The position numbers and the translations under genes are program-made. Source: Bolinopsis microptera (Eukaryota > Ctenophora > Tentaculata > Lobata > Bolinopsidae). From it: a DNA stretch of 64,000 nt. This document shows, piece by piece, positions 1 to 64,000 of this stretch. The stretch covers positions 22,357,779 through 22,421,778 of the forward strand of contig NC_087073.1 in assembly GCF_026151205.1 (NCBI RefSeq). Direction: 5' to 3'. The notes under the pieces were generated by a model. It was not told the DNA's origin, made no database searches, and saw only the letters and a list, made by a program, of their open reading frames with translations. How positions within the stretch are numbered: the stretch's first letter is position 1; each line of letters opens with the position of its first letter.

Positions 1-456
1 AACACGAGTCACGATTTTTGTTTCTTCACTAAATATGTCGTGATTTCCATCTCTTTTTATCCAACTTGCTGCCTCCTGAAGATCTTTTTCTACAGCATCA
101 AGGGCAACATTAGTGTATGCACTTACTTCAACTTTACATTGCACACTATCCAAATCAATTGTTATAACACCAACCATATTCTTTAGCCTTTTAATGTTAG
201 CACCTTGAGAACCAATGATTAGCCCAATAGCCTCCTTTTTTACTGGGATAACACGAGTCAAGACTTTCCTTTCTTCACTACATATGTCGTGATTTCCATC
301 TTGTCTCCTCCAACTTTCTTCCCTCTGAACTGGGATATTACGAACGGAAGCATTTCTTTCTGCAGTAGATAAATCCTGTTTGACATCTCTCTTTCTCCAA
401 CTGAGAGCCATCAGTAAAGCTTGATTGAAAACCTTAAAGGAGCATTTTTGTCTTGA
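1..456 (-). CDS. KH-domain protein, internal exon (partial, runs off window)
   Basis: The minus strand is open from 456 to the left edge. The core reads IGLIIGSQGANIKRL, which has the GxxG loop (GSQG) and hydrophobic pattern of a KH RNA-binding domain. A block around GNHDI.SEE..K..TRV occurs twice, about 250 bp apart (near plus positions 1-55 and 240-300). This means the KH module itself is tandemly repeated and a further copy probably starts beyond the edge. A splice acceptor (ggcag) precedes 456 and the frame there is phase 0; an internal Met codon lies at 411. The product is probably a multi-KH RNA-binding protein. I cannot name the ortholog. Confidence 0.65.
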
Positions 457-1832
457 CTGCCAGGATAGAGCAACAGTGGTACATACTATTCATTATGTGA
501 AAACGTAATTAGAGTGAGATATACCAAAAAAATATTGGATATAAATAATAAGTTTGTCAAAAAATGTAACCAATGAACTCCTTTAACATTCAAGGTATAT
601 AAAAAATTAAATATGTAATATAATAAAATTATTTTACTGCAATTATTGAACCTTAATCAATTAATTCCTTTCTGAATTGACAGCATGACAGAACAGTGCA
701 AGAAGAATCTGATTAATTATCTATTACAAGAATTACATTTTTGACTTTAATTCAATAGTAAAAACAGTACAAAACAACACCAAACATTACAAAGTGTTGA
801 AATTTATGCAATTTACAAAAACAAATGTTACTACACAATTTTATTCTTCCCTATTTACAAAAGTACATAAAACATATAAAACTAAAACTTTATTCAACAA
901 GGAAAATAAATAAAAAACTTATAATAATAATAATAATAAAATTTGGTAGCTTAAACACAAACTCTAAGCCCAGTGGATAAACCACAAAACCTATGCTCTA
1001 TTGTGTGAAACAAAGATACTAGATCAAGATGACTATCAAGGAGTGTATGCATAGGACATAAAAAGTTTTGGAACGAAGATGACATGCTTATGAAGCGAGC
1101 TAACAGTCTAATTGCTAATAAGTTCAAAAAGATCAAGACATTAGGTTGCATCCTAAACAGTTTAAGCAAATAACATAAAGTTATTTTGTCAATTAATCGC
1201 TTATGCCATAACTTTATCTGTACATTGTTTTGGAAATCATAACCAATCATATTATATCCAACAATATGATCTGATTTCAGACATGTCCTTTGTGTAATCG
1301 GCTGTGTAAATCGTTCCAAATTCAAAAAATTACATTATATTATATACAATATGTTAGTCGATTATTTCAGAAAACTTCTTGGCCACAGAGATGAACTGAT
1401 CAAAAAGCTCTACAGTTGACTTTTCCAGAGATTCATCACCAGAGTTCATATATAGTCCCATTTAAACGAGGACAGTGTAAGGTCAAATAATCAGTAGACC
1501 AAGAATCTTCCATATCTTTGATTGATTTTTTTGATACACTGTCAAGATGAACGATGTCAGTAATAAAGAGAAGCATAACAATTATCTTTATTTCCACCCT
1601 TTTGTGGCAAAAAAGCGATTTATAAATCTTTATTCCACTGGAAAGTATGAATAGGGTTATCTTTTGGGGATGCTTTTTGAAATTATTTGAAATTTTTTAA
1701 TAAAGTTGTAGTTAATAATTTATTAATTTTGGTGGTAAGATATTTATATTTTTCCATATAGTGATTTGATACTTTGTAGACATGTGTGATGATGTTATGT
1801 CATAATTTTTACTTTACTTTACTTTACTTTAC
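457..1832 (-). other. Probable intron / non-coding AT-rich stretch
   Basis: This 1.4-kb AT-rich stretch lies between two minus-strand open segments, and both bordering sites are phase 0. A short open segment at about 1364-1460 (minus) could encode the end of a small protein, but a stop lies directly before its ATG and I cannot support it. An open frame at 951-1325 (minus) has no recognisable domain. No other gene is seen. Confidence 0.35.
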
Positions 1833-1835
1833 GAT
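1743..1835 (+). repeat. Dispersed repeat, copy 1
   Basis: About 85 bases here match 22555-22655 in the same orientation with scattered differences. Shared blocks include GATACTTTGTAGACAT and ATGTCATAATTTTTACTTTA. Copy 1 ends in a run of ACTTT pentamers. It is a short interspersed element of unknown type, with one copy beside the candidate exon at 1833 and the other in an intron of the methyltransferase gene. Confidence 0.6.
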
Positions 1836-2387
1836 GAAATCACTGTTCTCAAAGACAGTTCGGTCAACAATGCTCACATTGTACATGCTGTACCTACTAT
1901 TCATACTCATAACATTCTCTTTCATCACTTCTCCGGATTCCATAACATCTAGCACAAATTCATTTGCATGGGTGTTGGTGCAAATCTTTTGGGATGATAC
2001 CTTGATTTCTGTTGAGCATTTAGCACTGTTGATGTCAATAACTCGGATATCTAAATGGTCTGTCTTACAATGCTTCACTTCAAAAGGTGGTATATTATTT
2101 TCAATCTTTGCTGTAAATCTAAGATTGTTCCCTAAATCACCGAAGAAAACATCAGTAAAATGCTGATGACCAAGTTCTATATAACCCTCAGCTAACGAGC
2201 ATTTGGATAATACATCTTTGAAGAGTGGCTTTAGGTCGAATGAGAAATATTCTCGGAAACATCTTTTCCATTGGTTCAACAATTCACTTACAGACAAAAT
2301 AGGTCTTTTAGTTGCCCTGGATTTCATTTTGTATATGTTTGCACCAAATTTGGTGAACACCTGAACATTATGAAGTATATCACTCAT
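1833..2387 (-). CDS. Candidate exon, unknown protein (185 codons)
   Basis: A minus-strand frame starts at an ATG at 2387 and stays open for 185 codons to a possible donor (ATC|gtaaag) at 1833/1832. The frame continues a few codons past the donor to a stop, so an unspliced end is also possible. The composition is protein-like, with a mixed hydrophobic and charged segment around KRPILSVSELLNQWKR, but no domain is recognised. Phase 0 at its end matches phase 0 at the KH exon starting at 456, so the two could be neighbouring exons of one gene. Its ATG overlaps, on the opposite strand, the ATG of the retroelement fragment at 2386. Confidence 0.4.
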
Positions 2388-2664
2388 GGCTAACCAGCAG
2401 CTTACAGAACACATTCTGAAGCAACACACCACTCTTAATACCAACAGAGAGGCTGGGAAAGCGGTCAAGAGTGCCATTAGCCTGTCAAATGCAAAGAGAC
2501 ATGAATCTCTCAAAAACCAGCTGATAAACGATCTACCACCTTCGATCAGTGAGAAGATCCCACATGCATGTGAAATCGGTGCATCAAGCTGGCTGACCGG
2601 ACTACCTTATGAGAAGTACGGATTTGTCTTGAACAAGCAAGGGTTCAAAGACGCTATAGCTAAC
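2386..2664 (+). pseudogene. Retroelement-type ORF, 5' part (split by LINE)
   Basis: The segment encodes the motif GASSWLTGLP...KYGFVLNKQGFKDAIA. I recall this from uncharacterised mobile-element proteins common in cnidarian and sponge genomes, where it is followed by a Cys-rich CxCG..H....C segment. Here the frame ends at a stop created by the LINE insertion, and the matching downstream part resumes at 9702. A stop codon lies just upstream of 2386, so the N-terminus is also missing. It is a dead fragment. The family assignment is from memory and not verified. Confidence 0.6.
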
Positions 2665-2842
2665 TAATTTCACAACTACAATTACATACATTTATTGAGT
2701 TCAGGGATAGAATGTATTAGTGCCCTCCAAAGGGAGCCGTAAGTTTTCGTTGTTTTGTTGGCTGTGAAAGCTGGCTGAGCTGTCAACTTTTGTAGCTGCG
2801 CTGTCTTTATATATTTGCTGATAGATTCGCTGATACCTAAAT

Positions 2843-5056
2843 ATGTCTGGTGCAACTGCTGCTGCAGCTGCAAAGAAGTTGAAACTGCCTTCAAAACGAA
2901 GAGATTCTAACACTTTGGACAGCCTCCCATCCAAGAAAAAATCGAAACCAGTAGCTGGAACACCTGATGCCTCAGCATCCCTTCCTGCTGATGATTCATG
3001 TCCCATTGAATCCTCCACCACTCAGCAACTCCCCAAACTTAAGAATTCACATAGAAACAAGGACGCCTGTCCCTGTAATAAATCTCTTGGATCCTGGAAG
3101 TTAGACTGTAGTCAATGCAGTCAATGGTGGCATTTAGAGTGTGTGGGGTTGAAGGGTCTGGAAGAGAAGGCAATCAACAAACTGACAGAATACCTTTGTC
3201 CGTTCTGTTATGTCTCACCAATCCCCACAGTTTCTACGGTTGTGGATGTCTGTCACATCTGTCGTAACACTCTTTCCCTTCAACAGACGAATATAGAGTG
3301 CGAATCAAGCTTGGCACAATCTAAACTCCAAGATATAGATATGTCAAAATGTTGTGCTCAACTTGACAAAATCAATTTTGAACAGTTCAGTAACCACATC
3401 GAGACACTCTCTCAGTTTGACACACGTCTTCAGCACCTACTGCTCCATGAGAACTCCCTCAAAGGCCACAACACTGATATCATCTCCTGTGACAAATCAT
3501 TAGATGCACTCAATGTCAAGATTAATGAACTTCAGCATGACCTCAAACTCCTTACATCACGACCAACTCCAGAGCCAGTACATGCATCTAAGTCATCTGA
3601 GAATCTTCTAGCGAACATCTCTGAGCAACTAACAGCCCTCAGTGCAAATGAACCTCATGTAACTGCAGGCATTAATGAACTTAAAGAGTCCATCAGCTCC
3701 ATCCAATCCTTGCAGCATCCTGGCCCCTCCATCACCCCTACCCCATCATTGCTTCCTTGTCCTGCACAAATAACGTGTCCTCCAATCCCACCTGTCCCAG
3801 AGCAGTCTATTCCTCATAGCCAGATTCATGCTTCAGACAATATGTCAGACTTCATTACAACAGAGGAGGCCAATACACTTACTACCTTTCTTGAATCCTG
3901 CTCATTCAAGCCTGAAAATGGCCACTCAGTTCACTCAGTAGGTGTCCCTTATGAATACATGGGATCAAAATCATCTGATAATGTCCCTCCCATTCCAGAA
4001 GAACTTAAACCCCTTTTTGAGAAAATAAACAAAGTTCAAACAGAAATATCTAACTCTGCAAACTCTGACTCAGGCGAACTTAGTGCCCCCATCATAAACT
4101 CATGCTTAATCAACCGGTATGATGGACCGACCAGCTACCTCCCTCGCCACTCTGATCGTGAGATCACTATCAATCCGGAATCCTCTATATTAACTCTATC
4201 TCTTGGCCAATCATGTGATATAAAGTTTATAGAGAAGTTAACAGGTGTTGAGACAACATTGGCTTGTCCAAACAGATCACTCTACCATATGACCCGTAGA
4301 TCGCAAGAAGTATTTGATCATATGATAGATGTAAATTCAATTGATGCTGGAATCAGATATAGCTTAACTTTTAGATCTGTAGATTGGAGAAACAAAAACT
4401 CCACATGTATTATGGGCGACTCGAACACAGGTATGTTACGCTTCGGATCTTGCAAGAGGAGCACGTTTGGCGAGCTTATGCCAGGACGGAAATTCTGGTC
4501 ACCCAGAATTGATGACATTGATCCCAAATCCTGCATGGGTTACGCTAATGTTGTTTTGTTGTGCGGGATCAACGATGTGAAGCAGCCTGATGTTAAGAGT
4601 CAGTCTGATATTGTTGATATTTACCAGAAACTAAAGCTGAAAGTTAAACAGATACAGAAACTTAGCCCTAACACTTCTGTATCTGTCTGTAGATTATTAC
4701 CCACTAAGGATATGTTACTGAACGAAAAGGTTGATACATTTAACAGGGCTATTCACTTCGACTTGCCTCAGACCTGTAAGGGTGTTCAGCTTGTTGATGG
4801 TTTTATGCAGTTTGTACAGAACAATGTCCTTGCCTGGGAACTGTCTAAGCAGTTTGACAGGCATGGGCAACCCGACATGCTGCACCTAAATAGGACTGGG
4901 GCTAGAGTTCTTGCAGGGATAATTAAACAATCAATATTTCTTAGACTAAATGGTGGAAAAGACAAGAGAAGACGCTCTGGTAGAGTGAATGGAAGACTAT
5001 ACAGCAATGTGGCTAGAGACTCGGCTGCATCTCAGCAGACGACGTCTGGCGGTTAA
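2843..5056 (+). CDS. LINE ORF1 protein with PHD-type finger and SGNH esterase domain
   Basis: The protein is 737 residues. The N-terminus is basic and Ala/Ser-rich. A C4HC3-like zinc finger lies at residues 76-122 (C76, C78, C89, C92, H97, C100, C119, C122), followed by more Cys around 137-140. A long polar middle follows. The C-terminal third is an SGNH-hydrolase-like domain with GDSN at 525-528, GIND at 575-578 and DMLH at 678-681, which supply the expected Ser, Asn and Asp/His positions. PHD plus esterase is a known ORF1 arrangement in CR1/L2 LINEs, where ORF1p binds RNA or chaperones the element. The tail is basic (KDKRRRSGR). The ORF ends 8 nt before the ATG at 5064 of ORF2, so termination-reinitiation is plausible. 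Confidence 0.85.
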   Translation: MSGATAAAAAKKLKLPSKRRDSNTLDSLPSKKKSKPVAGTPDASASLPADDSCPIESSTTQQLPKLKNSHRNKDACPCNKSLGSWKLDCSQCSQWWHLECVGLKGLEEKAINKLTEYLCPFCYVSPIPTVSTVVDVCHICRNTLSLQQTNIECESSLAQSKLQDIDMSKCCAQLDKINFEQFSNHIETLSQFDTRLQHLLLHENSLKGHNTDIISCDKSLDALNVKINELQHDLKLLTSRPTPEPVHASKSSENLLANISEQLTALSANEPHVTAGINELKESISSIQSLQHPGPSITPTPSLLPCPAQITCPPIPPVPEQSIPHSQIHASDNMSDFITTEEANTLTTFLESCSFKPENGHSVHSVGVPYEYMGSKSSDNVPPIPEELKPLFEKINKVQTEISNSANSDSGELSAPIINSCLINRYDGPTSYLPRHSDREITINPESSILTLSLGQSCDIKFIEKLTGVETTLACPNRSLYHMTRRSQEVFDHMIDVNSIDAGIRYSLTFRSVDWRNKNSTCIMGDSNTGMLRFGSCKRSTFGELMPGRKFWSPRIDDIDPKSCMGYANVVLLCGINDVKQPDVKSQSDIVDIYQKLKLKVKQIQKLSPNTSVSVCRLLPTKDMLLNEKVDTFNRAIHFDLPQTCKGVQLVDGFMQFVQNNVLAWELSKQFDRHGQPDMLHLNRTGARVLAGIIKQSIFLRLNGGKDKRRRSGRVNGRLYSNVARDSAASQQTTSGG

Positions 5057-5063
5057 ATCAGGT

Positions 5064-8000
5064 ATGATTAATCGTCTTCAAAAAGAAATTTGCAATCACT
5101 GTCAAAAGAGTATTGGATTAGGGCTTCCCCACTTTGAATGCTTTAACTGTAATAGAATTCTCCATGCTAAATGCTTCAAGTCATCTCAAGCACAAATAAT
5201 TAACGAAAATTTCTACTGTACAAACTGTAAACATTCTATCCCTATTAAACACAATCCTTTTAAAGTAATGGTCGACTCTGAAGACCCTTGTATTCAGAAA
5301 ATCTCTGATATGCTAGAAAACTGTAAGTCTTATACACTTAAGGAATTTAATATACTAATGAAACCGCACTTTGAAAATAACTGCTCAACGATCTTTCAAA
5401 ACATTGATGGTAATAAAACAAATTTTGACGCCTTCACCATGGAGTTAGACAGAATAGCCGGAAAGTTCCAATTCATTGGACTTGCTGAAACTAATGTTAC
5501 AATAGACGAAAGTAGTGTTTACCATTTAGAAGGGTATAATCGTTTTTATCAAGATAAATATGTCAATAAAGTAAAAGGAAGTGGTGTAGCGTTATACATA
5601 AAAGACACTCTTAATGGAGTCGTAAACGATGAGTTATCATGGGTATCAGAAAATCTAGAAACTATATTTGTAACCGTCCAACATGATGAACCCCTCCATG
5701 TAGGCGTAGTGTATCGTCCCCCAAGTGGAAATTCCACCGAAGCACTCAACGAACTTAAGAAGATTATTGAACAATGTCCAAAGAATAATGTCCACCTAAT
5801 TGGCGATTTTAACATTGATTTACATGATGAAAACACCAAACTTGTTCAGGACTTCGAAAACTTGATATTAGGCCTTGGTCTGTCACCTCTAATCTCCACC
5901 TACACGCACCACAAACCAGGATGTAAGCAATCATGCATTGATAACATACTCACTACCAACATAGAAAATTCTGTTTACTCTGGATCAATAAGTACTTGCA
6001 TCAGCCATCATCACGCTGTATTCCACATATTCAAATCACCCCTAGTCAGTAATGAGGCCCACGAGCAAAAGTACACCCAATACTACGATTATTGTGGAAC
6101 TAACGTTGATCATTTTGTTAAAGCACTCGATAACGATTTGTTAAATAGGCCACCAGAGAATTTCACCGACTTTGTCTCAGTATTTAATCAACAACTAGAC
6201 AACGCATGTAAACTAGAGCAACCTAAGTGTTCTAAACGAACCGCTAGGAATAATCCGTGGATTACGTCAGGCCTAATTAACTCTGTAAATAGAAAACATG
6301 AGCTTTATGAACTTAAGATAAAGGCAGGAAAAAAGGCATGTCTTAACACCTCAACACCCAACCAATCAGACTGTCTTTGTTATCACTGTACAAATAAGGT
6401 AATGCGTCATCAGGAATTTAAAGCACACCGGAAGTTATTAAACCACCTCATTAATTGTGCAAAACATAAGTATCACGGGGGAAAGATTGCTGAATGTATT
6501 GGTGACAGCAAGAAAACTTGGCAGATAATTAACGAATTACGTGGTAAGAAGAGACGTCAGACGAAACCTAACTTTATTATTGATAATGAGCGTGTAACCA
6601 ATCGTCGTGTAATTGCAAATGAGTTCAACAAGTACTTTGCTTCCATTGCATCTAATCTTAATGAAGTGTATTCTCATGACTATTTAAGAATAAATGATTT
6701 ACCAACATTTACCGACTACCTCCCGAAATCCATCACATCCAGTATTTATCTTAAAGACTGTGACAGTGCTGAAATGATAGAGACCATAAACGAATTAAAA
6801 AATGGTAAATCAAGCGACATACCTATTCATGTAATTAAGAAGTCGTGTCAAGTAATTGCACCGTATTTAGTGAAGTATTTCAATAGATGCATGCAAGAAG
6901 GCCTATTTCCTGAAGAACTTAAGACAGGGAGAATTAGTCCGATTTACAAAAAGGAAGATGAACAGCTTTTAGGAAATTATAGACCCGTATCGACACTACC
7001 TGTTTTTGGGAAAATACTAGAAAAACTGATATATGCTAGGTTGTATAGTTTCTTAACCTCTAAGGGAATAATTCATGAAAACCAATTTGGTTTCAGAAAA
7101 GGGCATTCCACTAGTCATGCACTTAATTATTCTGTAGAACATATTGAATCGTTAACTAGCAAAAAGCAGCACGTACTAGGTGTCTTCGTAGATCTTTCTA
7201 AAGCCTTTGATACCCTAGACCACTCTAAGCTAATAACAAAATTAAATAACTATGGTATCCGAGGAAATGCTCTAAATCTTATCTCTAGTTATTTATCTAA
7301 TAGAAAACAATTTGTGGACGTTCTTGATGTAAAATCTGATGAATTACCTGTAGAATTTGGAGTCCCCCAAGGGAGTGTGCTCGGACCTCTACTGTTCATA
7401 CTGTACATAAATGATATTTGTAATATAACAAGTCTAGGTAAATTTGTTCTATTTGCTGACGACACTAATATATTTGTTGCAGCCGACTCAAAGGATAAGG
7501 TATATGACATGGCTAACAAAATACTGCAGGCTGTTAATAAGTACATGATAGTAAACCTACTACACATTAATGTAAAAAAGTGCTGTTACATGTACTTCTC
7601 TCCAAATAAACGTAACAATAATGAATTAGACGCCGATATAGATAGCTATTACCTATCCATGAATAACAAGGTAATCAAGCGTGTTAGTCAAACTAAATTC
7701 CTTGGAGTAATTATTGATGACAAATTAAGTTGGAAACCACACATACAATCTCTTAACAAAAAACTAAGCAGTGCTTGTGGACGTATCTACCGTATTAAGA
7801 AATGCTTACCAGAATCACTATATAAACAAATTTACCATTCTCTCTTTGAATCACATCTCGGTTTTGCTATTTCTGTCTGGGGAGGTATTCCTAATATCCA
7901 GTTAAAACCACTATTTATTACTCAGAAGAAATGTATAAGAATTCTATTCGGAGACCATAAAAGGTATGTAGACAAATTCAAAACATGTGCTAGAGTTAGA

Positions 8001-8390
8001 CCGTTCGGCTCCCAACGTTTGGGTTGCGATTTTTATGTTAAGGAGTCTACCAAACCTCTATTTGCAAAACATAAATTACTAGCTGTAGAGAACCTATATA
8101 GACTACGTTGCCTAATGGAATTTTTTAAGATAATTAAGACAAGAGTACCAATTTCAATGTTCTCTTTGTTCACCATATCTCATAGGAAAGACAATATGTT
8201 AATCACACCTTCTCCAACTAAACAATTCATCTATAAATCAGCGTGGCTGTGGAATGAGTTTTGTAAAATTGGCTCATTTAATTTTAATTCCTCTTGTTCT
8301 TCTGTTAAGAATAAATTACAAAAGTCATTGATGAATGCCCAAAACAGGTATGGTGCTGAATGGAATGACAAAAATTTCACTGAATTCTAA
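5064..8390 (+). CDS. LINE ORF2 protein: zinc finger, APE endonuclease, reverse transcriptase
   Basis: The reading frame is open from 4989, but the ATG at 5064 is preferred because it follows the ORF1 stop by only 8 nt. Residue numbers below count from 4989 (1133 codons). A second C4HC3 finger is at residues 35-80 (C35, C38, C51, C54, H59, C62, C77, C80). An APE-type endonuclease follows, with an early Asn, AETN, GDFN (272), SCIDNIL and SHHH. The reverse transcriptase has QFGFRKGHST, DLSKAFDTLDH, GVPQGSVLGPLLF and the catalytic FADD at 822-825, then a thumb and C-terminal region. All key residues are present. The enzyme nicks target DNA and primes reverse transcription there. Confidence 0.93.
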   Translation: MINRLQKEICNHCQKSIGLGLPHFECFNCNRILHAKCFKSSQAQIINENFYCTNCKHSIPIKHNPFKVMVDSEDPCIQKISDMLENCKSYTLKEFNILMKPHFENNCSTIFQNIDGNKTNFDAFTMELDRIAGKFQFIGLAETNVTIDESSVYHLEGYNRFYQDKYVNKVKGSGVALYIKDTLNGVVNDELSWVSENLETIFVTVQHDEPLHVGVVYRPPSGNSTEALNELKKIIEQCPKNNVHLIGDFNIDLHDENTKLVQDFENLILGLGLSPLISTYTHHKPGCKQSCIDNILTTNIENSVYSGSISTCISHHHAVFHIFKSPLVSNEAHEQKYTQYYDYCGTNVDHFVKALDNDLLNRPPENFTDFVSVFNQQLDNACKLEQPKCSKRTARNNPWITSGLINSVNRKHELYELKIKAGKKACLNTSTPNQSDCLCYHCTNKVMRHQEFKAHRKLLNHLINCAKHKYHGGKIAECIGDSKKTWQIINELRGKKRRQTKPNFIIDNERVTNRRVIANEFNKYFASIASNLNEVYSHDYLRINDLPTFTDYLPKSITSSIYLKDCDSAEMIETINELKNGKSSDIPIHVIKKSCQVIAPYLVKYFNRCMQEGLFPEELKTGRISPIYKKEDEQLLGNYRPVSTLPVFGKILEKLIYARLYSFLTSKGIIHENQFGFRKGHSTSHALNYSVEHIESLTSKKQHVLGVFVDLSKAFDTLDHSKLITKLNNYGIRGNALNLISSYLSNRKQFVDVLDVKSDELPVEFGVPQGSVLGPLLFILYINDICNITSLGKFVLFADDTNIFVAADSKDKVYDMANKILQAVNKYMIVNLLHINVKKCCYMYFSPNKRNNNELDADIDSYYLSMNNKVIKRVSQTKFLGVIIDDKLSWKPHIQSLNKKLSSACGRIYRIKKCLPESLYKQIYHSLFESHLGFAISVWGGIPNIQLKPLFITQKKCIRILFGDHKRYVDKFKTCARVRPFGSQRLGCDFYVKESTKPLFAKHKLLAVENLYRLRCLMEFFKIIKTRVPISMFSLFTISHRKDNMLITPSPTKQFIYKSAWLWNEFCKIGSFNFNSSCSSVKNKLQKSLMNAQNRYGAEWNDKNFTEF

Positions 8391-9701
8391 GTTAAACACA
8401 ATATAATCCAGGTATCGGCAGGCGCTGCCGCCAAACGACATTATCATGCATATACTTCTTTATTTTCAGCAGCTAGTATGTTAGCGCGCATAACAAGGCG
8501 CGCTAGCATTTTACCGCCATTCTAGGTTTCACTGATTTCACAATACACAATACACAATATGTCCAATTTGATTCTAATTGTTGCTCCTAATCTGATAATT
8601 CTAATGACAGTGACTGCTCCCTATTAACCAACCGACCAACATTTTCGGTCGAACCCTAAAATTACTAATACCAAATTTAAACCCCACATATGCGTGTATA
8701 GTCTCCAAATCTTCTCTCTGCTCTCGGACTTTGTTCTTTTGAATAGAACTGTTTGTATACTTTAACAAATAGTGATTTTAACTTTGAGATAAACTGCTAG
8801 ATTATTATATTTTTGTACCAATGTTCACCTAACTTAACGTCTCTCACTGACACCATCACCCGGCAACCAATTTTAAAGTATAATTTATTAACGATCTGAC
8901 TACAGACTGGCGGTCAACGTTCCCCGTATAGTAGCTCAACGGAGGGGGTAATCAGGGCACGTGTTAATGAAAAATGTACGTGTCCTTCCACAATCCCCTC
9001 TGTTGGGTCACACGTTATTGGGAACTGAGATCGCTATCGTGTAACTAGAAGCAGTATATGCAAAGTAACTTAGGTGATAGGTGATAGGCAATATGAAATT
9101 ACACATCTTACTTTAACTTTATCCCGTCACCCATGGACTTATCAATTAACGGCTGGTGGTGGTGTCATCGTTTGTCGTACTCAAAACGTTTCGCGGTTGC
9201 GAATGCCGGCCCATCGAGGAAAATCTTTTTACTTTGTATTTTAACCATTATAAAGTGTGATTAGTCGGATATAGTACTGAGTTCAAACAGTCCCCGAAAC
9301 GAAAAAGCAAACATTTGATTTTTGTTTCGGCGACTGAATCGTTGATGGGCCGGCAAATATTTGTTGTCGAGTAGTGTTGAATACTCATATTAACATGATT
9401 ATTGATTTAATTTAGGAATTGTATATAAATATCTTTGACCAAGTTTAATTGTTAATGAGAATGCACCCCAGCACTGGGCGCGCGCGGCGGCTTTGATGTT
9501 AGCGGCTACAAGCTTGAAGCTAGGCAGCTGCAGAAAAAATGCCGCGCGCGTTCAGCGTGGGGCTTTTCGTTTTTGATTTTACAAATGACAAAGCAACTTT
9601 TAATGATTATTAATGGAATTATCGGATATTTATAATTCAATATGTATTGATTCTTCTGTGGAAAATAAAAATTGTATTTTACTAAATTGTATTTTACTAA
9701 C
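8391..9701 (+). other. LINE 3' UTR
   Basis: There is no long coding frame here. The stretch contains hairpin-capable inverted repeats: a GCGCGC pair near 8480-8510, TGCCGGCCCATC and its complement near 9205 and 9342-9355, and GCGCGCGCGGC/GCCGCGCGCG near 9478-9550. It ends with two tandem 15-mers (9669-9698), a 3' signature shared in style with the other LINEs in the window. Confidence 0.6.
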
Positions 9702-10443
9702 ATAGCCAAGAAATGCATTTGTGGCAAAGATAACACCTACAACCACATTTTCATTTGTAAGAAAGGAGGTTTTGTCAACAGCAGACACAACCGACTGAGA
9801 GACACCATTGCAAGCATTCTTGAAAAAATCTGTAATGAGGTTGTTGTAGAGCCCACACTCCAGCCATGCACTGGAAAAAGCCTTCGCCCGGGTACCATTC
9901 TGGATGATGGGGCAAGGCTTGACATTGCAGCTAGAGGTCTGTGGTCACCAATGGAGATGGCATTTTTTGATATCAGGGTTTTACACCCCGGAGCCAAATC
10001 CAACGCTAATCACAACACCCCAGCAAAGATGTACAATAAGCATGAGAGAGAGAGAAAGAAAGGAAATATGGAGACCGCTGTGTACAGATCGAAAAAGGAA
10101 CCTGCAATGGCCTTGTATTCTCGACCACCAGAGGTATGGGCCCACAGGCTACCATGTTCCTTAAACGAGTGGCAACACTTCTGGCAGCCAAGACCAGCCA
10201 GGACAAAAGCCTCATCATGGCAAATCTTAGACGTCGTTTGCGATTTGAGCTACTCAAAACAGTTTTGATTGCAGTGAGAGGACACAGAGGACGGTATTAT
10301 GAGAAAGCAATACCTGTTGACGAACTGGACCTAAACCTGGCACACACCACCAGCGATGAAGACAGGGGTGATGATGTTGATGATGAAGATGAGGAAGTTG
10401 ATGATGAGGTGGAGAATGTAGAGGAAGAGGTTTCAGAAGAGTG
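9702..10443 (+). pseudogene. Retroelement-type ORF, 3' part (frameshifted)
   Basis: This continues the ORF fragment at 2386. It has CICG....H..ICKKGGF, a basic RHNRLRDTIA segment, ARLDIAARG and FFDIRV, and then LRFELLKTVLIAVRGHRG in another frame. The first part runs in the frame of 9702. The protein-like signal then moves to the frame of 10136, and the shift falls in the GA-rich tract at about 10041-10064. The tail is very acidic (Asp/Glu-rich, to 10443). The order matches the C-terminal region of uncharacterised mobile-element proteins known to me from cnidarians. No function is assigned. Confidence 0.6.
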
Positions 10444-10750
10444 AGCTGAAAAGAAGACAAGATTCTATTCTAATTTATTGATTATTATATTTATTGAAAT
10501 AAACATATAATATCCATTACTCCAGGAGAAAGCAATACCTGTTGACGAACTGGACCTAAACCTCGCACACACCACCAGCGATGAAGACAGGGGTGATGAT
10601 GTTGATGATGAAGATGAGGAAGTTGATGATGAGGTGGAGAATGTAGAGGAAGAGGTTTCAGAAGAGTGAGCTGAAAAGAAGACAAGATTCTATTCTAATT
10701 TATTGATTATTATATTTATTGAAATAAACATATAATATCCATTACTCCAG
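10301..10750 (+). repeat. 225-bp tandem duplication covering the ORF tail and poly(A) signal
   Basis: Two consecutive copies, 10301-10525 and 10526-10750, differ at very few positions. Each carries the acidic-tail codons, the stop, and a downstream AATAAA (near 10496 and its copy). The duplicated end shows a recent local duplication at the 3' edge of the retroelement fragment. Confidence 0.9.
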
Positions 10751-10849
10751 GAGTGATGACAGGATATATAAAAAAGTATAGGGAGGTCGACTAGCTTAAT
10801 AACCCTAGAAAATGTGGTCAAGATTTCAGATTGACAGTAAGCCATTAAA

Positions 10850-11426
10850 CTATCTGGAGGACTCAATGAGTTGAATGGATTTAAGGCAATTGCTATCCTC
10901 ACTAACATCTTTGAAATCTGTTGAAAGGAAGCATATTTCATTTTTGGTAACATCTTCAAAGGTTGCATTCATTCCCATTTGATTCTCATTTCTCTGAAGC
11001 CTTGATATAACATTTGAAATTTGATAGTTTTTGCGCCATGCGAACTCTTTACAAAAACTCAACATGCCTCTAACTTCAAACAATAACTGACTAATTTTCA
11101 CTTCAGAAGGACATCTTAGAGTGAGTGTTTGTTCAATTTCATTTAACTTGAGGATCACTAAATATCACTTCAAGATAGGACAATCTTGAACAGTGGGACT
11201 TCCTGAAAAAATTATGGGAAGCACAAGCATAAGGAATACAACAGCAGTAACCAATATTTTCCTTTTCCTGTCGACAAAATTTATGAACCTTCGATAGATC
11301 AAAATATGAGTTAAAGTATGACTGAGCTTGAGCTACACAGGAATCAAGTTCATTCTTTGATCTGGCCCCAATGAATAATTCCATTATGATGGCTCCCTCA
11401 TCACAATCTAATTTCACATAATCCAT
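10850..11426 (-). other. Two overlapping minus-strand open frames, possible exons
   Basis: Frames at 11426-11139 and 11158-10850 (minus) have protein-like composition. The first contains YVKLDCDEGAIIMELF and a Cys-rich end. They are in different phases and would need a splice or frameshift between them. No domain is recognised. They could be upstream exons of the KH-domain gene or remnants of another element. Confidence 0.25.
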
Positions 11427-12598
11427 TCCTGGGAGACATCAAAGTCTATTCAATTTCACATAGTAAGTGTCCCAGGATCTGATCATAAAATTGGTTGTCA
11501 CTAATAATTTTTGTATCACGTGGTGACCCCCACTGTCGCTTCACGCGGCGGGTCATACAACGTATGACAAAAAAATTTATGATTGAAGTTGCTTCGAATA
11601 AGATACCGTCTTCTATTCCAAATAACTTCGCTGTCTAGAAGTATCATATTAGTATTCCTGTGTCCTAAAATTTGTGGCAATTTGTTTGTCTCAATATCAT
11701 GCATTGAGATAAACAATGAATTATCCTTTTTGAGTAAGTTTTGGATTTATACCAAACAGTGAGCAAAATCTGATCTCAATACGTCGCAAATCTGCAATCT
11801 GAAGTGGACCTGTTTGGAAATGTTTCACAAGTTCAGACGGCGGGCGCGCGCTCTGGTTCGATCAAAATGCGCTTCTCCGGATATTGCGGTGCGTCGAAAG
11901 TTATTTTCAAAGATTCTCGTTCAATTCAGTCTGAAACTCTTTTACTCGATGAAGAATCGAGGAAGTAATAGAACTATTTAATACGTGCCAAGAAATTAGA
12001 TAGTAGATGTGCTTGTCATGGAGATATATGAATTAGGCATTAGCACACCCTTTTCAAATCGTAAACGACGCGCCGCGCGGGTCGATCACTTAGCTTGCCT
12101 CATTTCAAGGTGCGCGCGCCGCGCGGCCGTACTGTTGCGCAAAGCTTATTGTAAGAAGAGCACCGCGCGCAACGTTTATGTACATCTCTGAATACACCGA
12201 TGGGTGACCGGACTTTTCTTCTCATGAAATGAGAGTGTCTATCTACAATCCATGCACCACTCACACCAGTGATTTAGTGCCAAAACATTTTAAACTCCTT
12301 TTCATTCATGAAATGGTATAATACATTTTAAATTTAGAAGTATTTTTTCTTGATTTTGACCATTGAATTGAAATCCGAGTTTTCAGACATAAAGTTTTCA
12401 GGCATAAAATTGATTCTGAACCAAAAATCTGCAAATGATAAAAACAGGTTAACTGTCAATAAATAAATAATTTAGGATAAAAAGGTTGATTGAAAATTTT
12501 GCTGATCCTTACCAGAGGCTCAACAGTATAAAAAGTTCAAGTCTTCACTAAATGCATGATGCTTTATTTGGAAATGCTTCAAAAGTTCATATAGCAAG
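11427..12598. other. Non-coding stretch with a GC-rich palindromic patch
   Basis: No supported gene. Around 11836-11850 and 12066-12170 lie CpG-rich blocks built of GCGCGC and CCGCGCGG motifs inside otherwise AT-rich DNA; they can form hairpins. Similar GC-rich patches recur at about 9478-9550, 22290 and 31930, suggesting a dispersed element or local promoter CpG patches. Confidence 0.4.
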
Positions 12599-14665
12599 TC
12601 AGGATTCGTCAAATCCACTTTCAGCATCGTCTCCATCCCTACGATCGTCGTGATCTCTTGGTTCTCGGGGCTCAGCGTCTTCTCCGATTTGTAACAACAT
12701 ATCAATCTGTGGGGAATATTAAACATTATTTAACATACCGTGATTCCGCAGTTGCTGAAAAATATTTCAACGTAAATACTGTACTACCCATGCAATGGTA
12801 GATGATTCCAATATAAAAGACAACAAAGATTTTAATTCGAGTAAAATCTGTGATTTTCAATTGTTGGTGAAGTTTGCGGTTTACAAAGAACGGACATAGT
12901 TTATATTTAACGAACATACCTGTAAACATAAATCACCGATTGAGTCCTCATCCTCAATATTTAAAGGAACAAAATGTACCAAACTGTAATCGTCTAGTAG
13001 TCTGGCTAGAGCTCTTGATAAATTTGCGTGCCTAAATGAAGATTAGATCAATTTTGTTAAACAATTTTTTCACAATACATCAAAGTTAATTAAACTTTTG
13101 AAATTAAGACGTCTAAAATCACATTCACACTGTATATTAAAACTAAATCAAATTAAAATCGTTTCAACCCTGGCGCCTAAAATGTTGAAGTTTATTTTTG
13201 ACTTACTTTTTGTTAGTGGTCCGATGAAGAAAATCAGTCATGGTGTCCTCATTGGGATCAAGCCATCTTTCTAAAGAATCTCTGTCTTTCGTAGATAACA
13301 AATCAATCTGTAGGTAATAATAACATGGTGTTTACTGGGAAGGTGTTCCATCAAACGATAAAGTGCAATTCGATAATATTTTCTTACTCATGAAACAAAC
13401 ACCAGGAAACGCCATACACAGTGCGTCTAATCTAGATAAAAATATCAGATTTCATACAGTTTCATTTTCAAATTCTAAAAGGTGACCAAAAAACAAACCT
13501 TTGAGAGAACGTTAACATGCGGCAGATGAAGTTGCACCATAGCACTGAGTGCTGAACACATTCCAGCTATGAACTTGCTCGGTTCTACTAAGAACTGGGA
13601 GTCCAGCAAGTACACCGCACACACCCTGTAATAAACCATAACATAAAACCAATAATCTTCTCTAATAGCAGATCGTTAAATTGTAATCTGAGAATGAAAT
13701 CTGAGTCTCCGACGCAATAATTACCAAATGATGAATATAATATAGAAATATGATAATATGAAAAGCCCAAATACTTGTAGAACTATAATAACCTGATATC
13801 CCATTGCTCTAGGGTGGCGACAAAACGTCCCATTATGTCCAGGTGTGTATAAATCTCTATCTGACCGGGACAGTCTATAATAAAGTAATCATCGTCCACT
13901 TCACCCAAACATTCTTCCAACCAATGCGTGTTTTGGATCAAATATTCCATACAGAAGACTAAACCACCATTCGGACCAAACCTGCAAAATATACGGTTAG
14001 AATAGTGATTAAAATGTAAAACCATAATATGATCTGAGTTTAAGAACACACTAACTTAACACTAAAATAACCACAGAACACACTAACTTAACACTAAAAT
14101 AACCACAGAACACACTAACTTAACACTAAAATAACCACAGAACACACTAACTTAACACTAAAATAATCACAGAACACAATAATTTAACACTAAAATAACC
14201 ACAGAACACACTAACTTAAAACTAAAATAACCACAGAACACACTAACTTAACACTAAAATCATAGAACACACTAACTTAAAACTAAAATAACCACAGAAC
14301 ACACTAACTTAAAACTAAAATAACCACAGAACACACTAACTTAACACTAAAATCATAGAACACACTAACTTAACACTAAAATAACCACAGAACACACTAA
14401 CTTAACACTAAAATAACCACAGAACACGATAATTAAACACTAAAATAACCACAGACCTCAGCTCGTTATCCTCCATTACATCGTCCACAGATATGAGCTC
14501 TCTGATATCACACTGCACCGGATACTTAAAGTGCTCTGCAGCTGGGTCCATGTTGATACAGTGAACTTTGCGGCGCAGTGTCGCGTAATGCTGTTCCACA
14601 GTGTTGACATATGTTGATTTCCCAGCACCTGCTGGCCCCATTACCAGTTGTGCGTAGCGAGGCAT
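12599..14665 (-). CDS. GPN3: GPN-loop GTPase 3 (six exons)
   Basis: Exons on the minus strand: 14665-14457, 13981-13793, 13625-13499, 13307-13207, 13031-12920, 12706-12599. Every join has GT/AG ends and keeps phase, giving 281 residues, close to the roughly 284 of the human protein. The protein begins [18 protein letters not shown] (P-loop), has FGPNGG (GPN loop) at the exon 1/2 junction, DCPGQIE (Walker B/G3) and a VLSK-IDLL G4-type segment. It ends in an acidic, charged tail. GPN3 is an essential GTPase that works with GPN1 in assembly and nuclear import of RNA polymerase II. An AATAAA (12568-12563) follows the stop. Intron 1 is filled by a 32-bp tandem array that starts at the donor. Confidence 0.95.
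14045..14456. repeat. 32-bp tandem array in GPN3 intron 1
   Basis: About 13 copies of a 32-bp AT-rich unit, recognisable by CTAACTTAACACTAAAATA, with some shortened copies carrying AATCATAGAAC. On the gene strand the first intron bases (gtctgtggttattttag) are a diverged copy of the unit, so the array begins at position +1 of the intron. Confidence 0.95.
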
Positions 14666-15500
14666 TTCTAGGTTTTATTAGGTTTTCTCAGGTTTTCTAC
14701 ATGTTTTGGTAGACTTGTTAGGCTGCTTGGTGGTTTAGTGGATGAGAATCTGTACCATGTTTAAAGAAACCATAAAGTCACATTCGAAATACAGTAAACG
14801 AATATCGTTTCATAATGATACTTATATTCATTACAGCATGCAAGATGCTATTTCACAGAATAACGTTTGTTATATTGAGAATTGTTTGTAATGAAGAAAT
14901 TTATATTCATGGTATCATGACGTCAGATGACGTGCCAGCTGTGACAATAAACAACACATCCGTATATAATATATAATACAAGTAAAATGTACAATAAATT
15001 CGGCAGAATTGAGCAAGTATTGCATCATACCAATATACAATGGAAAGTGTCAAATATCAGCTATACAAAATTATCACAGAACGTTATGATACAATAATTC
15101 ACATAAAAATGTAGATAGTAACTGTGCGTAGTTTTATTTTCGTGCACTATTGAGATGGAAGATAAAGATTGCAAATATACTATTTTATGTCAGATAGGGT
15201 AAAAAAGAAACCGGGTTCAATCATTCAAATATTATAAAAAAACAAAAAGTAAGCCTTAGCATATGCTAACGGTATTTCACTTTTAAAAATAACCTCATGT
15301 CCACATGTTTAAAGTTAATTTAAATGTTCGCATCAGAAGTGAGAGATGTTCTCACATAACAATCTTACCACTTTACCAGTTTAACAACATATTACCATAA
15401 CATACATACAACGTTGAAAAACCCATAAACATAAGAATAGCCAATATTATAAGAAAATAAACCCTAACATCTTGTCACACCACATGACACGCTTACTTAA
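14666..15500. other. Intergenic, AT-rich
   Basis: This lies between the GPN3 start and the F-box stop, both on the minus strand. It should contain the GPN3 promoter. No ORF, RNA gene or repeat array is recognised. Confidence 0.5.
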
Positions 15501-16346
15501 CTAAATCCTTATAATCTCCAAGAAGTCCCAACTCTTGCCCGACTTCCAAAACACATTTTGTCTATCATCAATGGTAAAATAAAGCTCATCACCCTCCACC
15601 ACACTTACATTATCAATAACAAGGAAATACCAACTGGGTGTGTCAGTAGGGACTATTTTAAGGTTCTTATCATTATAGTTGTTGTAGGACAGGTCCACCT
15701 CTTTACCCTGGGATACATCCCTCCACACACCCGGATGTATAAAGTTGTGCCGCACCAGCTCATGTGTCTTACACTTCAACAGTCTGACCACCATGGGCTT
15801 ATCCCCCTTCCACACCACATCAGACCGTATCTGGAGGTGGAGCCTGATACAGTAGGAGGCAGGGTACACTTCAGAACAGAACTTAGGGAGGTTGGTGCAG
15901 AACATGAGCCAGGATATCTCCTTGAGGAAGACTACCTCACGTTGGAGCTCCTCGTTGTATTTCAGGAACACGTGGTCGGTGTCACCCAGGTAACTGAACA
16001 TGTGGGAGGAGATAATGCTGACTCGTCTCACGTCTTCTGAGTTGTTGATGTGGTTCAGGATTGCGTGGTACACTGGCAGTTTCTGGTAGGTTATATCGGG
16101 GGTTTGTGTTATCACCCTCAGGAATCTCTCGTATAATTGCCGCTCTTTTGGGAGTAGGAGAGATTGGTTTTCCTCAAAAAAGAGTTTGATCTGCAGGTCT
16201 CTGCCAGCAGCATTACTCCAATGAAGCAGGTAGTCAGATGTCTGCTGATGCAACACAGCTGATGTTAGACACAACTGGGAATGGTCTGAGGGAGAGAGGA
16301 AGGACAGGACATGCTCGAACAGGAACCCGCCTAGATCCTCCAGCAT
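15501..16346 (-). CDS. F-box protein (intronless)
   Basis: An uninterrupted frame of 281 residues. The N-terminus fits an F-box at about residues 3-45 (LEDLGGFLFEHVLSFLSPSD, then a Leu/Cys-rich helix), which would bind SKP1 in an SCF ubiquitin ligase. The C-terminal half (about 165-281) is beta-rich, with repeated Trp and aromatic residues (GVWRDVS, SWYFLVIDNV, NVFWKSGKSWDFLEI). It resembles the lectin-like PP2/FBA-type substrate domains paired with F-boxes, but I cannot assign the subfamily. No intron is needed. Its neighbours on the same strand are GPN3 downstream and the release factor upstream. Confidence 0.65.
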   Translation of the reverse strand: MLEDLGGFLFEHVLSFLSPSDHSQLCLTSAVLHQQTSDYLLHWSNAAGRDLQIKLFFEENQSLLLPKERQLYERFLRVITQTPDITYQKLPVYHAILNHINNSEDVRRVSIISSHMFSYLGDTDHVFLKYNEELQREVVFLKEISWLMFCTNLPKFCSEVYPASYCIRLHLQIRSDVVWKGDKPMVVRLLKCKTHELVRHNFIHPGVWRDVSQGKEVDLSYNNYNDKNLKIVPTDTPSWYFLVIDNVSVVEGDELYFTIDDRQNVFWKSGKSWDFLEIIRI

Positions 16347-16723
16347 CTTGTCAAGATATGGGGAGATTTGTGTATTTTACCATGGTTTATAACATCCTGG
16401 TGAGATTGTAAAAGTTAGATGTTGGTGAAGTTACAATCGTTAAATTGTAACAACATGACAGCGTTGCTATTCTAAAAATGCAACGTAATTCCCGCAAGAT
16501 TTAAGTCAGCAATTAAATTCTAGCTAGAGCATAGACTGTTAAGACTTATCTGCGTTATTGAATAGCAATCAGTTACTGATGAATCAGTTCAATTGAACCG
16601 GTAAAATATTTAAAAGGGTTTCGATTTAAATTAAGCAGATCACCGAAAATATATTAATTATTTATAGCTGAAACTTAAATAAACAGGAATGATTATAAAG
16701 AGGGTCACTAAACAGTAAATATC
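16347..16723. other. Intergenic spacer between F-box gene and release-factor gene
   Basis: A 377-bp AT-rich spacer between two minus-strand genes. It must hold the F-box promoter and the 3' end of the release factor gene. No further feature is seen. Confidence 0.5.
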
Positions 16724-17986
16724 CTAACTTCTGTTCCTACTAGACTGACCAATACCCTTACTGCTTTGATCTTCACCTAGCCCCTCAGCAATCTCAGCAA
16801 GTTTCTGAAGTTGCCAGACTCCGCTCACTTTCCGATGTAGCTCCATAAAATATTCAGGATCAGCTAAATAGTCTGAAATACCAGTCACTTCGACCTTGTA
16901 CCTGTGGTCAGTTATAACTCCTGACTTATAATTGTAAGTTCTGATCTTATCACTCCGATCGCCTTGCATGGCTTGTGATTTCTTAGTCTTTTCTGTTGCG
17001 GACAAATTCGCCTCAATCTCTTCTCTCAACAAAATATCACTGAGTTTCTTAAGGCATTCCTTCTTATTATCTTGAGCAAGTCTACTAGTCTGATTTGTAA
17101 CTGTTATACCAGAAGGTTTGTGCACCATGCGGCATTTAGAGTTAGTTCTCTGAACAAACTGCCCACCCGGCCCACTAGCTCGCATGTACGTACACTCCAA
17201 ATCCTCCTCATCTATCTTTATCTTAATATCGTGAGGTTTCTTCGTTACAATGACGATAGCAGTAGAAGTGTGAACTCTGGTGTCGTTAAGCGGGACTCTT
17301 TGTACTCTGTGCACGCCTGCCTCAAACTGAAACACACCAAGCGCATCAGGACCCGAAATACTGACAACAACACGGGCAATGCCAATCTCACCGCGAGCAT
17401 CCTCTTCCAGAACAGACCAATTACATCCTCTGCTTGCAGCAATATTTTCATACATTGTAAAGAGATCGTTTGCAAATACCGATGATTCTATACCGCCAGC
17501 TGCCATACGAATTTCAAGGAAAATGTCGTCTCCTGATGGTTGCAATGACTCCATAATCTCAGCTTCGATATCGTTGTACGAAGATTGCAACACGCTGTCC
17601 ATTGATACGATATCAGTTCGCGCTATTTCCTCCATTTCCGGCTCATTCAACAGTTCATGACACTCTACAATTATATCGAGTGTATCACAGTACTCTTTAT
17701 AAGCAGTGTACAGTGTTGAAAACTTACCAAGGAACCTCTCAGAGGCCTGACTGTGTTTCACAAGTCTTATCAAACTTGCGTCATCGTAATCTTTCTTTAT
17801 TGTCTCTAAATAGAGCCGCTGTTGTGAGGATAATTTGTCAAACTTTTCTATGATATCAATTTGAGAGTGGCTTGATTGACTGATATTTCTAAGATGATGT
17901 TTTGTAGAGTTTTGGTGTTTTGCAAGAGGATTTGGTAGTAGATTGTAGGAAGTGTTGTACAACGAGCAGCAGCATCTACGTATCAT
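16724..17986 (-). CDS. Mitochondrial peptide chain release factor 1-like (intronless)
   Basis: A 420-residue class-I release factor. The N-terminus is basic and poor in acids (MIRRCCCSLY...), as expected of a mitochondrial targeting peptide. A helical domain 1 is followed by EIRMAAGGIESSVFANDL (about 158-175), the codon-recognition region VHRVQRVPLNDTRVHTST (225-242), the catalytic GGQ at 274-276 in RASGPGGQFV, and DRSDKIRTYNY typical of RF1. The PxT tripeptide that reads the stop codon in RF1 (PAT/PVT) is PLN here (232-234), and the loop is about two residues shorter than in bacterial RF1. It is an MTRF1/MTRF1L-type protein; orthology between the two cannot be decided. Confidence 0.9.
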   Translation of the reverse strand: MIRRCCCSLYNTSYNLLPNPLAKHQNSTKHHLRNISQSSHSQIDIIEKFDKLSSQQRLYLETIKKDYDDASLIRLVKHSQASERFLGKFSTLYTAYKEYCDTLDIIVECHELLNEPEMEEIARTDIVSMDSVLQSSYNDIEAEIMESLQPSGDDIFLEIRMAAGGIESSVFANDLFTMYENIAASRGCNWSVLEEDARGEIGIARVVVSISGPDALGVFQFEAGVHRVQRVPLNDTRVHTSTAIVIVTKKPHDIKIKIDEEDLECTYMRASGPGGQFVQRTNSKCRMVHKPSGITVTNQTSRLAQDNKKECLKKLSDILLREEIEANLSATEKTKKSQAMQGDRSDKIRTYNYKSGVITDHRYKVEVTGISDYLADPEYFMELHRKVSGVWQLQKLAEIAEGLGEDQSSKGIGQSSRNRS

Positions 17987-18935
17987 TGTATCATTGTACC
18001 TGTAATATGTATGAGTAACGTTAAGTATTCGTGAGATAATGCGATATCTAAAAACATAAATGAATTAGTTAATTAGTTAATGTTAAGCTGTAAAGTTCAC
18101 TTATAGAGACTTTTGAAGAAGCTTTTTGGGATCAAAGATTTGTTTATAATTTATAATTTAGATAGTTTTTGAGGGCAAGAAATTGAACACATGAACTCCA
18201 CGTTGATATTATAACTAAATTGTAAAAATAATATTTCCAGACGTATTCAGTATAAAATCATTGACAGGTCAAACATATTGGGTTATTCGTTCTTCAAAAT
18301 TACTAAACATAAATTACAAATATCTCGGTTGATCTGCATGCGACATATATGTTTAAAGTCAGGTAAACTTGTAATTAGTATATATTATCCACTAAATTCA
18401 AAAAGACAATTTAAAACTAAAATAACTCTGAAAAACTCATGCTTGACCATTTTATAAACGAAAAAAGTAAGAACAATTTAAAAGGTGCTTATAAGTACGC
18501 CGACAACGAAAACACTAACTAAAACTGAAATCTCTGTGATAGCACAGTTTAAACGTAGAGGATATATTTATCTTTATTATTTACCGGTGCAATGTAATTA
18601 GCTCAAGAGAAGAAAACTTGAAGAAAAATTATTTCATCTTACATAACTTGAGATTCAAACAGTCAAGAGCTAAGGTCACCAAAATGAATACCGTCGTTCA
18701 TTTCATTATATATTATATCAACTAATACTAATAACTAACATTTAAAACTATCAAATCATCTCAGGTCACACCAACACGAAATTATTGAATTATAAACAGC
18801 TCGAATATAAAGTTTCTTAAAAATCAAATTCACAACAACTTTACAAGTAAACAAAACAAACACGCTCAACAAACTAGGAATATTTACCAGAGTACAGAAT
18901 AATGATAATCCTCTTATCAGAAAACAAGCACATTT
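17987..18935. other. Intergenic, AT-rich
   Basis: 949 bp between the release-factor start and the SNX17 stop. No coding frame, RNA gene or repeat is recognised. Confidence 0.5.
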
Positions 18936-20213
18936 TTACAGATCATCATCGTTCAGCCCTTCCATGAACAGTTCATTTTCTTGGTTTTGCAAAGAACTGA
19001 AACTTGGTACACGTTTCTTTCGTTCTTCTTTTAGCTTCCTCTCTTTGTTCGATATTGGAAGATAAGACTCAGTCGCTTCGACCCTAGTCAGCTCAAGTTG
19101 CTGTCCCTTACTTAAGAGAACCAGTTCATCAAGAATAGACTGCAGGGCCATCGAAATGAGGATGACATTTGAAGACGAGGTCGAGATATTAATCCACTGC
19201 AAGACATCCTTCATAACGAGGAAGTGAAGGGAAAGAACGTCTTTCTTCTCCGTGAAAAGAGTCCAGCACTTAACTCTTCTGACGGGAAGTGATATCGTTT
19301 TTCCATCTTTAAATACAAGTTTTAACTTCTCAGCACCCCCATACACTACTACCTCTTCTTGGCTGTTTTGATCAGGATAATCTACACTACCAGATCCAAG
19401 CATCATATACCCGTACATGCTCTCTGATCTTACCACCTTGATAAACTGTTCCTTCAATCCAGCAGTTTTAAACTGCTTTAGTGTCTTCAGTGTTTCAGCA
19501 GATGGCTTTATCCACCTGTCTTCCATGTTTCTTATACTTTCAATGTAAAGCATGTGAAGGGAAACGTTATGCTGCATCAATTGATCATCGTGCTTTTTGT
19601 CCCAATAAGATTTTCTTATTTCAATAGAGTGGGACTCATCAAGCGATTTCAAAGTAAGATAGGGACACTCCATATCCTGCAGCCGCCTGACAACACTTTT
19701 TTTCTTTGTTTCTTGTTTCATCAGATAGAGAGCAAAGAAAGGGTGATGTTTTGTGTCAATACCAAGAGTTGCAGCCGTGTATCGGAGCACCTCAGGTGTG
19801 TAATCTGAACCCGTTATGTCAACTGATATCTTCTTTCCGTCAGCCTGACTAACCGTAATTTTTACTGAATCAGCATCATTTAATTTATTGAATTCCTTTT
19901 GGGATTGAATCAAGAAGTCAACAAACAGGTTTGACTTAGCTATCTCAGGTTGCTGGCCAATGGTTTGCAGATAAAGTTCAAGCATTGTTTTTCTTTCCTC
20001 TTTCTCGTGGGCACTGAGAGCAAACAACTTTTTAGGGGGGAATTCTGCCAGGGCGCTTGTATCAAACCGTCTCAGAATTTGTTCATTGAGCTTGTGAAGT
20101 TGACTATATCTAACTGCTGAATGTGCAGCTCCATTCAAATGTATATCATAGGCAGTGTAAACTGAGCCATCCTCGTCTGAAACTTCTGAACAGGTTGGAA
20201 CCGAGAAAAACAT
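18936..20213 (-). CDS. SNX17: Sorting nexin 17 (intronless)
   Basis: The 425-residue protein aligns by eye with SNX17 along its length. A PX domain covers about 1-105 (AVRYSQLHKLNEQ, EFPPKKLFALS) and binds PI3P on early endosomes. An atypical FERM domain follows at about 110-390 (F1 start VKITVSQADGKK; IRKSYWDKKHDD; VRRVKCWTLF; LQWINIS; MALQSILDEL) and binds NPxY cargo tails. The C-terminus ends FMEGLNDDDL, matching the conserved acidic tail of SNX17 that engages the retriever complex for recycling. It is shorter than the roughly 470-residue human protein, mainly between the FERM domain and the tail. No intron is needed. It is divergent from the methyltransferase gene. Confidence 0.92.
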   Translation of the reverse strand: MFFSVPTCSEVSDEDGSVYTAYDIHLNGAAHSAVRYSQLHKLNEQILRRFDTSALAEFPPKKLFALSAHEKEERKTMLELYLQTIGQQPEIAKSNLFVDFLIQSQKEFNKLNDADSVKITVSQADGKKISVDITGSDYTPEVLRYTAATLGIDTKHHPFFALYLMKQETKKKSVVRRLQDMECPYLTLKSLDESHSIEIRKSYWDKKHDDQLMQHNVSLHMLYIESIRNMEDRWIKPSAETLKTLKQFKTAGLKEQFIKVVRSESMYGYMMLGSGSVDYPDQNSQEEVVVYGGAEKLKLVFKDGKTISLPVRRVKCWTLFTEKKDVLSLHFLVMKDVLQWINISTSSSNVILISMALQSILDELVLLSKGQQLELTRVEATESYLPISNKERKLKEERKKRVPSFSSLQNQENELFMEGLNDDDL

Positions 20214-20792
20214 TATTCAACTTTCTTTGTCATCTTCCTGAGTAAGATATTAGTGAGTTCACTATTCATTTATACAATCGATGATAAATGAAATACAAAA
20301 TGAAAATTTTAACTATACACTTTTGTTCTAAGCTGGTAAATGACATGATTTACCTAAAACTCACATCTTTGCACTATACAGTATACATCTTCTAATATTT
20401 CATCTGGTCTAGCACATAAGGGTACAAACTTCCTTCCCAATGTTACATATTGTGTAAGACAATCGACAAATCTGTCAGTTTTAGTCTATTTATTTAGTCC
20501 CACAACTCAGTGGGCTACGTTTTGTGAATGAGTGGGTGGATGGGCAGTAATATTTGTGATTTAATTATCCCTGCTTTTAATATAAGATGCAATCTCGGTC
20601 GAGATAGTTCCGGCAATATCTCCTGTTTTTAACAAGCAATGATTGTTTATTTGTGGCAGTAGTTTGCAAGAAAGTGCAAATACATTTTTCATTTCGTTTT
20701 AATTAGGCTTTCTTTTGCAACTGATTTGATTTTATTTTTAATTGCAGCCTCTAGTCAAATTTACTAATTTTGATTCTATGTAAGCTGGAAGA
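20214..20792. promoter_or_regulatory. Shared 5' intergenic region of SNX17 and methyltransferase
   Basis: A 579-bp interval separates two divergent start codons, so it probably acts as a bidirectional promoter. It is AT-rich. No specific site is called. Confidence 0.45.
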
Positions 20793-22840
20793 ATGACTAC
20801 AGTTGAAGAAATCAATGCCATAATTGCTCATTACGACAATCATCGTGAGTGGCATGACCTTGCAAGAGGAAATGGTAATCTTGGTGACGGTTACTACAAT
20901 TTTTCTAAAGGAGAATCAATAAATTTGAACATAGGGTTCCCTGAAGCATGCAGGAGGATGACACATTACTTAGGAATGTTAGGGCAGCTCACCACTGATT
21001 CAATTGTTCTTGACTTGGGATGCGGAGAGGGAACACCAGCTATCAATATGGCAAAGCAGTTTGGTGAGTGCAAACTGGTGTTTCATTGCTTTGTGATTCC
21101 TTTAAAGTTAACAAGTGCTTCCAAGCTTGTTGAGTTAACTTGTAGCTCAATGACTTATTACAAACAATATATAATATAATGAACTTTTTCATGACCATAA
21201 TGAACTTCAATTGTTTCACAAGGTTGCAAGGTCGTTGGGGTAGATCTCAGCACAAACAATGTGAAAAAGGCAAAATCATTCCTCAAAGAAGAGTCTTCAA
21301 CTCTTCAAATTGAATTCCATGAGGGGAATTTCTTCAATCTTGAACAAGATTTTCTGACAAGAGAATACACCCACGTTTGGGCCCAGGTAATGTGGGGCCA
21401 GAGTAAGAGGACAGAGTATGTATACTGTAAGATGGCCTGACTGTTACTGGTTTCCCCAATCATAAAGCACAGTCAATTCCTTTTTACTTGTGCCTGCTCT
21501 AACCAATCTGAGCATTTCCCCAGCTTCAAATTTATTGTCGCCATTGTTTTTATTTAAGTTCAATGCTGTAAAATTAAGTTTCTAATCAAATCATGCAACA
21601 GCTGATACATTAAGTTATAAATCCTTCAAATCCTCAAACGACTATGAACATCACCAAAGGAGAAAACCCACAACCCAGCATTGCACTATTTATAATCTGT
21701 ATTTTCATTTAGACTTAGAGCATGCGTTTAATTACAGGTGTCGTTTTTCCACACACATGCACATTTACGAAAATGTATTGATGTTGCAGCATCTGTACTC
21801 AAGCCAGGTGGAACATTTGTACTGGTTGACTACTGTGGACCAAGGCACCCTGGTAAGAAATATGTCTGTAAATTTTGGTCAATCACTTAATGGATACTAC
21901 TAACAGTTTTCGACTGACTTGAATGTCCTGCAAAGCAGATTGAAGCTTCTTAAATTATTTTTGATTCTTATTGTATTGCTGTGTAAATTCGATTCTAATT
22001 CTAATTCTAATTGATGTACATCTCCATTCTCCAATTGTGGAGTGATTTAAATTGCTGCAATACAGTGAACAGCATTTAAATTTCGTGATTTTATTCATTT
22101 TTTCGTAGTTAATGAAATGTTTATTCTCATCCACTCTTCCAGTTTTCACTAGAGATACAACAAAAAGTGCTCCAGACATGAATGAATATGTTCAGACAGT
22201 TCGTGAAGCTGGTTTTAAGATCATTGTACAGGTATGTGATGTATTGAATGATAAATGTAACTTACTTTGTAGGTTTATAACCTACCAAGGCGCGCGCCGA
22301 GTTGGACTCGTCGACGGAACAAATATTTTACGAATATCACCTGTTAAAGCTTACTGCAAATGAAGCAAGTAGAAAAATTGTGTGGTTATGATATTCTTTG
22401 CCCTAAAACAATAAAGCTATGTTTCCTTTTAGTGCCATGAATCTAATCAGGAAATTGAAGGTAACAAAAAAATCGAATATGGATTAATTCAGGAGAAGTA
22501 TATCGTATAATAAGTTGTAATAAACTACAAAAACAAGTTATAGATTAACATACATGCATATTTTTCCATGTAGTGCGATGATACTTTGTAGACATTAGTG
22601 ATGATGCTATGTCATAATTTTTACTTTATTTTACTTCACTTTATATTTTAGTTAAAAGTTAATGATACATTTTTTTCGCAGGAGGATGCATCACGACATT
22701 TTCTAGCTGGAACATCGTTTTTGAGAAAGATAGCCGGAGAGGAAAAGAATAATTTTGAAATAAATTTCTATGATGGCAGAATATCATCTATAAAAGAAGG
22801 GCTCATTGGTATGGTTATTGTAATAGCTCAAAAGCAATAA
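20793..22840 (+). CDS. Class I SAM-dependent methyltransferase (five exons)
   Basis: Exons: 20793-21063, 21223-21386, 21738-21852, 22143-22231, 22682-22840. All joins have GT/AG ends and keep phase, giving 265 residues. SAM-binding motif I is VLDLGCGEGTP (around residue 70), the exon 2 start VVGVDLS gives the acidic residue that contacts the ribose, and LKPGGTFVLVDY is motif III. The layout (substrate-recognition N-terminus, Rossmann core, C-terminal cap) resembles the sterol/tocopherol/phosphoethanolamine-type small-molecule methyltransferases, but the substrate cannot be inferred. Poly(A) signals overlap the stop (AATAAA near 22836) and occur at 22888-22893. Intron 4 contains a dispersed repeat. 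Confidence 0.88.
22555..22655 (+). repeat. Dispersed repeat, copy 2 (in methyltransferase intron 4)
   Basis: Matches 1743-1835 in the same orientation, including the ACTTTA-rich tail. It lies 26 bases or more upstream of the last exon's acceptor. Confidence 0.6.
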
Positions 22841-23137
22841 ATATAAACACAAAATCATAAGGGCTATTATATGAAAGAACCATAAACAATAAAGTAAGAA
22901 CCATAAACAATAAGGTAATTGAGTTTATTTGGACAGTAACTTTGTGGTGAATCAATTATTATCATAATGATTATTTGTGATTTGATCCCAATTTAACAAA
23001 AAATTAAGTGTTATTACTTAAAACTAGGGCTGGTGCATACTGGGCCTAATTACTGTTATGTGCCGCGCTCAGCCTGTCATTCCGCCAAATCTCTTATATA
23101 ATAGCTTGGTGCTTGGGGTTCACAGCTAAGAAATATA
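22841..23137. other. Intergenic, with a short dispersed motif
   Basis: Non-coding. A block around 23068-23100 (GCGCTCAGCCTGTCATTCCG) occurs as its reverse complement at about 33211-33250, so a short dispersed repeat is present. A LINE fragment starts just downstream. Confidence 0.45.
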
Positions 23138-23412
23138 ATTTGATAAGGACGATTTTGTCATGGATGGCCAGAGAATTACTTGCAGACGAATAATTGCTAA
23201 CAAATTTTGTGAATACTTTACATCTCTTGCAAGCAATCTCAATAGAAATGTATTGTCGAACAATAGTATTTCTCTGGAACCAGTAGAATCATTTGCTCAA
23301 TTCATGTCTAATTCAGTGTCTGACTCCATATACCTAGAAGAAACTAATGAAGATGAGATTATCGAGGTCATCAGAGATTTTCAAAATGGCAAGGCAAGTG
23401 ACATACCTATAA

Positions 23413-25572
23413 TAGCCCGGTTCATAAAACAAAAATATTATCCAATAATTACGGCGATAGGCTTATCTGTTGTTCCTTAGGCCAAATAACTACCAAAAAA
23501 ATTTTGAAGTTTCAACTCCAACCGGAAACACCCCCACATGCCACGCCCATTTTTTTCATCAATTTTTAACAGGTAAAAATCTTCATATCATCAATTTAGG
23601 CATGAAGGAGTGCTTTTAGTGCTCCAACAGTTTGGGGTCTAATAGTAATGGTAGAAAAAGGTTAACTTTAGTCAAAGTCTCAAGTCTCCACGGCGCTTGG
23701 TTTAGGCGCACCGGATCTCGCGTCTCCGCCTCCGCTGCGTGATTGGTAGCGCCAGAACTAAAGGTCGTAGAGACATGAGACTTCAACTAAAGTTAACCTT
23801 TTCCTACCATTTATATTAGAGTAGCACAGATTCAGAGCTCTAAACACATTACTTCATCCTTAAAACGACAATCATATGAATTTTGCCTGTAAAAGTTGAT
23901 ATCTTGATGTCAATTAACATCGTAAGCTTTTAAAACTAAAATTAATTAAATGAGTCATAATACTTCACACAATATTTACACACAATATGAAAATATAAAT
24001 ACAGGAAGTCTTTTGGATTCCACGTCTCCACACCCTGGAACTGTCAGAGGTAAGAACACTAGAACAGTCTTTTATTAATAATCCAACAATCATATTATAT
24101 GAACCTTTTCAGTTACAACTTCGTTGGTTGCATTGTGTTGCAAAATTTCTTGCATTACAATACTAGTGAAAACAAACATTACTGGTGGAATTTGCCCTCT
24201 TCCAAGCTCTCTTACAATGAAGTCGCATTCCAGAGACTAATGTTTATGAATGAGCAGTCACTGTCGAGAACGAGCTGGTCGAGTATTGGGAATATGCCAG
24301 CTATGGCGTGGAGAATTTCCCCTCTATACCGTGGAGAATTTCCCCTCTTCATGAATCCTACAAGAATTTAACAAGTATTCCCCCATCTTGGAGAGGGAAT
24401 CAGTCCTTCAGCTTCAAGAAAATCAGTTTACAGAAGAGATTCATTTAGATTTTAGATCCATTACTGATAACTTGGTAAAGGAATTAGAACCAGATGCTAC
24501 TTTGTTAGCTAATGCTTGGATATTTATAGTTATTTACTTAACTTTGTCTTGACGTATCAGTAAGAGATTACTGTACCTCGTTATTTACGAAGAAATCATC
24601 AGACCTTATTAATAGTGATCGGTGACCCTGTCAGTGACGAGCTATGAAGGAATCATTGGATCTCATTGATATTTGATAATTATCCTGTCAGTGACGAGCT
24701 ATGAAGGAATTATTGGACCTCATCAATGCTGATCCTATCGGTGACGAGTTATAAAGAAATAAAGAAATAAGGACCTCATTTAAATCCTAGTTTGACGAAA
24801 ATATTCCTTTGGCAACAAAATTCCTTTTGGCAACGAAGATTAGACAGCTTGCTTGTGAAGACATGGCGATCCGAAAACCAGGGTACCTAAATCAGAACCT
24901 GCTGACTTCTTTAAAGGATCAGTTCCACTTTCCAGTGCAGGGACCGAGAAAAGTTCAATGTCGAATCCAAGAGACTTCCTGTATTTATATTTTCATATTG
25001 TGTGTAAATATTGCATGTGAAGTATTATGACTCATTTAAATAATTTTAGTTTTAAAAGCTTACGATGTTAATTGACATCAAGATATCAACTTTTACAGGC
25101 AAAATTCATATGATTGTCGTTTTAAGGATGAAGGAATGTGTTTAGAGCTCTGAATCTGTGCTACTCTAATATAAATGGTAGGAAAAGGTTAACTTTAGTT
25201 GAAGTCTCATGTCTCTACGACCTTTAGTTCTGGCGCTACCAATCACGCAGCGGAGGCGGAGACGCGAGATCCGGTGCGCCTAAACCAAGCGCCGTGGAGA
25301 CTTGAGACTTTGACTAAAGTTAACCTTTTTCTACCATTACTATTAGACCCCAAACTGTTGGAGCACTAAAAGCACTCCTTCATGCCTAAATTGATGATAT
25401 GAAGATTTTTACCTGTTAAAAATTGATGAAAAAAATGGGCGTGGCATGTGGGGGTGTTTCCGGTTGGAGTTGAAACTTCAAAATTTTTTTGGTAGTTATT
25501 TGGCCTAAGGAACAACAGATAAGCCTATCGCCGTAATTATTGGATAATATTTTTGTTTTATGAACCGGGCTA
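23413..25572. mobile_element. 2.16-kb non-autonomous DNA transposon with ~609-bp terminal inverted repeats
   Basis: The ends are TAGCCCGG...CCGGGCTA. The left arm (23413 to about 24021) is the near-perfect reverse complement of the right arm (about 24962-25572). An 8-bp target duplication ACCTATAA flanks it (23405-23412 and 25573-25580), and removing the insert plus one copy restores the LINE reading frame exactly. Each arm contains its own nested inverted repeat (the GGTTAACTTTAGT/ACTAAAGTTAACC pair). The roughly 940-bp centre has no transposase and includes degenerate tandem copies around GACGAGCTATGAAGGAAT (24630-24760). Eight-base duplications fit hAT-like (or P/Merlin-like) elements; the superfamily is inferred only from this. 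Confidence 0.9.
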
Positions 25573-25784
25573 ACCTATAATCGTTGTAAAAAAATCGGCA
25601 AAGCTCATCGCTGGTACCTTGGCTAGGCTTTACAACATATGTATACAAAGTGGAACATTCCCAAGTATTTTTAAAACTGGTAAAGTTATTCCTATTTACA
25701 AGAAAGACAATAAGGAATGTATTGAAAATTATCGGCCTGTATCAATATTACCTTTATTTGGAAAAATTTTCGAGAAGGTCATTT

Positions 25785-28700
25785 CAATTAAACAAATAAT
25801 CAATTAAACAAATAATCAAAGTTTTAGCACATTTTACAGCATAAAATTTAAACAAATGAAAACATATAATGCTCTTAGTGGTAAATGGCTGTTTGTTCTG
25901 AGCTGTATGATTTTTTGACAATCAACTAGCGGGGCAAGGAATGTACTGGCTGGTAGCTTTTGTACACACCAGAACGCTAGTCTGGTTGATTAGTGACCAA
26001 ATTAGAGGCGTTGATAGGAAGGCATTATAATTTGTGGGTGTAAGAGGGAATATTTGGCATGCATTATTCTAGCAGCTATTTTGTAACAAATGGTCTTTAC
26101 GATTATTAAGGACGGTAAGTATTTTGGGTGTGCAATACTAAATCATGGCTAAATGTCTAAGAGGGGTTTAAATTTAAGGGAGAAAAAGAAATGAATATTG
26201 GGTTATAATATTAATCATAGATGTCAACCCTGACATAACTATTGTACTAAAAATTTGATCATAATGCTTAGGGTCTTTATTAGAATTCAAATTGGATACA
26301 AAAATAGGATATCTTTACACTACACTTACTCACTCACACATCACATTTAACTTGACAGAGGAATACGCTGGCAGAGTAAGTCGATTTGGTCATGAAATTT
26401 TGGAGGTCAGGTGGAATCCCTGCAGGAGCCTACAAAAATTTAAGGTTACATATATTAAAGTCTTTATTTGTCCAGTCATACACGGCATGACAATGCTGGT
26501 TGGAAAGTAGTGAAGATTTCAGTTTGGATTTCAGGCAAGAAATACTAACAGAACAATCAAAGATTTTAAGGTTAGGGGTTATTATATTCCATATTTTCGT
26601 TGACCTCGTGTTATGGTTGTCTGGGGGATCCGGTTTATTGATAATAAGCATTGGTTTCCTGGAAGAACGAGAATACTCTTCGTACATAGACATAGGAGTA
26701 GAAAACTTCATGATCTTGAATAATTCTATGTAGCTATGGTAAGTATAAAGATTTTGTACAGTGAGTATCTCGTTGTTTTTAAACAGAGGTTTAGTGTGCT
26801 CCTTTTTATAAAATTTACTATCAAGTTTCTGGTCAGTAAATGGTCTGGTTCGAACACACGTTTTGAATTTATCCAGGTAGGCTGCTCTATCACCAAACAA
26901 GACCCTCAGACAGTACTTCTGTGCAGTGAATATTGAGCTTATACGATTTTTAGCTGCCCCACCCCATGCTGATATGCAGTACGACAGATGGGATTCAAAA
27001 AGAGTGTAGTATAACTGTCTGTGGAGAAATTCTGGGAGGGAGCAGCGTAGACGACACAGAGTTGAGGTGGCATGGTTAAGCTTTCGTTTTAGGGCTATTA
27101 TATGATCTTCCCATGTTAGATTTTCGTCAATGACGACTCCTAAAAATCTAGCTGACGTTACTCTTTTGATGGGGTAGTTGTCTATATTCATTATGAATTC
27201 TTCTTCAACGTTTGTTTCAGTACGTGACTTAGGTCTAAAGTGAATGTAGCAGCATTTTGACATGTTGATGTGAAGCTTGTTAGCCCGCATGTATGTTTGA
27301 AGGTTTGAAAGTAGGGCGTTGCTGCGTTCATATGCTTCTTGTGCAGTTTTACCAACAACAAATATGTTGGTGTCATCCGCAAAGGTGACAAACGATCCCA
27401 AGCTAGAGCTATTAGAGATATCATTTATGTAAAGTAGGAATAAAAGGGGTCCGAGAATTGACCCCTGGGGAACCCCAAATTTTATTGGAAGTAGGTCGGA
27501 CTTTTCTCCTACAACATCAGTGTACTGGAATCGATTAGTTAGGTAGCTCTTGATCAGATCGTTTGCCACGCCACGGATGCCATACCTTTCTAGTTTGGTA
27601 AGTAATGTTGAGTGATCTATAGTATCGAAAGCTTTGCTGAGGTCGATGAATATGCCTAACACATGGTGCTTCAATTTGATGTGCTTAGATATGAGGTCAA
27701 CAGAGTAGTTTACTGCATGGGAGGTTGAGTGCGATTGCCTGAAACCAAACTGGGTCTTAGATATTATTCCCTGAGAGCTGACAAACGAATAAATCCTAGA
27801 ATATATGATTTTCTCAAATATTTTGCCAAATATGGACAAGGTGGATATAGGACGGTAGTTTTCTATTTCTTCTGGATTACCTTTTTTGAATACGGGTGTG
27901 ATTCTGCCAGTCTTAAGTATATCAGGGAATATACCATTTGACATAAGTTTGTTTAAGTATCTGCTGATAATTGGTGCAATAACGTGGGACGAAGTTTTAA
28001 TAACGGTTATGGGAATATCACTGGCCTTTCCATTCTCGAATTCTTTGATTATTCTTAGAACCTCCTCAGGAGTGCTGTCCTCTAACATAATAGATCGAGA
28101 GTTACTAGGGCTAAGGAAGTCATGGAATGTTTTCATGGGGAGAATTGGAATACCAGAAGACAAGTCAGTTGTGATAGTTTCATTGAGCTTGGGAGCAATT
28201 GATACGAACCAGGAATTAAAACCATTGGCAATTGCTCTCCGGTTCAAGATTCTTTCATTATTGATGATAAAAGGTGGTTTGGTTGTTTTCTTTCTTTTGC
28301 CCCTAAGCTCATTTATTATCTGCCAAGTTTTCTTACTGCTTTCAATGTTTTTATAGATTTCGTTACAGTAATAGGAGCGTTTGGCTGCCTTTATGATACC
28401 CTTAAGCATCCTACGATAGTCACTAAAAATCTTATAAAGAAGGACATTGCCAGATGGATCTTTATTTGTTACTGTATCTGACCATTCTTTACAAAGCTCA
28501 TGTTTTCTGTCGATTGAGAGGATGATTCCATCTGTAATCCAAGGATTAAGCTTTGGTGTTCTTTTGGTCGTTTTCGGTACTTCTAATTTACAGTGCTTGT
28601 CAAGGGTGGATGTGAAGCAATCGACAAATTCGCAAAAATCTGAAGATTGGGACAGCTGATTCACCTTCACCTCAAGGTCAGAAACAAAATTTTTAAGCTT

Positions 28701-28997
28701 GGCACTTGAGTAGTCGTAGTAGCGGACATGTTTTTCATTGTTCTTATTTCTTGGGGCCGGGGTTGAGGTGAAGGAGAATATGAACGTGTGTTCACTTAAT
28801 CTATCCTGAAGTACACCAGAGAGCAAAACATTATCAATATCACTAACTAGGATGTTATCTATACACGAGTTTTTACAGTTAGGCCGGAAGTGGGTAGCAA
28901 TTGAGATGGATGGATACAAACCATTACTAATTATAGTGTCTTCAAATAACTGGTTGTGTGACGAAACTTTGAAGAGGTCTGAGTTAAAGTCGCCGAG
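25785..28997 (-). mobile_element. LINE B: 5'-truncated CR1-like LINE inserted antisense into LINE A
   Basis: Inserted between LINE A codons for FGKIFEKVI and RLYNFF. Its 3' end, on the left, carries two tandem 16-mers (CAATTAAACAAATAAT on the plus strand, 25785-25816). The 5' end is truncated inside the endonuclease domain at the GDFN motif. About 645 bp of 3' UTR follows the ORF. Confidence 0.85.
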
Positions 28998-29000
28998 CAA
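26430..29000 (-). CDS. LINE B ORF2 fragment: endonuclease C-terminus and reverse transcriptase
   Basis: About 856 codons are open without stop or frameshift. It starts at LGDFNSDLF of the APE endonuclease, then SCIDNILV, RT motifs QFGFRQSHST, DLSKAFDTIDH, GVPQGSILGPLLF and catalytic FADDTNIF, then the C-terminal region with CLRVLFGD. There is no true start: the first codon reported is not ATG and the frame opens at the truncation. Intactness implies recent insertion, after LINE A had already landed. It is a relative, not a copy, of the LINE at 2665. Confidence 0.88.
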   Translation of the reverse strand: MLGDFNSDLFKVSSHNQLFEDTIISNGLYPSISIATHFRPNCKNSCIDNILVSDIDNVLLSGVLQDRLSEHTFIFSFTSTPAPRNKNNEKHVRYYDYSSAKLKNFVSDLEVKVNQLSQSSDFCEFVDCFTSTLDKHCKLEVPKTTKRTPKLNPWITDGIILSIDRKHELCKEWSDTVTNKDPSGNVLLYKIFSDYRRMLKGIIKAAKRSYYCNEIYKNIESSKKTWQIINELRGKRKKTTKPPFIINNERILNRRAIANGFNSWFVSIAPKLNETITTDLSSGIPILPMKTFHDFLSPSNSRSIMLEDSTPEEVLRIIKEFENGKASDIPITVIKTSSHVIAPIISRYLNKLMSNGIFPDILKTGRITPVFKKGNPEEIENYRPISTLSIFGKIFEKIIYSRIYSFVSSQGIISKTQFGFRQSHSTSHAVNYSVDLISKHIKLKHHVLGIFIDLSKAFDTIDHSTLLTKLERYGIRGVANDLIKSYLTNRFQYTDVVGEKSDLLPIKFGVPQGSILGPLLFLLYINDISNSSSLGSFVTFADDTNIFVVGKTAQEAYERSNALLSNLQTYMRANKLHINMSKCCYIHFRPKSRTETNVEEEFIMNIDNYPIKRVTSARFLGVVIDENLTWEDHIIALKRKLNHATSTLCRLRCSLPEFLHRQLYYTLFESHLSYCISAWGGAAKNRISSIFTAQKYCLRVLFGDRAAYLDKFKTCVRTRPFTDQKLDSKFYKKEHTKPLFKNNEILTVQNLYTYHSYIELFKIMKFSTPMSMYEEYSRSSRKPMLIINKPDPPDNHNTRSTKIWNIITPNLKIFDCSVSISCLKSKLKSSLLSNQHCHAVYDWTNKDFNICNLKFL

Positions 29001-29343
29001 ACGGCTCTATAATTTCTTCACATCTAAAGGTGTACTAACAGACTCGCAGTTTGGATTTAGAAAAGGCCATTCTACCGCCCATGCTCTACACAAATCTATA
29101 GACTCTGTTACAAAGTCCCTGGCTAGCAATAAACATGTCCTAGGCATATTCATTGACTTGAGCAAAGCCTTTGACACCCTTGATCACAATATTCTTCTAA
29201 GCAAGCTAAATTCCTAATATGGTATTAGGGGCACAGCACTAACTTTACTAAAAAGCTACTTGACTAACAGAAAGCAGTATGTGATGTATAACGATGTACC
29301 ATCAGAAACAATGGATGTGGAATTCGGGGTTCCTCAAGGGTCA

Positions 29344-30248
29344 AAACTTGTTCAAGTACCATTGCATTTCAGAATTCTCTAAGATTATCAAGTACCACTG
29401 CCCATACTCCCTTTATGAGGCCATCAACATTTCAAACCGTACCGTTTAACGGTTATTCTTCTTAATAAATCAAATACTTTTTTGTTCACTGCAGCCAAGC
29501 TTTGGAACACTGTTCATAAAAAAATTCTAACCTCAAGCAATTGCCTAGAAACTTCCATTAACTTGATAAAATTGAGAACCAAGGCACTATTATTACAAGT
29601 ACAGGCTGCTGATTTAAAAGATACTTGGAATCCAAACAATTTTAAATTGCAGTAATCTATTCTTATCGCAGCAGCACACACTTAACACACTTAATATTAC
29701 TATCATGATTGTATTATAGACTGAAAAGCTCTCAGATCAATTTTGGGCGTTTTTAACCACTTGTTGTAATGTTTTTAATTATTTAATATCTTAACTTAAC
29801 TAAATTTTTATTCAGATCGAATTAACAAATAATATTTGATAATTTATTCGATAGTTTAGTCTGATATTGATATTGACTATATTGATATTGTTATTATTGA
29901 ATGAAGTTAACTCCAGACGTACATAATATTACTTCTTTTAACAAAGGGACTTGGAGTATAAACGACCAAGTTAGCATACATTTTCAACCAACCAAGAATT
30001 CTGGAGGCAAAGGTGGGTGCGTAAACTTTATGGTCTGTACTCTCCGATCCTGTATCACCCAGGATTCTTTTCAACGTTTTTGGTAAAAGGTATATACCTT
30101 CTAGTCAATCTCTTGCTTCTCCAAGTCCCCCAAGATTTCTAAACTAAAGTTCGTCCTAGTTATATTATATTATATAAAATATATTTTTTGTTTGCTGTAA
30201 CTGATACTAAATAAAATTGTTGTTTTCCTGAAATTGTTGTTTTCCTGA
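29344..30248 (+). mobile_element. LINE A', 3'-end fragment of the same LINE family inserted in the RT of LINE A
   Basis: 905 bp homologous to about 31000-31905, covering the last ORF2 codons (with indels and stops) and the 3' UTR. It ends with two 17-mers AAATTGTTGTTTTCCTG at 30214-30247. It interrupts LINE A between the codons for VPQGS and LGPLLF, and removal restores the frame. It is a severely 5'-truncated insertion with no clear target duplication. Confidence 0.85.
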
Positions 30249-31307
30249 ATTCTAGGGCCATTACTCTTCCTACTGTATATGAACGATATAGTAAACTGTT
30301 TTTCAGACAGTGAAGTGAAATTTGTACTTTATGCTGATGACACTAATATCTTCATATCAGGACCGTCTAGAGAAGCAACATACAAAAAAGCCAACTTAGT
30401 GCTTAAACATGTTTCGATTTATATGAAATGTAATCTACTTCATATCAACATGTCAAAATGCTGCTACATCCATTTTAAACCTGCCTCTGAATATGATGAC
30501 ACTTGTGCACGGACTAGACCATTTGCTACCCTGCTAGATGAATCTAGATCAATATTCATCAATGGTAAGGTTATCACTAAAGTCAAGGATACCAAATTCT
30601 TAGGTGTTGTTATAGATAGTAAGCTAAACTGGTCTGCCCACATGCACTACATCCGTAAAAAACTGAGGTCCATGACTGGTGCAATCTGTAGAATTCGGCA
30701 CTCGATACCTGCTGAACTATATTTGAAAATATATAATGCTCTATTTGAATCACATCTAAGTTATGGTATAAGTGTTTGGGGAGTTGTCCTCAAAGAACGG
30801 TCAAATGATAGTCTTTTTATCACACAGAAGCACTGTATAAGAATCCTTTTTGGTGATCTCGACTCCTATCTAGATAAACAATCAACATGTGCAAGAACTA
30901 GACCATATGGCATGCAAATACTAGGCCATAAACATTTTGAAAAGGAGCATACGAAACCCATTTTTAATAGGTTAAAAATTCTTACGGCTCAAAACTTGTA
31001 CAAATATCACTGCATTTTAGAATTCTCTAAGATTATCAAGTACCACTGCCCATACTCCCTTTATGAGGCTATCAACATTTCAAACCATGCAACGAGTCTA
31101 ACAGTTATTCTTCTAAATAAATCAAATACCTTTTTGTTTAATGCAGCCAAGCTTTGGAACACTGTTCATAAAAAAATTTTAACTTCAAGCAATTGTCTAG
31201 AAACTTCCATTAACTTGATAAAATTGAGAACGAAAGCACTATTAATACAATCACAGGCTGCTGACTTAAAAGAGACTTGGACTCCAAACAATTTTAAGTT
31301 ACAGTAA
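30249..31307 (+). pseudogene. LINE A reverse transcriptase, C-terminal part
   Basis: Resumes at LGPLLFLLYMNDIV, with catalytic YADDTNIF, then HINMSKCCYIHF, FLGVVID, LFESHLSYGISVWG, CIRILFGD, and ends near TPNNFKLQ. It is open to its natural stop at 31307. Because its upstream part is split and truncated it cannot make a functional enzyme. Confidence 0.88.
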
Positions 31308-32222
31308 TTTAATCTAATTGCAGCGGCACATAACATAATTTAAACTATTGCTATCATTATTGTACTACAGACTGAAAATATCTCAGATCTATTTTGGGCG
31401 TTTTTAACAACTTGTAGTCGTAATTCTTAAATATTAGATATCCTAATTTATAACTTTTTAATCAGAGTGAATTAATAATTGATATTTGATAATTTATTTA
31501 TTTGATAGTTTAGTCTGATATTAATATTAATATTGATTATATTGATATTGTTATTATTGAATGAAGCTAACTCCAGACATAAATAATACTACTTCTATTA
31601 ACAAAGGGACTTGGAGTATAAACGACCAATTTTGCATTTTCCACTTTCCAACCAAGAATTCAGGAGGCAAGGGTGGGTGCGTAAACTTTATGGTCTGCAC
31701 TCTCAGATCCTGTATCACCCTGGATTCATTTCGACGTATTTTTGGTAAAAGTATACATATACTTTCTGGTCACTCTCTTGCTACTCCAAGTCCCCTAAGA
31801 TACATGGTCTAAAGTTTGCACTAGTTATATATATAAAATATGTTTTTGTCTGCTTTAACTGATACTAAATAAAATTGTTGTTTTCTTGAAATTGTTGTTT
31901 TCTTGAATGTTGACTGTAGAATTTCTACGATACAGGTGAGCGCGAGCCGCGCACTCGCGCGTGGCTGGTCATAGCATACAACGTACGACAAACTATAATA
32001 AGAGCCCTCTCGTTTGCAGTATGCTGCCGTTCCCTGACAAAAGACAGTAAATCCATTTTTCGAATTTTGAGATATTGGTACAAAAATTTTCAGAAAAAGA
32101 TTCTTAACAATTTTAGCTTTGACTCACGTTATAAAAATATTGTTTTAGCTGTCACTTAATTGACGATGTAAATTTATCGCAGCTCGGCGAGGCCCAGTAG
32201 CGCATCTCGCCGATCTAGTGAG

Positions 32223-32359
32223 GTTGCGAGAAGCATAATTGAGTGCCATGCACGGCCCAGTAACGCATTGCGCTACAAGCTGTCACAAAAGGCAGTAAGT
32301 CACATTGTAGCGCGATGCACCACTGGGCCGCGCGTGCATCCAATAATGCTTCTCGCAAC
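32223..32359. repeat. Inverted repeat, MITE-like hairpin
   Basis: Arms of about 55 bp start GTTGCGAGAAGCAT and end with the complement ATGCTTCTCGCAAC. Both contain GGCCCAGT and GCGCTACA elements. The loop is about 28 bp. It resembles a small foldback element. Confidence 0.7.
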
Positions 32360-32516
32360 AACGTATACAAAGGATTGACATCGTGAATCAATAAGTCGCA
32401 CAAAACGTAACAATTTAGCATGTTATAGTCTTGCTCTATCCAGAGCCCTTCCGCTTGCAGTAGCGCGCGCCCGCCTCACGGCGGTAAAAAAGCTCTAGCC
32501 ATCAACCCACCCAAAG

Positions 32517-32548
32517 ATTTTGGCACCACTCTACAGTGGTGCCAAAAT
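32517..32548. repeat. Perfect palindromic hairpin
   Basis: Two 14-base arms, ATTTTGGCACCACT and its exact complement, surround a CTAC loop. Function unknown. Confidence 0.8.
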
Positions 32549-32687
32549 TACCCGCGCTTTTGTCCTCATATGCGACGTGTGTTGCCTTTTAGACATTGAT
32601 TGCGTAAACGAGGTGTCGTACGTCACCTCAAGATCAGGTGACTGGGGGCTGACCATGCCCGAACCTAATTGATCATTGATTGGGTCT

Positions 32688-32778
32688 GAGGTCACGTGAT
32701 TATGAGCCTATGAGGTCACGTGATTATGGGCCTATGAGGTCACGTGATTATGAGCCTATGAGGTCACGTGACTATGAC
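32688..32778. repeat. 24-bp tandem repeat, four copies, each with a CACGTG E-box
   Basis: Units start at 32688, 32712, 32736 and 32760, each with GAGGTCACGTGA. CACGTG is the palindromic E-box bound by bHLH-zip factors. The last unit runs into TGACGTCA, a CRE-type octamer. A regulatory role is inference; it lies about 1.3 kb upstream of the gene at 34070. Confidence 0.85.
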
Positions 32779-33105
32779 GTCACCAGACCTTGTCCTCGGT
32801 TTCCCGCTCATTGGACCAGTTGAGCTTGCATGCTTGTGAATGTAGGTGTAAGTACAGCTGTACTGTAGTTTATACCTAATTAACCCCTATACACCGTCAC
32901 TATGCACTATAGAAACCTAAAAGTGGTTACTGCATACTGGAGGGAGAAGTGCCAAGACTACCTGCGCTACATAGACGCTGTTGTCAGCACTGCGCACGCG
33001 CGCACGAACCTTCCCATCGGGGTTCGTGGATAGGTGCTTTTCTTGACTTGTGAAACAAGCGCGCCCGAAGTGGCGCGAAAGCACATGGTTAGGTGAAGTT
33101 ATAGT

Positions 33106-33368
33106 CCACTCCACTCCACTCCACTCCACTCCACTCCACTCCACGCGACTCGACTCGACTCGACTCGACTAGACTTACCTGGAGACCTCAGGCTATCATG
33201 TTCATAAACGAAAAGAGATTAGGCGGAATGACAGGCTGAGCGCGGCCCAGTAAGACTCGACTCGACTCCAATCGACTCGACTCCACTCCACTCCACTCCA
33301 CTCCACTCCACTCCACTCCACTCTACTCCACTCCACTCCACTCCACTCCACTCCACTCCACTCCACTT
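33106..33368. repeat. Two CCACT/CGACT pentamer arrays
   Basis: (CCACT)n and (CGACT)n at 33106-33173 and again at 33253-33368, separated by unique sequence that includes the short dispersed block also found near 23068. Simple-sequence expansion. Confidence 0.9.
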
Positions 33369-33644
33369 TTAATCACCTGGTGTTGGGGTGTTTTGCTCCC
33401 CAGTACCGAATTTTGCAGTTCTATCGAGCGTGCTAAATCACTTTACAGTCGATCTTCGAGATTGTTCTAAAAGGGTATCCGACAATTGAAACCAACTTCA
33501 ATCGATGTATTTTCGGACACTGATTCCGAATAACGCCCCTTGACATACATATACGGTTAAAATGTTCCCCTGACGAGATATTGGCGAAAAACTGTCTTGA
33601 TCACGTGATATGACCGTATAAGGAAGTTAGTCTAATTTCTCGAT

Positions 33645-33724
33645 AAGGTTAGGGTTTCAGCATATGCTTTTGTTAAGGATTGGGTTAGGGTTAGGGTTGG
33701 GATCAGATTAAAGGGTTAGGGTTT
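33645..33724 (+). repeat. Short interstitial TTAGGG-like tract
   Basis: Contains GGGTTAGGGTTAGGGTT plus isolated GGTTAGGGTTT copies on either side. It matches the metazoan telomere repeat but with only two or three perfect units, so it is a small interstitial remnant at most. Confidence 0.5.
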
Positions 33725-34069
33725 CGAATAGTCGTTCAGGACCAGCTAGAGAACGGGTTGAAAAAGTCACGTGACAGTTGAGCGTAGAGTGATTAATCAT
33801 CATCCGGCCCCTTTTTCTATTTTCAAAAGTAGGGCAACCTCCACTAAGCACCACCGGCATATGAAATAAAACAGTAATGTTTCATAATATATAAATAATA
33901 TATAAATGCTAACCATGTTTATATAATTGTTTGTTCTGCTGTAATACAACAACAAAAACTCAACAACCAGTTATGTGAATGTTCCTTAAATCCTCAATTT
34001 TGTTCGCTAAATTTATTAAAATAAAATATTTAGCTTATTTAGAGGAGCAAATAATAAATCTTCTAGCCC

Positions 34070-37000
34070 ATGGGATGTGGTACCTCTGCAGCAGTTAGTG
34101 GAATTGATCGGCACTTTAGAGGAGCGTTCTTAGTAGAGGAGCGTTCTTCTAAATCTGACAGACTAACAGAAACGACAACAAGTGTTTCTGTTAAATTACC
34201 ACATGAGTGCATGTGCAGTTCTATTGTTCAACCGCCAGATGACAAGATAAACAGTAATGAGGATCCCCAAAACAACGAGCGCAGTTCTAGTGTTCAACCA
34301 CCAGATGACAAGATAAACAGTAATGAGGATCCCCAAAACAACGAGCGCAGTTCTAGTGTTCAAACACCAGATGACAAGATAAACAGTAATGAGGATCCCC
34401 AAAACAACGAGCGCAGTTCTAGTGTTCAAACACCAGATGACAAGATAAACAGTAATGAGGATCCCCAAAACAACGAGCGCAGTTCTAGTGTTCAAACGCC
34501 AGATGACAAGATAAACAGTAATGAGGTCGAGGATCCCCAAAACATCAGTAAGTTTACTTCTTTGTTGACTTTTCTGTTCCATTTTTCGGCCAATTACTTT
34601 TTCTAGTATACAGAGACTCTCACTTAGAGCCCCTCAATGTGTAATCTCCCACTCTCCCACTTTTAATTTAGAGTTTTCCTGTGGAGTTTGGGGCTAAGAA
34701 ATATCAAAAGCAGGATTTGACTTAATTGATCCTCCTGTATACTGATAGTTGGATAATATCCGGTTGGAAGAGACAAGGACAGGAAATGAAACAGGAAGTT
34801 AAGAATGTAGGCAAATTCTCGGCCTCAAATTATTTGTTATATAATAGTAGTGTTGAAAATATTTTACCACATAAAGAGAGAGGAGGTAACACATATCTTG
34901 CAAATATATGCGGTGTGTACCACATAAAGAGAGAGGAGGTAACACATATCTTGCAGGTATATGCGGTGTGTACCACATAAAGAGAGAGGAGGTAACACAT
35001 ATCTTGCAGGTATATGCGGTGTGTACCACATAAAGAGAGAGTAGCTAACACATATCTTGCAGGTATATGCGGTGTGTACCACATAAAGAGAGAGGAGGTA
35101 ACACATATCTAACAGGTATATGCGGTGTGTACCACATAAAGAGAGAGAAGGTAACACACATCTAACAGGTATATGCGGTGTGTACCACATAAAGAGAGAG
35201 GAGGTAACACACATCTAACAGGTATATGCGGTGTGTACCACATAAAGAGAGAGGAGGTAACACACATCTAACAGGTATATGCGGTGTGTACCACATAAAG
35301 AGAGAGGAGGTAACACACATCTAACAGGTATATGCGGTGTGTACCACATAAAAAGAGAGAAGGTAACACACATCTAACAGGTATATGCGGTGTGTACCAC
35401 ATAAAGAGAGAGGAGGTAACACACATCTAACAGGTATATGCGGTGTGTACCACATAAAGAGAGAGGAGGTAACACACATCTAACAGGTATATGCGGTGTG
35501 TACCACATAAAGAGAGAGGAGGTAACACACATCTAACAGGTATATGCGGTGTGTACCACATAAAGAGAGAGGAGGTAACACATATCTTGCAGGTATATGC
35601 GGTGTGTACCACATAAAGAGAGAGAAGGTAACACACATCTAACAGGTATATGCGGTGTGTACCACATAAAGAGAGAGGAGGTAACACATATCTAACAGGT
35701 ATATGCGGTGTGTACCACATAAAGAGAGAGGAGGTAACACATATCTAACAGGTATATGCGGTGTGTACCACATAAAGAGAGAGGAGGTAACACACATCTA
35801 ACAGGTATATGCGGTGTGTACCACATAAAGAGAGAGGAGGTAACACACATCTAACAGGTATATGCGGTGTGTACCACATAAAGAGAGAGGAGGTAACACA
35901 CATCTAACAGGTATATGCGGTGTGTACCACATAAAGAGAGAGGAGGTAACACATATCTTGCAGGTATATGCGGTGTGTACCACATAAAGAGAGAGGAGGT
36001 AACACATATCTAACAGGTATATGCGGTGTGTACCACATAAAGAGAGAGGAGGTAACACATATCTTGCAGGTATATGCGGTGTGTACCACATAAAGAGAGA
36101 GGAGGTAACACACATCTAACAGGTATATGCGGTGTGTACCACATAAAGAGAGAGGCGGTAACACACATCTAACAGGTATATGCGGTGTGTACCACATAAA
36201 GAGAGAGGAGGTAACACATATCTAACAGGTATATGCGGTGTGTACCACATAAAGAGAGAGGAGGTAACACATATCTAACAGGTATATGCGGTGTGTACCA
36301 CATAAAGAGAGAGGAGGTAACACACATCTAACAGGTATATGCGGTGTGTACCACATAAAGAGAGAGGAGGTAACACATATCTAACAGGTATATGCGGTGT
36401 GTACCACATAAAGAGAGAGGAGGTAACACATATCTAACAGGTATATGCGGTGTGTACCACATAAAGAGAGAGGAGGTAACACACATCTAACAGGTATATG
36501 CGGTGTGTACCACATAAAGAGAGAGGAGGTAACACATATCTAACAGGTATATGCGGTGTGTACCACATAAAGAGAGAGGAGGTAACACATATCTAACAGG
36601 TATATGCGGTGTGTACCACATAAAGAGAGAGGAGGTAACACACATCTAACAGGTATATGCGGTGTGTACCACATAAAGAGAGAGGAGGTAACACACATCT
36701 AACAGGTATATGCGGTGTGTACCACATAAAGAGAGAGGAGGTAACACACATCTAACAGGTATATGCGGTGTGTACCACATAAAGAGAGAGGAGGTAACAC
36801 ACATCTAACAGGTATATGCGGTGTGTACCACATAAAGAGAGAGGAGGTAACACATATCTTGCAGGTATATGCGGTGTGTACCACATAAAGAGAGAGGAGG
36901 TAACACATATCTTGCAGGTATATGCGGTGTGTACCACATAAAGAGAGAGGAGGTAACACATATCTAACAGGTATATGCGGTGTGTACCACATAAAGAGAG

Positions 37001-40000
37001 AGGAGGTAACACACATCTAACAGGTATATGCGGTGTGTACCACATAAAGAGAGAGGAGGTAACACATATCTAACAGGTATATGCGGTGTGTACCACATAA
37101 AGAGAGAGGAGGTAACACACATCTAACAGGTATATGCGGTGTGTACCACATAAAGAGAGAGGAGGTAACACACATCTAACAGGTATATGCGGTGTGTACC
37201 ACATAAAGAGAGAGGAGGTAACACACATCTAACAGGTATATGCGGTGTGTACCACATAAAGAGAGAGGAGGTAACACATATCTTGCAGGTATATGCGGTG
37301 TGTACCACATAAAGAGAGAGAAGGTAACACACATCTAACAGGTATATGCGGTGTGTACCACATAAAGAGAGAGGAGGTAACACACATCTAACAGGTATAT
37401 GCGGTGTGTACCACATAAAGAGAGAGGAGGTAACACACATCTAACAGGTATATGCGGTGTGTACCACATAAAGAGAGAGGAGCTAACACATATCTAACAG
37501 GTATATGCGGTGTGTACCACATAAAGAGAGAGGAGGTAACACATATCTAACAGGTATATGAGGTGTGTACCACATAAAGAGAGAGGAGGTAACACATATC
37601 TAACAGGTATATGCGGTGTGTACCACATAAAGAGAGAGGAGGTAACACATATCTAACAGGTATATGCGGTGTGTACCACATAAAGAGAGAGGAGGTAACA
37701 CACATCTAACAGGTATATGCGGTGTGTACCACATAAAGAGAGAGGAGGTAACACACATCTAACAGGTATATGCGGTGTGTACCACATAAAGAGAGAGAAG
37801 GTAACACACATCTAACAGGTATATGCGGTGTGTACCACATAAAGAGAGAGGAGGTAACACACATCTAACAGGTATATGCGGTGTGTACCACATAAAGAGA
37901 GAGGAGGTAACACATATCTAACAGGTATATGCGGTGTGTACCACATAAAGAGAGAGGAGGTAACACACATCTAACAGGTATATGCGGTGTGTACCACATA
38001 AAGAGAGAGAAGGTAACACACATCTAACAGGTATATGCGGTGTGTACCACATAAAGAGAGAGGAGGTAACACACATCTAACAGGTATATGCGGTGTGTAC
38101 CACATAAAGAGAGAGGAGGTAACACATATCTAACAGGTATATGCGGTGTGTACCACATAAAGAGAGAGGAGGTAACACACATCTAACAGGTATATGCGGT
38201 GTGTACCACATAAAGAGAGAGGAGGTAACACACATCTAACAGGTATATGCGGTGTGTACCACATAAAGAGAGAGGAGGTAACACATATCTTGCAGGTATA
38301 TGCGGTGTGTACCACATAAAGAGAGAGGAGGTAACACACATCTAACAGGTATATGCGGTGTGTACCACATAAAGAGAGAGAAGGTAACACACATCTAACA
38401 GGTATATGCGGTGTGTACCACATAAAGAGAGAGGAGGTAACACATATCTAACAGGTATATGCGGTGTGTACCACATAAAGAGAGAGGAGGTAACACATAT
38501 CTAACAGGTATATGCGGTGTGTACCACATAAAGAGAGAGGAGGTAACACATATCTAACAGGTATATGCGGTGTGTACCACATAAAGAGAGAGGAGGTAAC
38601 ACATATCTTGCAGGTATATGCGGTGTGTACCACATAAAGAGAGAGGAGGTAACACATATCTTGCAGGTATATGCGGTGTGTACCACATAAAGAGAGAGGA
38701 GGTAACACATATCTAACAGGTATATGCGGTGTGTACCACATAAAGAGAGAGGAGGTAACACATATCTTGCAGGTATATGCGGTGTGTACCACATAAAGAG
38801 AGAGAAGGTAACACATATCTTGCAGGTATATGCGGTGTGTACCACATAAAGAGAGAGGAGGTAACACATATCTAACAGGTATATGAGGTGTGTACCACAT
38901 AAAGAGAGAGGAGGTAACACATATCTTGCAGGTATATGCGGTGTGTACCACATAAAGAGAGAGGAGGTAACACATATATTGCAGGTATATGCGGTGTGTA
39001 CCACATAAAGAGAGAGGAGGTAACACATATCTTGCAGGTATATGTGGTGTGTACCACATAAAGAGAGAGGAGGTAACACACATCTAACAGGTATATGCAG
39101 TGTGTACCACATAAAGAGAGAGGAGGTAACACATCTAACAGGTATATGCGGTGTGTACCACATAAAGAGAGAGAAGGTGACACATATCTTGCAGGTATAT
39201 GCGGTGTGTACCACATAAAGAGAGAGAAGGTAACACACATCTAACAGGTATATGCGGTGTGTACCACATAAAGAGAGAGGAGGTAACACACATCTAACAG
39301 GTATATGCGGTGTGTACCACATAAAGAGAGAGGAGGTAACACACATCTAACAGGTATATGCGGTGTGTACCACATAAAGAGAGAGGAGGTAACACATATC
39401 TTGCAGGTATATGCGGTGTGTACCACATAAAGAGAGAGGAGGTAACACATATCTTGCAGGTATATGCGGTGTGTACCACATAAAGAGAGAGGAGGTAACA
39501 CATATCTTGCAGGTATATGCGGTGTGTACCACATAAAGAGAGAGGAGGTAACACATATCTAACAGGTATATGCGGTGTGTACCACATAAAGAGAGAGAAG
39601 GTAACACATATCTTGCAGGTATATGCGGTGTGTACCACATAAAGAGAGAGGAGGTAACACATATCTTGCAGGTATATGCGGTGTGTACCACATAAAGAGA
39701 GAGAAGGTAACACATATCTTGCAGGTATATGCGGTGTGTACCACATAAAGAGAGAGAAGGTAACACATATCTTGCAGGTATATGCGGTGTGTACCACATA
39801 AAGAGAGAGAAGGTAACACACATCTAACAGGTATATGCGGTGTGTACCACATAAAGAGAGAGGAGGTAACACATATCTTGCAGGTATATGCGGTGTGTAC
39901 CACATAAAGAGAGAGAAGGTGACACATATCTTGCAGGTATATGCGGTGTGTACCACATAAAGAGAGAGGAGGTAACACATATCTTGCAGGTATATGCGGT

Positions 40001-43000
40001 GTGTACCACATAAAGAGAGAGGAGGTAACACATATCTAAGCAGGTATATGCGGTGTGTACCACATAAAGAGAGAGGAGGTAACACACATCTAACAGGTAT
40101 ATGCGGTGTGTACCACATAAAGAGAGAGGAGGTAACACACATCTAACAGGTATATGCGGTGTGTACCACATAAAGAGAGAGGAGGTAACACACATCTAAC
40201 AGGTATATGCGGTGTGTACCACATAAAGAGAGAGAAGGTAACACATATCTTGCAGGTATATGCGGTGTGTACCACATAAAGAGAGAGAAGGTAACACATA
40301 TCTTGCAGGTATATGCGGTGTGTACCACATAAAGAGAGAGAAGGTAACACATATCTTGCAGGTATATGCGGTGTGTACCACATAAAGAGAGAGGAGGTAA
40401 CACATATCTTGCAGGTATATGCGGTGTGTACCACATAAAGAGAGAGGAGGTAACACATATCTTGCAGGTATATGCGGTGTGTACCACATAAAGAGAGAGG
40501 ATGTAACACATATCTTGCAGGTATATGCGGTGTGTACCACATAAAGAGAGAGAAGGTAACACATATCTTGCAGGTATATGCGGTGTGTACCACATAAAGA
40601 GAGAGAAGGTAACACATATCTTGCAGGTATATGCGGTGTGTACCACATAAAGAGAGAGGAGGTAACACATATCTTGCAGGTATATGCGGTGTGTACCACA
40701 TAAAGAGAGAGGAGGTAACACATATCTTGCAGGTATATGCGGTGTGTACCACATAAAGAGAGAGGATGTAACACATATCTTGCAGGTATATGCGGTGTGT
40801 ACCACATAAAGAGAGAGAAGGTAACACATATCTTGCAGGTATATGCGGTGTGTACCACATAAAGAGAGAGAAGGTAACACATATCTTGCAGGTATATGCG
40901 GTGTGTACCACATAAAGAGAGAGAAGGTAACACATACCTTGCAGGTATATGCGGTGTGTACCACATAAAGAGAGAGAAGGTGACACATACCTTGCAGGTA
41001 TATGCGGTGTGTACCACATAAAGAGAGAGGAGGTAACACATATCTAACAGGTATATGCGGTGTGTACCACATAAAGAGAGAGGAAGGTAACACATTTCTT
41101 GCAGGTATATGCGGTGTGTACCACATAAAGAGAGAGAAGGTAACACACATCTAGCAGGTATATGCGGTGTGTACCACATAAAGAGAGAGAGGTAACACAT
41201 ATCTTGCAGGTATATGCGGTGTGTACCACATAAAGAGAGAGGAGGTAACACATATCTTGCAGGTATATGCGGTGTGTACCACATAAAGAGAGAGGAGGTA
41301 ACACATATCTTGCAGGTATATGCGGTGTGTACCACATAAAGAGAGAGAAGGTAACACATATCTTGCAGGTATATGCGGTGTGTACCACATAAAGAGAGAG
41401 GAAGGTAACACATATCTTGCAGGTATATGCGGTGTGTACCACATAAAGAGAGAGGAGGTAACACATATCTTGCAGGTATATGCGGTGTGTACCACATAAA
41501 GAGAGAGGAGGTAACACATATCTTGCAGGTATATGCGGTGTGTACCACATAAAGAGAGAGAGGTAACACATATCTTGCAGGTATATGCGGTGTGTACCAC
41601 ATAAAGAGAGAGGAGGTACACATATCTTGCAGGTATATGCGGTGTGTACCACATAAAGAGAGAGGAGGTAACACATATCTTGCAGGTATATGCGGTGTGT
41701 ACCACATAAAGAGAGAGGAGGTAACACATATCTTGCAGGTATATGCGGTGTGTACCACATAAAGAGAGAGGAGGTAACACATATCTTGCAGGTATATGCG
41801 GTGTGTACCACATAAAGAGAGAGGAGGTAACACATATCTTGCAGGTATATGCGGTGTGTACCACATAAAGAGAGAGGAGGTAACACATATCTTGCAGGTA
41901 TATGCGGTGTGTACCACATAAAGAGAGAGGAGGTAACACATATCTTGCAGGTATATGCGGTGTGTACCACATAAAGAGAGAGGAGGTAACACATATCTTG
42001 CAGGTATATGCGGTGTGTACCACATAAAGAGAGAGGAGGTAACACATATCTTGCAGGTATATGCGGTGTGTACCACATAAAGAGAGAGGAGGTAACACAT
42101 ATCTTGCAGGTATATGCGGTGTGTACCACATAAAGAGAGAGGAGGTAACACATATCTTGCAGGTATATGCGGTGTGTACCACATAAAGAGAGAGGAGGTA
42201 ACACATATCTTGCAGGTATATGCGGTGTGTACCACATAAAGAGAGAGGAGGTAACACATATCTTGCAGGTATATGCGGTGTGTACCACATAAAGAGAGAG
42301 GAGGTAACACATATCTTGCAGGTATATGCGGTGTGTACCACATAAAGAGAGAGGAGGTAACACATATCTTGCAGGTATATGCGGTGTGTACCACATAAAG
42401 AGAGAGGAGGTAACACATATCTTGCAGGTATATGCGGTGTGTACCACATAAAGAGAGAGGAGGTAACACATATCTTGCAGGTATATGCGGTGTGTACCAC
42501 ATAAAGAGAGAGGAGGTAACACATATCTTGCAGGTATATGCGGTGTGTACCACATAAAGAGAGAGGAGGTAACACATATCTTGCAGGTATATGCGGTGTG
42601 TACCACATAAAGAGAGAGGAGGTAACACATATCTTGCAGGTATATGCGGTGTGTACCACATAAAGAGAGAGGAGGTAACACATATCTTGCAGGTATATGC
42701 GGTGTTACCACATAAAGAGAGAGGAGGTAACACATATCTTGCAGGTATATGCGGTGTGTACCACATACAGAGAGAGGAGGTAACACATATCTTGCAGGTA
42801 TATGCGGGGTGTACCACATAAAGAGAGAGGAGGTAACACATATCTTGCAGGTATATGCGGTGTGTACCACATACAGAGAGAGGAGGTAACACATATCTTG
42901 CAGGTATATGCGGTGTGTACCACATACAGAGAGAGGAGGTAACACATATATTGCAGGTATATGCGGTGTGTACCACATAAAGAGAGAGGAGGTAACACAT

Positions 43001-46000
43001 ATCTTGCAGGTATATGCGGTGTGTACCACATAAAGAGAGAGGAGGTAACACATATCTTGCAGGTATATGCGGTGTGTACCACATAAAGAGAGAGGAGGTA
43101 ACACATATCTTGCAGGTATATGCGGTGTGTACCACATAAAGAGAGAGGAGGTAACACATATCTTGCAGGTATATGCGGTGTGTACCACATAAAGAGAGAG
43201 GAGGTAACACATATCTTGCAGGTATATGCGGTGTGTACCACATAAAGAGAGAGGAGGTAACACATATCTTGCAGGTATATGCGGTGTGTACCACATAAAG
43301 AGAGAGGAGGTAACACATATCTTGCAGGTATATGCGGTGTGTACCACATAAAGAGAGAGGAGGTAACACATATCTTGCAGGTATATGCGGTGTGTACCAC
43401 ATAAAGAGAGAGGAGGTAACACATATCTTGCAGGTATATGCGGTGTGTACCACATAAAGAGAGAGGAGGTAACACATATCTTGCAGGTATATGCGGTGTG
43501 TACCACATAAAGAGAGAGGAGGTAACACATATCTTGCAGGTATATGCGGTGTGTACCACATAAAGAGAGAGGAGGTAACACACATCTTGCAGGTATATGC
43601 GGTGTGTACCACATAAAGAGAGAGGAGGTAACACATATCTTGCAGGTATAAGGGGGTGTGTCCCCCCAAAGAAAAGGAGGTAAAAAATCTTTGGGGGCCC
43701 GGGGGGGGGGGGGGGCATATTTTCAAAGGGAAAATTTCGGTGTGGGACCACATAAAGAAGAGAGGGGGTAACACAATCTTTCAGGTAAATGGGGGTGGAA
43801 ACCCCAAAAGAGAGAGGGGGTAACAATATCTTGCAGGTAAAGCTGTGGGACCACATAAAGAGAGAGGAGGTAACAAAATCTTGGGGGTAATGGGTGTTTT
43901 ACCACAAAAAGGGGAGAGGGGTAAAACATTTCTTGCAGGTATTGCGGTGTGTCCCACATAAAGAAAAAGGGGGAGGTAAAAAAAATCTTGGGAGGTATAT
44001 CGGTGTGTACCAAAATAAAAGAGAGGGGGTAACACATAACTTGGGAGGGAAATGCGGTGGGGTACCACATAAAGAAGAGAGGGTTTAAAACAAAATCTTG
44101 GGAGGGAAAAAGGGGGTTGAAACCCCCTAAAGAGAGGGAAAGGGAACACATATCTTGCAGGTATATGCGGTGTGTACCACATAAAGAGAGAGGAGGTAAC
44201 ACATATCTTGCAGGTATATGCGGTGTGTACCACATAAAGAGAGAGGAGGTAACACATATCTTGCAGGTATATGCGGTGTGTACCACATAAAGAGAGAGGA
44301 GGTAACACATATCTTGCAGGTATATGCGGTGTGTACCACATACAGAGAGAGGAGGTAACACATATCTTGCAGGTATATGCGGTGTGTACCACATAAAGAG
44401 AGAGGAGGTAACACATATCTTGCAGGTATATGCGGTGTGTACCACATAAAGAGAGAGGAGGTAACACATATCTTGCAGGTATATGCGGTGTGTACCACAT
44501 AAAGAGAGAGGAGGTAACACATATCTTGCAGGTATATGCGGTGTGTACCACATAAAGAGAGAGAAGGTAACACATATCTTGCAGGTATATGCGGTGTGTA
44601 CCACATAAAGAGAGAGGAGGTAACACATATCTTGCAGGTATATGCGGTGTGTACCACATAAAGAGAGAGGAGGTAACACATATCTTGCAGGTATATGCGG
44701 TGTGTACCACATAAAGAGAGAGAGGTAACACATATCTTGCAGGTATATGCGGTGTGTACCACATAAAGAGAGAGGAGGTAAACACATATCTTGCAGGTAT
44801 ATGCGGTGTGTACCACATAAAGAGAGAGGAGGTAACACATATCTTGCAGGTATATGCGGTGTGTACCACATAAAGAGAGAGGAGGTAACACATATCTTGC
44901 AGGTATATGCGGTGTGTACCACATAAAGAGAGAGGAGGTAACACATATCTTGCAGGTATATGCGGTGTGTACCACATAAAGAGAGAGGAGGTAACACATA
45001 TCTTGCAGGTATATGCGGTGTGTACCACATAAAGAGAGAGGAGGTAACACACATCTTGCAGGTATATGCGGTGTGTACCACATAAAGAGAGAGGAGGTAA
45101 CACATATCTTGCAGGTATATGCGGTGTGTACCACATAAAGAGAGAGGAGGTAACACACATCTTGCAGGTATATGCGGTGTGTACCACATAAAGAGAGAGG
45201 AGGTAACACACATCTTGCAGGTATATGCGGTGTGTACCACATAAAGAGAGAGGAGGTAACACACATCTTGCAGGTATATGCGGTATGTACCACATAAAGA
45301 GAGAGGAGGTAACACACATCTTGCAGGTATATGCGGTGTGTACCACATAAAGAGAGAGGAGGTAACACACATCTTGCAGGTATATGCGGTGTGTACCACA
45401 TAAAGAGAGAGGAGGTAACACACATCTTGCAGGTATATGCGGTGTGTACCACATAAAGAGAGAGGAGGTAACACACATCTTGCAGGTATATGCGGTGTGT
45501 ACCACATAAAGAGAGAGGAGGTAACACATATCTTGCAGGTATATGCGGTGTGTACCACATAAAGAGAGAGGAGGTAACACACATCTTGCAGGTATATGCG
45601 GTGTGTACCACATAAAGAGAGAGGAGGTAACACATATCTTGCAGGTATATGCGGTGTGTACCACATAAAGAGAGAGAAGGTAACACATATCTTGCAGGTA
45701 TATGCGGTGTGTACCACATAAAGAGAGAGAAGGTAACACATATCTTGCAGGTATATGCGGTGTGTACCACATAAAGAGAGAGAAGGTAACACATATCTTG
45801 CAGGTATATGCGGTGTGTACCACATAAAGAGAGAGGAGGTAACACATATCTTGCTGTTACTACAAGATGGTAGGATCGTTATTGATGGGAACTACGCACA
45901 ATCTGTAATCTACAGACAGGGGGTGGGTTACAGTACATATCTTTACAATCAGTCAGTACTACACTGTTTGCCATTGACAATAAGTCAATAATTGTATGTT

Positions 46001-46466
46001 CAATCTTAATCACATACAATCTAAACTGCAAGTGAGAAGGTCTCATTTCACCAGAATAACCTATTTCAGAGGACAGATTTGAGTTTCAATATGCAAAGTA
46101 ATGAGAATTTTCCCGGAAGTTTGGAGTCTGGAAATGTCAGCTTTACAGACTCTAATACACTGAACGCCACTTTGAACTTTAACAATAATGAGTCCTCACA
46201 AAGTGTATCAGGAGTTAAAGGTAATACTGTTGGGTGGTTGAAATCTTCCTCAATCTCCATTCTCCAACCATATTTATCATCTTTACCCGTATATTTAGCA
46301 TCTTTACCAGGATGCTCATTGGTAAAAAATAACTGATCGAAAAAATTTTAATTGTCTGATATAGTACACTTCTGCAGATGAAGCTGGAGAAGTGAATATC
46401 CCCGATACTGGCGAGGGAAAACAAAGTGTTGTTATTGACGAGTCCACATTCAAGGTTATTGTTTAA
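34070..46466 (+). CDS. Predicted N-myristoylated repeat protein, 236 residues (three exons)
   Basis: Exons: 34070-34547, 46077-46220, 46378-46466. Joins keep phase (1, 1) with GT/AG ends, a stop at 46464-46466 and AATAAA at 46481-46486. The protein starts MGCGTS, a good N-myristoylation signal with Cys3 for palmitoylation, so membrane anchoring is likely. Residues about 50-159 are five 22-residue repeats (VQxPDDKINSNEDPQNNER core); the rest is Asn/Ser/acidic-rich and probably disordered, and no catalytic domain is seen. Exon 2 has two nearby acceptors (46069 and 46076), and only 46076 keeps frame. Intron 1 is 11.5 kb and nearly all a 53-bp satellite. No family recognised; the exon model is inferred from splice sites and phase. 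Confidence 0.6.
34217..34546 (+). repeat. 66-bp coding tandem repeat, five copies
   Basis: Copies start at 34217, 34283, 34349, 34415 and 34481. The 66-bp period is a multiple of three, so each adds 22 residues. The copies are nearly identical at DNA level; the last has a two-codon insertion (VE). Recent in-frame expansion in exon 1. Confidence 0.95.
34548..34865 (+). other. Start of intron 1, unique sequence
   Basis: 318 bp from a consensus donor (gtaagt) to the first unit of the 53-bp array. AT-rich, no other feature. Confidence 0.5.
34866..45854 (+). repeat. 53-bp satellite array, about 207 copies, inside an intron
   Basis: The unit begins ACCACATAAAGAGAGAGGAG, continues GTAACACATATCTTGCAG and ends GTATATGCGGTGTGT. 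Period 53 is not a multiple of three, and the minus strand of the unit has no stop in any frame, which explains very long spurious minus-strand frames. Two variant classes exist: ...CATCTAACAG|GTATATG... dominates the left half, and ...TATCTTGCAG|GTATATG... dominates from about 40.2 kb on. Copies are mostly 95-100% identical, with a few 1-bp length variants. Confidence 0.98.
43650..44143. other. Degenerate, G-rich segment within the 53-bp array (probable low-quality consensus)
   Basis: Over about 490 bp the units suddenly lose similarity. There are extra Gs and As, a run of about 15 G near 43701, and random-looking indels, after which perfect units resume. The pattern (homopolymer inflation, bias to G) looks like base-calling or polishing failure rather than evolution. 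Confidence 0.7.
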
Positions 46467-46480
46467 GTGTGCTATTGTTT

Positions 46481-46486
46481 AATAAA
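46481..46486 (+). terminator. AATAAA poly(A) signal
   Basis: A canonical hexamer 14 nt after the stop of the three-exon gene, supporting its 3' end. Confidence 0.7.
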
Positions 46487-46529
46487 CGTGCTCTTTCACA
46501 ATTTAAACGTCGCGTTATTATTATGTTTG

Positions 46530-46543
46530 GTAACCATGGTAAC
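46530..46543. promoter_or_regulatory. RFX X-box-like palindrome 1
   Basis: GTAACCATGGTAAC fits the X-box consensus GTNRCC N2 RGYAAC bound by RFX factors, regulators of ciliary genes. It sits about 950 bp upstream of the first recognised exon of the coiled-coil gene. Confidence 0.6.
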
Positions 46544-47486
46544 AAGTTGCTGGCTGTAGCGAATGATCGATTATAAAGTTAGAAATGTAATTACGGAATA
46601 TTGTACTATGTAATAAATCCCATGATAAGTGTCGGAAATTAGATTATCTGTGTTCATTTGCCAATGTCAGTCACCATGGTCCCAATATCACGTGGTTTAC
46701 TGAGTACGAACTAAATGACGTATAAGTAGCCAGTACTAAATATGGCAGTGATAATAAGTGTAATTAGTAATAATTAGATAACTGATAAGTGTAATGGTGC
46801 TTTAAATGGAAATTGTGCTACTTTGTACGTACTTAGTACGTACTTAGTACAAGAGGTACATGTGATTAAATGTACAATTTAAATTGTAAGTGATTAGTAT
46901 ATGGTACTTTAACTTGTACAATGTACATATTACCTATAACATAGTTTTAAGATTCTTGCTATAAATGGCTACAGCTAACACTATTAATGCTAAGTACCAA
47001 ACAACAAGTGGGAGGTGGATCGTTGGTACCATTAAATCGATTTAACACCGCAATTCCAGTCGCAAGCCTGGGACCACTACTAGCAAAGTCACAACATCTA
47101 CAAAGCTGCCATATAGCCAGACTGACAATTTTCTCGACTGACTGACAATGTTTCTTCTTTTCCCCATTTAGAATACAAAGATTAGTACATTTTAGCTTAT
47201 GATTAATATTATATTTTTACATATAGTTTACCTAGATAGAATAACTTGTACTCAATTTTACTATCAAGTATAATTTACAGTAGTACATTATCTAGACTAT
47301 AAGATTTGTGGGAGAATTGTTTGCTTAAAATGTATAATAAACTTTCAACATACTGTCACATGTTATAAACAAGTTGATATTTGTTGTCATGACTTTTTCA
47401 AAGAAAAGATGACATAAAAGTAAGTTGTGAATCCAGTTAGCGTTGCGTTGTTGACTTACTAATTAGGGTAATCTTTGCTTTTCTAG
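46544..47486 (+). other. Upstream region of the coiled-coil gene
   Basis: AT-rich. Contains a local duplication of GTACGTACTTA (about 46825-46850). An ATG at 46965 opens a short frame (MATANTINAKYQTTSG...) next to possible donors. It may be the first coding exon, but I cannot prove the join. Confidence 0.35.
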
Positions 47487-50400
47487 AAGAGTAATTTACA
47501 ATTATCGCACCGTTGTGGTACCAGTAATGAAGGAATTGACAATATGTCTGATTCAGAAAGTGAAGGAGTTGGATAGAAAACTAGAAAGTTACCAAACTAC
47601 AGACCTGTATTCCTCAATAAGTGAGCAAACTAGGATAGCTGAGCAGCTGGAAGAGAAGATTATAAAACAACTATGGGAACTAGAGGAACACATACTTAGA
47701 CTGTGAGTTTGTTTATTCTCTTATCTACTACATACTTTACTTAGACTGTGAGTTTGTTTATTCTCTTATCTACTACATACTTTACTTAGACTGTGAGTTT
47801 GTTTATTCTCTTATCTACTACATACTTTACTTAGACTGTGAGTTTGTTTATTCTCTTATCTACTACATACTTTACTTAGAATGTGAGTTTGTTTATTCTC
47901 TTATCTACTACATACTTTACTTAGACTGTGAGTTTGTTTATTCTCTTATCTACTACATACTTTACTTAGACTGTGAGTTTGTTTATTCTCTTATCTACTA
48001 CATACTTTACTTAGACTGTGAGTTTGTTTATTCTCTTATCTACTACATACTTTACTTAGACTGTGAGTTTGTTTATTCTCTTATCTACTACATACTTTAC
48101 TTAGACTGTGAGTTTGTTTATTCTCTTATCTACTACATACTTTACTTAGACTGTGAGTTTGTTTATTCTCTTATCTACTACATACTTTACTTAGACTGTG
48201 AGTTTGTTTATTCTCTTATCTACTACATACTTTACTTAGACTGTGAGTTTGTTTATTCTCTTATCTACTACATACTTTACTTAGACTGTGAGTTTGTTTA
48301 TTCTCTTATCTACTACATACTTTACTTAGACTGTGAGTTTGTTTATTCTCTTATCTACTACATACTTTACTTAGACTGTGAGTTTGTTTATTCTCTTATC
48401 TACTACATACTTTACTTAGACTGTGAGTTTGTTTATTCTCTTATCTACTACATACTTTACTTAGACTGTGAGTTTGTTTATTCTCTTATCTACTACATAC
48501 TTTACTTAGACTGTGAGTTTGTTTATTCTCTTATCTACTACATACTTTACTTAGACTGTGAGTTTGTTTATTCTCTTATCTACTACATACTTTACTTAGA
48601 CTGTGAGTTTGTTTATTCTCTTATCTACTACATACTTTACTTAGACTGTGAGTTTGTTTATTCTCTTATCTACTACATACTTTACTTAGACTGTGAGTTT
48701 GTTTATTCTCTTATCTACTACATACTTTACTTAGACTGTGAGTTTGTTTATTCTCTTATCTACTACATACTTTACTTAGACTGTGAGTTTGTTTATTCTC
48801 TTATCTACTACATACTTTACTTAGACTGTGAGTTTGTTTATTCTCTTATCTACTACATACTTTACTTAGACTGTGAGTTTGTTTATTCTCTTATCTACTA
48901 CATACTTTACTTAGACTGTGAGTTTGTTTATTCTCTTATCTACTACATACTTTACTTAGACTGTGAGTTTGTTTATTCTCTTATCTACTACATACTTTAC
49001 TTAGACTGTGAGTTTGTTTATTCTCTTATCTACTACATACTTTACTTAGACTGTGAGTTTGTTTATTCTCTTATCTACTACATACTTTACTTAGACTGTG
49101 AGTTTGTTTATTCTCTTATCTACTACATACTTTACTTAGACTGTGAGTTTGTTTATTCTCTTATCTACTACATACTTTACTTAGACTGTGAGTTTGTTTA
49201 TTCTCTTATCTACTACATACTTTACTTAGACTGTGAGTTTGTTTATTCTCTTATCTACTACATACTTTACTTAGACTGTGAGTTTGTTTATTCTCTTATC
49301 TACTACATACTTTACTTAGACTGTGAGTTTGTTTATTCTCTTATCTACTACATACTTTACTTAGACTGTGAGTTTGTTTATTCTCTTATCTACTACATAC
49401 TTTACTTAGACTGTGAGTTTGTTTATTCTCTTATCTACTACATACTTTACTTAGACTGTGAGTTTGTTTATTCTCTTATCTACTACATACTTTACTTAGA
49501 CTGTGAGTTTGTTTATTCTCTTATCTACTACATACTTTACTTAGACTGTGAGTTTGTTTATTCTCTTATCTACTACATACTTTACTTAGACTGTGAGTTT
49601 GTTTATTCTCTTATCTACTACATACTTTACTTAGACTGTGAGTTTGTTTATTCTCTTATCTACTACATACTTTACTTAGACTGTGAGTTTGTTTATTCTC
49701 TTATCTACTACATACTTTACTTAGACTGTGAGTTTGTTTATTCTCTTATCTACTACATACTTTACTTAGACTGTGAGTTTGTTTATTCTCTTATCTACTA
49801 CATACTTTACTTAGACTGTGAGTTTGTTTATTCTCTTATCTACTACATACTTTACTTAGACTGTGAGTTTGTTTATTCTCTTATCTACTACATACTTTAC
49901 TTAGACTGTGAGTTTGTTTATTCTCTTATCTACTACATACTTTACTTAGACTGTGAGTTTGTTTATTCTCTTATCTACTACATACTTTACTTAGACTGTG
50001 AGTTTGTTTATTCTCTTATCTACTACATACTTTACTTAGACTGTGAGTTTGTTTATTCTCTTATCTACTACATACTTTACTTAGACTGTGAGTTTGTTTA
50101 TTCTCTTATCTACTACATACTTTACTTAGACTGTGAGTTTGTTTATTCTCTTATCTACTACATACTTTACTTAGACTGTGAGTTTGTTTATTCTCTTATC
50201 TACTACATACTTTACTTAGACTGTGAGTTTGTTTATTCTCTTATCTACTACATACTTTACTTAGACTGTGAGTTTGTTTATTCTCTTATCTACTACATAC
50301 TTTACTTAGACTGTGAGTTTGTTTATTCTCTTATCTACTACATACTTTACTTAGACTGTGAGTTTGTTTATTCTCTTATCTACTACATACTTTACTTAGA

Positions 50401-53400
50401 CTGTGAGTTTGTTTATTCTCTTATCTACTACATACTTTACTTAGACTGTGAGTTTGTTTATTCTCTTATCTACTACATACTTTACTTAGACTGTGAGTTT
50501 GTTTATTCTCTTATCTACTACATACTTTACTTAGACTGTGAGTTTGTTTATTCTCTTATCTACTACATACTTTACTTAGACTGTGAGTTTGTTTATTCTC
50601 TTATCTACTACATACTTTACTTAGACTGTGAGTTTGTTTATTCTCTTATCTACTACATACTTTACTTAGACTGTGAGTTTGTTTATTCTCTTATCTACTA
50701 CATACTTTACTTAGACTGTGAGTTTGTTTATTCTCTTATCTACTACATACTTTACTTAGACTGTGAGTTTGTTTATTCTCTTATCTACTACATACTTTAC
50801 TTAGACTGTGAGTTTGTTTATTCTCTTATCTACTACATACTTTACTTAGACTGTGAGTTTGTTTATTCTCTTATCTACTACATACTTTACTTAGACTGTG
50901 AGTTTGTTTATTCTCTTATCTACTACATACTTTACTTAGACTGTGAGTTTGTTTATTCTCTTATCTACTACATACTTTACTTAGACTGTGAGTTTGTTTA
51001 TTCTCTTATCTACTACATACTTTACTTAGACTGTGAGTTTGTTTATTCTCTTATCTACTACATACTTTACTTAGACTGTGAGTTTGTTTATTCTCTTATC
51101 TACTACAAATAACATCTCAGGTATCTCTAGAATATGTTCGTCACAATTTGTGGAGCACAATTGTTGCAGACTTTTGGATTTGTCACATATTATAAATCTG
51201 CATTTTATTGCTTGTGATATTGTATAGAATAGAGGCAAACTACGCGATACAAAATTCTTTGAGTTTTTAACATAATTGAATATGAATATAACAAATTAAA
51301 GTTAATGAACTGCAAGCTTTTGTTTTCGGTTGCACAAATTGTTTTGACGGTGATTAAAAGCAAGGCAAGTAAGATCCGAAAGTGAAACCAGTTTTGTGAC
51401 TTTTCAAAATAATTTGCGGGTTGAGAATCTCTCACAAACTCCCTATTTTGTTGTTTGTATCGTTATCAGTTTATTTCGTTGCTCAGACTATAAATAAGAG
51501 GATGATTATTGAACCATCTTATGAAAATAGTTGGCTGCGTGTAATATTACTTGTTGAGGAACTTGTATGTGTTTACAGTGATAAAGAGAAACAAGACTAT
51601 GGAGCTGGCAGTGAACAGTGTAGAGAACTGGAGATCCAACTTGAGGTTTGTTTTCTTATTTCCGTAAATTTTGTCCGTATTTTCATATCTGGTTAGACTC
51701 GGCGATGGAGTTGTTCTTACAAATAGAACATCTTGTGTTTGTGAATGAAGTTTAACTGTGAAATCTCAACAACCTGTTATTTGATGTTTCTTTATACGCT
51801 TTTCTATTGAATATTACTTCTTACTTACTACTTACGTCATTAAAGACCGATTAGTGCCTAATTAAAACTGCCCACCAGAGTAAATGTGTAGCGCTATCAG
51901 CAGATCAGAAACACTACGATGTAGCCTTACAATACATCAGAACGAGAACAGCTGACCTGTTCGACTACAATATGCTCACTGAACAGTTCGATGACTTGTT
52001 AAATGTGAGTAAAGCTAATACCGGTACGGACTACGGCTTATACCGGTTAATAGATGGGACAACTTTTGAATTGTCTCTGACCAGCTGAATGATCATAGTG
52101 ATAACAGTATCTTACAAGGGTAAGTGATACAGGTCTAAATGTGATATATAATACTGGTGATGGGTCATGTACCCTCTCAGTATCTTACAAGTAAACACTG
52201 CAGGCAATGTTCCGGGGAGAGAGTGGTAATGATATTGAGAATCAGCTGGAGGATATGTTAGATGAAGCTGAGGAATCAGAAAGACAACACGTGACCTCCC
52301 TTCATATCGAGGAAAGGATCTGGGAAATATCAAGGTAGCTGCAATCTTATTATTGGGGAGGGGGTGGAGGTACGGAAAAATATCAAGGTAGCTGCAATTT
52401 TATTATTGGGGAGCCCGAGGGGTGGAGGTACGGGGAAATATCAAGGTAGCTGCAATCTTATTATTGGGGAGGGGTGGAGGTACGGGGAAATATCAAGGTA
52501 GCTGCAATCTTATTATTGTGGGGGGGGGGGGGGGGGGGGGGTCGGGGTGGAGGTACGGGGATTATAGTTCTTATTTTTGCCATTATGATATATATACAGC
52601 CCTTTAAGGAATCTCTTTTACAGGGTATAAATGAGAAACTGTTGCTAGCGCTGAACAAGTGGAGCTCTTTAGAAAGTAAGGGATACACGAGCGAACAACG
52701 TGAATCCCTGGGAAAACAAGCTAGAGGTCTTATCGTTCAGACTATTGATGTGAGTTACACTTTCATTCTTTTAGAAAGTGCACAAATTAACAGGTACTTA
52801 CTGGAAAGAAAAATCGTGACTTATGCTATCTAATGACTCTGATCTGACTTTGTTATGTAAAGGACATCCTGTCAGACAAGTAATCCATAATATTCAGGAG
52901 TTGGTAGCACTAGAAACTATCTTGAAGCAGTACGAGGACTATCAATCTGAAGATCAGTGCATTGTGAAACTCATCCAGTTCATCAACATCTCTAAAGAAG
53001 AGAGCGTCCTACAAAATGTACTAAATATTACGACAGATGACCCTAACCAGATGTTTGAAGGAAGTGAGGGGGTGGGTGACGGCGTTGATACCATCATGTT
53101 CTGTCAGACTTGTACAAGACGTATTGAACAGTGGGTCTATGAAAAGTTCAGGATCAAGGTAAAGTTGTGACCCCCCCTCCCCCCTTCTTCTCTCCCTTGT
53201 TCCCTTGTTACCCAGTAATATGTGATCAGCTGATTTGACTAACTGTAGTTTTTAAAAAGGAAGGTCAGGAGAAGTTGACAGCGTTACAAAAAGTAGTTTA
53301 TGAAGCGAAAATGAAGTTAAAACAGGAGAGAAGGGGTCTTATAGAGTCCTGGTTCACAGTAAGTTTATAAGATGTCTTTTAAACATACTTTATCAGGATA

Positions 53401-56400
53401 ATGTTTAACTTATCTGACTACAGTAACTTTTCGTAATTTCTGTTGAAATTTGTTCCTTTTTATCAACTTTTTCTCCAAACAGGAGCACGTTGGTGAGTTT
53501 GAGAGGGAGAACACAGTCATATCTGTACAAAGTAATAATCAGTCAAATGGAAATCCTGTGCAGACAAATGATGTGGACCAGTCATCTGAGCCAGTAAGTA
53601 TTTTGGTAAAATCATCAATTTTCATGTCAGTATCGCGCGAACTACAAAAAATATTGAATTGTTCAAAGTACTCTGTTTTATATCCACTAAAATTTAATCG
53701 CGCGCGAATTACGCAAAGAGATGTATGAATTGTTCTAGCAAGGCACGCAACCCTTAATAATGCTGTTAGTTGTTACCATGGTAACCACGCAACAATTAAC
53801 AGCGATACGGCAAATCTCTTAATCTCCTTCAGTTTAATTGAGCTCTTGAAAATCTAAATACATTTTATTTCTTCAATAGGCTGCATTATATAATACAAAG
53901 GAGGTTTTTAAAATATATTCTACACTAATGTATTTTAATTTACTGTTTTATTTAATTAATTGAATGGGTTTAAATATTGTTATTTGTTAAGGGTGTCTAC
54001 TGTCTAACCTTATAACCGGACATTGACCATTACTGAAGTTATCTGTGAAATTGAATATTGTTTGAATCCTTTTACTGTCATTAATTTGATTTTAGCATTA
54101 CGGGAAAACAAAACATACACCTAAAATAAAAGTGCACGACAATTTCCAGGAAAAAACGACATCGGAAGTGGGTATGGTGGAGTCATATACTCAGATTGCA
54201 GCCAGGGTACAAGCCTGGGAGAAGAAATCAGATTTAGACGTCATACGGGCAGAACTAGAATTACAGGTATAGTATATAGGTACCTGTAGGTACTATACAG
54301 GTATTATACAGGTATAGTCAATAGTAGTATAGCGCTCTTTCTACAGCTTAATTCATTGAGCATGTTGGATAAATCATTATGTCATTGACTTCCCATATGA
54401 AGTGAGGCAACATTGAGAAAATTATTTCTGCAACTCAGGATAAAATGAGAGCCCGACGGAGAAGACAACGACACCAGCGTGCTCAGAAGTTGATTGAAGT
54501 TCAGACACCTACCACACAAAATACGGTATAAGCCAAGATGTTTCAATGTGATGAAGTATCCGGACTTTGTTATTTAGAAGTTACTGAACTTGATCAACTT
54601 AATCTATAAAATATTTTGGTCGTTATGACATATCTAATTTATTTAGTTGTTCTTGCAATAGTGTTACCACTCCAGTCCTTCCCTACATTTCTGGGATGTT
54701 AGATTAAACACTGCTGAGTATAAGTTTTATCTTAAAAGTAGTGTTATTAAACTTCAGTTTATTATTATTGATACTACTTAAATTATATTGTATTTATAGT
54801 TACAGCCTGTATCTGTTGGTAGCTGACATTTTTTTTTCTGACTTCAGATATTAAGTTCATTCTATCTGGCCTTAATTATTGAATCAGCCGTCAGGGTTAT
54901 GTTATGCTTTTTAATAATCTGTTCGCTTTTGTTCTATGATTTTTACATTTCTAGGATGATTACAAATTCGAGAGTTAGAATTAAGCTCTTTTATCATGCG
55001 ACTATTTCTATTTTGTAAATATCCATGAACTTTTTGTATCTAACATAACTAAGAAATGTCGACTTTCTTCAAAAAGAAATTGTTGCCAAACCATGTTCGA
55101 CTGTGCGCTGCCAAACCATGTTCCTTGACCTTGTTTATATCCAATTTCCAAAACTAATAAAATTTGGAAATTGTTTGTCAGTATTATGGTTGAACACGCC
55201 CAAGGGAGTGTCTGGAAGTGAAAAAGGATTAAAAAGTATATCATAAACTATATCATGTATATGCCCCTCGGGGAAATTACATCCCTTGCATACGCAAGAA
55301 TTTTAATACTATTTAAAATGTTGGAGCAAGATTTTAATATCGTGGGCTGGAGAGGAGCAGGGGCAGGTAAATCGAAATTAATAAATTAGATCACATTTTG
55401 TGGGTGATTGCCGTGTTGGCCACGGCTCCCAACAGTCACGTGACCAAGGAGCCAGGCGTCTGGGTGCTGGGTAACGGAGCGTGTTACCATGGTAACAGTC
55501 ATGTGACTTTATTAGACGTGGTGACAGACATTGTCCTCACTGCTTTCAGATATCCGCCCAGGCTTGTTGGGATCAATGTCCAAACTGTCAAGCTTTTGTT
55601 CATAGCAAGTTGTTTAATTGAGTATTTCATTTCCTGTTATCAAAATCTTGATGATGATTGTAATTTCTGATCAGTTCCCACAATCTGCTTTCATCATAAT
55701 TGAGCTGCATATTAACCAATTAAGACTATAAGCGTAGAATAAGACCGTCCACCATCTGTAATAGCATTGGTTTTGGTAAAAACGGCGACTGCCTAAGGTA
55801 AAGCCGTAGTACATACTAAGTCATGCTAAGATATCGCCGATAATGAATTTAAAATTGACTTATTTAGAATCAGGTTCGGAGTTGCGAATGTATTTGCTCG
55901 AATAAAATATAATAGAACTATAATAACTCATGACTACATAAACTCATTAGCTAATCATGATGTCATTTTAGTTTTCCCTCATAAAGTACAATAAAGGTCA
56001 GCAATATAAACAACCTACAAAATCAGTAACTGCTTGTCAAATCCGCGAGCAAATTAATCGATATGTTACCCCGGACCTAATATCAGTGTTCAATCTAATC
56101 CAGCAAAAACAGCATACATTTTGAGTGGGCCACCAGTTCTTAGTATTTCTCGGATTGGATCAACTTATGAAACGCATGGGTAGCTTTTGGTCCGATAAAT
56201 CTTTTAAAGTTAGTTTTGTTTTCTCATTGGCTCCTAAGCTGTTCGTGATGTTATCAGTATCTGAAAAGTCTCGCTATACTACTATAATTTAAAATTGTTA
56301 AAGTGCCTTTTAGCCAACGAGCAGCTTTTATCATAATTTAGCTTCCCGGTATGTTTTATCAGTCGTGTTATATTGCCGAATGATGCTGGTCTCTCATTGA

Positions 56401-59400
56401 GATCTCATTCATCCAAAATTAATGATAAAACTGGTGACACTGACAGTGACGGAAAATTTAAGAAGCCTGGGGTCGGATGACACGGGCTGCAAAAGCGGGG
56501 ACTTTGTACCCTACTATCACTGATAGTGGGGTACAAAGTACTAGTAGAGTGATCGCTAGTTTCGTGTGATTTACAGGTTTTTGAGGAAGGTGAGAACATC
56601 TGATTGGGAGCTAAGTGGTTAAGCTGTTGGTGGTGGCACAGATTGGGTTCCTTCAAAGAGGGCTGACCTGGGAGAATGCGAATTATTTCGATTGGATAGA
56701 ATATCAAAGACTGCAATGCGAGTTTATAAGTTTTGTCGTTTTGATCGATTATCTAAATGTCTAGTTTTCAGTAATTTGAAAACTGAAACGTCAGTTTGTT
56801 CTTACCGTATATTTTTGAATGCTCCACTCTTCGACTCAAAGCTCAGTCCTTCATTGATTTTCTGCACTATTATCCCGGAGTATTACACTGTTACAACCCC
56901 TCTGTAACACCCCCTCTGTAACACCCCTCTGTAACACTCCCTCTGTAACACCCCCTCTGTAACACCCCATCTGTATTACCCCCTCTGTAACACCTCATCT
57001 GTAACACCCCTCTATAACACTCCCTATGTAACACCCCATCTGTATTACCCCCTCTGTAACACCTCATCTGTAACACCCCTTCTGTAACACTCCCTCTGTA
57101 ACACTCCCTCTGTAACACCCCATCTGTATTACCCCCTCTGTAACACCTCATCTGTAACACCCCTCTATAACACTCCCTATGTAACACCCCATCTGTATTA
57201 CCCCCTCTGTAACACCTCATCTGTAACACCCCTCTATAACACTCCCTATGTAACACCCCATCTGTATTACCCCCTCTGTAACACCTCATCTGTAACACCC
57301 CTTCTATAACACTCCCTCTGTAACACTCCCTCTGTAACACCCCCTCTGTAACACCCCTCTGTAACACCCCCTCTGTAACACCCCCTCTGTAATACCCCCT
57401 TTGTAACACTCCCTCTGTAACACCCCCTCTGTAACACTCCCTCTGTAACACCCCCTCTGTAACACCCTCTCTGTAACACCCCCTCCGTAACAACCCCTCT
57501 GTAACACCCCCTCTGTAGCACCCCCTCTGTAACACTCCCTCTGTAACACTCCCTCTGTAACACTCCCTCTGTAACACTCCCTCTGTAACACTCCCTCTGT
57601 AACACTCCCTCTGTAACACCCCCTCTGTAACACTCCCTATATAACACCCCCTCCGTAACAACCCCTCTGTAACACCCCCTCTGTAACACTCCCTCTGTAA
57701 CACCCCCTCTGTAACACCCCCTCTGTAACACCCCCTCTGTAACACTCCCTATATAACACCCCCTCCGTAACAACCCCTCTGTAACACCCCCTCTGTAGCA
57801 CCCCCTCTGTAACACCCCTCTGTAACACTCCCTCTGTAACACTCCCTCTGTAACACTCCCTCTGTAACACCCCCTCTGTAACACTCCCTATATAACACCC
57901 CCTCCGTAACAACCCCTCTGTAACACCCCCTCTGTAGCACCCCCTCTGTAACACTCCCTCTGTAACACTCCCTCTGTAACACCCCCTCTGTAACACCCCC
58001 TCTGTAACACTCCCTCTGTAACACCCCCTCTGTAACACTCTCTCTGTAACACCTCATCTGTAACACTCCCTCTGTAACACTCCCTCTGTAACACCCCCTC
58101 TGTAACACTCCCTTTGTAACACTCCCTCTGTAACACCCCCTCTGTAACACCCCCTCTGTAACACTCCCTCTGTAACACCCCTCTGTAACACCCCCTCTGT
58201 AACACCCCCTCTGTAACACCTCATCTGTAACACCCCTTCTATAACACTCCCTCTGTAACACTCCCTCTGTAACACCCCCTCTGTAACACCCCTCTGTAAC
58301 ACCCCCTCTGTAACACCCCCTCTGTAATACCCCCTTTGTAACACTCCCTCTGTAACACCTCATCTGTAACCATCCCTCTGTAACACCCCCTCTGTAACAC
58401 CCCTCTGTAACACCCCCTCTGTAACACTCCCTCTGTAACACCCCCTCTGTAACACTCCCTCTGTAACACCCCCTCTGTAACACCCTCTCTGTAACACCCC
58501 CTCTGTAACAACCCCTCTGTAACACCCCCTCTGTAGCACCCCCTCTGTAACACTCCCTCTGTAACACTCCCTCTGTAACACTCCCTCTGTAACACTCCCT
58601 CTGTAACACTCCCTCTGTAACACTCCCTCTGTAACACCCCCTCTGTAACACTCCCTATATAACACCCCCTCCGTAACAACCCCTCTGTAACACCCCCTCT
58701 GTAACACTCCCTCTGTAACACCCCCTCTGTAACACCCCCTCTGTAACACCCCCTCTGTAACACTCCCTATATAACACCCCCTCCGTAACAACCCCTCTGT
58801 AACACCCCCTCTGTAGCACCCCCTCTGTAACAACCCCTCTGTAACACTCCCTCTGTAACACTCCCTCTGTAACACTCCCTCTGTAACACCCCCTCTGTAA
58901 CACTCCCTATATAACACCCCCTCCGTAACAACCCCTCTGTAACACCCCCTCTGTAGCACCCCCTCTGTAACACTCCCTCTGTAACACTCCCTCTGTAACA
59001 CCCCCTCTGTAACACCCCCTCTGTAACACTCCCTCTGTAACACCCCCTCTGTAACACTCTCTCTGTAACACCTCATCTGTAACACTCCCTCTGTAACACT
59101 CTCTCTGTAACACCCCCTCTGTAACACTCCCTTTGTAACACTCCCTCTGTAACACCCCCTCTGTAACACCCCCTCTGTAACACTCCCTCTGTAACACCCC
59201 TCTGTAACACCCCCTCTGTAACACCCCCTCTGTAACACTCCCTCTGTAACACCCCTCTGTAACACCCCCTCTGTAACACCCCCTCTGTAACACCCCCTCT
59301 GTAACACTCCCTCTGTAACACCCCCTTCAAAGAAAGATGATGTTTAGTGAACAAGACAGCTACTGTGGTATGATAGATAACTACCAGGAGCAGACTACTG

Positions 59401-59899
59401 GTTACCCTGGTTACCTGCAGGGTTCCTCCGAACTATTCTCAAGATCTCACTCACCTAGGACGGTTAGTAACAGACTTGTTCTCTTTAAGTGAGTTTAACA
59501 AGTAGAACTTGAGGAAAGTCGAAGGGAATAGCATAACTAAAAGTACAATTTGCTAATTGCTATAGTGATATATCCTTGAATGTCAAATTGTCAAGCTGCA
59601 AAGATTATATATATATATAAGAATAAGATTTAATTTTGATTAGGCTTTTTGATATAATCCATTTTCTGGCATTTAAACAGCATGCTTATAAACGTTCTAT
59701 CAAGATGTTGACTATCTGGAGTGTATAGCCTAGCCTGGAGGGGGATTTGGTTAAATGTTGACTGATTTACAATTTAATCATCCTTCAATTTGAACAAATC
59801 CTTTTAGCAAAATCAAAATATCTTTATCAGGTCAAAAGGATAAACTCAAACGCAAGGAAACGTTTGCGACAACATATTGTAAATGAGGCTTTCTTAAAG
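47487..59899 (+). CDS. Coiled-coil-rich protein, many exons (partial at both ends)
   Basis: Exons by GT/AG sites and phase: 47487-47702, 51579-51645, 51879-52004, 52204-52334, 52624-52749, 52898-53158, 53260-53358, 53483-53593, 54096-54266, 54439-54525, 59337-59462, 59831-59899. Exon 1 starts in mid-codon, so coding sequence lies upstream. All joins fit except 52334 to 52624, where phase 2 meets phase 0; a small exon is missing or there is an indel in the G-rich repeat. The product is helical and charged (KVKELDRKLESYQ, EEKIIKQLWELEEHI, RRRRQRHQRAQKLIE) with no enzyme motif. If the donor at 54526 is unused, the frame stops at 54531. No family is recognised; nearby X-boxes suggest a ciliary or axonemal protein. 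Confidence 0.6.
47703..51107 (+). repeat. 45-bp array, about 76 near-identical copies, starting at a 5' splice site
   Basis: The unit contains ATACTTTACTTAGACT|GTGAGTTTGTTTATTC. The exon before it ends CATACTTAGACT|gtgagt, so each copy repeats the exon end plus donor. Only one base variant (near 47881) was noticed in all copies, implying very recent expansion or homogenisation. Confidence 0.98.
52335..52541 (+). repeat. 52-58-bp tandem copies of an exon end plus donor, followed by a 22-G run
   Basis: The exon ends GGGAAATATCAAG|gtagctgc. Three further copies of AAATATCAAGGTAGCTGCAA follow at 52-58-bp spacing inside the intron, with G-rich spacers, and the last copy ends in 22 consecutive G (52520-52541). 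Confidence 0.93.
53772..53785. promoter_or_regulatory. RFX X-box palindrome 2
   Basis: GTTACCATGGTAAC, a perfect 14-bp palindrome matching the X-box. It is in an intron of the coiled-coil gene. Confidence 0.6.
54267..54325 (+). repeat. Short tandem copies of ACAG|GTAT at a 5' splice site
   Basis: The exon end TTACAG|gtatag is followed within 60 bp by TATACAGGTATTATACAGGTATAG, so the donor with its exon context occurs three times. Looks like an early stage of the arrays seen elsewhere. Confidence 0.6.
55493..55506. promoter_or_regulatory. RFX X-box palindrome 3
   Basis: A second perfect GTTACCATGGTAAC, preceded by GGTAACGGAGC. Nearby are CACGTGAC (about 55438) and CATGTGAC (about 55501-55508). 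The cluster looks like a promoter or enhancer, possibly of a gene starting near the exon at 59337. Confidence 0.6.
56501..56539. repeat. 39-bp near-perfect palindrome
   Basis: ACTTTGTACC...GGTACAAAGT with a central TATCACTGATA. Only one base pair is mismatched by eye. It could extrude a hairpin; function unknown. Confidence 0.75.
56895..59329 (+). repeat. 14-bp minisatellite array 1 (CCCCCTCTGTAACA)
   Basis: About 170 units of 13-14 bp with variants (CTCCC, CTCAT, ATCTG, CTATATAA). Blocks of roughly 230-450 bp recur, giving higher-order structure; compare 57480-57640 with 58500-58660. On the sense strand it is pyrimidine-rich and stops 7 bp before the acceptor of the exon at 59337. Confidence 0.97.
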
Positions 59900-59943
59900 G
59901 TATGTGATGAAAACAGTTTATCTAGGAGTAGAGATATTATCAC

Positions 59944-62900
59944 AGTCCTAACAGTGACGTCACTGTGACGTCACTGTGTCCTAGTAGTGACGCCACTGTG
60001 TCCTAGCAGTGACGCCACTGTGTCCTAGCAGTGTGTCCTAGTAGTGACGCCACTGTGTCCTAGTAGTGACGCTACTGTGTCCTAGTAGTGACGCCACTGT
60101 GTCCTAGTAATGACGCCACTGTGTCCTAGTAGTGACGCCACTGTGTCCTAGTAGTGACGCCACTGTGTCCTAGTAGTGACGCCACTGTGTCCTAGTAGTG
60201 ACGCCAATGTGTCCTAGTAGTGACGCCACTGTGTCCTAGTAGTGACGCCACTGTGTCCTAGTAGTGACGCCACTGTGTCCTAGTAGTGACACCACTGTGT
60301 CCTAACAGTGACGCCACTGTGTCCTAGTAGTGACGCCACTGTGTCCTAGCAGTGACGCCACTGTGACGTCACTGTGACGCCACTGTGTCCTAGCAGTGAC
60401 GCCACTGTGACCTAGCAGTGACGTCACTGTGTCCTAGCAGTGACGCCACTGTGTCCTAGCAGTGACGCCACTGTGTCCTAGCAGTGACGCCACTGTGTCC
60501 TAGCAGTGACGCCACTGTGTCCTAGCAGTGACGCCACTGTGTCCTAGTAGTGACGCCACTGTGTCCTAGTAGTGACGCCACTGTGTCCTAGTAGTGACGC
60601 CACTGTGTCCCAGTAGTGACGTCACTGTGACGTCACTGTGTCCTAGCAGTGACGCCACTGTGTCCTAGTAGTGACGCCACTGTGTCCTAGTAGTGACGCC
60701 ACTGTGTCCTAGTAGTGACGCCACTGTGTCCTGGTAGTGACGCCACTGTGTCCTAGTAGTGACGCCACTGTGTCCTAGTAGTGACGCCACTGTGTCCTAG
60801 CAGTGACGCCACTGTGTCCTAGCAGTGACACCACTGTGTCCTAGCAGTAACGCCACTGTGTCCTAGCAGTGACGTCACTGTGACGTCACTGTGACGCCAC
60901 TGTGTCCTAGCAGTGACGCCACTGTGTCCTAGTAGTGACGCCACTGTGTCCTAGTAGTGACGCCACTGTGTCCTAGTAGTGACGCCACTGTGTCCTAGTA
61001 GTGACGCCACTGTGTCCTAGTAGAGACGCCACTGTGTCCTAGTAGTGACGCCACTGTGTCCTAACAGTGACGCCACTGTGTCCTAGTAGTGACGCCACTG
61101 TGTCCTAGTAGTGACGTCATTGTGACGTCACTGTGACGCCACTGTGTCCTAGCAGTGACGCCACTGTGTCCTAGCAGTGACGTCACTGTGTCCTAACAGT
61201 GACGACACTGTGTCCTAGTAGTGACGTCACTGTGACGTCACTGTGACGCCACTGTGTCCTAGCAGTGACGCCACTGTGTCCTAGCAGTGACGCCACTGTG
61301 TCCTAGTAGTGACGCCACTGTGTCCTAGTAGTGACGCCACTGTGTCCTAGCAGTGACGCCACTGTGTCCTAGCAGTGACGCCACTGTGTCCTAGCAGTGA
61401 CGCCACTGTGTCCTAGCAGTGACGCCACTGTGTCCTAGCAGTGACGCCACTGTGTCCTAACAGTGACGACACTGTGTCCTAGTATAGCCACTGTGTCCTA
61501 GCAGTGACGTCACTGTGTCCTAGCAGTGACGTCACTGTGTCCTAGTAGTGACGCCACTGTGTCCTAACATTGACGCCACTGTGTCCTAGTATAGCCACTG
61601 TGTCCTAACAGTGACGTCACTGTGTCCTAGCAGTGACGTCACTGTGTCCTAGTAGTGACGCCACTGTGTCCTAGTAGTGACGCCACTGTGTCCTAGCAGT
61701 GACGCCACTGTGTCCTAGCAGTGACGCCACTGTGTCCTAGCAGTGACGTCACTGTGACGTCACTGTGACACCACTGTGTCCTAGCAGTGACGCCACTGTG
61801 TCCTAGCAGTGACGCCACTGTGTCCTAGTAGTGACGCCACTGTGTCCTAGTAGTGACGCCACTGTGTCCTAGTAGTGACGCCACTGTGTCCTAGTAGTGA
61901 CGCCACTGTGTCCTAACAGTGACGCCACTGTGTCCTAGTAGTGACGCCACTGTGTCCTAGTAGTGACGTCACTGTGACGTCACTGTGACGCCACTGTGTC
62001 CTAGCAGTGACGCCACTGTGTCCTAGTAGTGACGCCACTGTGTCCTAGTAGTGACGCAACTGTGTCCTAGTAGTGACGTCACTGTGACGTCACTGTGACG
62101 CCACTGTGTCCTAGCAGTGACGCCACTGTGTCCTAGCAGTGACGTCACTGTGTCCTAACAGTGACGACACTGTGTCCTAGTATAGCCACTGTGTCCTAGC
62201 AGTGACGTCACTGTGTCCTAGCAGTGACGTCACTGTGTCCTAGTAGTGACGCCACTGTGTCCTAACATTGACGCCACTGTGTCCTAGTATAGCCACTGTG
62301 TCCTAACAGTGACGTCACTGTGTCCTAGCAGTGACGTCACTGTGTCCTAGTAGTGACGCCACTGTGTCCTAGTAGTGACGCCACTGTGTCCTAGCAGTGA
62401 CGCCACTGTGTCCTAGCAGTGACGCCACTGTGTCCTAGCAGTGACGTCACTGTGACGTCACTGTGACACCACTGTGTCCTAGCAGTGACGCCACTGTGTC
62501 CTAGCAGTGACGCCACTGTGTCCTAGTAGTGACGCCACTGTGTCCTAGTAGTGACGCCACTGTGTCCTAGTAGTGACGCCACTGTGTCCTAGTAGTGACG
62601 CCACTGTGTCCTAACAGTGACGCCACTGTGTCCTAGTAGTGACGCCACTGTGTCCTAGTAGTGACGTCACTGTGACGTCACTGTGACGCCACTGTGTCCT
62701 AGCAGTGACGCCACTGTGTCCTAGTAGTGACGCCACTGTGTCCTAGTAGTGACGCAACTGTGTCCTAGTAGTGACGTCACTGTGACGTCACTGTGACGCC
62801 ACTGTGTCCTAGCAGTGACGCCACTGTGTCCTAGCAGTGACGCCACTGTGTCCTAGTAGTGACGCCACTGTGTCCTAGTAGTGACGCCACTGTGTCCTAG

Positions 62901-63199
62901 TAGTGACGCCACTGTGTCCTAGCAGTGACGCCACTGTGTCCTAGCAGTGACGCCACTGTGTCCTAGCAGTGACGCCACTGTGTCCTAGCAGTGACGCCAC
63001 TGTGTCCTAGCAGTGACGCCACTGTGTCCTAACAGTGACGACACTGTGTCCTAGTATAGCCACTGTGTCCTAGCAGTGACGTCACTGTGTCCTAGCAGTG
63101 ACGTCACTGTGTCCTAGTAGTGACGCCACTGTGTCCTAGTAGTGACGCCACTGTGTCCTAACAGTGACGCCACTGTGTCCTAGTATAGCCACTGTGTCC
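59944..63199 (+). repeat. 22-bp minisatellite array (GTGACGCCACTGTGTCCTAG core)
   Basis: About 145 units. Variants carry GTGACGTCACTG, containing the CRE octamer TGACGTCA, often doubled as GTGACGTCACTGTGACGTCA. A block of about 700 bp (near 61480-62090) is repeated almost exactly at about 62165-62770, so the array has higher-order duplications. It follows the donor at 59899 by 45 bp. Confidence 0.97.
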
Positions 63200-63349
63200 T
63201 AGCCCTTGTTATTAATTGCTAAGTCGTCACCACGCGGGAGAAATGAGGAGAAAGCTACAATAGCGCTTACAACAACAACAAAACAGTAACGCGTAGAAAC
63301 CAACTTCAGATCCTATAACCGAGATAATAACCACAACTCATCGTTTTTT
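63200..63349 (+). other. Unique spacer between arrays
   Basis: 150 bp of unique sequence between the 22-bp array and the second 14-bp array, ending in a T-run and TAG that could be a splice acceptor at 63352. Confidence 0.4.
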
Positions 63350-63362
63350 TAGTTACGAGACA

Positions 63363-63957
63363 CCTGTAACACCCCCTCTGTAACACCCCCTCTGTAACAC
63401 CCCCTCTGTAACACCCCCTCTGTAACACCCTCTCTGTAACACCCCCTCTGTAACACCCCCTCTGTAACACCCCCTCTGTAACACCCCCTCTGTAACACCC
63501 CTTCTGTAATACCCCCTCTGTAACACCCCCTCTGTAACACCCCCTCTGTAACACTCCCTCTGTAACACCCCCTCTGTAACACCCCCTCTGTAACACCCCC
63601 TCTGTAACATCCCCTCTGTAACACCCCTCTGTAATACTCCATCTGTAACACCCCCTCTGTAACACCCCCTATGTAACACCCCCTCTGTAACACCCTCTCT
63701 GTAACACCCCCTCTGTAACACCCCCTCTGTAACACCCCCTCTGTAACACCACCTCTGTAACACCCCCTCTGTAACACCCCCTCTGTAACACCCCCTCTGT
63801 AACACCCCCTCTGTAACACCCCTCTGTAACACCCCCTCTGTAACACTCCCTCTGTAACACTCTCTCTGTAACACTCCCTCTGTAACACTCCCTCTGTAAC
63901 ACCCCCTCTGTAACACCCCCTCTGTAACACCCCCTCTGTAACACTCCCTCTGTAAAA
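63363..63957 (+). repeat. 14-bp minisatellite array 2, flanked by 13-bp direct repeats
   Basis: About 42 units of CCCCCTCTGTAACA, the same unit as array 1. TAGTTACGAGACA occurs just before it (63350-63362) and just after it (63962-63974). Confidence 0.95.
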
Positions 63958-63964
63958 CCCCTAG

Positions 63965-64000
63965 TTACGAGACATGGTTCCAGCCAGGAGACCCGAGAAG
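63965..64000 (+). CDS. Possible next exon of the coiled-coil gene (partial)
   Basis: After a CCCCTAG acceptor-like site the sequence is open in phase 0 (LRDMVPARRPEK), matching the phase at 59899. Too short for certainty; it runs off the window. Confidence 0.3.

Follow-up and report, generated by a model that had tools for sequence, protein, structure and literature searches.

Introduction

The closest described counterparts of the repeats considered here are the mirages of amphioxus. Passages of PMC3087553 and PMC3902484 describe these as minisatellite-like tandem repeats that span the boundaries between exons and introns, 5' as well as 3', with units of 10-160 bp, many of which carry AG/GT signals. 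The genes named there are Adh3, troponin C, the globins BflGb6 and BflGb9, and PGBD5, and both regular splicing and length instability are reported. Intron gain by duplication is a related process (Rogers; Hellsten ATP2A1; potato RdRp), in which, according to passages of PMC4974935, tandem duplication takes place around AG/GT or across an intron-exon boundary. An open-access literature search on ctenophores and minisatellites found nothing relevant, which is not proof of absence. In humans, Turri et al. 1995 reportedly found that the minisatellite of 6-16 (G1P3/IFI6) gives multiple splice donor sites.

The window analyzed here is a stretch of 64,000 nucleotides from the ctenophore Bolinopsis microptera. 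The original prediction was that five donors in the window are followed immediately by tandem repeats, and that such repeats nucleate at 5' splice sites. In this genome tandem arrays fill many introns, and some multiply the junction dozens of times, at both intron ends.

Results

Tandem arrays at donors in the window

Three of the five donors hold (47702/47703, minus 14457/14456 and 54266/54267); the one proposed at 52335 is doubtful, and the site at 1832 makes a poor donor. The features are collected in Table 1.

Table 1. Exons and repeats in the window. A slash marks a splice junction.
Feature	Position	Strand	Remarks
Coding exon	47527..47702	+	First ATG of open frame to donor ACT/GTGAGT; HMM exon 47557-47702
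45-bp tandem array	47693..51107	+	75.9 copies, 99% matches
Next coding exon	51580..51645	+	Manual reading; HMM preferred 51559-51645
First coding exon, GPN-loop GTPase gene	14457..14665	-	Donor 14457/14456
32-bp tandem array	14043..14455	-	13.1 copies
Second coding exon, GPN-loop GTPase gene	13793..13981	-	HMM and Pfam on joined exons
52-bp tandem array	52322..52527	+	3.8 copies; around proposed donor 52334/52335
Coding exon	54195..54266	+	Predicted exon; ends at donor TTACAG/GTATAGT
Short degenerate repeat	54267..54315	+	TRF array proper 54288-54315, 11-bp unit
GTAAA pentamers	1808..1832	-	Adjoin proposed donor 1833/1832

As predicted, the 45-bp array spans donor 47702/47703. Its unit consists of the last 10 exon bases, the donor and intron bases, and the array starts 10 nt before the exon ends and occupies 3405 of the 3877 intron bases. 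Only 1 of the 45 unit positions is variable. A 19-mer bearing the donor occurs 75 times, and the last 10 exon bases and downstream intron bases at the proposed donor are common to about 74 other copies. The donor scores 2.90 (5th and 25th percentiles of sampled donors, 1.66 and 4.15), and acceptor 51579/51580 is in phase with it when the phase is read by hand. The gene at 47.5-54.5 kb matched no Pfam family, and its best PDB match had E = 0.52. Dispersed satellites were ruled out as the source of the 45-bp and 52-bp units, since each matched the genome only at its own locus in a DNA search that skips very common words.

The 32-bp repeat at the minus-strand donor was likewise borne out. Donor 14457/14456 scores 5.89, and the array runs from the second intron base through 413 of the 475 intron bases, leaving the exon end outside the unit. 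The two exons, joined by hand, match PF03029 (1.1e-46). We take the gene at 13793..14665 on the minus strand to be GPN3-like.

At 52335 the predicted 52-bp array is real, but the phase of its donor conflicts with the next exon. Donor 52334/52335 scores 4.44, and the resulting frame runs into a stop no more than three codons into the next exon (52624). At 52290/52291 a candidate GT is phase-compatible but has a poor score (1.44); if it is used, the array would start 32 bases into the intron. Donor 54266/54267 is good (5.41), with extra ACAGGTAT motifs at 54297 and 54308; the array called by TRF, however, begins only at the 22nd intron base (54288). The proposed donor at minus 1833/1832 was not sustained, as it scores -0.16 and the pentamers contain an in-frame TAA.

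Junction-copying arrays across the genome

The genome was sampled outside the window, on many contigs, at junctions of conserved dynein, kinesin and myosin genes. For kinesin 99/109 matches were used and for myosin 71/73; excluded were two kinesin genes with a single frame and ten matches that resembled second copies in position and score. Exons of at least 60 nt were required for dynein, and of at least 30 nt overlapping the domain match for kinesin, myosin and the replication sample. Exon-intron models were built with a self-trained HMM and protein domains rather than transcripts, and array coverage was counted at a TRF score of at least 70. For replication, short exon-like matches were chosen by hand, comprising 31/67 AAA_6 matches, which lay outside the earlier stretches, and 16/45 UCH matches. 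Counting rules were set down before these sequences were fetched; about 33 regions were foreseen and 30 taken. UCH genes were ill suited to junction sampling, many matches being single open frames.

Array positions and rates were recorded at both junction types. The third base of the exon, counted from the junction, lies within a TRF array at 15/350 donors and 6/356 acceptors. In the replication sample arrays span 0/44 donors and 1/47 acceptors. Coverage 40 nt into the intron is 28/350 on the donor side and 23/356 on the acceptor side, and arrays are nearly absent from exons, with coverage 60 nt into the exon of 1/350 and 0/356. In the dynein sample, tandem arrays account for 20% of bases deep within introns. 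Because they are so common in introns, some arrays at donors are expected by chance. Arrays that copy a junction are a feature of the genome and not a quirk of the window, and growth of introns by tandem arrays, some of which copy the junction, is supported in the sampled genes.

Could these counts arise from faulty gene models or assembly? Near-identical arrays are difficult to assemble, the exon ends come from a small self-trained HMM, and 2/15 donor cases resemble mispredicted exons (L010 at 489 and L013 at 6454). However, the sampled exons are tied to conserved dynein, kinesin and myosin domains on many contigs, and array edges with their non-repeat flanks were read through in eight introns. 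We regard an artefact as very unlikely.

Arrays at donors compared with acceptors and intron interiors

The original prediction held that tandem duplication begins preferentially at 5' splice sites. Possible routes would be co-transcriptional R-loops, U1-bound nascent RNA, or microhomology among GTAAGT-like motifs. Counts of how often the 20-mer at the junction recurs did not bear out this claim. The 20-mer recurs at 11/350 donors and 6/356 acceptors, compared with 49/1030 and 48/1043 intron-interior controls and 4/1400 exon-interior controls. Replication gave 0/44 donors versus 0/129 intron-interior positions, and the two samples together gave 11/394 versus 49/1159. This test misses some TRF arrays (L028, for example), so the rates are underestimates, for junctions as much as for interiors. 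Donor recurrence is not above that of the intron interior, and acceptors bear the same kind of arrays.

Some comparisons do lean toward donors. The excess of spanned donors over acceptors has P = 0.047, which becomes 0.11 without the two doubtful cases and 0.086 with replication. Array starts lie on the exon side at 14/350 donors, compared with array ends at 6/356 acceptors (P 0.07). Other counts do not: array starts cluster at donors, but ends do so equally at acceptors (11 and 12), and in replication array edges lie near 1 donor versus 4 acceptors. Coverage does rise slightly between +20 and +60 on the donor side (8.0% at +40, 5.4% at +100, 8.8% at +180), more markedly in the kinesin/myosin half of the sample (9.4% at +20 and at +40, 4.7% at +120); the acceptor side has no such hump. 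Arrays in which the donor is copied as many as about 75 times also fit a donor origin.

Shuffling across whole dynein loci gave a threefold excess of array edges at both donors and acceptors. Donor-spanning arrays numbered 5 versus 1.7 expected (reached in 19/1000 shuffles), and acceptor-spanning arrays 1 versus 1.6 expected. This is not the deciding test, because present-day intron lengths were made by the arrays themselves, and the edge excess at junctions probably reflects introns that were short before the arrays grew. A fairer test re-placed arrays inside their own introns after collapsing them to two-copy size. Donor edges numbered 12 versus 7.5 expected, with P 0.03-0.04 when 30 exon bases were allowed, 0.005 with none and 0.014 with 45; P ranged from 0.005 to 0.09 by setting. 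The comparison of repeat starts at donors with acceptors and shuffled positions, which was proposed with the prediction, thus went mostly against it, apart from this weak donor excess. There may be a mild donor bias; nucleation at donors is not supported, and we consider it unlikely.

Introns read end to end

Eight array-bearing introns were read through. A ninth joined stretch (L066-L067) was excluded because its array-bearing intron lies upstream of the stretch. In all eight the junction-spanning array reaches one junction only, and non-repeat intron persists beside it. Domain coordinates are continuous, without inserted residues, across 5/8, so the exon-nearest splice sites fit the protein there. 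In the other 3/8 the matched exons leave a gap in the profile, and an exon therefore probably lies between them.

These introns bear on the model of Rogers and Hellsten, in which a coding segment containing AGGT undergoes tandem duplication and the resulting array is itself the intron. Some units consist largely of exon sequence (31/40, 30/35 and 53/65 bases), as intron birth would produce. However, the same repeat is found at both ends in 0/8, and for these eight introns the model was rejected. As a general account it is highly improbable.

Ten donor and five acceptor arrays were examined in detail. One donor array has about 75 junction copies, and one acceptor array of the sample has 112 units. 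In the fifteen arrays every aligned copy has GT or AG, unchanged at 406/406 and 336/336 copy positions, compared with change of 1.9% and 3.3% elsewhere (pooled P 0.001 and 4e-5). Such constancy might suggest that the repeated signals are under selection, for recursive splicing or as decoys or buffering. However, few unit positions vary at all, and the conservation was ordinary against a control in which the junction was shifted around the unit (combined P 0.99 and 0.94). Selection for constancy of these repeated signals was therefore rejected, and a selected role for them is scarcely credible.

Discussion

The junction arrays of this ctenophore are probably the mirage phenomenon of amphioxus in another animal. 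A unit that includes the exon end and splice site is found in the 45-bp array, nine more donor arrays and five acceptor arrays, and both 5' and 3' boundaries are involved. Domain continuity across 5/8 introns is consistent with the regular splicing of mirages. The lineage is different, many genes are represented in one sample, and the arrays are known from a single genome assembly. The human 6-16 minisatellite also repeats a splice donor, but there, by the title of the report, several donors serve in the transcript; here presumably only the exon-nearest site is used. In intron-gain duplications the new intron lies between the copies, whereas here an existing intron seems to have been lengthened at one end.

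We think it likely that these are mirage-type minisatellites, that they stem from tandem duplications striking at random in a genome rich in repeats, and that selection keeps them out of exons but tolerates them where they straddle a junction. Short tandem duplications would arise throughout introns and would then expand by unequal exchange or slippage; where examined, the units that span a junction measure about 18-65 bp. Exons contain few arrays, and selection may have cleared them from there. Where a unit straddles a junction, the exon-nearest copy would retain the coding bases and a working splice site. Such a duplication would be tolerated because that site still works, and all further copies would turn into intron, multiplying the junction at 5' and 3' splice sites alike. 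Splicing presumably takes place at the exon-nearest site, judging from domain continuity and reading frame in the genome sequence. It is unlikely that the modest donor bias is both real and mechanistic; if it were, transcription-coupled events at 5' splice sites would seed duplications, and introns would grow preferentially from their 5' ends.

Repeat starts near donors can give a false signal of nucleation when controls for acceptors and for intron length before expansion are left out. On the reading preferred here, mirages would reach beyond amphioxus. If a few percent of donors and acceptors in conserved genes are self-copied, the genome would hold many natural experiments on how the spliceosome chooses among identical sites. 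According to a passage of PMC10232365, RNA-seq or Iso-Seq has been reported for this species. First-come, exon-definition and branch-point-scanning rules would then be directly testable with transcripts of Bolinopsis microptera.

Tandem arrays at donors in the window

The original prediction was that five donors in the window are directly followed by tandem repeats. Three of these donors stand, 47702|47703, 14457|14456 (minus strand) and 54266|54267, where each junction is written as the two window positions that it separates. The clearest case in the window is the 45-bp array, which starts 10 nt upstream of the exon end and multiplies TACTTAGACT|GTGAGTTTG (exon|intron). The 19-mer holding this junction occurs 75 times, and 1 of the 45 unit positions is variable. 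Its donor, 47702|47703, scores 2.90, within the 5th-25th percentile of sampled donors. By manual reading it is in phase with the acceptor 51579|51580; the HMM recovers the same donor but favours 51559 as the next exon start.

Tandem arrays near donors and candidate donors in the window
Feature	Position	Strand	Source
Tandem array	1808-1832	minus	TRF
Tandem array, 32-bp unit, intron of GPN-loop GTPase gene	14043-14455	minus	TRF
Tandem array, 45-bp unit, ~76 copies	47693-51107	plus	TRF
Tandem array	52322-52527	plus	TRF
Tandem array	54288-54315	plus	TRF

The 32-bp array begins at intron base 2 of its gene and occupies 413 of the 475 intron bases, and the exon end is absent from its unit. Donor 54266|54267 was rated good; the adjoining repeat is short and degenerate, with the TRF array beginning at the 22nd intron base. 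Candidate donor 1833|1832 fell away, scoring -0.16, under the 5th percentile (1.66) of sampled donors, and being followed by an in-frame stop. At candidate donor 52334|52335 (score 4.44) the resulting phase meets a stop at most 3 codons into the next exon, and the alternative GT at 52290|52291 is phase-compatible and scores only 1.44, so that neither is a secure donor for this array. The further claim that the unit joins exon end and donor in three cases is therefore clear for the 45-bp array, and not for 52334|52335 with its phase conflict or for 54266|54267 with its array starting inside the intron.

Contig C2 ends ~0.6 Mb away from the window. The 53-bp unit of an 11-kb array (34865-45854) resembles a donor at GAG|GTAACA and an acceptor at CTTGCAG|GTAT. 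Two arrays of the 14-bp unit CTGTAACACCCCCT flank a 3.2-kb 22/44-bp array (56888-59326, 59965-63203 and 63364-63961), and a 225-bp tandem duplication (10301-10753; 99% matches) lies within an open frame encoding an acidic stretch.

Junction-spanning arrays in sampled genes

The assembly (264.65 Mb in 232 contigs; thirteen large contigs total 258.07 Mb, 97.5%) was sampled at 15 stretches of 10 kb in dynein heavy chain genes, with one intronless copy as reference, and at 99 short stretches at kinesin and myosin exons. Exons and introns were called by a small HMM trained on dynein loci, plus protein or domain hints. The consensus in sampled genes is nAG|GTAAGT for donors and CAG|G for acceptors. 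Two dynein heavy chain genes (C3:8952495 and C1:6101794; sampled stretch L001) are long single open frames of 3357 and 3703 aa, and ~15 others have many exons each. Single frames also occur in several UCH genes, and all of these single-frame genes may be retro-copies or old intronless genes.

An array was counted as spanning if it had a TRF score of at least 70 and covered exon position 3, counted from the junction. Such arrays were found at 15 of 350 donors and 6 of 356 acceptors in the dynein, kinesin and myosin sample; exon misprediction may account for two of the donor cases (stretch L010 at 489 and L013 at 6454). One myosin exon end carries 22 identical copies of a 40-bp unit (31 exon and 9 intron bases). 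Kinesin introns bear arrays at donors (35-bp x 25, 33-bp x 52, 53-bp x 8) and at acceptors (26-bp x 112, 49-bp x 26-29, 21-bp x 24).

Nine stretches were joined, and in eight of them the whole array-bearing intron lies between sampled exons. No single array touches both junctions in any of these 8 complete introns. Kinesin domain coordinates are continuous over five (222-265 to 263-326; 1-74 to 62-101; 75-116 to 112-148; 172-220 to 226-262; 245-294 to 293-327), consistent at the protein level with use of the exon-nearest splice sites. In the remaining three, 23 to 58 profile positions are absent between the matched exons, so a further, intervening exon probably lies inside each.

One kinesin gene (C12:14428085-14435561; stretches L027-L029, L118 and L119) has distinct spanning arrays at neighbouring junctions: the 26-bp x 112 array ends 3 nt beyond an acceptor, and the 33-bp x 52 array starts 26 nt ahead of a donor. 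At position 3076 of dynein stretch L014, ~230 copies of a 19-bp unit occupy 4.4 kb of a 4.75-kb intron, starting one base upstream of the donor.

Placement of arrays relative to donors and acceptors

Recurrence was scored when the junction 20-mer was repeated within 150 bp, with positions 40-80 nt inside introns and in exon interiors as controls. It was seen at 11/350 donors and 6/356 acceptors, at 49/1030 and 48/1043 intron-interior positions on the respective sides, and at 4/1400 exon-interior positions. Donor recurrence is not above that of the intron interior (P 0.23; the donor rate is lower), and acceptor recurrence is under it (P 0.011).

Array coverage climbs from exon to intron: 0.3%, 4.3% and 8.0% at -60, -3 and +40 (- exon, + intron) on the donor side, and 0%, 1.7% and 6.5% at corresponding acceptor-side positions. 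Deep dynein introns have 20% of bases in arrays. Past +40, donor-side coverage drops (5.4% at +100) before recovering to 8.8% at +180. The resulting small hump is more pronounced in the kinesin and myosin half (9.4% at +20 and +40, 4.7% at +120) and is absent from the acceptor side, a mild argument for a donor effect.

Array edges (score >=70) 10-29 nt within the intron comprise 10 starts from donors and 12 ends from acceptors; exon-side edges (-30 to -5) number 10 at donors vs 4 at acceptors. When the 49 dynein-locus arrays were randomly placed within their own loci, none of 1000 shuffles matched the starts near donors (11 vs 3.7 expected) or the ends near acceptors (12 vs 3.6). Spanning was 5 vs 1.7 expected for donors (19/1000 shuffles) and 1 vs 1.6 for acceptors. 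Because arrays have lengthened their host introns, 33 arrays were also shrunk to two copies and re-placed each in its own intron (222 complete introns). When placement could extend over 30 exon bases, donor edges were 12 vs 7.5 expected (P 0.03-0.04) and donor-spanning arrays 6 vs 3.2 (P 0.09); acceptor edges were 8 vs 7.4 and acceptor-spanning arrays 1 vs 3.2. The donor-edge P was 0.005 with no exon bases allowed and 0.014 with 45. Arrays scoring >=120 gave donor edges of 8 vs 4.8 (P 0.065) and spanning of 5 vs 2.1 (P 0.04). A weak donor excess is thus still present.

Replication was carried out on 30 additional stretches with counting rules fixed in advance. Spanning arrays occurred at 0/44 donors and 1/47 acceptors, and array edges lay near 1 donor and 4 acceptors. 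Recurrence was 0/44 and 1/47 at junctions, and 0/129 and 11/132 in the interior (donor and acceptor side). Pooled spanning was 15/394 donors vs 7/403 acceptors (P 0.086), leaving the donor excess unproven; pooled recurrence was 11/394 vs 49/1159 for donors and interior (P 0.23) and 7/403 vs 59/1175 for acceptors (P 0.004). The counts do not support nucleation of repeats at 5' splice sites, since donor recurrence does not exceed the interior, array edges cluster at acceptors too, and no donor was spanned in the replication. Array placement may have a mild donor bias.

Origin of junction-multiplying arrays

Tandem duplications probably appear all over introns and then expand, with selection probably keeping exons free of arrays. 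After duplication across a donor, the first donor copy would probably stay beside the intact exon and the remaining copies turn into intron; across an acceptor, the last copy would stay in place and the others turn into intron. Donors may be more tolerant of spanning duplication than acceptors. The first donor leaves the polymerase first, and extra acceptors sit upstream of the true acceptor, which would fit such tolerance. Unit lengths of ten donor arrays are multiples of three in five (45, 33, 30, 18, 21) and not in five (40, 35, 53, 65, 32), with no clear frame-keeping preference.

The human 6-16 minisatellite reportedly contains multiple splice donors. The arrays described here share the anatomy of amphioxus mirages, the minisatellite-like tandem repeats across exon-intron boundaries, for which length instability and regular splicing have been reported. 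Troponin C and PGBD5 are also among the amphioxus mirage genes named in PMC3902484. Junction-multiplying arrays are real and genome-wide in B. microptera, and are of an already known kind.
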